Of a stretch of DNA of 64,000 bases, positions 1-64,000 are shown piece after piece. How positions within the stretch are numbered: position 1 is the first letter of the stretch; each line of letters begins with the position of its first letter. The notes beneath the pieces are model-generated. The model searched no databases. It worked only from the letters and a program-made list of their open reading frames with translations, and was not told the DNA's origin. Both the position numbers and the translations under genes were made by a program. Origin of the DNA: Rhodamnia argentea (lineage: Eukaryota; Streptophyta; Magnoliopsida; Myrtales; Myrtaceae); the NCBI RefSeq assembly GCF_020921035.1, contig NC_063155.1, forward strand, positions 9,285,001 to 9,349,000. Reading direction: 5' to 3'.

Positions 1-88
1 ATAAACAACGAGGTAATAAAGGTGCTTCTTCAACAAATCTAATTAACAAATAGACACAGCACCTTAAATTACACAAGTACAGAGAGAC

Positions 89-2720
89 CAATACCAGCCC
101 CAATCCCAGAGGAATGCTCGATCCATTCTCCCGTTTCCACATCTAGAGTCGTCCCCAGCAAATTTAAGGAACTCCTCATGCTCCATAATTTGCGAAGTGC
201 ACGTAAAGCAGCAGACTCAAATCTGGGGTCTCCAGTTAGACGTGATAATGTGCCCATTTCGAGAATTAATGAACCTGAACCGGCCACAAAAGCCAACAAA
301 TCTCAGCAGCAACACAGGACAATACATCATAAATATCTGCAAATAGTGAGGTCCTCACCACAACCAGAGGTGCTTGTTTCAGTAGTCTCATCAGCCGTTA
401 ATCCATACTGTTAACACAATTTTGTAGCGATCCAAAGTAAAGTGAGAATCTTTTTAGAGAAAAGACAGGCACGTGAAAAAGATATAACATATTCTATTGC
501 AGCAGCACTTTAGAAGGCATTCAATTAGCTAAAGGAAATGAGGATCTCTACCACTTAGTCCAATGTAGTAAACTTTCCAACAGCTTCCCTAGTTGATATA
601 TGATAATGCCGACAACAAAGAAAGGCATAGAAAAGCAAGGTATCCATGCACAAAGAAAACAAAACAGCATCTCCCAACACATAAGGATTTTTTTCCTGTG
701 ATATTACCTGTCAGAACAGCTTTTGTACCTATCCGATACAACCACTTGCTTAGTCTAACTCATTCTATCCATGGAAGACAAGACTTACCTTAAAATGATG
801 TTGCAAACAGATATAATGTATCATTAGTTCACAATAACATTGTCAAAGGTCACCTTTCACATAGACCTTGATATTTTACTCAATGAACCTGTAGGAAGGT
901 TAAACTGCCATGCATTTAACGCTTGGAATAAGAAATTGACAATCATTTATAACACCAGGTGCATATGCTAAATCTTTGTCTTTGTTGGTCACTATATCTT
1001 TGCCTTGAAACATCCCTATATGTACCTTCAAATTAATCCAAGCGTATGGCAATCCAGTCGGTGTATCAAATGCAGGTAGAAAGCGTTCGCCTAGATCTTT
1101 TGCTAGGAAAAGCAGCTCGTTCTTGTAAGATCCTGGAACCAACCTGTTTGTAGATTCGGTGGCAAGAATATGAGCAGAAACAAGTCCTCCAAGAACTCTT
1201 ATGTTGCACTGCACAGTAGCAGTCAGGTAAAGAAAGATTATTAAAGATCTCAACAGAAAATCTCACAATATTCATTAAAGCAACGTCCCTAGACCAATTC
1301 TTCATCGTTGAGCACAAACATATATATAAATTTTTTAAAGTGTAGTTTCAGATTATCTATCAATGATTAACACTGAGAACTGAATACCTCAAAAAGATTT
1401 ATTCGTGCATCAACATCAAATTTCAGATTTTCAGAAAGCCAAAGAACTGCCTTCTCAAACTCAGTGTTATTTCCCAATATAATGAGGCTGCAAGAGAGAG
1501 AGAGAGAGAAAGAATGTTAGCAAGATGGACCAAAAACTGGAGCTAACAACGCACAAAACAATAAATGCTGTCGCTTTGTGAAAATACAAGAGTGTACGGT
1601 ACACATGAATAATGACATCAACAGCTGACAAAAATATCCACAACATACCTAGATAATGATTCTATTAGTGTAAGGGCGGATCCATTGTAGTCCTGCGGTA
1701 GGTGCTCAAGCTGAAAAGAAAACACCGAGAGGATGAGTTGTCATCAAGCATCTCAAACTGATTTATTCCTCAATTTCTGAGCCAATGTTATCACCTTAAG
1801 ATTTCCAAGCTCACTAAGAGAGTCTGTGTAAGTTTTCGTTAGAGGCCTTAGCTCATCATGCTGTGAGAAAAAAAGAAGCATCATTCAGCAGAACACTCAA
1901 TTTGCGGTCCCTTGATCTCCAAGAAATAAGGAAGGAACAGCAACTGACTGGAAAAGCATGGGTCATGTAGTTGTCATATGCATGGTAAAACCTGAAAGAA
2001 GACAAATGATGAATTGGGTCAAAAGATATTCTACAGTCCCTAATCAATCAAGATGTAATTCATGCCTGGAAGACTGGACTTGACAATTGAAGATCAGATA
2101 AATTTGTATCACCCATTATTCTTCATTAGAGATCGCCATGTGAAACACGATTCTCGTCAGACTAATTATCGACAGTAAGAATGAAGATTCAATAACAATC
2201 AAATCCTAGGAGCATTCAAGTCCTTAATTGCGAAAGCAACATCCCCATCAAGTTCACTTCGCATATAGCTCTCGATCTATTAAAACTTCATCAAAGCAAC
2301 TCAAAAGCAAGCAACCCATCCCGGCAATATCATCTGAAGCGGCAGGGCGGCAGTAAAAATCAAATCTTGAGAAAGAAGGGCCTTGTAAGATTGCTGGTTC
2401 AGTTCAATCGCATCCTCGCGAACCACAGCACATACCGAAAAAGGAAAAAAAAACAAGTCATACGATAGCCCATTGGCAGGAACAGGACATACCCAACAAG
2501 ACATTCAAGAATTCACGCAGAGTTTCGTGGTTAAAGAAACAAGAATCAAGTGGGTCGAAGAGGGAATGAAATTTTCAACATACATCCGGCGAACTTTTTC
2601 CCTCAGGAGCCTCCTCTTAGCTTCCCAGTGTGAATCCGGCTCGGAAACGGACTGATCGAGGAGAGCCGGCGAGATCGCGAGGAAAATCGTCAGCAAAGTC
2701 CTGAACTTGTGAGGAAACAT
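89..2720 (-). CDS. MNS5: EDEM-type alpha-mannosidase I, GH47 (MNS5-like), 3' end outside window
   Basis: GH47 mannosidases of the EDEM group trim mannose from misfolded glycoproteins in the ER and mark them for degradation. Eight exons can be read on the minus strand: 2720-2584, 1991-1949, 1860-1795, 1710-1649, 1487-1388, 1208-1026, 407-359 and 274-89. All borders are GT-AG and the frame stays open for about 275 codons. Recognisable blocks are a hydrophobic N-terminus (signal peptide or anchor), FYHAYDNYMTHAFP, DELRPLT, NIRVLGGLVSAH, LLPAFDTPTGLPYAW, GSLILEMGTLSRLTGDPRF and EWIEHSSGIGAGI. The wording fits Arabidopsis MNS5 better than MNS4 as I remember them. The start is the first ATG ahead of the hydrophobic segment. 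The remaining catalytic half lies beyond base 1. The end of exon 8 at 89 is inferred from the family sequence after GAGI. Confidence in the family is high and in the MNS5 assignment moderate. Confidence 0.88.
1489..1510. repeat. (GA)n microsatellite in MNS5-like intron 4
   Basis: A GA dinucleotide run lies just before exon 5 of the mannosidase gene. Read on the coding strand it is a CT run, so it forms the polypyrimidine tract ahead of the acceptor CAG. Confidence 0.8.
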
Positions 2721-3160
2721 GTTCTCCTCGGGTACGTGGGGTTCGGACAGGAACCCGTGGCCTGCGACGAGGGAAGAAAGCCCCGGGGGGATTCGCTTAG
2801 GACTAGGAGGAGGTGCGAGCTGCGAAGGGCGTACGCGTCCACCGTACAGATCTTTGTCCTAGTACTGGAATCACGAGTTCATCATCTTCGTGCGAATTTG
2901 AAGACGATTGGTTGGAGGGGACAACCTTATTTGAGGGTAGAAAAAATTAATGAAATCCGTGAACCAAAATTACTACATACAGTATGTTTTTATTAGATGA
3001 CTATATACAAGTGAATATATTTATATAGAACTTGTTCATTGTGGATATAGTAAAAGTTTTTTTTTTTTTTTCGAGATACTGAAAGTTAATTGCACCTATA
3101 CAAAATACCATAAGCAGTTAAAAACATCGGGTAACTTGAATATGTTACTAATTACATTAA

Positions 3161-3376
3161 GCCTCCGTTTGTTTCACGGAAAAATGAACTATTTAGAAGA
3201 TATTTTCCTAAAAATAAGTAAATGCAATATATTTTCGTTGTCCACGAAATTATTTAGACATAAATTGTCGTCGATAATTAAAATATTTTATAGACTGATT
3301 ATTTCAAACGATACAAGCGATCATACTTAGAAAAAATATTTTTCAAATCAATGATTCTTCTCGAAACGAACGGAGC
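3161..3376. mobile_element. MITE, copy A of a TTAA-flanked family
   Basis: 216 bp with terminal inverted repeats GCCTCCGTTTGTTTC and GAAACGAACGGAGC. It is flanked on both sides by TTAA (3157-3160 and 3377-3380). The interior is AT-rich and non-coding. The ends match those at 8189-8611, 41495-41746 and, less well, 50658-50881. The superfamily is uncertain: TTAA is the piggyBac target, but no transposase is present to confirm it. Confidence 0.8.
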
Positions 3377-3684
3377 TTAATTACTTTCTTTGACAAGAGG
3401 CGGTGATGAAACTAATTACTTTAAACTCACTATTCATGTGGAAAATTACCACGTAAATTATAGAAACCAAAAATTGACCCGCCCTTTTCACAAAGTCAAA
3501 AATTAAATTTTCGGTGATTTAGCCACAACAATTCATGATATTTAATTGCATTTGATGAATTAATTAGGCTCCTTAAAATGTAAGTAGTTTTTATATTTGA
3601 AATTATAATATGAATGGTTTATCAACTTATGTTTTACTTTGATCCCAATGCTTGAAAGCTCCGTTAACCTTTTGGTAAAATAAG

Positions 3685-4099
3685 AGGAGAATTACCAAAA
3701 AAATCCTAAATTTATTGCAATTATGCCAATTCATTCCAAAATATTTTTTTTTTCAATTCAATCCTAAACCTTTTGCATGTGTTAATTAAGTCTATCCGGT
3801 CAAATTTGATCGAAAATTATTGACGGGGCGCTAGCGTGACAATAATTATATTCTAGCTTTTTTTTTACTTTTTTTTTTTTTCGTATTTTCTTCTTTTGAT
3901 GTTTGGCTAGTGGGAGAAGAAGATAGGGAAGAAAAAAATATCATTAAAAATTGCCCCGTTAGCGATTTCCTATCAAAATTGCCGGATTAAGCGAATTGGC
4001 ACAAACGCAAAAGATTTAACATTGAATTGGTCAAGAAAAAGATTTATGAGTGAACCGACACAACCGCAATATGTTTAGAATTTTTTGGTAATTTTTTCA
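3685..4099. mobile_element. MULE-like MITE (rich in the word TTACCAAAAAA), copy 1
   Basis: 415 bp, non-coding, with long imperfect inverted ends (GGAGAATTACCAAAAAAATC on the left, GGTAATTTTTTCA on the right). Perfect 9-bp target duplications TAAAATAAG lie at 3676-3684 and 4100-4108. A 9-bp duplication is typical of Mutator-like elements. The same ends recur in the copy at 25494-26092. Confidence 0.82.
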
Positions 4100-4428
4100 T
4101 AAAATAAGCAATCATCCTTCCAAGTGGGGTCAAAAGGAAGGTCTCTATGCCTCTATCATATCTCATAACCACCCAACCACATGCAAGGGCAAAAGGATAT
4201 TAGAAACATCATAAATTTCGTACAACACTCACTTTAGTGTCAAAATCAAAACTGTTTAAGTGCTACACCGAAGGAAAAACGAGCAATTTAGTGCCTCCGA
4301 CGACAAATTCCAACAAAACCTATATAATTTAATAAAATGTTAATGCCTAGGAGGCCTTTTTTTATGTATAATAAATGAAATAATCTCGACTCTTCGCATT
4401 TAATCGCGTGAACTGTGGGATCTCCCTT

Positions 4429-4453
4429 CTTCTTCTTCTTCTTCTTCTTCTTG
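4429..4453. repeat. (CTT)n microsatellite
   Basis: About eight uninterrupted CTT units lie in intergenic DNA. Further, looser CTT runs follow at 4560-4640. Confidence 0.85.
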
Positions 4454-5678
4454 AAGTGCTTGGACCATTGTCCTGACTCTAAAAACCCCCAAATTGAATG
4501 GACCCTAAATTGGAAGCTCCAAATAGAAATTCGATAATCTAAACTTCGATTACCATAATCAACTTCTTCTTCGTCTCCATCATCTTCTTCTTACTACTCT
4601 TCGAGCGATTGACCGACCCGTTTCTTCTTCTTTGTTTCTTGTGAAGTGAGTCCGGTATTTGGAGTGGTGAAGCATTTGGAATTTGATGAGAGGTGGGAGC
4701 GAGGGAGGACCAGAGACCAGATCGAGCTTTGCGAGCGGTTGAAGAGGAAGGAAGGAAGGATTGTCCGAGAACTTATGGAGGAGGTCTCGCGACGTCACCG
4801 GCTCTAGATACTCCACCTTGTTAGGCGTTTGCTTCTCCACCGAGGCTTCCTTCTTCGTCGATGTCGGCTCCATTCACGGCGTCGTTTTCTGCTGTGAATT
4901 GTAATGCTCGAGTCACGTCGATAAAAAGAAAATTATTTAAACATTGTCTCGATAAATTGTTGGCTTTTTGAATTGGAGTTGGTATTCAAGTGATTATTAA
5001 TAAAAAAAATTATAACACTTGGAACTACGGTACTCGCCTCGATTAATGAGCTAAAAAAAAGTTGACCTAGGATTCTTTCTTCATTCAAAGCAACGTAATT
5101 TTCAGACATCATCATTTCCCTAACGTAGCCTCGGTCTCTGCCTCACACTTGCAAATGTCATCGTCGCTCCTTTAGTAATGACAAATGCGCTCGTTGACTT
5201 CTAGATCTCCGACAGACATCCGCCGTTGACTTGGCGCATCTCTGCTTCCTCCGGGCAAATTTCTTACTGGAACCGTCATGTCCCGCCACGACCATCATCA
5301 AACGCACGTCGGCGACGAGGAGCTGAGGCTTGTGAAAAGAACCGAAGCCGATGAGGAAGTAAGAGCAAGAACAAGCCTATATGATTTTATTGCAGATGGC
5401 CCTTTCCAAAATCAGGCATGTACACATCCAGAATAGAGAAATGGGAACAAATGAGTCAAAAGAAGTGGCAAAACAGAGAAGCAGAAACACAACAACAGCA
5501 ACAGTTGATCGCCCGCTCTCTCGCTGAGAAAAGTAATATATGCACACCTACATATGCACAGACTCGCCTAGCCGGAGCAGCCGAAAATTCCAGCAATGGA
5601 CTGAATCCGTCCACCGCCACTTAATTTTGCCTGATACTCGGAGCCTGAATTGGGAACAGAAACTGACATCATGAACAG

Positions 5679-7298
5679 TTAGAACTCGGTAGAGTTTGCG
5701 CCGTACAAATTCCTCCCATCAGACCCGTAACCGCTGAATCGGTATCGAGTCCTGTTGAATCCGCCTGATTCCAAGGGCACCAACTGGTCGGGATCGTCTT
5801 CCTCACCTAGCTCTCTTCCTCTCATCATTTCCATCAACCTCCTAGCCTTCTCCCTTGCTCGATCGGTCCCCTTCTCCTCGACCTCCCTCAGGACCTCCAC
5901 TGCCTTTGCATCCCTCGCCAACCCTTTAAACCTCAAGCTCCCATGACTCATCGCATAGAGTGCTGCGACGCAATTCTCTCTGGTCGCCTCAGACTCCGCC
6001 TCCTTCCCTCTCAAAAGCTCAACTAGAATGCCCACCGCATTGGCGTCAAGCATGGCCGACCTTCCCTCCTCACAAGCAGCCAGATTGCACAGAGTGAGCA
6101 ATACCAGGTTGGCCAAGTTCCGAGCTTTCACCATCGCCACTAGAGCCGGCACCGCATTGAGCCTCACCAATTTGATCCTATTGCTCTGCACCAGTGTCAA
6201 ATTATACAGAGCAAGTGCCGAGTCATGCCTCGTGCGTTCGCTCTCCGATCTAAGCGTGTGTAGAAGAGGCGGCAAAGCACCTAAGACTCCAATTGCCATC
6301 TTATTATCATCCTCCAAAGCTAAACTAAACAATGCACCGGCAGCATGCTCTTGCGCTTCGCTGCAGCCTCCCTTCAACACATCGATCAACGGGGGCACAA
6401 CCCCTGACCTCACTATTTTCACCTTGTTCCCATTCTCCAGGGACAAATTGACCAGCGAAGCGACGGCATTTACCTGCACCGTGTCGTGCCGCACGGCGAG
6501 AAGCGGCTTGAGCGCGGCGATCATCCTCGACGTGCACAGAGAATCCCTGCTCTCCTCTTTCGTCCTCGTGATCTTCCTCAGCAAGAGCACGCCCTGCTCT
6601 TGTTCGAAAAGCTCGGAGCTCTCCAGCTTCGCCAACAAGTTCTCCTCTTCCGGATCACGAGCCAAGCCCGAGGTCTCGCTCTCCGTGATCTCAGACGAGT
6701 TCCACGGCGAGAAACAGGAAGGCCACGTGGTCAGCGGCAATGGAGTCTCCGGGCTCGCCGTGACCAACACGGATTCCTCCGACGAGCTCGAGTAGAAGTG
6801 TTTCACCCGGGGACCAACCGCGCTCGCCGCGTGGGGGAATATCACCGGCGGATTCTCCGCAACTCCATTCAGCAGCTCTCTCTCCGAATCCCTAATCTCG
6901 CCCCTTGGCTCCTCCTCCTCCTCCTCCTTTTTCCCATCCTCGGCGGCGATCTTGGACCGCACTACCCTCTCGACGGAGCAATAATCCGGCGCTTGCGGGG
7001 GCTGGGACCCCGATTTGTCACACCAATTAAGGATCGTCCTTTTGAGGGCTAGATTTGGGATGAGAGTGGCGAAATCGGGCCTGGAACCGTCGTCCAGCGT
7101 AGGCGAGAAGCCCAGGTCCTTGCACACTTGGGCGGAGACCCGCTCGAAGGTCTGGCCCGACGAAACGACGACGGGCTCCTCCATGATAGACCCGGTGACC
7201 GGGCACAAGAACTCTCGAGGCAGGTCCTTCGAGACGGCGTTGGAGGAGCGGCCGAAGGAGATAATCCACCAGTGCTTTCTTCCATTGCTGCCGCCCAT
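5679..7298 (-). CDS. U-box / armadillo-repeat E3 ubiquitin ligase (PUB38/39/40 type)
   Basis: A single-exon gene of 539 residues. The N-terminus has a U-box at about residues 26-95 (PREFLCPVTGSIMEEPVVV, then SGQTFER, PDFATLIPNLALKRTI and NWC), the fold that recruits ubiquitin-charged E2 enzymes. A variable acidic linker follows (GKKEEEEEEPRGE at about 122-134). From about residue 220 to 490 come tandem armadillo repeats, with segments such as VQVNAVASLVNLSLE, EHAAGALFSLALED and TRENCVAALYAMSHG, which form the substrate-binding surface. Layout and length match the plant PUB38-41 group, cytosolic or nuclear ligases. The ATG was chosen because MGGSNGRKHWWIISFGRSS is the usual lead of this group. 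The member cannot be fixed, so no symbol is given. A GA/CT-rich 5' leader lies at 7310-7490. Large open frames on the other strand (for example 6028-6795) are shadows of its GC-rich coding sequence. Confidence 0.95.
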   Translation of the reverse strand: MGGSNGRKHWWIISFGRSSNAVSKDLPREFLCPVTGSIMEEPVVVSSGQTFERVSAQVCKDLGFSPTLDDGSRPDFATLIPNLALKRTILNWCDKSGSQPPQAPDYCSVERVVRSKIAAEDGKKEEEEEEPRGEIRDSERELLNGVAENPPVIFPHAASAVGPRVKHFYSSSSEESVLVTASPETPLPLTTWPSCFSPWNSSEITESETSGLARDPEEENLLAKLESSELFEQEQGVLLLRKITRTKEESRDSLCTSRMIAALKPLLAVRHDTVQVNAVASLVNLSLENGNKVKIVRSGVVPPLIDVLKGGCSEAQEHAAGALFSLALEDDNKMAIGVLGALPPLLHTLRSESERTRHDSALALYNLTLVQSNRIKLVRLNAVPALVAMVKARNLANLVLLTLCNLAACEEGRSAMLDANAVGILVELLRGKEAESEATRENCVAALYAMSHGSLRFKGLARDAKAVEVLREVEEKGTDRAREKARRLMEMMRGRELGEEDDPDQLVPLESGGFNRTRYRFSGYGSDGRNLYGANSTEF

Positions 7299-9660
7299 TG
7301 CTTGGGAGCGAGAGAGAGAGAGAGGCGATGGTGGAGGATGAGCGAGCTCAAGAGAGAAAGGAGGCCAGAGCTGAGGGTTTGGGCAGATGGGACATGGTTG
7401 GTGGTGGTGAGAAGTAGGGAGATTCTCTCCGTCCGCGGTGCTTTTCTGCCTCTCTCTCTCTCTCTCCGCGGTGGCGGCGACTGGATAAAGAGAGAGAAGT
7501 GGGGAGGATGGCTGCGCACGAGTTGACTTGGACTGGTCTGACAGAAGGAGACGGAGGGGCCGACCGTGATTGCCCGTTAAGACTGCCTTGTCGTCTCCTA
7601 ATTTCTTGTTATAATACCATATATCGTCCTCTAATTTATATTTTTGTGCAATTGGGTCCTTCTGCTTTTAATTTATACAAGTTAGATGGTTTTTTTTTTC
7701 TTTGTAAATCGAAAGTTAGATTTTTTGGCTTATGTGATTTTTACAATGATACCGTTGATTGTTGACCAGGACTAGTGCCTAATCCCCGTACTTTCCACGA
7801 GTTTTCTTTTTATCTATACAAAATCATTTAGATCGTATTTGGTCATCGGGATTTCTGGTCAATATAGGATTTGATATGATAAGATAAAAAATCTAAAGAT
7901 TTGGCCATATCTTATCCATTGTTTAGTGAACTACGGATTTAAAATTGGATATTCGCATATCTTATCATATCCTGCATTTGGTAGAAACTGTATATCAATA
8001 TAAATGACATATATGCCCCTACGTGATGCTCATGAAATATTCCGATCTTATTACTATAAAAATAACGTTCTCATACACAAAAAAAGAAAAGTCTTCTCTG
8101 CCCTTGCCTCATTAAAATTTAGCTAATTATCTCTGGTATCACTTCCTACATATGGAAGTATTTATGACGTATAGTAGATTCATATTTAGGCTCCGTTTAT
8201 TTCTCGAAAAATAGGATATTTTCAAAAAATATTTTCCGAAAAGTTATTCTTCGGGAAAATGACAATATTTTTCGGTATTTGGCTAAAATATGAAAAAGTT
8301 TCAAAAAATATTTTCCTTCGTTTGGTATGAAAAATCGAATTTAATTTTCCCACATGGACTCCTTTTAATAATTTTTTTGTTTTTCCATTTTTATTACATT
8401 TTTTAAAATCTAAATTTTAATTATTTATCTTTATCTTTTTCTCTTTTCTTCTTTTATTCTTTTTTTTTCTTCTTGTTTCTATCGATTGCCGATTACAAAT
8501 GAAGGGTTTTTTTCATGGGTGGAGAATATTTTTCTAAACTAGCTTATTTTCCGTGAATCAAATGCCGAAAAATGTTTTCCTGAATGTTGTTTTCCACAAA
8601 ACAAACGGAGCTAGTGAGATTCAAAAGATTATCCCATTAATGGCTCAACGGGCGTAAAAAATATTTTGTACTTTCATGTTAAATCTATAATAATTTATGA
8701 ATTTAACAAATCACGAAAAAAAAAAGACCTATGTGCATATTCTTATTAAAATTTATATGTTGTCAAAGTTTTGAACAATCTGAATTTAAATATACGAGCT
8801 TTTACTACAAAACAAGCAATATAGCATCTTTTTGCATCTATAAATAAGGTTAACCTGCCTATCGACAAAGCTATTTTATCTTGGGAATTATGACAATTTT
8901 CAAGTGATGCTGAAACTAATTTCCTTGCAACGACAAACAAATCTTGCCAACAACACAAGATAAGAACTACACAACATGCGTCACTCTTAAGCTCTCTTTT
9001 TTTTTTTTTTTTTTTTCTATTTCTATTTCTAATTTTATTGTCTTCTCATTTTCAAATTGACAAGTAGCAATTTCCTCTTCTTTTTTTTTTTTTTTTTCGG
9101 TCCGTCTTTACTTACCCTCCTTCCTATTCGAAAGCTTCGCGATAGCCCTTGTCTTTTCGTTAAAAATTTTAAAACATTTTTATGAATTTTTTATACATAT
9201 TGACGTGATCGTTAAAAATCATTCCAAATTACTGTTGATTAAAGTCACAATCCCTTCTGACAAAAAAAAAAAAAGTCACAACCCGTTAAATGTGTCGAGA
9301 AAATACATAAAAAAAGTCATAATTCCTTAAATGTGTATTTATGTCTGCATGTATATATCTATATATCTTGGCAATAACGGGGCTTGGGAAAAAAGCTTAA
9401 AGGAAGAAAGCACTAATCATGAGAATTTTGTATCAAAATTGATTTGAAAATCGATGAACAGTACGCGAGGACCAAATGCGATAAAATTGGATTCTAGTAC
9501 AAGAATCACAAAACTAATCAGTGCAGGATTCTAGACCAAAGGCAAGTGGCATCCGGCGTCAGTCTCGTTCCGGCAGTGGAGCCTTCCCTTCTTCTTCTTC
9601 TTCTTCGGCAAAGAAGGACGACAGTCGCAGCGAAGCCGACTCGGCAATCTTGGCATCGCC
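7299..9660. other. Intergenic between divergent U-box and RsmG genes
   Basis: AT-rich DNA with no supported gene. The first 200 bp are the CT/GA-rich leader and promoter of the U-box gene. A MITE lies at 8189-8611. Poly-T tracts occur at 8999-9016 and about 9081-9098. The last 120 bp are the leader of the RsmG gene. Confidence 0.7.
8189..8611. mobile_element. MITE, copy B of the GGCTCCGTTT family
   Basis: 423 bp bounded by GGCTCCGTTTATTTCTC and ACAAAACAAACGGAGC, with a non-coding interior full of the words TATTTTCC and GGAAAAT. The flanks (TTTA and TAGT) do not show the TTAA seen at copies A and C, so this copy may be older or have inserted differently. Confidence 0.75.
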
Positions 9661-11809
9661 ATGTTAGTTTCGCGGTGCAAATTTCCCGGCGTTCCCACAC
9701 CGTTATCTGTGGGGACTTTCGTCAAGCACCTGGCGGTCCCCATATCGACGAGGCTACACTGCGCTCTAGTCGGTGCAGGAGGCGGGGCCAAGAGCAGGGC
9801 TGTTCGTTGTCCCAAGTTCCAGGCCCTGAAGAATCGTCAGAAGGAGCAGATACACCTCTACGTCGACGCTCTCCTCGAGTGGAACCAGGTTATACGTCTC
9901 TCCTTTGCCTCTTCCGTATGAACACGAGCCGACAAAACAAGAAAAGGCGGGTTTTTTTTTTTTTTGAGTTTTGTAGCTTTGAAGCGTAGAGATTGAGCGA
10001 AGAGGAAATTATTGAGCAGAGAATGAATCTGACTGCTGTCAGAGAGGCGGATGAGGTGATGGAGAGGCACATCGAGGACTCTCTATCGATTATCCCTCCA
10101 ATACGGGACTCTTATCTATCGCATTGCGATGCTTCTTGCGGTAACATTAGAGTCGTCGATGTTGGGAGCGGCGCTGGGCTTCCTGGACTGGTCTTAGCAA
10201 TTGCACAGCCCGGTAAGCATGTCGGTTCATCAGTTGTATTATTATGGCTGACTTTTGTGGAAGTCATAGTCGCACGGTCTGTTGGATTTGAGAGATGGTC
10301 TTCATATTTGATGCGGTTTTTGTTCACCTTTTGAAATGTGGGGTTGGTGGGACTTTTTGATTCTTCTTATAAATGGCACTGAAGATTGGCAGGTGACTCT
10401 TGTTGAGTCTATGAGAAAACGTTGTGTTTTCTTGGAGCATGCGGTCAATCTGGCCGGGGTGTCCAATGTCGAGGTCGTGAATGGGAGAGCCGAGGTACAA
10501 GTTCCGTCACTTTTCTATGACTAAGGACTTATCCACAAGAAATAAGACTGTCTCAGTGTTTAATGTGGAAAGTTTGGAGCATTCTGGTAACACTGTACCT
10601 TATCAGCACTGTGGTGCATCTTCTGAAAATCTGTTCTTGGGCAGGATATTGGTAATGATTTGTGCTTCAGAGAACATTTTGATGTTGCCGTTGCCAGAGC
10701 TGTTGCTGAGATGAGAGTCTTAGGTGATGATTGGATGTTCATTGGAATCACATTTCGTACTTTTGGTTCATGCAGTGCTTATACTTTTTACATTTCCAGC
10801 TGAATATTGTCTTCCACTTGTTCGCGTTGGTGGCTTGTTTGCGGCTGCGAAGGGTCACAATCCGGACGTGCGTATTTGTTTCTTCCTTTCATATTTACTT
10901 TTGGTGCTTCAATCAGCCGAATTCTTTAACTTTATCTATTACTCTGTCTCATGGCACCTAAGTTACTGGAATGATGCACAATAGTAACTCCAGCTAGTGC
11001 GAGATTTACCATTCCCTGTAAAATTACCTCTTTTCTTAGGTATGCGGAGAGGGTTGCATTAACTTTTCTTCATTCGGAATGTGAGCAGGATGAAGTTAAA
11101 AATGCTGAAACAGCAATCCAGTCAATGGGTGCTTCCCTTTTACAAGTCTGTCCTGGTAAATATTCTGTATCTCTAGCTGATGGAAATATTCCTGGAGTTT
11201 GTATCTACGCATAAGAATTGTTTGCTAGTGTCCGTAGTGGTTGTTAATCGGTCAGGCAGGCCTGTTTTACCTGATAGATTTAGGAGTAATACAACCTCCT
11301 GTGGAAAATATGGAGCGTCAAGAATTTAGAAGGAAAGGGAGATTTATGGACAGTGCTATGCTGTGATAGACTGATAGGTGGAAATAACAGTATTAGGTCC
11401 ACTAGTGTCATGCCCAGCGCTAATTAAGCTGGCGCAGCATGTGGATACTCGTGTGAGATTCGAAGCCAAATTCTCTGCCTCTAAGAGACTCGTATCGGAC
11501 AAACTGAATTAGTTGTCTCCACGTTGTCAGCATTTCTCAATGCAAAGCAGGCTATGATAGGAGGATTTTTGTGCCATTATTCTTATGCTGATTGAGATCG
11601 AAGTTTGGAGGATTTGTTCCACTTTATTCCTGATATACGAGTTAATCATGCTAGTTTCATGAGTCGAATTTATGTATTTGTTTCGGCTGTTTCCAGTTGA
11701 ATCCCATGGTCCATACGGGCAGCGAACTGCCATCATCTGTTTGAAGGGTCACCAGACCCCCAGAAAGTATCCCCGTCATGCAGGCACACCAGCGAAAGAA
11801 CCACTGTAA
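9661..11809 (+). CDS. rsmG: RsmG/GidB-type 16S rRNA guanine-N7 methyltransferase, probably plastid
   Basis: RsmG transfers methyl from SAM to N7 of a guanine in the 530 loop of bacterial-type 16S rRNA. The plant nuclear copy is expected in plastids. Seven exons: 9661-9888, 9990-10212, 10385-10494, 10645-10723, 10800-10867, 11089-11155 and 11697-11809. They give 295 residues with all borders GT-AG. The first ~45 residues look like a transit peptide. Family marks are the [20 protein letters not shown] block, the SAM loop [18 protein letters not shown] (about residues 130-147), [29 protein letters not shown] and [14 protein letters not shown]. For exon 3 the acceptor at 10381-10384 was chosen over one 8 bp downstream, because only it keeps frame and restores the family's P-D-W-x-V-T-L. 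An upstream ATG at 9546 opens another frame that overlaps this start. Confidence 0.9.
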
Positions 11810-13845
11810 ATATCCAGGTGGCCATCTGCCGATCATCGCAAGTTAATTAATGCAATTCTCTGTGAAATTTTTGTAAAACAACTCATATTTGTAAGTATAA
11901 TTCTTTGTTGAAATCATTCGCTGTCACCAGTAGCTTATCAATGAACTGATTATTGTAATTTTAGGCCTTACTTAGCATGGAGAGCGTTCATACCTGCCAC
12001 ATGCAACATCTGGTGTAAGATTTCCAGAGTATCCGATACTTGTCGTGGTGCATATCTACAGAGATGAGCTTTCTGACCTTGTTCTTTGGGCATCCATAAG
12101 TGTGACTCAGACTTGAATCTACGGATTCGCAAATTATACCCAAGCCAGGGACATTCGGCCGGTTACAATGTCCTGTCGCCGGTAAATATGAGCAATTCAT
12201 GCTGCACGAAATGCTTCCATTTGCTAGGATGAGCGTTCGGTTCCATGCTGAATGTTGTTATGGTGCTCTTGGTGCGGTTATCTTTGGACGCTGAATTAAT
12301 GCGAATATGTCGACTCAGTGGTTGAGCGATTGATCTAGCGGATTTCTGTGTCCAAATCGCGATGTCACCCAGTTATATTAACCTTGGGGCTACGCCCGCC
12401 ACTTTGTGACTAGAGTCTTGCCCGACACACGTGTGGGTAGACACGTCAAATGGATGGATCGGGTTACGTCATAAATAGTTGATTCAAATAAATTCATGTA
12501 ACCCGATCGATACTCATTTACTACCGTGCAAATCTAGGAATCCATTTCGCCCATACTCAATTAACACATATTCCTAAAATACTTTTATATCTAAATTCAA
12601 TTTAATAAAATTCACATCTAAATTGAGGCAAGAGTGCGGAGTGAGTGAGTGATTGAGCGTGAAATCGAGTGAGGGCTAAAGAGTTATAAGGTGGGTGGCG
12701 TCTAAGTAAATTATAAACACATTGTGATTCATTTAACACTCATGTTATGTTTTAAATCAATTTATGATGCATAAATAACTTATAACAAGTCATCGCATCA
12801 TAAATGAATTAAGAAATGGATTTATGACTTATTTTGACAAGTCTATGTGCGGGCCATTTGCGTGTAGTGATTGATTGAGTTGCTAAGTTTGGCTATCTCC
12901 GATTTATGAAAATTTTCAAATAAGGATTCGAAGTGTTCTCATTTTTCTCAAACAATGGTATGAAGGTAAGTTTGTTTCAATAAGGATCTGAAGTGTTCTA
13001 ATTATTTCAAAGAAGGGCCTAATCAAAGGCATTTTTGTCACTTGTTTTTTTTTCTTTTTCTTTCTTTTTTTTTTTTTCCTTTTTTTTTCCTTTTTTAACC
13101 CTTTTCACCCGATGAGTGTTGCCTCGTCCAACCTTCAAGGGTGGCCGGCCATCATTTGAGACTGGCCACGGGCAAGAAGGAGGGGCAAAAAAAAAGGAAA
13201 AAAAGAAATGGGAAAAAGAATTAAAAGAATAAGTGATGAAAATGTGCTTGATTAGATCGTTTTTTAAAGTAATGAGGGTATTTTAGACACTTATTTGAAA
13301 CAATGTTCATTTCAAATATTTATTTGAGAAAATGAAGGTACTTTATATTCTTATTTGTAATTTTTATCCAAATTTATGCTTTTTTTAATATATAGTACTT
13401 TTTTTTGTCAAATATATATAAAATGTTATTTTTTTTAGTCGAATATATAGTATTTTTTTTTTTATTTTGCTCAAATATATGTAGTATGTTCACTACACTA
13501 CCCTTCGCAAAATAATAATAATAATAATAATCATAATAATGCAGAAAAAAAAATAAATAAATAAACATTTTAACAACGATAATGACGACAAAAATACCTG
13601 AAAAATCCAAAAGAACCCGCAACGTCACTCGTTGACTCATCTTTCTGCAAGCGCAAAGTGTAGTCTGCACTACTCTCTCTGGCCGGCCGCGAAGTTTTGT
13701 CTCGTTGTTGATCGGCGAATCTCTACTCCTCCCGTTCAGACAATGCCTAAGCTCCATATAATCCCCGCGGCGCCTCTCCCACTCCCGCACTCCCCGTCCC
13801 TCGCCTTCTCTCCGTTCCCCCGCCACCACCACCGCCGCCGCCGCC
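11810..13845. other. Intergenic: RsmG 3' flank, a MITE and the NAGLU promoter
   Basis: No gene supported. The stretch up to about 12300 is probably 3' UTR and downstream flank of RsmG. A MULE-like MITE lies at 12909-13369, followed by three imperfect tandem copies of a T-run plus AAATATAT motif (13380-13490) and an ATA microsatellite at 13509-13530. The last 150 bp are CCG-rich leader of NAGLU. Confidence 0.65.
12909..13369. mobile_element. MULE-like MITE of the AAATAAGG..GAAGTG family (copy 1)
   Basis: Terminal inverted repeats, seen as AAATAAGGATTCGAAGTG on the left and as its degenerate complement on the right. Target-duplication-like flanks CGATTTATG (12900-12908) and AAATTTATG (13370-13378) match at seven of nine bases. 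A short GC-rich palindromic core (GGTGGCCGGCCATC near 13140, then CTGGCCACGGGC) sits in otherwise AT-rich sequence. Relatives lie at 31355-31994, about 48705-50392 and 50920-51323. Confidence 0.65.
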
Positions 13846-16800
13846 ATGGCTCCGGCTCGGCCTCCTTTTCCCGCCATTCCCCTCGCCCTCCTCCTCGTCC
13901 TCGGCATCGTCGCCTCCGCTCGGTCCTCCACCGCCGGAGTCGGCTACGTGTCGCGGCTCCTCGAGATTCAGGACCGCGAGCGAGCTCCGGCTGCGGTCCA
14001 GCTGGCCGCGGCCCGCGGCGTGCTTCGGCGGTTGCTGCCTTCGCATGACTCGAGCTTCGAGTTCCTGATCATTTCTAAGGTACTCAATTCACGAGGATTA
14101 GCGTTGTTGCTTGGGATTGTAAGCCTTACGACAGTTTTCGAGGAAACTATTTTGCGCGACATGAGATGATCAGACTGACTCGGTGTATGAGCGCGCGATC
14201 ACTCTTGTTATGAGAGTAAAGTCCTGCGTCGGGCAATCGGGGGCATGTCTTTCATGAACTTGCCATTAGAAATTTGAGTGATAGTATTGTGATCAGAATC
14301 GCTATATATTATCTATTGATCAAAGCTTGTAGACGTTTACTGCTTGACTTTTAATTGATTGCAATGGAGGAAGATTTTCTCTGGAAGGTCAGATCATTCG
14401 CTGATATTTGGTTCTTTCAGGATGAATGCGGCGGTGAGATTTGCTTTATGATAACAAATCATCCTTCGTTCAGCAGACGTGGCACTCCTGAAATAGTGTA
14501 CGCCAACATCCCTTACTCAAATATTGTTTTTGCTGTTAAAGCATTTAACATGTTAGTCAGTTCATTGGTAGTTTCTGTCGTGTCATCTTGGTGAATGTCA
14601 TTAACACTTCGCTGGCACTCGAAGGAGTAGGTACAGCTTGCAAATTTTACTTCATAACCAAAGTGTTTTGCTCAGTAAATTATCAAAGCCCTCATCTTTT
14701 CCTCATGAAAGTCAATGCTTCACGGATCTCCATCTATTCCGAATCTTCATATTGCTTTGGCAGTTTAGCACACATCAGCTTTTGGGGTTAATATTAATAC
14801 ACAGGACGTCCCCATGGAGGATCACTAGTAAGAACTTTTTGAGGAAAGCTCTGAAAGGACAAATAGTTCCTCTGTTACTTCAAATGTTGCCTATTCTCTT
14901 TTTTCGGCCTCTTTTTCTCTTTCCATTGTTGACCATGGTTTTAATTTTTAAATAGGATTTCTGGAGTAACTGGGGTGGAGGTCTTGGCCGGTTTACACTG
15001 GTACTTGAAGTACTGGTGTGGTTCACACATTTCTTGGGATAAAACTGGTGGTCTGCAATTGCATTCAATACCAAAATTTGGTTCTCTTCCCCGTGTTCAG
15101 GATGCTGGCATTGTTGTTCAGAGACCCAATCCTTGGAGTTACTATCAAAATGCTGTTACATCAAGCTGTAAGATTTTACTGAATATTGACCTATACTTTT
15201 TAGGCAGTCATCCTATGGCATTTTATGAGCTACTGATGCATTATCAATATGATGATAAAGTTGTATTTTTGGATTTGGTACTTGCCTAACTACATCAAAT
15301 GTGATTTGGGAAGATTCTTTTGCTTGGTGGGATTGGAGAAGATGGGAGAAAGAAATTGATTGGATGGCCCTTCAAGGTGTCAACTTACCGCTAGCGTTCA
15401 CTGGGCAAGAGGCTATTTGGCAAAAAGTTTTTCAGGTACCCTTTTGGTTCTTAAGATAAAATTATATGAACAAGCTGACATTTGTTCTTGGCAAATTTGT
15501 GGTTTATTCACTGTTGAAAAGAATTTGCTTGTGTCGGCTTTTTATTTATTTCTGATGGATGAAGATGCAGTTGGCTGCTTGGCAAGTCAGCATGAAGCTT
15601 TGGCTCTCAGTTGTATCTTTCTTCTCCCATGAGAGTTAAGTTAGCGTAGAGTCCTAGAGTGAAGGGGATATAGGATACATTCTGTCGTTGCCCCTGTTCA
15701 TATCTGTGATTCCCCTCACTAATGCTTTGAGAAAGAATCATTCAAAATCCATTTTCCATCCTGTCTAAGAATATTTGACATTTTTAAGTCACAACAACTT
15801 TTACTAAGATTTATTACTTTGATCATGGATCCTGTGGTTTAATTTGTTGGGGCATCTGCTGTTGATTAATTCATACAATGAATATGGTATTGCATAATGT
15901 TTCTCTGATAATTGCATTTTAACATGCTTCATCATGTCTGATTTGGTATTATCCTCCACATTTCTTCAGCAGAGGTTTAACACAAGCACGTCGGATTTGG
16001 ATGATTTCTTTGGAGGTCCTGCATTTCTCGCCTGGTCTCGCATGGGAAATTTGCATGGGTGAGCTACATTTTCTCATTTGGTGATCTCACTGCTGGTTCT
16101 CTCATCCAAACTTTTTTAGGTTAATAGGTGAGTTGTCTATGTTTTGGCCTTTTTTTAGACTATTTCTGATTTCGTAAATGTCAACATGCTCTTCATGACA
16201 GGTTTTGCTTTTGACTTTGCAGTTTGTTCTTGTGTGTCTTCTTTTTACATAGTCCTTTGCTACTCAAAATAATCAGGTTGAGATAATTGAAATCGTAAAA
16301 AGGTTTTTTCAAATGTACCATCCAGAATGTGTGTGTCATATAGTATCTAGCCACCACAGTACTCTCTTCCTCACTTTGTTGTCATTGATTTCAGTAGTAC
16401 CTGTCATAATTAATGAGCTTATCTTAGCACAGATGGGGTGGACCACTACCGCAGAGTTGGTTGGACCAACAACTACATCTGCAGAAAAAAATTCTGAGAA
16501 GAATGTATGAACTTGGGATGACACCAGGTACCAGGTCAACTGTATATTGACCTGCATTTTGAAGTCGACTTCTTCTATCACTTGGAAGCTTCTCATCAAT
16601 AGATGTTATTTTAGACTCTATTTCCTCTCATTTGACCTGCAAGAATGAAAAATAAAAAATCCGACTCTTGTGATGTCAGTTTATTGTCATTGCTCACGAT
16701 CTCACAATTAGATTGAACTCGTCTAGTATGATGTAGGCACTTAAGTACTTGGGATGTCTGAACATAACATTGGATGTCCTCGACTTCACCACTGAGAAAT

Positions 16801-19800
16801 CGTGATGTAAGGGGGAATCATGCAGGACCAGCTTTATTAAGAAAGTTGCTCCTACAAACACACAAGTATAGCCTAGTTTGGAGTCATTAGGAACATCCCA
16901 CTTGGTCTAGGTAAACAATAATTCAACTCTTTATCTCTCTTGCAGTCCTTCCAGCCTTTTCTGGGAATGTTCCAGCAGCACTAAAAGATATATTCCCTTC
17001 AGCAAAGATCACTCGCCTAGGGAATTGGTGAGCACCTCCCTTGGCAACTTGATTCAGAACTTTCTCCTGATGTCCCTGTTAATTTCTTGTCTGTAAAAAG
17101 ATGTAATAACGTGTGCAGCATGTATGTTGATTAATTTCCTATGACTGTCTCAAGAGGAATGTGCGTGGTTATCCAGTGTCCATGAAATCATGACCATGAT
17201 CCCGTAATCAAAATAGCACATGCTAAGCATCTATCATCTTGTTTATTTGAGTTGCGCATGGTTTTATCATGGGCATTAGAATCTTGTTTTAGTTTTCTTA
17301 CTGCATCTGTCCAACATATTTTAGGTTTTCCGTTGAGAGTAATCCAAGATGGTGCTGCACTTACCTTCTTGACGCAACTGACCCCCTCTTCGTTGAAATT
17401 GGACGGGCATTCATTGAACAACAACTGAGAGGTTTGCACAATCCTCCGCAATACTTTAATTTTCTTTGCTTGTTGTATATGAAAGGTGTCTTCTTTCTCC
17501 ATAGTCATCTTCTTTTTTCTGCTTCGTTCTCAGAATATGGAAGAACTGGTCACATTTACAACTGGTAAGAACTCTCATCATTTCACTAATGATTGCTCTG
17601 CCCAATCGAAGTTATTGTGGATGAACATATAATGCTGATGTTACTTGTGGCATTGTTCCTCATACTTAAAGTTGTGAAGCTGCTAATGGAGTTGTTGCAC
17701 ACCTTGGCATTCATGATCCATGTGCAAAATGGCGATTTACATGCCCATAACAACTGCTGTTCTTTTAGGTTTGGGTCTGGTTCTAGCCTAAATAGGCAGG
17801 CTATGCTTGGACTTTCTGGTTGGAGTTTTTATTTGGCTAATAGCATTATCGGTTGCTGTAGAAAAACCATAATGGCCTTTTCCTCAATTCTCTCTTTTTA
17901 ATTAAGTCTTGAGTCTGGCTGAAAAAAAAAAAGACTTGGTTGGGGTTTTTATTTGTCGAATAGCAGTATCGGCTGCTGTAGAAGAACCATAATGGCCTTT
18001 TCTACAAAACTCTCTTTTTAATTAAGTCTGGAGAGAGAGGGGAGGTATGGTATGGCTGAAAAAAAGACCTGGTTGGGGTTTATTTTGTGAAACTGCTGCC
18101 TTGGAGAACTAGTATCTTTGATGTGGGTCCACATATTTGGATGTTTGCTTTGACCAATTAGGATCAATCATCATCACATATGCAAACAAAAGTCATATAA
18201 GGAAACCTTCCCCTGAAGAGAGTTGCAGGTGGATTGTATGAATGGGTCCAGGGGCACAGATCTGGGCCTCTGAAGTTGAATGTATTTGTACAGAGTTCTT
18301 CTACAAATATGTTCAAGTAGTTTTAACTTCCACTGAATACTAAAATTTCCTTTCCTCTGGCCTTGCCCCAATTTTTGGCTGTGTCATCGTATTCTTCATT
18401 TACAATGCTACAAATAAAAGAGTAATCTGTGGAATCTGCAAGTCATAGTACACCCTGAATGTCCAGCTTTATGGTGAAACGGAACATAACAGCTGCCAGA
18501 ACATGTTGGAACCTACAGTTTATGACATTAGTTATTTTGGAACAATAGATTGACCCAGTCGAAGTATATCTGTAATTGGTGATCTAAAATACATTGAGTA
18601 CTTGTGCCTTTTTCTGTCTACCTTCTGTTATGTATAGGCCTCTTCCATGTAGGGCATTACGTGATGAATTTTTGGGTTATTGCAGTGACACCTTTGATGA
18701 GAACACTCCACCTGTAGATGAACCAGCATATATATCTTCCTTAGGTGCTGCAATCTTTGAAGGAATGCGGAGTGGTGATGCTGATGCAGTCTGGCTGATG
18801 CAGGTGTGAAGTACCATCCGCTAACAAACTTTCTTCGGCAACTACGAGATTTCTATGTGCCAAATATATGGTTTGAATGTCTTGATGGTGGTTTTTCACA
18901 TTACTCCAATCTAAGGTACTCTTCTTTGTCTTTTCTTCAGGGATGGCTGTTTTCCTATGATCCATTCTGGAGACCTCCCCAAATGAAGGTGAGTACGCCC
19001 CATCACATTGCTGTGAAATTGCCTGCAGTGCTCTCTCCAAGTAAACATCAAAACTTGTGTGGCCATATTGAATGGCCACTATGTTGCTTTCTTCTTTTTG
19101 AATATTTAAACAACTTTTGCATATTTTGTGGTGCTGCTCTTCACAGACAGATGGCAGAGATATTGGTGGATGTGCCTGATTTTTGTCAATTTGCTCTACT
19201 TATTGTGTTTAAGCTTATATTTGCTGGTAGATAATTCTGCAGTATGTGGTTGCTTCAGGCACTTCTACACTCTGTGCCACTGGGGAAGCTGGTAGTCCTT
19301 GATCTCTTCGCTGAAGTGAAACCCATATGGATTACTTCGGAGCAGTTTTATGGGGTGCCTTACATCTGGAAAGTTGCCTCCCTGTTCCTTTTGTTTGTAA
19401 TGATACCTAGAATATTTCCATGTGACTGAAAATCTAACTCAGGTTCTCCCAAAAAAGTTATGTCCGGAATGGGAAGCAACAAACAGTAGCTTGGTTTTGT
19501 CATTGTGTTTTTACGGACCAGATTGGGTTTTTGACAATTTTACATCTTCATTGATTGAGCTTGAACGTGAGCCTTTGCCTATTTCTATGTTCATTTGGGT
19601 TAATATCCTATTCTGTTTTTTGCTTTTATGTATTTCAGGTGCATGCTTCACAACTTTGCTGGAAATATTGAGATGTACGGGGTACTAGATGCTGTTGCAT
19701 CTGGACCAATTGAAGCTCGTATGAGTGAAAACTCAACAATGGTAGATTCATTTTCTTGATGTGGATGGCATTAATTGTTAGTTGCTTGTTTGAGTAAAAT

Positions 19801-22791
19801 ATGGAGTTCTGGTCACTTTCACATCATTGCTGGTGGCCACTTATCTGGATGTCAATGTTGGGCAATAAAGGGAAACTATCTGTATTTTTGTTCCATTCGG
19901 CTGCTCATCTTCATCACAGACAAGCAAGATATATGAAGAATGAATAACATTGAGGAAGATCACGCATTTTGGATATGTATTGTGTAGGGAAAGTGCTCAG
20001 GCTATCTTTTGTACAATGGGTTTTTGCACTGTTTTACGGTGTTCACTTGTTGGCTAACCAACTGAAATCTCTTGTTTCCTAAAACATACAAGATGTTTGA
20101 AGAAAGAATAATGTTGAGGATGATCACACATTTTCAATATGTAATGTGTATGGAGAGGGCTCAGGTTATCTTTTGTACAATAGGTTTTTGCACTGTTTTT
20201 CGGTGTTGACTTGTTGGCTGACCAACTGAAATCTCTAGTTTCCAACACTTTTTTCCTTTTCATTTTCATAGGAAGATCACACTGAACATGAGATTATGAA
20301 TGTAATATGAACTAATTGACAAGTGATTATCATCAATTGGAGTGAGATTGCTTTGTTGATAGTTGATCTGTGGCTGAAATCGGTGCTTAAAATTGCCCAT
20401 AGAAAAGGTTGTGACCAGATTTATTGTAGCTTCATGTGGAAATGATGCTTTGTTAGGATTAATCTCCACTCTTTGTTTTTTTTTTTTTTGGTAAGGAATC
20501 TCCACTCTTTGTTTTGCTCTGAATTATCTTTTTTTTTTCTTTTTTAATCTTAAAACCAATTTGAAGAATTTACTGCTATTTTTCTTGTTGATTGCTGAAG
20601 GTTGGTGTTGGAATGTCTATGGAGGGCATAGAGCAAAATCCTGTTGTTTATGATCTCATGTCTGAGATGGCATTTCAGCAAAGGAAAGTCGATGTTAAGG
20701 TAATTGAAACTATATCTGCCTGACTTCGATGTGAAATGCAAACACATAAGAATAGCAAGTACCCACAAGCCTCGTCTTGTCGCCTATGCTCATCCCAATT
20801 GTTCTCTGTGGGATGTGACTTTGCAGTATCCCGGTATTCGCATGGGTTTTGTACTGCTCAATCTCTTACTTGTTAGATCAGAGTTTTAGCGAAATGCTAC
20901 ATTTTTTCTGTCACTGACATACATTGTAAAGCAGAACAAATTGTTAGGACATAGTCTATGCTTCTTCCAAAAGGGCTACCTACAGAATTAGTTGGGTGTG
21001 GAGCATTTTGAACTGGAAAAGTCACCTAATTTGGTTACTATTACTTAACATTCTATTGTTTAAACCTTTCCTTTCCCTGTCTGCATTGTTTGATTGTGTG
21101 GGCACAACTTGAATAAATATGAACTTTTTGTGTTGGTTTAAAATTGTGTTTCCTCTCTACCTCAGACATGGATCGATCTATATTCAGCTAGGCGTTATGG
21201 GAAATCAGTTTCTTCGATAAAAGAAGCATGGAACATCCTTTATCACACGATCTATAACTGCACCGATGGATTATATGTAAGTCTTTTCTGTGTTCACATT
21301 TGTTGTATGTGTTTAGGTTGCTCTGATGCATGTTGTAGTTTTACTTGTCCGATGGATAAATGACTGTACAAAAATATCTATGCTGACATATTTCTGCATT
21401 ATCCAAAACGATATTGTATTATGTTTTTGTCAGTGGCCTTTTTGTTTCATTGATGCAGGACAAGAACAGGGATGTCATTGTGGCTTTCCCTGATGCTGAT
21501 CCTTCTTCAATTTCATTCTCACAACTGAGGTATCGTCGCCATGGAAAGCCACTTTTGAGAAGAGCAGTGCTGAATGAAAAAACTGGTTTGACTGATCAGC
21601 CTCATTTGTGGTACTCGACATCCGAAGTGGTACGCGCGCTAGAACTTTTCCTTGCAGGTGGCGATCAACTGCAATCTAGTGATACTTACAGGTTCCATGC
21701 TTCAATTTATGTCAAATCAAATATTTTTTGAAGTTTTTTCTGCTAACTATGTTGATGGACAGTCAAAAGTCTTCAGTTTTGTTCATGCATCTTCTCTCTC
21801 ATCATTTTTTTTTGTCTCAATACTCTGCAATTTTTTTGCTTCCAATTTCATCATAGGTATGATCTCGTTGATCTAACAAGACAAGCTCTGGCAAAGAATG
21901 CAAACGAACTATTTTTGAAAGTCATAGAAGATTACCAGCAACAAGATGTTTATGGAGTTGCTTTACATAGCCAGAAATTCCTGAATCTTGTTGAGGACAT
22001 GGACACACTCTTGGCTTGTCATGAAGGATTTCTTCTGGGACCTTGGTTAGAAAGTGCCAAGCAACTCGCCCAAGGTGAAGAACAGCAAAGACAGGTATGG
22101 AGGCTTTCAGTCACTGATCAATCAGTTTTAGAATTTTTTGGAAACTTAATGTCTGCAAGGTGATACTTCGACAGTTTGAATGGAATACGAGGACACAGAT
22201 AACAATGTGGTTTGATAACTCAGCAGAGGAAGCAAGTCTACTGCGTGATTATGGTGAGGAAATTGAACCTTTTGCATAGTTTCTTCTAAAGCTCTCGTGG
22301 AATATACAATCCTTGGAAGTAGCTGGTTTTCATTGAAAGTTATTATATTCGCAATAGAGCAGACATTGCTGCATCACATCTCTTACATGCTTTTAAGAAC
22401 TTAATGCTTTCGATCTCCATAATTTTCTTACCACATCTCATACTTTTATCCTGGATTGCTATGAAATTCATCTGCAGAGAGAGAAAGCTAGAGCATAATT
22501 TTTGGGTGACTGATCTTCCTTTCCTTTTGTTCAGGAAACAAATATTGGAGCGGACTTCTAAGAGATTACTATGGTCCACGAGCAGCTCTTTATTTCAAAT
22601 TTCTAAAAGAGAGTTTGGAGGAGGGCCACGATTTCCGGTTGAAAGAATGGAGGAAGGAATGGGTAAAGCTTACAAATGATTGGCAAAACAGCAGAAACCT
22701 GTACCCATCGGAGAGCATGGGTCACGCTTTTCACATATCACAATGGCTATATGACAAATACTTGAGAGATCCTGACACTTATGATCAGTAG
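13846..22791 (+). CDS. NAGLU: Alpha-N-acetylglucosaminidase, GH89 (NAGLU; Arabidopsis CYL1-like)
   Basis: GH89 enzymes remove terminal alpha-linked N-acetylglucosamine; in animals they act in lysosomal heparan sulfate breakdown, while the plant substrate is less clear. Nineteen exons: 13846-14079, 14421-14497, 14956-15167, 15314-15435, 15973-16058, 16433-16527, 16946-17027, 17325-17431, 17534-17564, 18686-18803, 18941-18988, 19259-19368, 19639-19741, 20601-20699, 21166-21276, 21459-21691, 21857-22094, 22175-22253 and 22535-22791. They give 813 residues. A signal peptide opens the protein ([13 protein letters not shown]). GH89 marks are [53 protein letters not shown] and [14 protein letters not shown]354 (in TFDEN) and E483 (in MEGIEQ) align, from memory, with the two catalytic glutamates of human NAGLU. 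Every intron has GT-AG ends except the one after 19368, which starts with GA. Confidence 0.94.
17817..18090 (+). repeat. Tandem duplication in NAGLU intron 9
   Basis: Two imperfect copies of a unit of about 120-130 bp lie at 17817-17936 and 17937-18069. Each starts TGGTTGGRGTTTTTATTTG, contains CCATAATGGCCTTTTC and ends GGCTGAAAAA...AGAC. A truncated third copy follows at 18070-18090. Non-coding. Confidence 0.85.
19921..20246 (+). repeat. Tandem duplication in NAGLU intron 13
   Basis: Two adjacent copies of about 160 bp (19921-20087 and 20088-20246) share GTTTTTGCACTGTTTT, TATCTTTTGTACAAT and CCAACTGAAATCTC. They differ at scattered bases. Non-coding, inside the intron after exon 13. Confidence 0.85.
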
Positions 22792-23409
22792 CAAAGACTA
22801 CAAAGCAGAATCCTAAATAAGGCCTTGGGGGATCGACCGCGAATCGCTCACTACAATATCATTCATAGGCTGCGTGTTATTTAGCTTGCAATCAGGCCCT
22901 ACTTCTCTGCGGCAGTCTCTTTGTTAACTGAATGCAAAGTTCATCTTGTGTCTTTCTTCTTTTTTGTCGTGAATGATAAGGTGTAATGGAGCTCTTCCAA
23001 CTATGTTTCTTGGGAACAAAAACCATAGCGAAATTCTTGCCTGGTCGGGCCTTACATGATAATCTTGTTTTTTCTTATGCAAGCACGACTATACTAGCAA
23101 ACTGTTACAGCGATTCCATCAGATGAAGTTAAAGTATCGCTTGCGATGTCATCTTTTCAGGCCCACTTGATTTCAAGCTACTAAACGAAGGATGGAGTGG
23201 AATGAAGTTGAATCTTTCCCATATGAAAGTTTGTGTTTCGAATGTCCATGTAGGTTTTGGAAATAAAGATAAGCTTCCTGCAAGAGCTAAAAAAATTCTT
23301 TGGATAAGGTTATGATTATTTTGGCTATCGGTTCTGGGATGAACAAAATAGAAAAATAATAAGAACTGTTGATGTTACATTCAATGAAAACATGTGATAC
23401 AAGGACAGA

Positions 23410-24226
23410 TTTGTGTAGAATTTAGTGTGAGAAACAAATGGTGGAGATTATAGAGGACGCATGGCTCCAAGCCAGAACTGAAGACCGCAACGGCTCAGCC
23501 CCTTTTTACTTAACGGCAGTCATCCTCTGGTGTATCTGGAAATCAAGGAATGGTGTAGTGTTCCGGGGAGAGAAGCCCTGCGCGGATAATTTAATTGAGG
23601 AAGCGGAGACGAATCGTAAGCTATAGCAAATGGAATCCCAAAGATCGTAGCTTTTACAGGAATGCCCCGATTACCTCTCTACTGGGTGGCTCCGTAAATC
23701 AAGATCTGAAATTGAATGTCGATGCGTCAATGGGAGGTGCAGATCCGAGAGGTGCGATGGGTCTCTTGTGCACTCGCGAGTGGTTCTTGACGGCTTTAAG
23801 GGGACGATCCACTCTTGTTCAGCTCTAAGCAAGCTCTTGCCTTGCTTGCGGGGTTGAAGATGCTTGCTGGGAGAGAGATAAAAGACCGAGCTTCGTGCGG
23901 CTGTAGAATCCGACTCGCTAAATCTAGTTCGTGCGGTCAACGAGAAGGACAAAGTCTACTGGGAAGTTGCAGCAATTATAAGCCAAGCCCAACAGATACT
24001 AGCCCACTACCCAAATATTTCGTGGGCCACTGCAAGAGAGAGGCTAATAGCCGACTGATCGCCAAGATGAGCCGCTCAAATCTTCTTCCGACAAACTGGG
24101 TTACTTTCCCACCTCAAATCCTTTGGGACTTAATTTGTGCTGATGCCCCTCTTTTGGGCCTTATTGTACGAAACTCAAATTATCAGTAATGCAATATCAT
24201 CTTTCCGACCAAAAAAAAAAAAAAAT
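23410..24226 (+). mobile_element. 5'-truncated, frameshifted LINE remnant: RNase H end and poly-A tail
   Basis: Three frames in succession carry the end of a plant LINE protein. The first has the linker ILWCIWKSRNGVVFRGE (about 23520-23573). The second has the RNase H start LKLNVDASMGG (about 23708-23740). Then come VESDSLNLVRAVNEKDKVYW (from 23903) and CKREANSRLIAKMSRSN (from 24031), in different frames. At least three frame changes break it. It ends TTTCCGACC followed by about 15 A at 24212-24226, the expected LINE tail. The upstream endonuclease and reverse transcriptase are absent, as in typical 5'-truncated insertions. No target duplication could be fixed. Confidence 0.78.
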
Positions 24227-24279
24227 TGGAGGGGATTTTAGGAGTGTTTTGCGTAGAAATCTAGAAATAGTTGATGTAG

Positions 24280-26875
24280 ACCCTGACAAAAAAATCAGAA
24301 CAAAGATCACATACATGTGAGCCCATTTTAAGAAGATCTAGTAGAAAATCTAAATATGCATGGAGGTATTCTCCGTCATTGCATTATTCGCTCTTAATTG
24401 AGGTTAGCGAACCAGAAATTTTTTTATTCTTTAGAAACAGTGCAGGTTAAAGATTTTGTTAAGTGAAAGTTAGAATTGTAGGAAGAGTTGAATTCACTTG
24501 AGAAGATCAGAACTTGAGTGTTAACTCGATTACCAGATGGGAAGAAGGCATTGCAGAACAAGTGAGTATATCCTGTCAAAGAAGAACTTGATGGCAATAA
24601 AAGTTACAAAGCAAGATTAGTAATAAAAGTTTTCAGAAAAAGAAATGAATTGATTTTACGGAGATTTTCTCTCCAGTTGTGAATTTGACTTCTATCTAAA
24701 TATTGTTGAGTATTGTTGCTACTAAGAATTTACATCTAGAGCAATTAGATGTAAAGATTGCATTACTATAACGTAAAAGAGGGTATCTACATAGTACAAC
24801 CATAAGGTTTTTAGGTTCCTCCAAAAGAAAATTATGCTTGCGAGCTGAAGATTAGCCTATTGCACTTGAAATAGGATCTTAAACAGTGGTACAATCAATT
24901 TGAGACGCTTTTCTGCGGTAACAAGTTCACTAGAAGTAAATTGAATCACTGTTGTTACTTCAAGAAATTTGATGATTGCTATGTTATTTTGCTGTTGTAT
25001 GTGGATGATATGCTCATTGCATAATCTAGCATGAGGAAGATCAACATACCGAAGCAGCAATTGTCAAAAGAGTTTGAGATGAAGGACTTGGGAGCACAGA
25101 ATCAGATTCTTGGGATGAGGACCATGCGAGATTGATTCAAATGAATTCTAAAATTATCTCAAAAAAATATACTGAGTAGGTGTTGGACAAATTCGAAGTT
25201 CAGAATAAATCCTTTAGGATGCCGCTTCAAATTCTCAAAGAACCCAAAGATAGACTAAGAGCGGAAGTATACGGCTCAAGTGCCTTATTAGCAGCATGAT
25301 GTATGATATGTTGTGTACTAGACTAGACATAACTCAGTAGTGGGAGTTGTGAGCATATACATGGCTATTTTCCGAATAAAGCATTGTGAAACTGTAAATT
25401 GACTATTAAGATACCCGAGAGGCACTTCGGATATGCCATAATGTTCTATTAAAATTGATGTAGCTTTGCAAGGCTTCATGAATGTACATCTTGGGGAAAG
25501 ATTACCAACAAAGTCCTAAGATGATTGCAATTGTGCCAATTCAGTCATAAATTTTCTTTTTTTTGTCAATTTAGTTTATCCGACCAACTTTAGGCCACAT
25601 TGACATGAAAGTCGATCGGCTTTAACGTGGCAACTTTTAATAATATTTTAATATTGTTTAATATTTTTTGGAACTATTTTTTTTTTTTTTTTCTCCTTCT
25701 TCCTCCAGAAGAAGAAGAAGAAGAAGAAGAGAGGGTTGGCAAGGGTTGAGACCTCGCTTTCATCGGGCGAGGTAGGCTTGGCCTCACCAGCCCTTCCTCT
25801 ATTCAGTCGTTGGATCGACGATTTCGGTTAGAGGAGGAAGAAGAAGAAAAAAAAAAAAAGTAGATTAAAAATTGCCACGTCAATGCCGGCAGCGCCGCAT
25901 CAACGCCGGTCTACGTCCACATCGGTGCTAGCCGGCAAAAGCTGGATGAACTAAATTGGAATAAATGTAAAAGGTTTAGGCTTGAATTGGCACAAACACA
26001 AAAGGTTTAATACTAAATTGGGCAAAAAAAAAAAATTAGGACTAGATTGCACAATTACAATATGTTTAGGATGTTTTTTTGATAATTTTCCCTAGATCTT
26101 GGTGGTAACTTAGATAATAAGAAGAGCACCTTGGGTTATGTTTTTACCTTAAGTGGTACTGCAATCAATTGGATGTGTACACTTCAGAAGTATGTCTTTT
26201 GCAACCACTGAAGTAGAATATGTTGCTATATCTAAAGCTAGCAATGAGATGATTTGGTTGAAAAATCTTCTAAATGAGGTAGGCAAGGGGTAGGACAACA
26301 TTGTTTTTTTTTTTTTTAGCTATAGTTAGAGTGTTATTTGTCTTGCAAAGAATTCGGTATTTCACTCAAGGACAAATCACATTGAATTGAAGTAGCATCA
26401 TATTCGCCAGTTGATAAATGATCCCATCGAAGAAGATTCTTGGTGTAGAAAATCTAGCATATATGTCAACAAATGTTGTCACCACTGAGAAATTAAGGTT
26501 GTGCATTGCCTCATTTGGACTCCATGGTTAGTGGCGAGGGGGCCGCCGCACTAAGATAATTTGGGTTGCAAAAACGAATGAAGACTATGAAAAACTATTG
26601 TTGTTTTGAAGATAAGCCTTGGCAAATGATGGAGTTGTGGAGTTTGATAGAGGAAAGTACTATTAAAGCTCAGAGCGTTTACTCCTAACGGCATACATGT
26701 AGTTTTTATGTTAAAAGTCAAGAATAGAGCTTTTCTACCGCTGCTAATGGCATACATGTAATTTTCATCATAAGTATAGTATGCCCTAGCTTCCTACTAT
26801 AAATTGGAGCAACATCTTTTGCGTGTAACCATGAAATTTGTAACTTTGATACTACTACTGATAGTGAAGTAATAT
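24280..26875 (+). mobile_element. Broken Ty1/copia retrotransposon fossil (RT, RNase H, possible 3' LTR)
   Basis: A degraded 3' part of a Ty1/copia element. The reverse transcriptase active-site core YVDDML can be read near 24990-25020, and an RNase H region follows, split by a 599-bp MITE at 25494-26092. The final part (about 26530-26875) is LTR-like, with a TATA-type box near 26800. No 5' LTR or gag region was recognised. It is broken at many points (roughly ten or more), so it is a fossil of considerable age. Borders are approximate. Confidence 0.75.
25494..26092. mobile_element. MULE-like MITE copy 2, inserted in the copia remnant
   Basis: 599 bp with ends GGGAAAGATTACCAACAAAG and GATAATTTTCCC. 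It is flanked by the 9-bp near-duplications TACATCTTG (25485-25493) and TAGATCTTG (26093-26101). Its ends match the element at 3685-4099. The centre has a GAAGAA microsatellite and a GC-rich core (GGGCGAGGTAGGCTTGGCC near 25764). Confidence 0.82.
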
Positions 26876-26909
26876 CTTTTGCATGTCTCCTTTTTCTATT
26901 TTTTTTTTC

Positions 26910-27215
26910 TCTTTAAAGATTCGCGTTCTTAACACTAATGACTCCAACATAACCAACCACGTAACTTTAGACAAGGGTTTCCGAAACAAACTTCGAAATA
27001 ACTCGAACATTTCCTTTTTGGTTTGTATTGGCGGCTTCAACTTGGATATGCATTCCCTTGTCTTCTTCCCTTCAAAGGTTCGCGTTTCTAATACAAATGA
27101 CTCCGACATAATCAATCACGTATTTTGACCCCCCCCCCCCCCCCAAAAAAAAAAATCAATCAGTCATGCATACTTTCGACTAGGGTTTTCCGGAACAAAT
27201 TTTGAAAATTTCAGG
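26910..27215 (+). repeat. Diverged tandem repeat of about 150 bp with a C16A11 tract
   Basis: Two copies share TTCGCGTT, TAACACTAATGACTCC-like and ATAACCAACCACGTA-like blocks followed by an AGGGTTTCCGAAACAAA-like block (26915-27010 and 27068-27215). The second copy is interrupted at 27129-27155 by 16 C directly followed by 11 A. Confidence 0.7.
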
Positions 27216-27585
27216 TGAACGACTACGGAAAATTCCAGTTTTGTAGCCTGCGGAATCTGGGTCTCTTTCAGCACAACAGCCGTCTCAAAGGTACCTGCTC
27301 AAGGCCTAAGGCTTGTCATTATCCTTGCATTAGCTTTTCTGTCCAGCAGCCGCCTTGCACCAACCCTACAGCCGAAGTTCTTTTCTGAGCATCTGTTGTG
27401 TCTTTGGTCAAATGTCTCTGGATGGTTCCAGATATGCTGATGCAACAGCACACGGTTCACGCTCCATTTCATCCGTTGAAAATGTTTCCGGGGGCCCCAG
27501 TTCAGACTTCAGATCCAGGGGAAGCTGCAGACAAGAAGCAGCTTCCAATTCAGACAGACGGAACAGCCCATTAACGTCGTAAGGA
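27215..27585 (+). pseudogene. Exon-like fragment of unknown origin
   Basis: GC-richer than its surroundings. It begins just after a good acceptor (TTTTGAAAATTTCAG) and contains open stretches in more than one frame, for example QMSLDGSRYADATAHGSR and KMFPGAPVQTSDPGEAADK. No family was recognised and no single frame crosses the whole segment. It may be the remnant of a host gene or of a captured exon. Low confidence. Confidence 0.25.
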
Positions 27586-28122
27586 GGAATAATTTGACTT
27601 TTCGAATGAAGAAATTTGCTCTTCCGGGACGTGTCCTGATATTTAGGCCCGTTAACTTTATAAGGTGTATAATTTCGAACGTGAGTGCTGAATTTTAAAA
27701 ACTTCACTCAGAACTAATTTCAAGTGACATAACACTTATGTGAACTATTTAAAAAGTTAATGACACTTAAAAAATGATCGATTGAAAAGTCATATGACAC
27801 TCATGCGTTCGAGAAAAAAGTTATGACCTCCCAATTGAGCATCGTACGTTAACTATAACACTTAAGTAATGAAAAAAGAAAACAAAAGAAAATGAATCGG
27901 CTAGTCGGGTATATTTTTCACTTGTGGTGGTGTCATTTTTCTCTTTTGGAAAGCATCTGCGTGGTTCTTGTGGTGTCAGATGATGGAAGGTGGAGGGGGG
28001 GCATACGTTTGTTGACTTTTCTTCCTTCTCGCCACGCGCCTGGAGTTTAGCTCTCCACTTTGACGCCAACTCTCTACGACTTCCCATTCGTTTCTTGAAA
28101 TCGTAGCTTTCTAGGACTCTCT

Positions 28123-28129
28123 TATATAA
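28123..28129 (+). promoter_or_regulatory. TATA box of the small-protein gene
   Basis: TATATAA within CTCTTATATAACGC, about 150 bp before the ATG at 28277. A CT-rich leader lies between (about 28200-28225), as is common in plant 5' UTRs. Confidence 0.55.
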
Positions 28130-28276
28130 CGCAGTGTCAGCTTAACCAATCTCTCACCTATCTCATTCTAACAAAAAAAAAGAGGTTCGTGGAGTCCGAG
28201 CTTCTTCTCTCTCTCTTTCTGAAGAGTTACAGATCTTGAGATCCTCTCCGGGAAGGGGTTTTAATTTTCGACGAGC

Positions 28277-28537
28277 ATGGACGGGCGCGAATCGTACGGC
28301 ACGTCGTGGGCGGACCAGTGGGACAACAGCCCGGACCCGGCTCCTCTGGCAGAGAGCAACAAGAAGAAGAGCCTCACGAGCGGCATCGCGACGGCCAAGT
28401 ACAAGGAGAAGATGGGGGAAGGGCTCGTCAAGACCAAGACCGCCGCGTCGCACGGCGTCAAGAAGGTCAAGGAAGGAACCACCGTCGGCATCCAGTGGAT
28501 CAAGGACAAGTACCACAAGACCACCCACAAGAACTAA
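28277..28537 (+). CDS. Small basic conserved plant protein, function unknown (86 aa)
   Basis: A single exon of 86 residues with strong coding character: GC-rich codons within AT-rich flanks, a TATA box 150 bp upstream and a CT-rich leader. The N-terminus YGTSWADQWD is followed by a proline stretch, then a lysine-rich segment (KYKEKMGEGLVKTKTAASHG, VKKVKEGTTVGIQWIKDKYH). I recall similar small proteins, with SWADQWD at the front and GIxWIKDKY at the end, across land plants, but know no tested function. It has no signal peptide or membrane segment. The repeated lysines and glycines suggest a soluble, perhaps partly disordered, nucleic-acid- or protein-binding peptide; that is inference. Confidence 0.85.
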   Translation: MDGRESYGTSWADQWDNSPDPAPLAESNKKKSLTSGIATAKYKEKMGEGLVKTKTAASHGVKKVKEGTTVGIQWIKDKYHKTTHKN

Positions 28538-29821
28538 ACTAACATGGCTTCAGCTCTTTTCGGTTCTTTTCGGTTCTTTTCGATTCTTTCCTTCATCTGT
28601 ATAAAATATAGGAACATATGCGCGCTTGCATGTGACTGTTGTATGATATGGGCTTGACGATCCTTCCCCTCTTCGGATTTCTAGTGGATTATATAGTTCC
28701 CTTTCTTTCGAATCATATCACGAGTTCCCGTATTGATAGAATCGGTTCGAATCTGTCAGATGATGTGCATGGCATGTCTCTATATCTTTCGGCAGGGACT
28801 GCGAAATCTGTTGATATGCATGTGTCAGAGAATTGGTGCGGTATGAAGCGTAACGGCTAATATATCGTATAGAGTGAATGATGTGTTCGATTGAATATGT
28901 TGACGAGCTCGAACTTAAACTTCTTTTCGATCTCCTCCATCGATGAAGATAATCCATGTTCAAAGATGGATTTGCTCGCATGCTTTGGAATTCTAGTTTT
29001 GGCAGAGATGAGAGAGTCTTCAACTGCCCGAGAGAAAAGCAAAGTCTGCTGACGTCAGATGCTTGAAATGATCACAATCTTCGTCTTGGTCAAATGAGGC
29101 GTGCACAGAAGGAATGGATCACAGGTCTTTATTTTTTAACGTAAAATTAACAGTCTTATTTAGACAAAAAAAAAAAGAATTAATTAAAAATTATTATGGG
29201 ATTTAGTTTTTTAAGAATTTATAGCTCATAAAATACTTTCATTCTCACCGCCATTCAAAAACTGTTGTACTAGTAAAATCCCGATTTTTAATCTTCACAG
29301 GATCGTGAAATTCAGCCCAGAGAAGGAATTACCGTTCCACCTACCACGTTAATACATGGATGCTTGTTTATTGGTATTCGTTGGGCTTAAGCCTAACCAT
29401 TCATCATGTCGAGGGGTTGAAGTACTACTTGCACCCGAAAATGATCAACTTTTACTGTGGACAAACGACGGGTTCGATCAGCGATAACAACGATCGATCG
29501 AAGCTAATTCGCTGACCGCTGGCTAGTAGCCGACATATCGAGAGCTATCAGATGACTGAGCTTCATTAACTGATGGAGCTTCTCGACAACCTAACTCCGG
29601 GACTTTTGCTAAGTATTGAAGGATAAGGAGGATGTCGATTTTAGCTAGAGCAATATTAGAGTATTACGCCGAGCAATATCAGATGACGGGTTGACTTTAC
29701 GTCCCAACATTCACATTTTTCTTTCATTTAGCTATAAAAGGCGTACATTTGCTTCGTGAGTAAAACAAGTTCTCATCTCTTTAAATCAATACCCATTAAA
29801 ATCGTATTACCGAAAAATCAA

Positions 29822-30175
29822 GGGCATAATAACACATAAGCTCCGAAACTTTGGTCTCATTTGCAATATTCTCCTCTGACTTTGACTTTGTGCAATGTGG
29901 TCGCTAAACTTTGATCCATTATGCAATGTTGTCTCTTGACTTTCTATTTGTTTGATGTGATCCCTGAGTTATTGGCAAATGATAAATCTAGTCTTTTCAT
30001 TTGCATCATTCTTGCATAATTCATGGACTAAATAGAATATTTATCAATAGTTTATGGACCACGTTGAACAAATTAAAATTCGAGTGACGGCATTGCACGT
30101 TGGGTAAAAGTTCAGAGACCATGTTGACAAAATTAAAAATTCAAAGATGATATTGTATATTATGTCGAAGCTTAT
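29822..30175. repeat. Inverted-repeat element with GCAATGTGG-type words
   Basis: The left half (AAACTTTGGTCTCATTTGCA, TGCAATGTGGTCGCTAAAC) and the right half (GCATTGCACGTTGG, AGTTCAGAGACCATGTTGA) are diverged complements, giving a long imperfect hairpin. Non-coding; borders are approximate. Probably a MITE of another family. Confidence 0.55.
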
Positions 30176-30548
30176 CAAATATTTATGTCGTTTTTTTTTG
30201 AAAAAAAAATATCATACAATTTGTTTTATTTTTTTTTTAATTTGTTTCAGTTTCGGATACTATGATATGATCGGTGGAGTGATTGCTTTTCATGTTGGAA
30301 TTCATGGGAGAATACATTTTTTTAAGGGTATATCTACATTCTCTACTACAAATAGTACTACGCTCTTGATAGTGAAATATCGATTGCTTGTTGAACCCTG
30401 TGAATCGCGTGAAAGTAGGATACTCCAAATTCGGAGATCCAAAAGTTCTATAAAACGTTCTTGGTAGGGAAAAAATGTGAATAGGCGTAGGGCCACAAAA
30501 AGAGATATATATTATATATATATATTGAAAAAGGAGAGAAGAGAAAAG

Positions 30549-30657
<109 letters not shown>

Positions 30658-31354
30658 TATATTATTTTTGCAAATAATGTATTAACCAAAAAGTTTGACC
30701 GGGGGTGTTTTCCTTACTCAGGTGTACGTGCAATTACCGAGCTAGTCCGTTTGATGTATTTTCTTTTAGAAATTTTCGGCTTCTTGCTTTTGTTTTATAA
30801 AATTTCTCCAAAGTGTTTGAGTGGAAAATTATGTAGGTTTTGAAAGTGGTATGCTATTTTTTTTAATTTTTTTTTTAAAGTGGTATGCTATTTCATATGT
30901 CAACATTGAAAGATTTAAGAAAGTTTGATGTGATCCATGCTAAATAATAGGCAAATATAAGCATTCCAAAAAAAAAATTATAAAATGAAGCAGAAAAACT
31001 GAAGTTAATACCATAAAAAAATCCAAATTGATACACCTGCGATAAATTTACCTCAAATATTTTTTTTACTATAAAAACCCCTCCAAATTGGTATACTCGT
31101 GACGAATTTATCCCAAATTGATATACTCGTGACAAAGTTACTTTCCAAAAAAAAATAAGAAGGAAAAATCCCTCTTTGACACGGACTAGTGAGTAACAAT
31201 CATGAATTTTGGAGAAATTATTCAATGCACTTGGTATACAAACTAATTTTGAATTTAGACTATTCGCACAAAGAATTTGCCATAATTGGTGTCGACTATG
31301 TTTACCATATTAAATATTTCTTCATAGAAATATCTACTTTTTGTATATTTTACG

Positions 31355-31994
31355 GGGAAAAATTCAAAAAAGGGCTCGAAGTCCTCATGTTTTCTCAAAT
31401 AAGAACCCCAAGTTAACATTGTTTCAAAAAATGGCCCGAAGTCCTCATGTTTTCTCAAATAAGAGCCTCAAGTGAACACTGTTTCAAATAAGGGCTTGAA
31501 ATGACCATAAAATCTCAAAAAATAGCCTGATTTAAGGGTATTTTAGCCTTAAGGCGACCCCCCCACCAGCGACGCGGTGACGACCGGCGACCCTTGATGC
31601 GGGCGGGGACCGCCGGCCCTCACCTAGATCCGGGAGAGGGCCAAAGGCCCTCACCTCTAACCAATGGGGTCGTCGGCGACCCCGTCGGCCTCGCCGCCGC
31701 CCGACCCCCCCCCACCAGCGGTGGGCCGGCGGCCACGGGCGGGAGGGGCAGCCCTCTCGCCTGTGCATGGCCTTTTTTTTTAATCAGGAAAAAGAAAAAA
31801 AATTAATAAAAAAATTAAAATGTGAAATGACGAAAACGCTCTTTAGGCCAGCCCCTTTTTGAAACATTATGACCACTTTGGACCCTTAATTGAAACGTAC
31901 CATGTCACTTTGGGCCCTTATTTGAAACATAATTCACTTTAAGCCCTTATTTGAAAAAATAAGAGGACTTCAGGCCTTTTTTTGGATTTTTTCC
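31355..31994. mobile_element. MULE-like MITE with GC-rich core (copy 2 of the AAGTCCTC family)
   Basis: 640 bp with inverted ends GGGAAAAATTC and GGATTTTTTCC. Near-perfect 9-bp flanks are TATTTTACG (31346-31354) and TATTTTATG (31995-32003). The outer ~200 bp on each side repeat the phrase CAAATAAGGGC...GAAGT several times. The core (about 31555-31760) is very GC-rich and palindromic, with words such as GGGAGAGGGCCAAAGGCCC. No protein is encoded. Confidence 0.8.
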
Positions 31995-32298
31995 TATTTT
32001 ATGCAAAAGTGAAGTAATATCCTTTTTGCAGCATAACAAAAACATAATTCTCTCTACCCTCCCAAAAAAACAGAAAAAGAAAAACCTTTTCGACAGGCCA
32101 CGGAATAAATATTAAGACGTGAGATTCACCTGTCCGATAATTTCATCCTCGGTTTCGAAGATAGAAACAGTTTGAAATTGCTTCCGAGGGCAGACGCTTC
32201 CAGGATCAGGGGAAAAAAAAAGGAGCAAACTTTACAAGAGAGTGAGATCGAGTGAGGGGAGTGTGAAGCAAGCAAGCAAGCAAGGAAGAGGCGAAGAA

Positions 32299-35200
32299 AT
32301 GGCGATCCGCGTCCCGCATCGTCTGCTGTTCATCGATGGCGAGTGGAGGGAACCCGTCCTTAAGAAGCGCATCCCCATCGTCAACCCTTCCTCCGAGGAA
32401 ACCATCGGTCTCTTTCTTTCCCTCTCCGCTTCTTGCTAAAGCGGTTTGCTTTGAAGTTGGCATCCGCCGACTTGAATCTCGCTCGTCGTATTCCGTTTCT
32501 TGATTTGACCCCGTTTGTGGTGCTGTGCTGGAGCATGCGCTGGTTCTTTAAAATGTGCTGAGAAAGCAACTGGGTAGTTTGTCAACGAGGTGTTTTGATC
32601 ACCGAGCCGATTGATCGGGTTTAGTGCACGCCGATCACTGTGAAAGCTTTGAGCTTTAAGTTTTTATGTAGGTTGATGATGGTCTACGTAATTCGACCAG
32701 TCAACTTGAATGTTGAGTAGATATTTGTCGGACAGTGCTTCTTTGTAGAATCTTAGATCTGGAACTTGTTTATTGTAAGTAGGGGATATACCGGCTGCCA
32801 CTGCTGAAGATGTGGAGATTGCTGTGGGTGCTGCTAGGAGAGCCCTTACTAGGAACAAAGGGAATGGCTGGGCATCGGCATCGGGGGCTGTACGTGCCAA
32901 GTATTTGCGCGCTATTGCTGCTAAGGTGCGGGTTGTGAACGTTGCTCAAGCCATTGTTGAAACATTTTAAATATGAAGCTACATATCCAGCAGACTATTT
33001 AAGTACCCTTGTATTTCTTTATTCTATCGAAGTAGGAAATTCTTACTGGTAAAAAAAAAAAAAAGTAGGAGCTTATGTACGCCAATCCATCCAGGCCCCT
33101 CATTGTCTACTCATTTCCATCGAATTTCTGTGCTATAACTTAGGGAAAACATGTGAGTTCTTGCACGTCGATTTGTTTTATCATGAAGCTTATATATTCT
33201 TCTAAGTGCTTTGGTATGTCAAGGGTGATCTTGTGAAGTCCTTTGTCTTCTCACTCATTTTCCATGGAAACTTCTTTTATCTTTGCCATGCAGATCACAG
33301 AGAGAAAGTCCGAACTGGCAAAACTCGAGGCAATTGACTGTGGAAAACCTCTGGAAGAAGCAGCATGGGACATGGTCTTGTAACTTACAGGATTGTGCAA
33401 CGTTTTATTTTGTTGCCATATAATTCACTAATATAGTTGCTCATTCCATCCAGGACGATGTAGCTGGCTGTTTTGAGTACTACGCAGATCTTGCTGAAGG
33501 TTTGGATGCTAAGCAAAAGGCTCCCGTCTCTCTTCCTATGGAGTCATTTAAGAGTTACGTTCTCAAGGAACCAATTGGAGTCGTTGCGTTAATTACTCCA
33601 TGGTAATGGTGATTTATTTTGCTGACCAGATGTGGCACCTGGATATATCATGACTTTTTTTTCTAACCATTAGATATGATGGATTGGATCAACACTTTAT
33701 TAACAGCCTGTAGCAACTAAACGATGGCCTGTGGTTTTTGTGGGACTCTCATCTGCTAATGTTATACTTCACCGTTTCGTTAGCAACATTAGTTTTTGTG
33801 TTATTTGGGAGATGATTACTTTGATTTTTGCTCTTATCATTCAACAGCCTTCCTTGATGGAGTAAGAATGATAATGTTCTTGTTTTGTGACTTGATGAAT
33901 CTCGTGCAATGAAGGAACTACCCTCTTTTGATGGCTACTTGGAAAGTAGCTCCTGCTCTAGCTGCTGGTTGTACCGCGATACTGAAGCCGTCTGAGTTGG
34001 CATCTGTGTATGTGTTAATTTTCACTTGCATCATTAACTCAATTAACGCATTTTCCTTATTGATTCTTTAATGCACCTGAGTGTGTTCTTGAAACTACAG
34101 GACATGCTTGGAGCTCGCTGAAGTTTGTAGGGAGGTGGGTCTTCCTCCTGGTGTCCTCAATATTCTGACTGGACTTGGCCCTGAAGCTGGAGCTCCTTTG
34201 GCATCACATCCCCAAGTTGACAAGGTCTGTATTCTCCCATCGTCTCTTCTTGAGACATTTTTGTGAAGTTTCCTCTAACACGTTCTGCAGTGCTTTGTTT
34301 TTGTTTTTACATATATGACCATATGTGTATACCCCACCTCAGCTGCTAATTCTCTTGGCCCTTGTCAACAGATTGCATTTACAGGAAGCTCAGCTACAGG
34401 GAGCAAGGTTATGACTGCCGCTGCTCAACATATCAAGGTGCAGCTTTTTTTTTTTTTTTTTTTTGGTCTTTGTTGAATTCAACAAAAGTCTTCGTGTGAG
34501 AATAACCTTTCTGGCATGTGTGTATTATGATCTCACAGCCTGTTTCGCTGGAACTTGGTGGAAAAAGCCCCATTGTTGTGTTTGAGGATGTTGATCTTGA
34601 TAAAGGTTGGTGCATTCTGAAGCATATACCCCTCAATAAGACTGATGTGATTGCTATTTTCCTTCAGAAATTAGTTGCGATGGTACATTCATTCTTGGGT
34701 GATTTCTATGTGAACAAGCTTGATTATGTATGCAATGTTGCTGACAATAGGCCTTACTACTTGTGATTCAAACAGCTGCTGAATGGACACTTTTTGGATG
34801 CTTTTGGACGAATGGTCAAATTTGTAGTGCTACATCCAGACTTATTGTGCATGTAAGTTATAATTGTATGTTATCTTTACCTCAGCATTTGCAAGGTCAT
34901 TTTGTACGTGTTTCTTTTATTTCCTACCTCTGGCACTGTCAGTTGGTAAAACTTCTGGATTTATTTTACTTCTTTCTGCCTTATCGTGCATGTGGTTGCA
35001 TTCCTGAATTAGCATGAAAGATATCATGCGTTGACTTGGAGATACATATGTAATGGGAAAAGAAAAGGGAAATACAGTGGGAATATTTTTTGTTGTTATT
35101 TGCAGATTCAGGAGCTTTTTATCCGTTTATTGGGAGAAGTTGTGAATTGGAGTCATTCATAAGAACATGGAGGTGGAACTAATGTTGAATCAACTGTCTG

Positions 35201-37175
35201 TACCAGCCTTATAAAAGGAGTCAAGAAGAGCTCTTAATTGAGAAAACTGTGCTTATAATTTGCAAAGAAGTAAATGAGAACTTTAGGCCCACAAAAGTCA
35301 TCATTAAATGAAATAAAATGTCAGATATGGAAAGACTGTAATTGTCTGCTAGGTGTGCATAATATCTTATGAAGTGATTGCTTTCTTTCGAACCGTTATA
35401 TTACATGTTTTGCATTATATTTAATGGGTATATCACAATCATTTCAGGAAAGCATCGCTGCTCAATTCTTTGAGAAGCTTGTTCAATGGAGCAGAAATAT
35501 AAAAATATCCGATCCCTTAGAAGAGGGTTGCAGGCTTGGCCCAGTTGTGAGTGGGGGGCAGGTATATTTTTTATTACTTGCAGGTTTGGTACTGTATAGT
35601 TCTGAAGTCTACTAGTTGGTGCATGTATGTGAGTACATGATTATCTCATGACTGTTACTCATTTGTGAAGATTCGTTCTTTAGGGTTTTTGGTCATAACA
35701 AATCCCTGGATTAGTTTACCAACCATTGTAAACAGTAGTGAAGATTTAGAGGAGTATACACAACTTCCTTAATTATTTTCACTTTTGGGAGTGGTATAGC
35801 CTTTCCCATAGCCGTTGCAGCAGTAGTATTTTGGACATGGTCTACCCCGGCCATTCACTATACTGAGGAGCAAATGATCATTTTTGAGGTAACTCATGGA
35901 ATGAAGGCAATAATTTCTCCCATAAGCGCCATATGTTCGGAAGAAATCATGGGAAATCGCTTTGGTCTGTGATTTTTAATGACCATTGGTTCTTTTCACT
36001 TTTCAAATGTTTAGTATCGAATCTGCCAGCTGGATTTGTCAAGATGATAATTTCATTTTCTTTGCATCAGTATGAGAAAATACTGAAGTTCATCTCCACG
36101 GCTAAGAGTGAGGGGGCTACTATTTTGTGTGGTGGCGATCGTCCTGAGGTACAGTGCTCTAGATTGTCACTTTTAGTACGCTCGCGAAGAGCCCTTCTGC
36201 TTTTGAAAATGTTTTTCCTGACTTCTGTATGTCAATCTCAAATAATTGATAGCATTTGAAGAAGGGATTCTTCCTTGAGCCAACAATCATAACTGATGTC
36301 ACTACATCAATGCAAATTTGGAGAGAGGAAGTCTTTGGACCTGTTCTCTGCGTTAAAACATTTGGCACAGAGGATGAAGCCATTGAACTAGCAAATGACA
36401 CCCCGTGAGTTGATTCATTCTTTCTATTGTGTTCAGAATACAGTGGAGAATCTGCTCATTTATTGTAATCTAAATCCGTTGAGTCTGTTTTGCCTGAAGA
36501 CTTCTTTAAATTGGGAGATTATCAGAATCTCACTATTAATAGATGCTTCACAGTTATGGACTAGGTGCTGCTGTGTTGTCAAATGACTTGGAAAGGTGTG
36601 AGCGCCTGACCAAGGTGAGGTTCAATGTACATTTATGTGAACATTTAGCCCTCGGCTGACCAAAAGATGTCCATGGAAACTATTTACTCTGTTGGATGAC
36701 TTGATTGTTGTTATCTCTTGGTGGTGAATCGCAGGCTTTCCAGGCAGGCATTGTGTGGGTCAACTGTTCACAGCCGTGCTTCTGTCAGGCCCCTTGGGGA
36801 GGAAACAAACGGAGCGGTTTTGGTCGAGAGTTAGGAGAATGGTATTGTCTGCTTCTCTATGACTAAATGAATGACAGAGCTCGAAGGAAAATAGAAAAAT
36901 GATCTAGTGGAAAAAAGGGGTCTGAACTCCAAATAATTTTTGTCTTGTATGGTAGTTATGACTTGCGAGTCTATGCAAATTCGCAACTGCTTGCCGCATT
37001 ATTTCAGTAGGTTTGCATTGCACCGAGATAAAATTCGACAAACATAACTCCCTACTGACAAGATAATGGTGCCATTTTTTGCAGGGGACTGGATAATTAT
37101 TTGAGCGTGAAGCAGGTTACACAGTACATATCCAGTGAACCCTGGGGATGGTATAAAGCTCCCTCAAGGCTGTGA
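32299..37175 (+). CDS. ALDH10: ALDH10 aminoaldehyde / betaine-aldehyde dehydrogenase, peroxisomal (SRL end)
   Basis: ALDH10 enzymes oxidise omega-aminoaldehydes from polyamine breakdown (and betaine aldehyde in some members) with NAD. Fifteen exons: 32299-32407, 32783-32925, 33294-33374, 33454-33602, 33915-34007, 34101-34224, 34372-34437, 34539-34605, 34776-34852, 35448-35561, 36071-36148, 36253-36404, 36554-36614, 36735-36841 and 37085-37175. They give 503 residues with all borders GT-AG. The cofactor and active-site blocks are [46 protein letters not shown] (general-base Glu) and [12 protein letters not shown] (nucleophile Cys). The protein ends APSRL; SRL is a PTS1-type peroxisome signal. 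In the segment [14 protein letters not shown] the residue that I map to position 441 of spinach BADH is Ile, which is linked in the literature to poor use of betaine aldehyde. Its PPR and APC8 neighbours keep the Arabidopsis order. Confidence 0.95.
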
Positions 37176-38962
37176 ACTATACAGAGGTAGCTCAGGATGT
37201 TTTCCTTGTACCAACTACTAAAAATAAGGAATGAAGGACATTGTATAGAGACTTTAGAATTGATCAAGGAAAAAAAATCGAACAAGGTTGCGGATCTTGT
37301 TTAACACTTTATGTATACTCATTAGCATTTGACGTTTCAGTATTACACTTCATTTACAAAAGGCTCGTACAAAATGCTCATGTCTGCGTTCATATGAAGA
37401 CCATATTGATTCGTAGTCCTTGCTACTTCCTAACATTGCCATTGCTAAGCCAGAGCTCTGCTGGCTGACTCTTTAGAATTCGATATGTGCTGTTGCTTTA
37501 TGGACCCGGTTCGATGCCCATCCACTGCGTCCTCACATTTTCTTCATGCACATATCCGAGGCTTATCTCGCTAACATATGTGCTTTTAGCACTGCAGTAC
37601 GTGAAAAAAGTCCATGAGCGAGTCGATCGTTTCAGTGAGTTACAACAATGCTGCCTATTTGATGGGCAATGTTTTCGATACAGGGATTTCCTGCATAATT
37701 TACCAAATAGACACCATAAACCATCTTCGTAATGATGCATCTGCCCATGAATTATCTGTCGTGTAAGAATATCTGCATCAAAGTACCGAGAATTGGCAAA
37801 CTTTATTAGAACTTAGATTCTGAATGCATTTTTGAAAGAAAATGATCCCAGTACTTCACTTGTGTTTATGCCTTTTCTATTTGCATCATCCAAGTGCATC
37901 TCCGAATCTCATCCTTCTCATTCCAGCTTCAATTGCTTTCAGTCCTTTTTCCTAGTCCAGGATCTCGTCGGGCAAGTAGCCAGAGAATACCTCTTGAGCC
38001 AATCACTTGCTTCCCAAGTATCAGCCTGTTAAACTTGAAGAAGCAGTTTAAGATTTGCTCCTAAATTTACCACACGTCAGCAAACACATGAAGCCGGACT
38101 TCCGTAGCATGGTGAACCCTAAAAAACAAGATAAACTGGATTAGAAGAAAAGAAAAATCACGACCTAAAACTAAATGAACGTCACTTCCACTGATGAAAG
38201 CAATAGCTTCACAATGACATTCATGGAGAAGGGGAACGTAAACCATTTTAAGCTGCAGCAGATTCATTCAAAGAGAACTGAAAATAGGGATTTCTAGGTT
38301 CTCCCAGATAAACAATTCGAGCGGTCGATCATCTTGAAAACTTGCAGCTTTATCAAGGGATATCAAACTGACCTCCACATGAATGAATGACAACGTCACC
38401 TGAAAAAACAACAAAAGAAAAGACATAAAGCACCTAGAGAACAAGCAGTTCCAACTCCGGAGAGTCTCTGCAAGAATGAAAAGAGTACGTGCCTAACATA
38501 CAGAATTACTGCAAATAACAAGGCTCTGAAGACGTGAGAAATGCCACAAATTCCAGCAGCCTCTCTTCCTTGCCGACTGCACAATATCAAGCAACTAGAC
38601 AGGATCAAAGATTCGTCCTTTGAGAGATAAGCCTGCAACTCTAGTGCCAATATTTCTTTCTGCCAAGGTCCTAATCGATATTTTCACAAAAATCATCCAA
38701 ATTCCAACCGGACAAGTATAATGAAGACAGCATCTATTAACTATTTCATTCTGACCACTGGGTCACAAGGACAACCTCAAAATAAATAAAAAAAGTTGAA
38801 AGAGTGTCTGTCACATCTGTCGGTGCTTACAATGGCAAAACCTGTCCCCTGGAAGTTTGTTGCTCGCTATATATTGTGTAAGATCTGAAAAGCTGAAACT
38901 CAAGCTGAGAAAAGGGGATGAATTTCGTCGGCAGGTTCAGGATAGATCGACAGCTCAAACTA
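37176..38962. other. Intergenic between convergent ALDH10 and PPR genes
   Basis: 3' UTRs of both genes probably fill the two ends. No open frame with recognisable content, no RNA gene and no clear transposon were seen. Confidence 0.6.
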
Positions 38963-40471
38963 TAACTTAAAACGACGAGGAAGACGACCAGATTTGCTTT
39001 GCACTCTAAGGATCTCCTTTGCAAAACCTTGGTTTCCAGTAAGTAAAAGCCCATCCAAGACCCTGTTGAAAGTAAATTTTCTAGGCACAAATCCTCTGTC
39101 AACCATCTCAATCAACAATTTCCCTGCCAGCACCAAATCATCCGATTTCTTCCTCACAAACATGGAACTGATAAGGATGTTGTACGTGTCCAAATTTGGC
39201 AAGCAAACCCCACTTCCCATTTTCTCAAACAGGCGCATGCCATTCTCTATTTCTCCAGCATCACAAAAGTAACGAATTGTGATATTGTATGTCTGTACAT
39301 TAGGTTCACATCCATCATCCTCCATTCTTGACAAAAATTCCACAGCTCTGTCCATATGCCCTGCATGACACAATCCCCTAATCACCAAATTGTAAGTAAT
39401 TGAGTTGGGCACGTAACCCTTCCTCAACATTTCTTCGAAAACCACAATCGCATTTTCCACATTATCTTTCTTGCAGAGAACCTGAATCATGGCATTATAA
39501 GTGGCAACAGAAGGAAGAATCCCCTCTCTAGCCATCTCATCAAACACCCTTCTAGCTTTCTTAATCTCACCAATGATGCCGAAACCATGGATCACCGTGG
39601 TATACGTGACAACATCAATATCACACTTCCTCTTCTTCATCTGCATAAAGAATTGCCACGCTTCATCAACTTGGCCAGCTCTAAAGAACCCTTTAAGCAT
39701 TATATTATAAGTTGTCGAACTCGGGTTCAACCCCCTATCCACCATCTCCTTGAACACCTCCAAAGCCATCGGCGTCCGTTTGATCAAACACCACCCATTC
39801 GCAATTATATTGTAACTAACACAATCAGCCTTAAACCTGCCCCGGAAAACCTTAAACAACTTGTTGGTAGCCATCTCTACATGTCTAGACTTGCACAGTA
39901 TATCAAGAACGGTGTTAAAGGAACTCAAATCCTGACGACAGCCGTGCTCGTGCATCGACAAGAACACCTTAACCGCTCTATCCGGTTTCCCGGCGGCCAC
40001 ATACCTCTCGGCGATAATCGCGAATGTCTTCGGGGAGGGGCCGAGGCGGAGGGACCGCATCCGGGCCACGGAGGCCCACACGGCCCTGTAGTCGCGGACG
40101 CGCGCGGCGAGGTCGACGGCGTGGTCGAAGGAGGAGGCGGAGTGGGCGTAACTGGGATGTTGGGAGAGCTGGGCGAAGAAAGCCAGGGCCTTTGGGGCGT
40201 GGTTCCAGAGGCGCTTCAGGGTCTTGTCGACAAGGTCCGGCGTCCATTGGATGCTAGGATTTTGGAGGATTCCGGGCAGGGTTTGAGGGGTTGAGGCGAG
40301 GATTGAGGCGGCGATGGAGGCGTCAAGTGGAGGAGCAGGTGGCGGTGGCGGTGATGCGGTGGTTGCTAGGAGTTGGTGGGGGAGGTAAGAGGAGGTGAAG
40401 AAGAAGAAGTTGGAGGTGGTGATGGTGATGGTGATGGTCTGAACAGGACCTCTGTGCAGAAGAGTGAGCAT
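38963..40471 (-). CDS. OTP43: P-class pentatricopeptide repeat protein, mitochondrial (OTP43-like)
   Basis: An intronless gene of 503 residues. After a proline-rich organelle-targeting start (LLATTASPPPPPAPP) come about ten tandem 35-residue PPR units from about residue 100 to 490. Examples are SFNTVLDILCKSRHVEMA, TYNIMLKGFFRAGQVDEA, TYTTVIHGFGIIGEIKKA, TYNAMIQVLCKKDNVENA and TYNLVIRGLCHAGHMDRA. All are P-type; there is no E or DYW extension, so RNA binding in splicing or stabilisation is expected rather than editing. Arabidopsis OTP43 (At1g74900), required for nad1 intron 1 trans-splicing, sits beside ALDH10A8, and this gene sits beside ALDH10. That position is the main reason for the name. 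The open frame extends 62 codons further upstream, but those codons are AT-rich and promoter-like, so the ATG at 40471 is preferred. Confidence 0.9.
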
Positions 40472-42120
40472 CTCCCGGCGTTGAATGGCGCTTCGATCCG
40501 CGACCTTTGGGCGGAGGAAATATTGAGTGATACGAAGGCGCCACGTCAATTGCATTTGTGTAATCAGATTTATTTTCGAATTGACACGTGGGAAAATATA
40601 TAATATAATCTTACATAACAATACGAAAATTCTAGGAGTGAGCGATTTCAGAATCATTTGGAACTTATCTGTTGAAACTGGTTCTCTAATTTTTGGAACC
40701 TAAAAAACTTACTTTTTCTCTGGTTTCGTGGTCAACCCAAGTTCCATTTGTATTCTTAATTGAGCGATTACGCTTCATCATCACTTCTAATGACCATTAT
40801 TGTTATTACAATTCACTGACCACAACTCGTATTTGGACAAACGAAGAATATGAAACATTAACAAAAAAATTATAGATATCGCTAGAAATGAAAGTTCAGA
40901 TCGATGATTTTAGATTACAAAATCATCATTAGATACCATGCAATACCGTAGGATTGCGCAAAGACATAAAATAGAAAATGACTATGTTCACTAAAAGCTT
41001 GAAAACTTATTACGAAGGTGCAATTGAGCCTTAAAATTTGTCGAATTGATGCAATCGAGTCATTTCGTTAACTCCATAACTTGGCTAAAGAAAAATACCG
41101 ACGTAACTTTTTTAAATATTTTTTTTATCCTACGTGGTGATGTCGTGGTTAAAGCGACCTTATTTTGGTTTAAGTATGATTTTTAATATAATTTTTATTT
41201 AAATCAATTTAATAATAATAATGTAAAATCAAGTCAAGTCAAATCAAATCAAAACTAGTGGCGAGTCGCCGTCGCCGCCCCACCACCTCCGAGAAGGGTT
41301 GGTGATGGTGGGGATAGGGTTGACGAGTGTCGGCGAACCCCGGCCATGGGCTGGCCACCCTTGTCAATCGAGCCGCCGACCCAACTCTCACCATCGGTCG
41401 ATTAAGTCCTTGTTTTACATATTGGCTAATAATTGATAAGTTGTTTACGAATCAATCGGCATGCTCGACATTAGTAAGCTGGAAATAAATTTAAGGCTGC
41501 GTTTGTTTCACTAGAAATAAATAACTTACAAAATTTTTAAGAAAATGATCGTTTATATCGCTTAAAAAACGAATGAATGAAAAATATTTTCATTGTTGTA
41601 AAAAAATTTTACACATGAATTACTATAGATAATAAAAGTATTTTCAATTAACTAATTATTTCAGACAGTCTAATCGATATTTTTTAAGAAAATAATTTTT
41701 CTGATTTTTTAGTTTTTATTTTTATTTTTCATGTAATAAACGGAGCTTAAGTGTCTTTAAATTGGCTTTCACTATTACATTTTCCTTAAAAATTAAGAAA
41801 AGAACCTATCAAATACATTCAAATTAAGTGCAGGGACCGGGAAGCCTCGCATTCTTCGAGTATTCGAACTTCACTACGGTGGCTCTCTCTCTCTAGTCTT
41901 TGGTCTTCTTCGCGAAAACGTTTTGAGAAGGGGAAGCGGAAGAGGAGGAAGACTCGACGAAGAAAGACTTCCACTTTCCCCGCCTCGCCGTCGCCGTCGC
42001 CGTCGCCCGTCCTATTTTGCTGCCACTCTAGGAATCCATAGAAGCTTCGACACTGCAAGAACCAGAGCTTCAACCGCTTTCCCACTGAATGCGTCGATTC
42101 CGCGATTCGAGAGAGTTGCA
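40472..42120. other. Divergent promoter region between the PPR gene and APC8, with repeats
   Basis: No gene supported. Part of a hairpin repeat (AAAACTT..GTGCAATTGAG words, about 40990-41430, with a GC-rich core at 41250-41390) and a 252-bp TTAA-flanked MITE at 41495-41746 lie between the two promoters. The last 250 bp are CT- and CGTCGC-rich APC8 leader. Confidence 0.65.
41495..41746. mobile_element. MITE, copy C of the TTAA-flanked family
   Basis: 252 bp bounded by GGCTGCGTTTGTTTCAC and ATGTAATAAACGGAGC, with TTAA at 41491-41494 and 41747-41750. The AT-rich interior resembles copies A and D. It sits in the shared promoter region of the PPR gene and APC8. Confidence 0.8.
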
Positions 42121-45107
42121 ATGAGTTCGAAGGAGATCTGCCGGAACGAGCTCCGAATTGCAGTCCGCCAGCTCAGCGATCGCTGCCTCTACTCTGCTTC
42201 CAAATGGTATTGCATTCCAAAAACCCTAGCCCCGATTTCAAATACTTCCGTGCTGGGTACGTAGTGAAGACGGTAATGTTGGGAAAAACAGCTGCTTTAT
42301 GGGTTAAACGTAGCTGCCTTTACTTCCGACATTGGTGGGTGCTGTCCATTTTCTTGATTCTTAAGTCTTCGATTTTGTTTTTCTTTTTAATTTGTTTCGA
42401 GTAATGGGGTTTCTGAATTAATCGATTGAATTGCACAAAGTGTGAGCTTTGCACTCCAAATGCAAAAATCCGGGCTTCACACTGCAATTTCTAGTGTTAG
42501 AAGCTTGGGGTGGGTAAAACCCTGTGCCTGTTGCTGCCCTAAGAAATGATCAAGGAAGCACAGCATTAATGTTCTCTACTAGGATCTGCTTCTAGTTAGT
42601 TGATCTCATGGAGGAGAAATGGAATTTGTTCTCTGCTCAAAATGTTTCGCCTTAGTTCCAGCTCAGAGGAATTCATGAAGAGCATAATTACATGCAGGGC
42701 AGCAGAGCAATTAGTGGGAATTGAGCTAGACCCGGTAAAGTTCACGCCTTCAAACACCAGATTCCAGCGTGGGAGCTCCAGCATCCGCAGGAGATTCCGC
42801 ACAAATGAGATCACATCGACCCCAATTGCTGGGGTGTCGTATGTGAGTACTCCGGTCATGGAGGAAGATGACGCTGTTGATGGTGACTTTTACCTTCTGG
42901 CCAAGTCTTACTTTGACTGCCGCGAGTATAGGAGGGCTGCTCATGTGCTTCGGGATCAGTCCGGGAAGAAAGCTGTCTTCCTACGATGTTATGCTCTTTA
43001 TCTGGTTTGTCACTCGAGGCTTCTGTATAGAGCTATCTCACAACATGTTAATCCTTTCATTTCTCTTTTCCTTTTACAGACTATCATCCATGACAACTTG
43101 ATAGATATGTACTAGGTCTAAGTATGCTTGGGTCGAGTATGTTTGTCAAAGCAAGAATCAACTTACACACGCAACAAAAGAGTTGATTAGTTTAGACTTA
43201 TGCACTTATGATAAGCAAGTTAACTGTGGCTATGTGACAATGAGGAGTTCCACATGTCGTTACAATCATCATTGCCCAAGACGTGATTGGATGCTGAAGT
43301 GGACAGGTGAAGATTGATATGATGGAGATTGTAAAGTTTCCTGTGATAAAACAATTTGCTTCATATGTAGCTTAAGGTTAATATGGTACGAATTTATCAC
43401 TGAGTTAGACAAATCACTGGAGGGCTTTCACTTTTCTCTAGATGACTTGCTTGTTTTTTTTATCCGTACGTTGGTACCTAGAGAATGACATGATTACCTG
43501 CTTGCTCTTTGGAGCTGCCTCTCCAAGTTTCTGCACAACTTTTATTAGCTGTTTTGATCTTGTGCAAACAACATCACATTGGAGGCTGCATAATTCGATG
43601 AAACTCCTGACTGTCCAGTCCCACTTAACATTCTTATAAGTTGTACCTATCGTTTGCTTTATGTAGGCTGGAGAAAAGCGGAAAGAAGAAGAGAATATAG
43701 AACTTGAAGGACCCTTAGGTAAGAGTGATGCTGTTAACAAGGAATTGGTTTCTCTAGAGAGGGAGTTGTCAATGCTACGTAAGAATGGGTCCATCGATCC
43801 CTTTGGGTTGTACTTATATGGTCTTGTTCTTAAAGAGAAAGGCAGTCAACACCTTGCACGTAGCGTTCTTGTGGAATCTGTGAATAGCTATCCTTGGAAC
43901 TGGAGTGCATGGTCAGAGTTGCAGTCGTTGTGCACTACAATTGACACATTAGACAGTCTACCTCTCAATAACAATTGGATGAAGGATTTCTTTCTTGCTT
44001 GTGCATATCAAGAACTCAGAATGCACAACGAGTCCTTAGCAAAATATGAGTATCTGCAAGGCACCTTCAGTTTCAGTAATTACATACAGGCACAAATTGC
44101 AAAAGCGCAGTACAGTCTAAGAGGATTTGAACAAGTGGAAGTGATATTTGAAGAACTCCTGAGAAATGATCCTTACCGAGTGGAGGACATGGATATGTAT
44201 TCCAATGTACTCTATGCTAAGGAATGCTTGTCTGCCTTGAGTTATCTCGCCCACAGGGTATTTTTGACTGATAAGTACAGACCAGAATCTTGTTGTATAA
44301 TTGGAAATTATTATAGTTTGAAAGGCCAACATGAGAAGTCAGTTATATATTTTAGGAGGGCCCTTACATTGAATAAGAATTGTTTATCTGCTTGGACTCT
44401 AATGGGTCATGAATACGTTGAGATGAAAAACACTCCAGCGGCTGTTGATGCCTATCGGCGGGCTGTAGATATAAATCCGTGTGATTACCGAGCCTGGTAT
44501 GGTTTAGGACAGGCCTATGAGATGATGTGCATGCCTTTCTACGCTCTCCATTATTTTAGGAAATCTGTATTCTTGCAGCCAAGTGATTCTCGCTTATGGA
44601 TTGCTATGGCTCATTGTTATGAAGATGAGCCGCTTCACATGCTAGAAGAGGCAATCAAGTGTTACAGGAGGGCAGCGAATTGTAATGACAGGGAAGCAAT
44701 TGCTCTTCATCGGCTGGCAAAGTTGCATTGTGATCTTGGCCGTTCTGAAGAAGCTGCTTTTTATTACAAAAAGGATCTGGAGCGGATGGAAGCTGAAGAG
44801 AGGGATGGACCTAATATGGTTGAAGCTTTGCTTTTTCTTGCCACACACTGCAAAGACCAGAAGAGATTTGAGGAAGCAGAGGTGTATTGCACCCGTCTTC
44901 TTGATTACACTGGCCCAGTAAGTTATTTACTTTGCTCCGGCTGTATATTTGGAAGACCATATTGCTTACTAGCATTATTGAGTGATCTTGTCCATTTTTT
45001 TTTTTTTATGAATACAGGAGAAAGAGACTGCAAAGAGTCTACTACGAGGAATGAGAATGGCACAATCTTGTTTTCCTTCAATGAATGCTGAGCCTTTTCC
45101 TCCATAA
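42121..45107 (+). CDS. APC8: Anaphase-promoting complex subunit 8 (APC8/CDC23)
   Basis: APC8 is a TPR scaffold subunit of the APC/C ubiquitin ligase, which drives mitotic exit. Four exons: 42121-42206, 42698-43004, 43667-44917 and 45018-45107. They give 577 residues, close to the usual plant length. The N-terminus ELRIAVRQLSDRCLYSASKW and the segment DGDFYLLAKSYFDCREYRRA are typical of CDC23. From about residue 230 onward come tandem TPRs, for example FFLACAYQELRMHNESLAKY, IIGNYYSLKGQHEKSVIYF, WTLMGHEYVEMKNTPAAVDAY, WYGLGQAYEMMCMPFYALHY and LHRLAKLHCDLGRSEEAAFYY. The end is FPSMNAEPFPP. Exon 3 holds nearly three quarters of the protein. It lies between the PPR gene and B12D. Confidence 0.95.
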
Positions 45108-46777
45108 AGTTATAAAAAGATGTAGTTGTGAAAACTTTGAAGTAGGTGTGGCATGGGGTTGCGGATATCCAAGAAATACAGGATCTCACCAGAAAAAGTG
45201 ACAATTCCTTAATGCTGCGCGAGCTGCTTGCTGTAACTTTTCATTCCAATTGACGGCATATCGTTGGAATAGAGAAGGTGGCCTTTGGTTTCTCAAAGTA
45301 TGTGGAAGATTGGTCCATTTTTGACAGTTTGTGTCATGATGTTTCATTTAAGAGAGACCATCTAGAAAATAGGAGATTTCATAGTTGACCATTCGACTTT
45401 AATGCATGTCAATCCCATAAGAAGCTCCTTGTTGCAACTCTCCCGCCGGCTTGTCCCTACTTTTCCGTTTTGCGTCTCTTTTCTACCTTAAGTTCCAGAT
45501 GGGATAAAAATCTGGTGGATATATGGTTTTCCCTAGAAACTTAGTATGAGAACTGAGAAGTCGTTTTTGCTGTGAAGGAGGCCTCAAGTGGAGTAGGATC
45601 ACTATCAGTTTGGAGTATCGGGGGAATTCTCTCAGCATGTGAACTCAAAAGCTTATGTTCCATCGGCCACTAAACTGCGCACAGCGGTTTTGTAATCTTA
45701 TGCTACTCAGTTTCCTTAATATTGTTTCTTACAGGATTGTTGTATTCTTAGAAACAGCAAAAGGGTTTCTGGGGGAGCGTGTTGTTTGCTTGGTAGTCTA
45801 TGTAGATAACATTCAGTTGGAACATTTTGCTCATTAAAATTATCTGAATGTTGTTTGGAAGGTCACTCTAGATCCAAGTAGTTATTTCCAGAGCTTAAAT
45901 TTGGGACTAAGGATCATTCAAGGTTTCTTCTGGTAACTCATATGGTACATGTGAGAAGCCTGTCCTGCTCACAACATGCTAATGATAGAGCGCTGCTTAG
46001 AGAGCAAGTGAAAAGATTGGCCTACTTCGACTGCTCGCCATGGCTCATCATGACGGAAATAACCAAATCGGATTGGCTCAGTTGTTTCTAGCCACGGGAC
46101 AAGTGAAATTGGGAGAGAGTGCTTATCTGATGATGCGAATTAGACTAAGCAGCTGCTAAGAAAGATACTGATTTCCCCAAGCTCTCTTTGCTTGGTTTCT
46201 TTTTCGTTTACCGCTAAGCAAAGTGGAAATGGGGGAAAAAGGAGAATGCGTAGGTTTTGCAAGAACACTTCGGAGGCTCTGCCTGCTGTCGAGTTACATC
46301 CACATGGAAGTTCCATAACGTTTAAACCACATACAACGAGCATTCTCAAATTTCTCGGAGAATAATCAGTGGCAAATCCAGGTAAAAACTAAGATTGCAG
46401 GCTGATAAAATTAATCAAGAAAAAGCTTAGGAATATGAATAGCAAAACAGTGGCCTTGCTGGTTAATGAGCCAAACTCAAGTCAAAACCAAAAGCAACAG
46501 AGTAACGCATATGCCATAGTGCCGCGAACATGCAGAAGCTAAAGAGCCACAAGTATGCACCAATCCATGTCGACAAGAATATAAAAGCCAGGTTCCATAA
46601 CAATAGTTCACCCCTACATGATATCACATAAAAGCAAACACGAAGTCCACTGAGTTTATTTTTTCCAGCAGCCATATCCATTGTGTGAGAAGTTTACAAT
46701 CTCATCACCTCAGTCCCGATGAAGTCGGTTGAGCTTTACTCCATCGAATAGAAGAATTCAGGTTTCTTTATGTGAAT
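45108..46777. other. Intergenic between convergent APC8 and B12D
   Basis: Probable 3' UTRs at both ends. No recognisable coding, RNA or repeat feature was seen between them. Confidence 0.6.
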
Positions 46778-48345
46778 TTAATTTCGATCGGGGCTTGTGA
46801 AGAAGCTGTTGAGATTAGGCATGATTTCTGGAGACCTGTTTCGAACGAACTTCCTTAAAGCATGCTCAGAATACATTCTACCCTCAGAAAAGTTATCCAG
46901 AACTCCTGCAGCCCTCTTCTCCTTGGCCACCCTGAGTCAGCCACCATAAAGAATTTTAAATGGTTAGAAACCGAAGATGGAACGAAATCTTCTGCGACCA
47001 CAATCGTCCTTTTTCTTGTCAAGTTACACAAGCGTGTGAACTATTTCAAACTCCATAGAGAAAATAATAGCCATAGATACTATAATCTTCATTAAACTGC
47101 TAAAACTCGGGAAATTTCCTACATACGCAGAGAGGGAGAATAAGAGTCGAGCATGTCCTGGGGAGGAAATAAACCTCTAATCTAGGTAAGTAGCAAAGCA
47201 GTCGAGCTTCTTGTCGGACAACATGGATTGAGGGAAGTTAATCGTGCTTAGTGCCGACTGCGGAATTCGAACTTAAAATCATGTAGACATCACAAAAACT
47301 TACAAAAATTATTCTTCTGAAAGAGAGCTGATCAGCTTATCCCTTCTATGCTCTATTCAGGAACAAGAATGAACTTTTACCGGTTCCATCTAAATCTATC
47401 CTAACCTCTTCCTCGTCCAATGCAACCAGTGAGTCATTGGGTGACGCACAGAAAATGAAAAACAGAGGTAATGTAATGAACTTGTGGTGAAAAAGACCCA
47501 AATCATGGATCATCAGATTACAATTTGTTTGCCACATCAAGTAAAATTGGGTCTTCGAGTAGTTGGTGCCGGATGCTCGGCCCACTACTAATACTACTAC
47601 AGGAATTATAGTCCGCCGGAGCTGCCAGAACTTTAAACCGCGAAAAGAAGACCCAGAATTTGGCACAAAGTTCGATTTCAGGGATTGGATTTGACATTTG
47701 AGAGCTTAAATCGAGGAACTCTCTCCCTCAAGCCTCAACCTTACCTCGAACTCGCTTCGGCACTCTCTCATACCTCACTTTGGTAAAAACGCCGAGACGC
47801 TCGCCCATGAAACCCCTCCGTCCAAACAATCATAATCATTTTGACTCATTCCCGACAAAATCGGGGCTTTGTTCGAGTAGATTAGTCCACCGATGGTCTT
47901 AATCAATGCCCAGACCCCACCTCTCGACCCCAATAGTCAACAGGAAGTCAACTTCAACCGAGCTTTTTTCCAAAATATTGACTGGACTAAAATCGCCACA
48001 CGAACTCCACCGAGCGAGAGAGCGAGAGAGAGGAGAGACCGACCTGACTTCAGGATTGATGCGGATATTGCGAACCAACTGGAACCCGCAGATCCCAATG
48101 GCGACGCCAACAGCCGCAAAGAGCGGATACACCTGCACGCACACCCCCAACACACCAAATCCGCCATTAGATCTTCAAAACTATCGAAGCAGCACCGATT
48201 TTGAAGGAGACACCCCAGAAAAACAAGTCGACGCGATCCGCAAAAATCCCGAAGAAACCCCACCGGCCGCAGATATCGGAAGAACGCTGCAACAAGATGC
48301 GGAACAGGGATTTACCTCGGGCCTGATCCATCGGTTTGTAGCCAT
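46778..48345 (-). CDS. B12D: B12D family protein (mitochondrial, MLRQ/NDUFA4-like)
   Basis: B12D proteins are small single-helix membrane proteins of mitochondria, distantly like the MLRQ/NDUFA4 respiratory subunit, and are linked to germination and senescence. Three exons on the minus strand: 48345-48316 (30 bp, MATNRWIRPE), 48132-48044 and 46931-46778. They join with GT-AG borders to 90 residues, the usual family length. The membrane segment is VYPLFAAVGVAIGICGFQLV, followed by RNIRINPEVRV, EKRAAGVLDNF and a C-terminus with SEHALRKFVRNRSPEIMP and NSFFTSPD. The 1.1-kb second intron holds most of the gene span. No single open frame covers this protein, so it is missed without splicing. APC8 is its neighbour, as in Arabidopsis (At3g48140-At3g48150, from memory). 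Confidence 0.93.
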
Positions 48346-48704
48346 TGGAGGAGCAGCAGGAGATCGCGAATCGCACGGGATTGAAGAACCTTCTTCGGAC
48401 AGACGAGAGGGAAGGAGGGAGGATCTTCGCTCGCCTAGGTAGATATATGCCGTACTTATTACTGGATATAAAAAAAAAAGGAAAAAAGAAAAGAAAAGAT
48501 GGAGTCGAAGCTGATTGGCCGACGTCGATGGGCTTTCTTGCTGAACGAAGCTGATTGGTTGGTTTTTTATTTTATTTTTCCCGACAAGCAGACGCAACTT
48601 GGACATTTCACTTATTTTCATTTTCTTAAATACTCGATTAACTAAGCAGACAAAAGTCCGATTGATAATTCATTTCCATTTTTTTAAAAAAAATAAAAGA
48701 TCGA

Positions 48705-50392
48705 GGTGAAATTTCACTTCCTTCTATGAGTATTCGAAGTGAATCTTAATTCAAATAAGAGTCCGAAATAGTCAATCATTTTAAATAAGAGTCCACAGTG
48801 GCAAAATCGTCTCGAGTAAGAACCTCACTTTGTCGGCCGGCTGAATGTTCCGGTCGATGAAGGGCAATTTTATCAAAACACCATTTTAAATATAACTTTT
48901 ATTTAAATTAAGTGAAATAATTAAAAAAGTAAAAGTAAAAAAAAAAAGGGAACACATGGCGGAGGGCCGCTGGTGAGGAGACCCTTCTTTAAAATTGATA
49001 TGTTTACTTCGGACATTTATTTGAAATAATGTCAATTTCATGTCCTTATTTAGAAAAAAAAATACTTGAGGCCCTTATTTGAAATATATCTAATTCATAC
49101 TCTTATTTGAGAAGAGCCACGCTATTTTCATTCCCATTTTGGCTAAATCACTTTTTTTTTTTTTTCAATTAATAGATTGAGATACCCATCTCTTTCTTCC
49201 ATTTATTGTTTTTTTTTTTGTCATGCTAACCAACATGAATGCCTTAATTTCTACTTTCTCTTAAATTATCAATTTGACAATAAATTACACCCAATAAATA
49301 TCATCTTATGATGCATCATTTTATTACTTTGCTTAGAAAAGGTTGTTAGTTTTAATTTATAATCTCATTTTTTCAATTATAAAAGTTATATAACAGGTTA
49401 GAAACTTTTAGCTATAACGAATTATGAACACACAATTCACCGCTTATTTTTTTTTTTTATGAAATAACGTGAAAGAAACTTTGTTTCAAAGTTAAAATTT
49501 ATAACTCAATCTGATTATCTAGTAGATTTAGACATTTTGAGTGATTTTTCGTAATGAATTTGTAGGTTTATAATGTTAAACATCGCCGAATTGTGTTTCT
49601 TTTTTAGTTTTTCACATTTTTAACTGAATTGCAAGATGGGGTTGAAAATTTATTTACACATTCCGCACTTTAAAACTCCCGTAAGATTGTTTAGGGGAAA
49701 GTTTTAAACATATTTTAAAGTTTTGATCCATTTATTACGAGATTGAATTTACAATCGATATTAATTACTTTCTTCGTAGGGGGAGTTACAGAGAAAGAAG
49801 TTTCACCTTTTTTTCTTTTTTTCACTTATACATTTATCATTTGTTAATATTTAGATATGGTCAAACTAAAAATATCATTGACATTTGATCATGCTTTAAC
49901 AAATTAATCTTTTCGATATTTTGATGACTTTTTATTTTTCATTTTTTTTTATCAATATCGGCTAAGTAATTAAATTGAATTTTGATTGTCAACTTTGAAA
50001 TATAGTTTCACTCATACTATTTAGACAAAAAGCACTTAATCGTGTGTTCATAAGCTTCCATAAATACAAATTTCTTGCAAATGAAAATATGAGATCGTAA
50101 ATTAAAATTGACAACATTCTCTAGGAAAAATAATAAGATTTGGTTAATTGATATCTTCATGGGCGTATTGGAGCATTTATATTGTGAAATTAATAAGAGA
50201 TGATAGAAATAATGACAGTTTTGTGGATTAATGTGATAAAAAGAAAAAAATAAATTGAACAGAGAGAGAGGGGGTATTTTGGTAAGTTAATTAGATGAAA
50301 GGAGTGTCTTAGCCAAAATAAGAGTGGAAATAATACCGTCCTTTGAGAAAATAGTGACATTTCGGATATTTATTCGGAATTTTCTTTAGGTC
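48705..50392. mobile_element. MULE-like MITE of the AAATAAGAGTCCGAA family, interrupted
   Basis: Outer parts carry the family phrases: TATTCGAAGTG and AAATAAGAGTCC on the left; TTTGAGAAAATAGTGACATT and TTTATTCGGAATTTTC on the right. There is a short GC-rich core near 48955 (GGCGGAGGGCCGCTGG). It is split by the element at 49114-50341. The borders are approximate and no flanking duplication was fixed. Confidence 0.6.
49114..50341. mobile_element. hAT-like non-autonomous element inserted in a MITE
   Basis: 1,228 bp flanked by perfect 8-bp copies TTTGAGAA (49106-49113 and 50342-50349). Subterminal inverted repeats CATTTTGGCTAAATCAC (left) and GTCTTAGCCAAAATAAG (right). An 8-bp duplication suggests the hAT superfamily. 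AT-rich, with no transposase frame. Confidence 0.72.
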
Positions 50393-50657
50393 TCTCTTTT
50401 TAAGTTTCTAAAGGCAAACGACATCGTTTCTATTCTATCGCAGAACCTTGATTGTTTCCATTAAATGGTGATAGTAATATACTACGATAGGTTTCTAGAT
50501 GCATATTAACTACAGAGAAGCAAATTCTAACAAGAAAAACCTCAAATTTTACATTATGGACCCATGTTTGACTAGGAAAAGCGAGAACAATACTTTCCTT
50601 ATTATTATTGATGTAGATTTTTCTTAAAAATAATATAACTTCACTTTTTTACGGTAA

Positions 50658-50881
50658 GGCTCCATTTATTTAGCGAAAATCAATGATTCGAAAAATATTT
50701 TCTTAAAAATGATCACTTGTATTACTTAAAATAATTAATGGTTAAAAAATGTTCTCATTGTTGACAGGAATTTATATCCATATATTTATGTGGACGATGT
50801 AAATCTTGTTATTTTTATAAGCGAACATTCTTAAGAAAATATTTTTCAAATAATTCATTTTTTTTTTAAACAAAAAGAGCC
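50658..50881. mobile_element. MITE, probable copy D of the GGCTCCGTTT family
   Basis: The left end GGCTCCATTTATTTAGCG, the right end AACAAAAAGAGCC and an interior like copy A in reverse orientation (AATGATTCGAAAAATATTTT). The flanks do not show a clean TTAA pair, so the borders are approximate. Confidence 0.6.
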
Positions 50882-50919
50882 CAAAAAGTCTAAAAATGAC
50901 GTAAATCATTAAATTTTAA

Positions 50920-51323
50920 GGGAGAACTCTAAATAAGAACTCGAAGTGCCATCATTTTCTCAAATAAGGATATGAAGTGGGCCTTATTTCAATAAAGGGC
51001 CTGAAGTGCTCTCGTTTTTTTTTTTTTTATTTAAAAAAGGTCTAACCAAGTATATTTTCATAATTTTGAATTTTCTATTTTTTTTCTCTTCATTTCGTTT
51101 TCCTTGGCGAGGGCTAGGCGAGGCCACCCAAGGTTGTCGCGACCCTTGCCAAATCTGGGCGAGACCATCTCGCTCGCGACCAGCCAAAAGTAAAATAACA
51201 AAAATACTCTTGATTATGTTTTTCTTTGACATATTGAGAGCACTTTAAATCCTTTTCTGAAACAATATTCACTTATGCCCTTATTTAAAAAGTTGATAGT
51301 AGGCCTTTATATGAAAATTTCTC
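50920..51323. mobile_element. MULE-like MITE with GC-rich core (copy 4)
   Basis: 404 bp with 9-bp near-duplications AAATTTTAA (50911-50919) and AAGTTTTAA (51324-51332). The outer arms contain AAATAAGAACTCGAAGTG and CAAATAAGGATATGAAGTG. The core at 51105-51180 is GC-rich (GGCGAGGGCTAGGCGAGGCC, then GTCGCGACCC). Confidence 0.72.
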
Positions 51324-51649
51324 AAGTTTTAATTTGAATCGCAATATGTTCATCTTCGTCAATTGACTAATCGCACGATGTACTAAAATATCAATGGTTG
51401 GAATGGTCTAAAGCCCTTCGCGAATCACTCCCGAAAATGATAGAGATTTGATAATTTTTTTCGTGAATGTCTTTTGTTTCGTGCGAGTTTCACGAGATTG
51501 CGACTTTCCAAAAGGTCTGAACGGAAAACATGGTGCACGTAATAGGCGACAAAATCTCATTCATCCATCTAGTCATTGATTGCTATAACTAGCCTCGATA
51601 GAATTGAATGATGCGAAGTTATGCGTGCCATTGAACTTTTGCATGATTG

Positions 51650-52615
51650 GTACGTTAGACCGCATGTGATAATCATTCTATTTATCTGTTTTTATTCCAA
51701 ATTCATTCTAGAAATAGATTTGTAACAAAAATTCATTTGGTAATGCAATTCTATTTTTCTATTTCTGGAACAAATTTGAAAGATAAATGAGAAGCTAAAA
51801 ATCGTAGCTTACCTCTTCCAAAAATAAAAATGAGAAATAACCTACCGAAGTCTTACGTTTTTTCTCAAGTCTTTTTCGCACTCTCTCTGTTGCCCTTCCT
51901 TTGTTGATCGCCACCCACCGCCGCCAACCACCTACCTCGCTTAGCCGACCCCACCTCACGTTAGCCGCCAACTGTCGCAAGCACTTCTGTCGCCATCATT
52001 GTTGGCCATTGCCGGCCACCACCAATTGCCTACCCGCCACTAATAACTTTCGCTCTCCGCCGTCCATAGCCGGCAATCACCGACCCCCGCCGTCGGCTGC
52101 TAAACATTGTAACCACCGCTGCCCGCCACCTCCAACCGCCGACCCCGCCAACACTAACTACTACCACCCGCCGCCGCCCACCGCTCCCTACTGCCAACCA
52201 TTGCTCTCCACCGACCATCGCCCGACCACCGCCCCTCGTTGTACCCATTGCCGGCCTCCACCAACCACCGACCCTCTTGTTGCCGACCACGGCCGACCTT
52301 CGCCGGCCACCGCAACCACCGCCGCCATTGAAGTAAAAAATAAACAATAATTTTTTATTTTTAAATAGTAAATAATATTTTCTAATAATAAAAAATATTT
52401 TTTAAAAGAAATTTAAAAAATTTAAAAATGAGGTAGAAATTTTTTGTAGAAGATTTTGTGTTGATAATATTTTAGAAATAGAAATTTTCAACCGTTATCA
52501 AACGAACTTCTGTTCCATGAACGAAATTTTATGTTGTTATCAAATTTTTTTTTTCTCAAACTCGTATTTCTAGCAAGAAATTGATTCTAGGAATAGAATA
52601 GTTATCGGGTGCACC
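51650..52615. mobile_element. Inverted-repeat element with C-rich centre
   Basis: The left arm (GATAATCATTCTATTTATC, CATTCTAGAAATAGATTTG) and the right arm (CTAGCAAGAAATTGATTC, GGAATAGAATAGTTATCGGG) are imperfect complements. The centre (51901-52350) is a C-rich, G-poor run of CNCCGCC-like words that stays open for 149 codons but looks like low-complexity repeat, not a gene. Borders are approximate. Confidence 0.6.
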
Positions 52616-53717
52616 CTTAATATCCTAATTAAGAATAAAATTATTTCGGAAAGATAAAAAAATCATTTGAAAAATATCTCTATAGTAACAATCGTGTGTA
52701 TCATTTATAAAAATGCAAGAACAAAAATTAATTTAATTATTCAAGAAAATTTTTGGGCATAAACTATTGTCGACAATGAAAAACCTTATGTCATCGATTA
52801 ATCATTTCACGCATAATTTTTTTTTCAAATCATTTAATTTCTGCGAAATAAAAGGAGCCCAAAATTAGTTCACTCAATCTGTGTAATATTATCATCACAT
52901 TGGTCAATCTCACATGTTTTTGCATAAATACGAGACAACTGGCCGGGTCTTGCCGTTATCTCGCGATGAATGTGCCGTGGGGTCTTTGGAGTTACTTGAT
53001 TTTACGCTTTTTTTGTTTGTTTGTTTTCTTTCGTCTTGCGACTTCAATTGGAAGAGCTCTCTAGCGCATTCACTTTCGCTAGAAAGTTGTTGAAACAGTG
53101 TCGAATAAAAAAGAGATCCCGAATACTTTTCCGCGTAATAAAATTTGCTCTACATGTATTATATATCACGCATCACGCGAGTCATGACAGATTCACATAT
53201 ATTTCGAATTCATCTTTTGACTACCACATGTATGAAATGTGCTAGAGAGTTATAAAGCTTTTGAACATTTTTTTTTTGTTTTCCTCTTTTGGAGAAAGTA
53301 AGGCCTTTCCCAAAAGTTGAATTTAGCATGAACATATACAAATATGCTCGACACTTACACTTTCTGGAGGAAGAAAAACGAGGAGGAAGAGAGGAGAGAA
53401 TCGCGCGTTATCTGCGTGGTTTTGGCATGTACCGCCACTGACAGAGAGCCAAAAGAGCACGCGCTTCGAGACGAGCAGCAAATCCACCTCTCATATTGCT
53501 CACCACCTTCGTCTTCTCTGTAAGTGAAGCCCATCCCGGCATCCACACCCCATTCACCTGCAGATTTCGCGTTCGTTCATACAAATTATGCTTCTGGGTT
53601 CGCGAGAATTTCGCTGCTTAGATTCATCGCCGCTCGTCTACTCTGTTTGATTTTCTTTCGGTTTTCTTTGCGGGGTCTCTCTTTCTTGATCCTGGGTTTT
53701 AGTCGGAGGAGGTGGAC

Positions 53718-56700
53718 ATGGCGACTGGCGCGGATAATAAGCCTCAAGAATCAGGTTTTCTCTCTCTCTCTCTCTCTCTCTTCCAACCTGGTCCTTTGTT
53801 TTGGTCAACTGGGTGTCTTTTTTTGTTACGACCCAGTTGTTCTTCTCGCGGCTTTTCGCAGCGGGGAGTCGATTGTACGCTTTTCGAGCTGAGTGCCACA
53901 GTTTCTTCATGATGAAATGATGGGTGCGTCGCAACTTGCTTTCGCCGAGCTTGAAAAGAACTCGAATTGATCCGATTGCGTCTGTTTAATGGATTCGTTT
54001 GAAAATTGATTGTTCCTTGTGCAAATTGGTCCTGGCTGGTTTCGGTTTGGAGATTCGGATCCATCTCGAGATGGATTGAATCGATTCTTGGAAGTGGCGT
54101 ATGGGTTCTACAGTTGTTGTCGTCTCTAGAGCTTAAGTTAGTCCATAGCTCAGTCAAAAGATGAACGTCGTTAGCAATTAGAGTAGACCAGCTACACCTG
54201 GTTTAGCAATTAGAGAGGGATGTATAATTGGGTGAGTAATGTCAGAAATGTCAACTTTCTCGATTAATATGTAACAGAGCCTCGACATAAGAGAATTTTT
54301 ATTTAGGATCAAAAGAATAAATTTAGTTGCAGCTATGGAAATCTATCTGAGTTTCTCAAATTTGGGTGCACTGGAGACTGGAGAGGTGGTGCTTCTTTAT
54401 CATGAATGCCTTCTAACCAGGATGGTCATTTGTTTTGTCCTGGAGGGTGATTGAGAATGATATATAGCATCGAATGGATTGTGGGATGAATTTTGTTGTT
54501 TACCATATGCTATGAAAGAATTCACATAGCTAACCTCAATTAGTGGGGTTAGAATTACCTGTTGTTTTTGTTGTTATAGTAGTGTGGAGATAATGAAAGC
54601 CTGTAAAAGTCTTATATGTTTGATAAACCTGAAGTTTATTATGTCTAGAAGTTATGCATGTTGATGTTTAGAGAATTCATGCATTGTCCTCATGGCAATT
54701 TTGTATTTTAGGTACAGAATTGGCTCAACCAACAAATGAGGCTCCACAAAATGCAGCAGCTGATGATGTTAAATCAAGTTCTACGCCTTCTGTGTTCGTG
54801 AATTCAGAACCGATACGAGAGGAACAGGTGCAAAATGCTGTCAAATTTCTCTCACACCCAAAAGTTCAAGGTTCTCCAGTCATCTATCGACGATCTTTCC
54901 TTGAGAGGAAAGGCCTTACCAAGGAGGAAATAGATGAAGCATTTCGGCGGGTTCCAGTAAGCCAATCTCATGTCCTATTTCTCATGATTTCTAGAAGTTG
55001 CTTGGTTATTGAACAGTGAAGTATCCTGACATTGAGGGTGAGAAAGTGGGCTACACTCATAAACCTGCTGGACATTCACAATTTCAGTAAACTGGCACTA
55101 CTTATTAGACAAAAAGCAGGTCTCACATTCTCAAACCTGGCTGGTGAGAGAAACAGGAAAACAATTCAAAAGAGGAAAAGAAAAGAACCTGATTTGTTTT
55201 ACTGGCACCTTGCAGGACCCAGCTCCAAGTGCACAGCCTTCAAATGTTACTCCGGGTTAGAAATCTGATCCCAATTGGCTTCTGAAGTCGTTAGGCTCTT
55301 TTAAATATGAAGGACTTGCATTAGTGGTGGTTTGTCATGCTGTGCCATGGTAATCACAGATCCACAGTTGAAAACTGCGGCAAACAATCAGCCCCAATCC
55401 TCAGCACAGGCTCTGCAGTCCGCTGCTACTGCTCCTACCGGTGTTGTATCCTCAATGGTTACCACGGCTCGACCAAGATTTCGCTGGATCCATGCTGCTT
55501 ATGCTGTAGGTTTTCTAGCAGCATCTGGTGCTGGAACGGCTGTCCTGTTGAAGGTAATAAGAGATAATCTGATCTTTGTCGCACCTTTTAAAGTTGATAC
55601 ATTAGTGCCCAAGCTTCATGTTAGCATTTCAGGGTATACTGTGCATTTAAAACCGTGTATAGTATTATTTCTTTTCAGGGGAGGTCCCTAGAATATATAT
55701 ATATATATTTCAATGCGATAAGATGCAGTTATCAATTCTCCCAAGAGGCCACCCATTGAAATAGGATCCACACAAGGAAAAGCACTTAAAGGATTGCTTG
55801 GATCTCTTATAAGGATAACTTTTCTCCACTTTTTGGGGAATATGAGTCGAAGCAATAACAAAGATAATAATGAATAGAGGGTCGGGTTCGTTTTGTCCAA
55901 GTCACTTCTCTTTTCCTCCAAGTTTCTTCAAACAACCCATTTTGAAATCTGGGGAGGGGGATCAAGATCAAGAATTGAACCATTATGGCAAGGAAAAGTT
56001 TGATTCAGAGGGAGACATTCTATAAAAATAGCCAAGTTTATAAAACTTATTTATATACTAAATCACACCTTCATCTAACAATTTAAAGTTTTGGAATAGT
56101 TGACAGTGGTCATACGAGTCTCCTCAATTATTCTTTCCACGCTTCAGTCCTGGGTCAAAATCTAGTCTACGCTTGATGAGGAGTTAAGAGTCTTTAGATG
56201 TTAAATCATAGCTTGATCTATCAGTTTAATCATTTAGATTTGTTTATTGTGGTCCCGCAATATTCTCCATATATAGTTTCCATTCAGTATCGGTGACACT
56301 TTTCCATGTTTTAGAATGCTATAATTCCTAGGTTCAAGTCTTGGATACGCAAGGTTATCTCGGATGAAGAGAATGATGTTCTCACAAAACCCATCGCTGG
56401 ACCTAGTTTGGCAGAGGAAACTGCTGCTGCAGCAAAATCAGCTGCAGCTGCAGCTGCTGACGTGGCAAAAGCCAGCCAGGAGATGTTGAATTCGAAAATT
56501 GAAGGTGGCACTTGATGTAATAGTTGTATTTTACGACAAGCATCTGCCTCAATGCTTGGTAATAGACTGTCTTCTGATTCTTCAACACTGACATACTAGA
56601 TTTTTCTTGACTTTTGAACTTGTAGAGAAAAGGTGCTTTGGGGAATTGGTGAATCTGCTGGACATCCAACTACAGGAGATGAAGTCAATGAGTACTGCTA

Positions 56701-59150
56701 TCCGAAAATTAAAAGGTGATGTCCACTTGTTATGTGATCAAAGTATTTTTTCTTGGCCAGTTTGTGATCAAAGTACTTGAGCAGTAATTTCCAGGTTGAA
56801 GTGAGCTTGATTATCAATCAGATTAGATGTATTTTCTGACTAACCGTGCCATTGCCATTGCTCTACTTGGCATAACGCTATTTAAAATGCCTAACAGAAA
56901 TTGGAGAAACTGGTGGTTGGGGATGTCCATACATGATAAAAGAATAGGATAACTTGCAGCAACTGCAACTATTTTCTGTTGGAGCTTCCTTTTCGATTTT
57001 TTGGACATACTGTTTGTTTGGGTTTGGCTTGGACCCCCTTTTTGTTGCTTGAAACTTTTTTTTCTTTCCTAAAGCCTCATGCTGGAACTAGATGCTTTCC
57101 TCTCTGCTCCAACTACATTGTCGGTCCTTTTTAGGTTTGAGATGAAGGAAAAGCAAGTTTTCCTTGTGCAATTTGCTTTGCCCTTTAACATGTGACTTTC
57201 TATTTTTAGATAGGTAGTGCAAAAGCAAGTTTTTTCTCTGTGCCATTTGTATTTCATCATTTAGGAGACTCAAAAGTCTTTCACACTAGTTGGGAAGTGA
57301 TCACCTTCTAATATCATTCTTATCCCTGTATGGTCCTAAGTCTCTCTCTCATGTCAGACTTGATCAAAAAATAATTACAAAGTTTTGTATTTCGTAATGG
57401 AGATAGGGCCTCTCTGTTACACGGTAAAATTCTTAAACGTCGTTTTCGTTTTATTTGTGGCTTTCAGGACATGCAGACACTTCGGGTGCTCTTTCTCAGT
57501 TAAATCATGAAGACCATAGAGAATCCCTCACTAGTTCAAAGGTGTGTCGACGTAAAGCATAAACTGGAAATGTTTTATCATATCGAGGAACTCTAAACTA
57601 GCTGCCTATTTTAGTGTTAGAGCTATCATACTTGAGCTGTTAGTTGAGAGCTATCATACTTGAGCTGTTAGTTGACAGCTACTATATTTTGCAGCAGCCA
57701 TATGCTAACGGGAGGGCAGAATTTGATTCGCGTTCAGGTGGTTATGAAAAAGAGTGGGATTGCCTTTGTTTTTTATTTCTTGAATGAGTACCTTCAATGT
57801 TATGCTTATTCTATTTTCCACATGTTGACCACTGTTCTTCCTCAGCGAGGTCTTCTTCACCTCCAGCATCTTCAGAACCCTCTATGGCACCTCACCCAAA
57901 GTCGTATATGGAGGTAAAATCATCATCTTCTTTTTTCCAGTCATTCTTTTTTTGGAGGCCTCTATCTCTCAATCTTAATGGGCATTCTTGCCTTCCCAAT
58001 ACCCTTTTGAAGTTGTCAGCTTTATTAGATAAGCTATTAGTAGTTTTGCTGGCAACATAAGCAAATAGAAAATGCGAGGAAGGATGCACAGTTAATGAAG
58101 ATAGATTTCTTAAGATGCAATTATTACATTGGAAAATTTGCTCAACCCGTGATAATCCTAAAGCTTATTAATGCAACTCCCATGTCTAAGTAGTTTAAGT
58201 AGTTTTATCCTGTGTAAACCATCATGTGGCTAAGTTTTAGATAGACATCTTCTGAGATCTTGTATTGCATGACAGATTATGGCCATGGTCCAAAGAGGGG
58301 AACGACCTCCTAATGTAAAGGTAAATTGAGTACCTGTCGTGATTTTACTTTGCCAGGCAACCTGCGGCTCATTTTCCTGCCAACCTAATTTTACAGGACA
58401 TCAATGATTCACCCCCCAATCCTCATCAGCAGATAACCAATCCTCGGTTAGCACCAAGAGCTAAGGTTTGTTTTCTCATGAACACATATAAGAATTTCAG
58501 ACCCTTATTTTCCACTACGTTCATAATCCAGCATTAATGGAGACTGTATGGATCAATATACATTTGGGTGGATTTTCGCCCATATACTCGATGTGTTTAT
58601 ACCGTGTGCATTTTCACACTCTTGGGCTTTGATTGATACCTTCAGTGATTGATCACTTTCTTTCTAATTGCTTGAGTAGCCTTGGGAGGCGGGTCAGACT
58701 CAAAACAACTCAAGCAATGTGTATCAGTACCAATCGAGTGCTGAAGCTTGGAATTACAATGCTCAAGACAATGGAATCACTGACCAGTCAAATGGTGATG
58801 CTTCTGCGCCCTGGTGGCAGAGGAAGAATGTTAGAATTACTGAAATTGACCGTGACGAGGATTTGAAAACCGGTACTTATGGTTCCCGAACCAGTGACCA
58901 ACCAGTTCAGCGTGCATGGGTGCCACCTCAGCCACCACCTATTGCCATGCCCGAAGCAGCAGAAGCCATTCGGCGCCCAAAGCCAGCTGCTCCTATAGAA
59001 CTGTCCCCTGATGAAACAGCGTCTCGCTCTTCTGATGTAACCGATGAACTGCAGAAGGTCACAAAATTTTCCGAGTCTGCAGGAACAGAGAACATCAGTG
59101 AGATGAGCTCAGGAATGAACTCGAGCGAGATACAGGTGGAACAGGAATAG
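53718..59150 (+). CDS. PEX14: Peroxin 14 (PEX14), peroxisomal import docking protein
   Basis: PEX14 is the peroxisome-membrane docking site for the PEX5 cargo receptor. Twelve exons: 53718-53754, 54712-54956, 55216-55255, 55360-55553, 56315-56504, 56626-56715, 57468-57541, 57695-57737, 57846-57913, 58276-58320, 58397-58465 and 58680-59150. They give 521 residues with all borders GT-AG. The conserved PEX5-binding domain is in exon 2 (REEQVQNAVKFLSHPKVQGS, RRSFLERKGLTKEEIDEAF). The membrane segment is WIHAAYAVGFLAASGAG in exon 4. An alanine-rich coiled-coil stretch follows (exons 5-6), then the plant-specific tail with SYMEIMAMVQRGERPPNVKD and NPRLAPRAKPWE. The ATG at 53718 is preferred; a GTG six bases upstream is not needed. 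DXR follows downstream as in Arabidopsis. A long CT run starts two bases into intron 1. Confidence 0.95.
53758..53781 (+). repeat. (CT)n tract at the start of PEX14 intron 1
   Basis: About a dozen TC units lie directly after the splice donor of exon 1 (CAG|GTTTTC). The position is unusual because pyrimidine tracts normally lie near the acceptor. Confidence 0.85.
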
Positions 59151-60029
59151 AGTTACTAAGGGAACTGAAGTCAATGCTACTCATGTTTGTTTTTCCCAAG
59201 TCAAAGTACGCATGAACCACTGCTGAGGTGGTTGTGGCATCAGTATAGTGTATTCACCTCATACCACTATCTCAGCAGAATGCTCAAAGGTTATCATACT
59301 GTTAAGTCTTTTTGGACAGGGAACTGAAATAAATAATCTAGCTGCTGGGCTCAGCAACAATGATATTCTTGTACAGAGAAATGTTATTTTGGGATAGTTC
59401 TTGGTTATCTTAACCCGTGTTCCTAAGACGCAAGATAACTAGGATGGTCTTCACGACCGACCAATGAGATCACCCTCACCTGGACATGACCGTCTTTATT
59501 TGATTCGGTTGCATTGTTGTGCATCAAGATATAGCTGTGATTCATGCAACTTTTGCAGTTATTGTTGTCATGGTATTTCTCTTGACTTGCGTACTGGGAT
59601 GAGTGATGGGTTGGCCTAAGCTACTAAGTTTTTTGCAATTGTTCTTCTGATGTGTATGTTTTTTGTTTTGGTCCTTGAATCCTGTGTTGATTTAGTGGAC
59701 TTCGCATTAGAGTTGCTTTATATTTTAAGATGTAGAGCATGATGATCCCAAAGAGATGCGTGGTGGAAGTTTGACTTCTATTGCTTTTAGTGCCTAAGTG
59801 GATAGAGGCAAATATTCACCGGCCAACTTTACACTTCTCAATTAGCAGCCTCCACGAATCTAACCCCACTTAATGTTCTATAAACACTTTCGTAACGTTG
59901 ACATTATGCATCTTTCTAGTGGATCTCGTCTTATTCTCATTCGGCACGCTACATGCTGACGTGTTTCTCGTGGATACACAAGCAAGAGGTGAAAGAGAGA
60001 TGAGCATATAAATATAAGAGATAAGTTTC

Positions 60030-60333
60030 TTAGAATTTCTAAAACTTGCCATGAAAGTTCAATTGAGTCTTAAAACTTTTAGAAAGTGCAATCAAGTTGT
60101 AAAATTTATTATGAAAGTGCAGTCGAGTCTTAGAACATTGAGAAAGTGCAGTCAAGTTGGTGCAATTAGGTGATTCCATTAACTTTTTCCAACTTGATAA
60201 ACGGAAAATGTTGACAAGATACAGGACTTGATTATACCAATTTGACAAGTTTTAAAATTTGATTGCACTTTTTAACAATTTTAGAATTCAATTGCACTTT
60301 CATTATAAGTTCTACGACTTGTGGCGTTCCTAA
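60030..60333. repeat. Hairpin repeat with GTGCAATTGA words
   Basis: The left half (AACTTGCCATGAAAGTTCAA, GAAAGTGCAATCAAGTTG) and the right half (TTGATTGCACTTT, CAATTGCACTTTCATTATAA) are imperfect complements starting at TTAG and ending at CTAA. The same words occur at about 40990-41070. Non-coding, probably a MITE. Confidence 0.6.
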
Positions 60334-61424
60334 CTATAATTATCCAATTATGAATTGCTCACCCCAACCCGAAGAAGACAGGAACAAATGAGTGAGAAGC
60401 TCGTGCAACGTGGAACATACTTTAATTCAAAATCAAGCTTTTCTATCCGGGGCCGACGCATGTGTTTTGCCAACCACGGGGCTAAAAGGTCGGCCGATCA
60501 GACAAAAGATTGCGCGTGAGGCACGTTTTATTTTTGTTTGTGCATTCAGCTTCCTACGGTTGCGTGATCAAATAAAAACAAATCCCACATCACACATCAA
60601 GTCGTAGTCGTCCGGATTGATCAGCCCAGATCCAACTACAAGACAAAAGAGGCAGAAAAGGGATTGTGGATTTCACAAGAGAGGAAAAAAAAAAACACCT
60701 TTCTCTATCACTGAATTACCAACTCATCCACGGAAGAGTTTGGACACATTATAAGGGAATCCGTAGCAAAGGTGTTGATTTTGATGCTAACCTTGGTCGA
60801 ATTATAAACTTGCGATAGTAAAGATCTAACTCAACAATCTTATTCTTTTGGATTGGTTGCCCCTTGAACAAGGTGAATTTCGAATAAAGACTTGAAGTGG
60901 GCAAAGAAATGCCTAACTTCCCGACCGGTTAATGGCATTTTCTCCCTTTACAATCCCGCTTACGTCTAAACTCTTCCGAATCAAAGCTCCGTAGCCGCCT
61001 CCCGCTCTACCGACGGCGCTTTTGCATGACTAAAAGATTGTTTAACCATACTTCTAGCAGCTCTGCCTCAAGTTACCATAGGACCTACGCATCCAATCTG
61101 AATCGGCTGGAGGAGCTGCACCAACCATATCGATGGACATACATTCGAAGATTTAGGGCAGATCCATGCAGCTTTCTCGCCCTTCAAGTAGCGATCTGCG
61201 TATTTTCATGTCGTGAGCATTTAAGATGAGTGTAGATGGACCCTGTTTTGAAGGGCTCATGCTGATGACTTTTTTTAAGTAGGTGTAATGAAGAAAGTTT
61301 CGATTTTTTTAAGATGCTGAGAACACGAACCACTTGGGAAAAGGACCACCCCTCGCGTGCGGAGCGTGCTTGCTGCATAGACACGCTCGTGAAATTGAAA
61401 ACCTTCCTTTGTTTCCGAGCCTAA

Positions 61425-61896
61425 TTCCTTAAAAAAATCGTGTATTTATTAGGTCTAGTCTCAATTCTGCTCTGAACTCTTTTATCTAAAAAAAAAACCT
61501 CAAACTTTAGATTCAATACACATCTGTTCCAATTTTTTTTTTGTCTAAGAGAAAAAGCATCAATTTTTAATCTAGTCCTAAATGTGCCTTCATTAGCCTC
61601 CTGTCCAAAAATTACCGTTAGCCATATCTAATTTTCGTATTCTAGAATGGTTTCATTTTGAAGATAATTTTTTTTGTCGCCTTTCTAATGTGGATTTGTT
61701 ATTGATGTGGAAATACTACGCCAAAGTTGGGACGGGACCTTGGGAGTAGATTTGCAAATGGATTGGAATTTGGTATAAAATTCAAGATAAATTTAGAACT
61801 GGACTTAAAGTTTGAATTTTTTTCGAGATGAAAAAAATAAGTCCGAAACAAAATTGAGACCGAATTTAAAGTAAGTTTAGGATTCTTTTAAGTGTT
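61425..61896. repeat. Long inverted-repeat element
   Basis: Arms of roughly 90 bp, with TCTCAATTCTGCTCTGAACTC on the left mirrored by GAAACAAAATTGAGACC on the right, and CCTCAAACTTTAG mirrored by CTTAAAGTTTGA. The interior is AT-rich with no coding content. Borders are approximate. Confidence 0.6.
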
Positions 61897-61945
61897 AGGC
61901 CGTCATTTTCAAGTGACGATGAACTCAATCTAAATGGCTCACTCC

Positions 61946-61948
<3 letters not shown>

Positions 61949-61977
<29 letters not shown>
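61949..61977. repeat. (GA)n microsatellite
   Basis: About fourteen uninterrupted AG units upstream of the DXR gene. Confidence 0.9.
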
Positions 61978-61980
<3 letters not shown>

Positions 61981-62419
61981 GAACAGGATTAAAAAGATTT
62001 CCCAGCAGGAAAGACAAGACTTTCTCCATCGCCGAACATAATTAAACCGCAAAAGGGAAGGGTTTGGACACACCAAGGAGAGGAATCTAATTTTGGGATG
62101 AGCATGGAGCAAGATGTATAATCTCGCCAACAATCTCTGGTTGGATCCCGACAAGAACCAAAAACAGCGTTGCTCATAAGCCTCCATTAGTTAAGGTTAA
62201 GGACCCAACCAGAGGGTATCTGAAGTTACTCAAGCTCTCGAGGACCGTCCTATAAGTTTGATTCCCCTCGCGTCCTATCCTTTTCCTGTCGTTATGCCCT
62301 CCCAACTTACCGTTTGCCATTAAAGGAACAGCACAGTCGACAGAGGAGACCCCCACCGAAGAACAAGACCCACCTTCTGGTTTCGTGGCCACATACACAT
62401 GTTCGTTGTTTTTTGGGCC

Positions 62420-62425
62420 TATAAA
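62420..62425 (+). promoter_or_regulatory. Probable TATA box of DXR
   Basis: TATAAA within GGGCCTATAAACATG, about 112 bp before the DXR start codon, followed by a pyrimidine-rich leader. Confidence 0.5.
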
Positions 62426-62536
62426 CATGCCCACTTGCGATTTCTAGACCACCCGTTTCATTAGATCACTCTTTCACTTCTCGTTTCCTCTGAAGTTCCC
62501 TCCTTTTCTTCGGTTTTGGCAAATTTTTGGTTCTCG

Positions 62537-64000
62537 ATGGCTCTTAATTTGCTGTCTCCTGCTGAAATCAAGGCCGTTTCTTTCTTGGATTCTACAAAAT
62601 CCAATCACCACCACCAACTCAATAAGTTGCCAGGTAGAGAGGTTCTTTCTGCTTCAGCTGCTTCGTTTTTTCTGAAACGCGGCGATGAAATTTGATTCAA
62701 AGGCGTTCTCTTTCGTCTTTGTTCTGGTAATTGGACTTGCGGAGGTCTTTGCTTTCGATCGTTCAGGAATCTCGACGAGCCTGAGCCAGGGAAACGGCGT
62801 TGTTCCTGGTCGTCGAGCTGGAATAAAGTGTACAGAAGTGTCGAGAGTCATTCTTTTGTATCTCTGTTGTCTTTTTACCCTGTCCAATGTGTAAAAAGGT
62901 TCACTTTTCTCGGAAAAGTCATGGTAGTTTTGGTTGTTAATGCGATTTTTCACTTCCATGTTCTCAGATTTTTATCCTTTTCCCTTTTGCGGAAGCTGTC
63001 TTTCATGAATAAGCATTCGGCTTGATGTAGAAAGCAGATGCATTATATGATCATGGTTCATTTGGAATTTGTGCAAGTGAAAGCAATCGGTTACTATGAC
63101 TCACAGATTAGTAACTTCATGGACCGGGTTAATCTGAGCTTATGCAATGGACAAACGTTCTAATTATCTGCTGTCCGACGTTCAGGTGCATTTACGTTGA
63201 AGAGGAAGGATTGTGGAACGAGAAGAATTCATTGTTCAGCACAGCCACCTCCACCAGCCTGGCCTGGACGAGCTGTTCCCGAGACAAATCATAAATCGTG
63301 GAATGGCCCGAAGCCTATTTCTATTGTTGGATCTACTGGTTCCATTGGAACGCAGGTTTGAATATCATGATTTCTCTTTTGGTTTTTTTTTCGTTTCAAG
63401 TATTTGTATGAAGATCCTTGTTGATACCCCTATTTGATACTAAGTCAAAGTTCTTGAGGAACTGCAATGAAATGGATATGTTTTCTGAATTGATGTCAGC
63501 TTCTTTAGTCAGATTGCATTGTCATTTGTTGTAATCTGAATCGGGTGTTTTACAGACTTTGGACATAGTGGCAGAGAACCCTGATAAATTCAGAGTTGTG
63601 GCTATTGCAGCTGGATCAAATGTTACACTTCTATCTGATCAGGTAAACAATCTGTTGCCATGTCATGCTCAGTGTGACACTGTTTGACCGTAAAATCTAC
63701 TAGATTTAGTGACATTAGACACTCGGCCCATATTTGAATCTTTTCAGCTATTGAAGTTCTACAAAATATGACACGATCTGTTCTTCACCTACTAATCTGG
63801 ACTCCCTCGATTTTCTTGGTGAATTAAACATCACTTCTGTGAGTAAGTGGGTGGAAACAAACTGAAAAATATCATGGATTCGATCTTTGTAATCTGATTC
63901 AGATTGAAGCTTTGGATTCAGTGACTTTCTTTTCTGCATTTTACAGATTAAGACGTTCAAGCCTCAATTGGTCGCAGTTAGAAACGAGTCGCTGGTTGAT
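62537..64000 (+). CDS. DXR: 1-deoxy-D-xylulose 5-phosphate reductoisomerase (DXR), 5' part
   Basis: DXR converts DXP to MEP with NADPH, the first committed step of plastid isoprenoid synthesis. Four exons are visible: 62537-62633, 63186-63355, 63556-63642 and 63947 to the window end, all with GT-AG borders. The start [19 protein letters not shown] is a plastid transit peptide, followed by the Pro-rich [13 protein letters not shown] segment that marks plant DXR. The NADPH-binding loop is [13 protein letters not shown], then [20 protein letters not shown]. The rest of the enzyme, including the metal-binding and catalytic loop, is beyond 64000. It follows PEX14 in the same orientation, as At5g62790/At5g62810 are close neighbours in Arabidopsis. 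Confidence 0.94.

Follow-up and report, generated by a model that had tools for sequence, protein, structure and literature searches.

GT is nearly obligatory at plant donors, and where GA takes its place the gene is readily misread in annotation as truncated or as a pseudogene. Does a gene with such a site still yield a full-length product, or is it broken? The question is raised by intron 12 of an alpha-N-acetylglucosaminidase (NAGLU) gene of Rhodamnia argentea, located in a 64,000-nucleotide stretch of plant nuclear DNA (positions 9285001-9349000 of contig NC_063155.1, here called the window) in an assembly of 346.7 Mb and 74 contigs. In the assembly, the GA donor is genuine. We put the probability that this intron is a functional, spliced U2-type GA-AG intron at roughly two in three, a reading based on the DNA, a forced junction, an intact frame and two more GA-AG introns, with the comparison made within one assembly.

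The NAGLU gene and its setting

The NAGLU coding region (13846-22791, + strand) was modelled from conserved protein text and splice sites, and consists of 19 exons with 2,442 nt that code for 813 aa. All of these exons are open, including the seven located 3' of the GA site, and the only stop is found at the very end. The product contains the Pfam domains NAGLU_N (PF12971), NAGLU (PF05089) and NAGLU_C (PF12972), all above the cut-off, and it belongs to family GH89, with the N-terminal, TIM-barrel and C-terminal domains present. Human NAGLU (PDB 4xwh) was the top of four matched solved sequences (E 3.2e-173). No relatives were found in viral contigs, and among the papers listed on this gene in Arabidopsis none was seen to report intron 12.

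The neighbour of NAGLU is an rsmG (GidB)-like gene (9661-11809, + strand; 858 nt of coding sequence), identified with Pfam, as were a U-box/ARM protein (5682-7667, - strand), a PPR protein (38963-40699, - strand), ANAPC8/CDC23 (42600-45088, + strand), PEX14 (54672-55688, + strand) and a GH47 fragment (903-1262, - strand). Seventeen of the 18 NAGLU introns are GT-AG, the sole exception being intron 12 (GA-AG), as are all six introns of rsmG; this regularity, together with the intact frames of both genes, is evidence for a functional intron 12.

The same data bear on the possibility that the A is a base error of the assembly and that the plant itself carries GT (or GC) at this donor. It is a matter of one base in one assembly, where the stretch formed by exon 12, intron 12 and exon 13 has a single match at the DNA level, and two papers warn that some of the rare splice pairs are due to sequence errors (PMC5716242, PMC6310983). 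However, neither a stop nor a frameshift interrupts the coding sequences of NAGLU and rsmG (missense errors would not show in this count), and an error would have to match by coincidence the pattern of two other GA donors of the assembly, described below. We therefore regard a base error as quite improbable.

The exon 12/13 junction

Exon 12 (19259-19368, + strand; 110 nt) ends in ATC TG and exon 13 (19639-19741, + strand; 103 nt) starts with G TGC ATG CTT CAC. The intron between them (19369-19638, + strand; 270 nt) opens with the donor GAAAGT (19369-19374, + strand), present in the DNA and in the gene model, and closes with an AG acceptor (19637-19638, + strand) that ranks fourth strongest among 24 acceptors. 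Its short form is CTG^GAAAGTTG...TTTCAG^GTGC, where ^ marks a splice border, and its borders in full are TTACATCTG^GAAAGTTGCC...TTTTATGTATTTCAG^GTGCATGC. An earlier note on this DNA had placed the end of exon 12, the GAAAGT and the start of exon 13 at these same positions, and all three were confirmed.

The junction is forced because it splits a Trp codon (TG^G, Trp being encoded by TGG alone) and because no gap is seen there against homologues. Human NAGLU (4xwh) reads GQPFIW-CMLHNFGGN across the junction without a gap, and the solved relatives 2vc9 and 7mfk have none at the junction either, their gap falling a few residues upstream (three alignments compared of the four matches). Among relatives from genome contigs, 80 of 366 were compared, all of them bacterial NAGLU loci with no plant named in their titles, and none of the 80 has an indel between the junction Trp and the next residue; a single one has an insertion, but further upstream. 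Two other intron placements would give the same mRNA, 19368-19637 (GG..CA) and 19370-19639 (AA..GG), and of these three equivalent placements only the GA-AG one has a normal acceptor. Protein homology thus fixes the junction at which the intron starts with GA and ends with AG. Introns 11 (18989-19258) and 12, which flank exon 12, are each exactly 270 nt long, an equality that is probably due to chance.

Strength of the GA site and alternative outcomes

We built a donor matrix from the 17 GT donors of NAGLU itself, which score 3.3 to 10.4. With positions +1 and +2 included, the GA site scores 4.14; with both left out, its flanks rank third of 18 within NAGLU and fourth of 24 when rsmG is added. 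Ranked in this way against the introns of the window, the remaining donor and acceptor positions conform to the U2 consensus. The predicted U1 duplex has -4.4 kcal/mol, within the range of -2.4 to -12.1 for the 17 GT donors; it is mismatched at two positions, -2 (exon 12 ends in TG and not AG) and +2. Two other structures were tried and rejected, namely a micro-exon and a U12-type intron. Donors of the latter type carry TATCCTT after the first base, a motif absent from the donor found here (GAAAGTTGCC).

Most of the simple ways of missing the GA donor would truncate the protein. The nearest GT (AAA^GTTGCCTC; 19373-19374, + strand) has a matrix score of 0.17 and a U1 duplex of -1.6, and translation bore out the earlier statement on its use: with the four extra bases the frame runs into a stop, at 452 aa. 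If intron 12 is retained, the stop comes at 460 aa, while skipping exon 12 or exon 13 gives 414 or 450 aa, respectively. Skipping both keeps the frame, with a product of 742 aa that has lost 71 residues. A scan of donors in 19262-19639 and acceptors in 19420-19734, with introns of at least 60 nt, found 17 GT/GC-AG combinations that keep more than 780 aa, but every one of them removes residues from the conserved block or adds some to it. Hence, the earlier assertion that the protein text is kept only with the GA junction stands for GVPYIW-CMLHNF, but not for a long reading frame as such.

Among the in-frame possibilities, the plant could use the GT at 19384 (5 aa added) or at 19393 (8 aa added) with the normal acceptor. 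Both donors keep the frame, but they are weak (0.47 and 1.95, respectively) and would add residues between W and C that are absent from human NAGLU and from all 80 bacterial homologues, making the use of another in-frame junction of this kind very improbable.

With all positions of the matrix counted, the GA site is outscored by three nearby cryptic GT sites, at 19443 (6.22), 19422 and 19355 (4.74 each), which counts against a functional GA-AG intron. Should the GA site be weak, these are the sites most likely to compete with it. With the donor at 19443 the retention stop stays, since the 460-aa end precedes that point, and for those at 19422 and 19355 a long frame requires an acceptor within exon 13.

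Such outcomes would be expected from a recent damaging donor mutation or a segregating allele, in which intron 12 would be mostly retained or mis-spliced, with a premature stop, and NAGLU would be reduced or lost from the haplotype. Retention, the GT four bases downstream and the single skipping of either exon all truncate the protein, the cryptic sites outscore the GA site, and a recent mutation would leave the remaining gene intact, as observed. Conversely, the open exons, seven of them downstream of the site, argue against damage, and there is no easily seen spare copy, the DNA-level match of the stretch in the 346.7-Mb assembly being single, though a diverged paralog may exist; a DNA search with the exon 12-13 stretch found no retrocopy with the spliced junction in the assembly. 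A chance hit at +2 would, in addition, share the positions that follow with the other GA donors of this genome at only about 1 in 23 (see below). On balance, a damaging allele seems unlikely to us.

Further GA-AG introns of this assembly

In Arabidopsis, intron 4 of AGY1 (SECA1) and intron 6 of PPI1 are GA-AG introns, Sanger-confirmed on cDNA amplicons according to the excerpted text of the Nd-1 paper (PMC5716242). We inspected the counterparts of these two genes only because that paper names them, so they are not a measure of the number of GA introns in the genome.

The SECA1/AGY1 counterpart was located via the SecA family, and its intron 4, numbered from the first coding exon, is GA-AG (contig C10, 19615684-19615802), with the donor hexamer GAAAGT, the same as in NAGLU. 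Its borders are GCCACG^GAAAGTAATT...GAAAACAG^AGTATTGAG, or ACG^GAAAGTAA...AAACAG^AGT in short form. The joined protein text, DYLRDNLAT-SIEELVLRG, has no gap at the junction in three SecA alignments (3 of 24 matches), although in one of them three residues are inserted a few positions past it, and the use of a GT four bases downstream of the GA donor leads to a stop, as in NAGLU. A direct repeat, recognised from a translated text that occurs twice with a spacing of about 117 nt, seems to be located in a later intron of this gene (about 8041-8280 of the fetched locus).

Two PPI1-like genes were found. In the first, PPI1-A, intron 6 (the last of six) reads CTCAAG^GAAACTATTC...CTACAG^GAACGG, with the donor AAG^GAAACTAT, i.e., AAG^GAAACT. 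At the equivalent place, the second gene reads CTCAAG^GTAATCATC...CTTCAG^GATCGT, with the donor AAG^GTAATC. The two genes thus have GA and GT at one junction, forming a natural GA/GT pair (fetched loci: reverse complement 4720-4804; 5097-5320). Intron 6 of PPI1-A is likely a GA-AG intron, less forced than that of SECA1 because a GT 36 bases downstream (CAG^GTATTA) keeps the frame, leaving a 49-nt intron. We judge 49 nt to be too short for a plant intron.

The three GA donors, CTG^GAAAGTTG, ACG^GAAAGTAA and AAG^GAAACTAT, share the pattern G^GAAA(G/C)T, which was recognised after the fact from three sites. Among the 23 modelled GT donors of the window, six have AA at +3/+4 and three of these also have T at +6, two of the three with G at -1. 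AA(G/C)T at +3 to +6 is found in one of the 23, and therefore a donor hit at random at +2 would seldom resemble the other two GA donors. The earlier note had left a functional GA-AG intron, a damaging mutation and a base error unranked. The first is now favoured because of the intact frame of the whole gene, the strong donor flanks and the two GA-AG introns of the same pattern in the genome; the other two are weakened but not refuted.

Spliceosomal RNAs and a proposed mechanism

The genome has at least 26 U1-like loci, as found by scoring 42 of 5,493 first-look candidates, and 19 of them exceed the family cut-off. A T at position 7 of U1 would pair with the A at +2, and position 8 is the one changed in one reported Eurytemora U1; none of the 19 copies over the cut-off has T at either position. 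The stretch ACTTACCT at U1 positions 3-10 is kept in 18 of the 26 loci. Of U6, at least 24 loci were found (48 of 36,838 candidates scored), 11 of which have an exact 22-base stretch around the ACAGAGA box. The box itself is kept in two further diverged copies, and the remaining loci are altered in or near it; the best copies have the standard box. An Rfam scan of the window at the gathering score gave no matches. A special U1 or U6 that would compensate for the GA donor is not supported among the copies listed, where rare copies could have been missed. The lack of a compensating U1 over the cut-off and the standard U6 box of the best copies count against a functional GA-AG intron.

A U1-like cluster on contig C6 includes copies over the cut-off (19635059-19635227 and 19653325-19653484) in which the 5' ends are altered (ATACATACCTG and CCACAAACCTG), while the promoter element upstream is matched exactly or with 1 mismatch. 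From their sequence, they may be variant U1 snRNAs with a preference for T at +3/+4.

From these U1 and U6 copies, we infer that the GA donor of NAGLU would be recognised by the ordinary U1 and U6 snRNAs. The mismatch at +2 would be tolerated because the site pairs elsewhere, through G at -1, +1 and +5, AA at +3/+4 and T at +6, and most transcripts would be joined at the Trp codon to give the full-length NAGLU enzyme. Some retention of intron 12, ending at the stop, may also take place, as reported for the GA-AG intron of Trema SYMRK.

Comparison with known GA-AG systems

That some plant GA-AG introns are spliced efficiently, according to the literature, counts for a functional intron 12. One of them is intron 12 of SYMRK in Trema orientalis, where relatives have GC at the site; in PMC10668435, the GA-AG intron is described as functional and about 95% spliced, and the GA form was tested by complementation. 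SYMRK resembles NAGLU in that one GA donor gave the look of a broken allele to a plant gene with no other damage, but its splicing was measured, whereas NAGLU is known from the DNA of one genome. Arabidopsis AGY1 (SECA1) and PPI1 are also conserved plant genes with GA-AG introns, and their counterparts here have the donors G^GAAAGT and G^GAAACT, compared to G^GAAAGT in NAGLU. The two Arabidopsis introns are reported to be confirmed on cDNA, in contrast to NAGLU intron 12, and their donors were compared at the GA.

The published rarity of GA donors counts against a functional intron: they make up 11 of 104,094 annotated introns in Trema and 14 of 161,774 in Arabidopsis (PMC10668435, excerpted text), and only 19-23% of the annotated GA-AG pairs of an animal survey had RNA-seq support (PMC7072748, excerpted text). 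Thousands of GA-AG introns are reported in Eurytemora affinis and Oikopleura dioica (PMC5714493, PMC7072748). They share with NAGLU a GA donor with A at +3. However, AG is described as obligate at the exon end of the Eurytemora GA donors (PMC5714493), and one U1 copy has a changed base, while the NAGLU exon ends in TG and no such U1 was found over the cut-off. The alternative GA 5' splice site of human FGFR1-3, U2-type like that of NAGLU, is said in excerpts of PMC4176328 and PMC7072748 to need a GT six bases upstream. In NAGLU, the nearest upstream GT, at 19355, is 14 bases away. Both the TG exon end and the lack of a GT six bases upstream count against a functional intron 12.

Implications

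Three GA donors of the same pattern in one genome, two of them with counterparts in Arabidopsis that are reportedly confirmed on cDNA, provide a testable rule for the acceptance of A at +2 by the plant spliceosome, and the PPI1-like pair a matched natural control, with GA and GT at one junction. As a tentative and rather doubtful extension, GA introns might form a small and enduring class in flowering plants that follows the donor rule G^GAAA(G/C)T and is served by ordinary U1 and U6 or by an unrecognised helper factor; this genome would then have three or more of them, NAGLU intron 12 included. If such a class exists, a plant donor could switch between GT and GA in either direction and the gene would still be kept, as suggested by the PPI1 pair.
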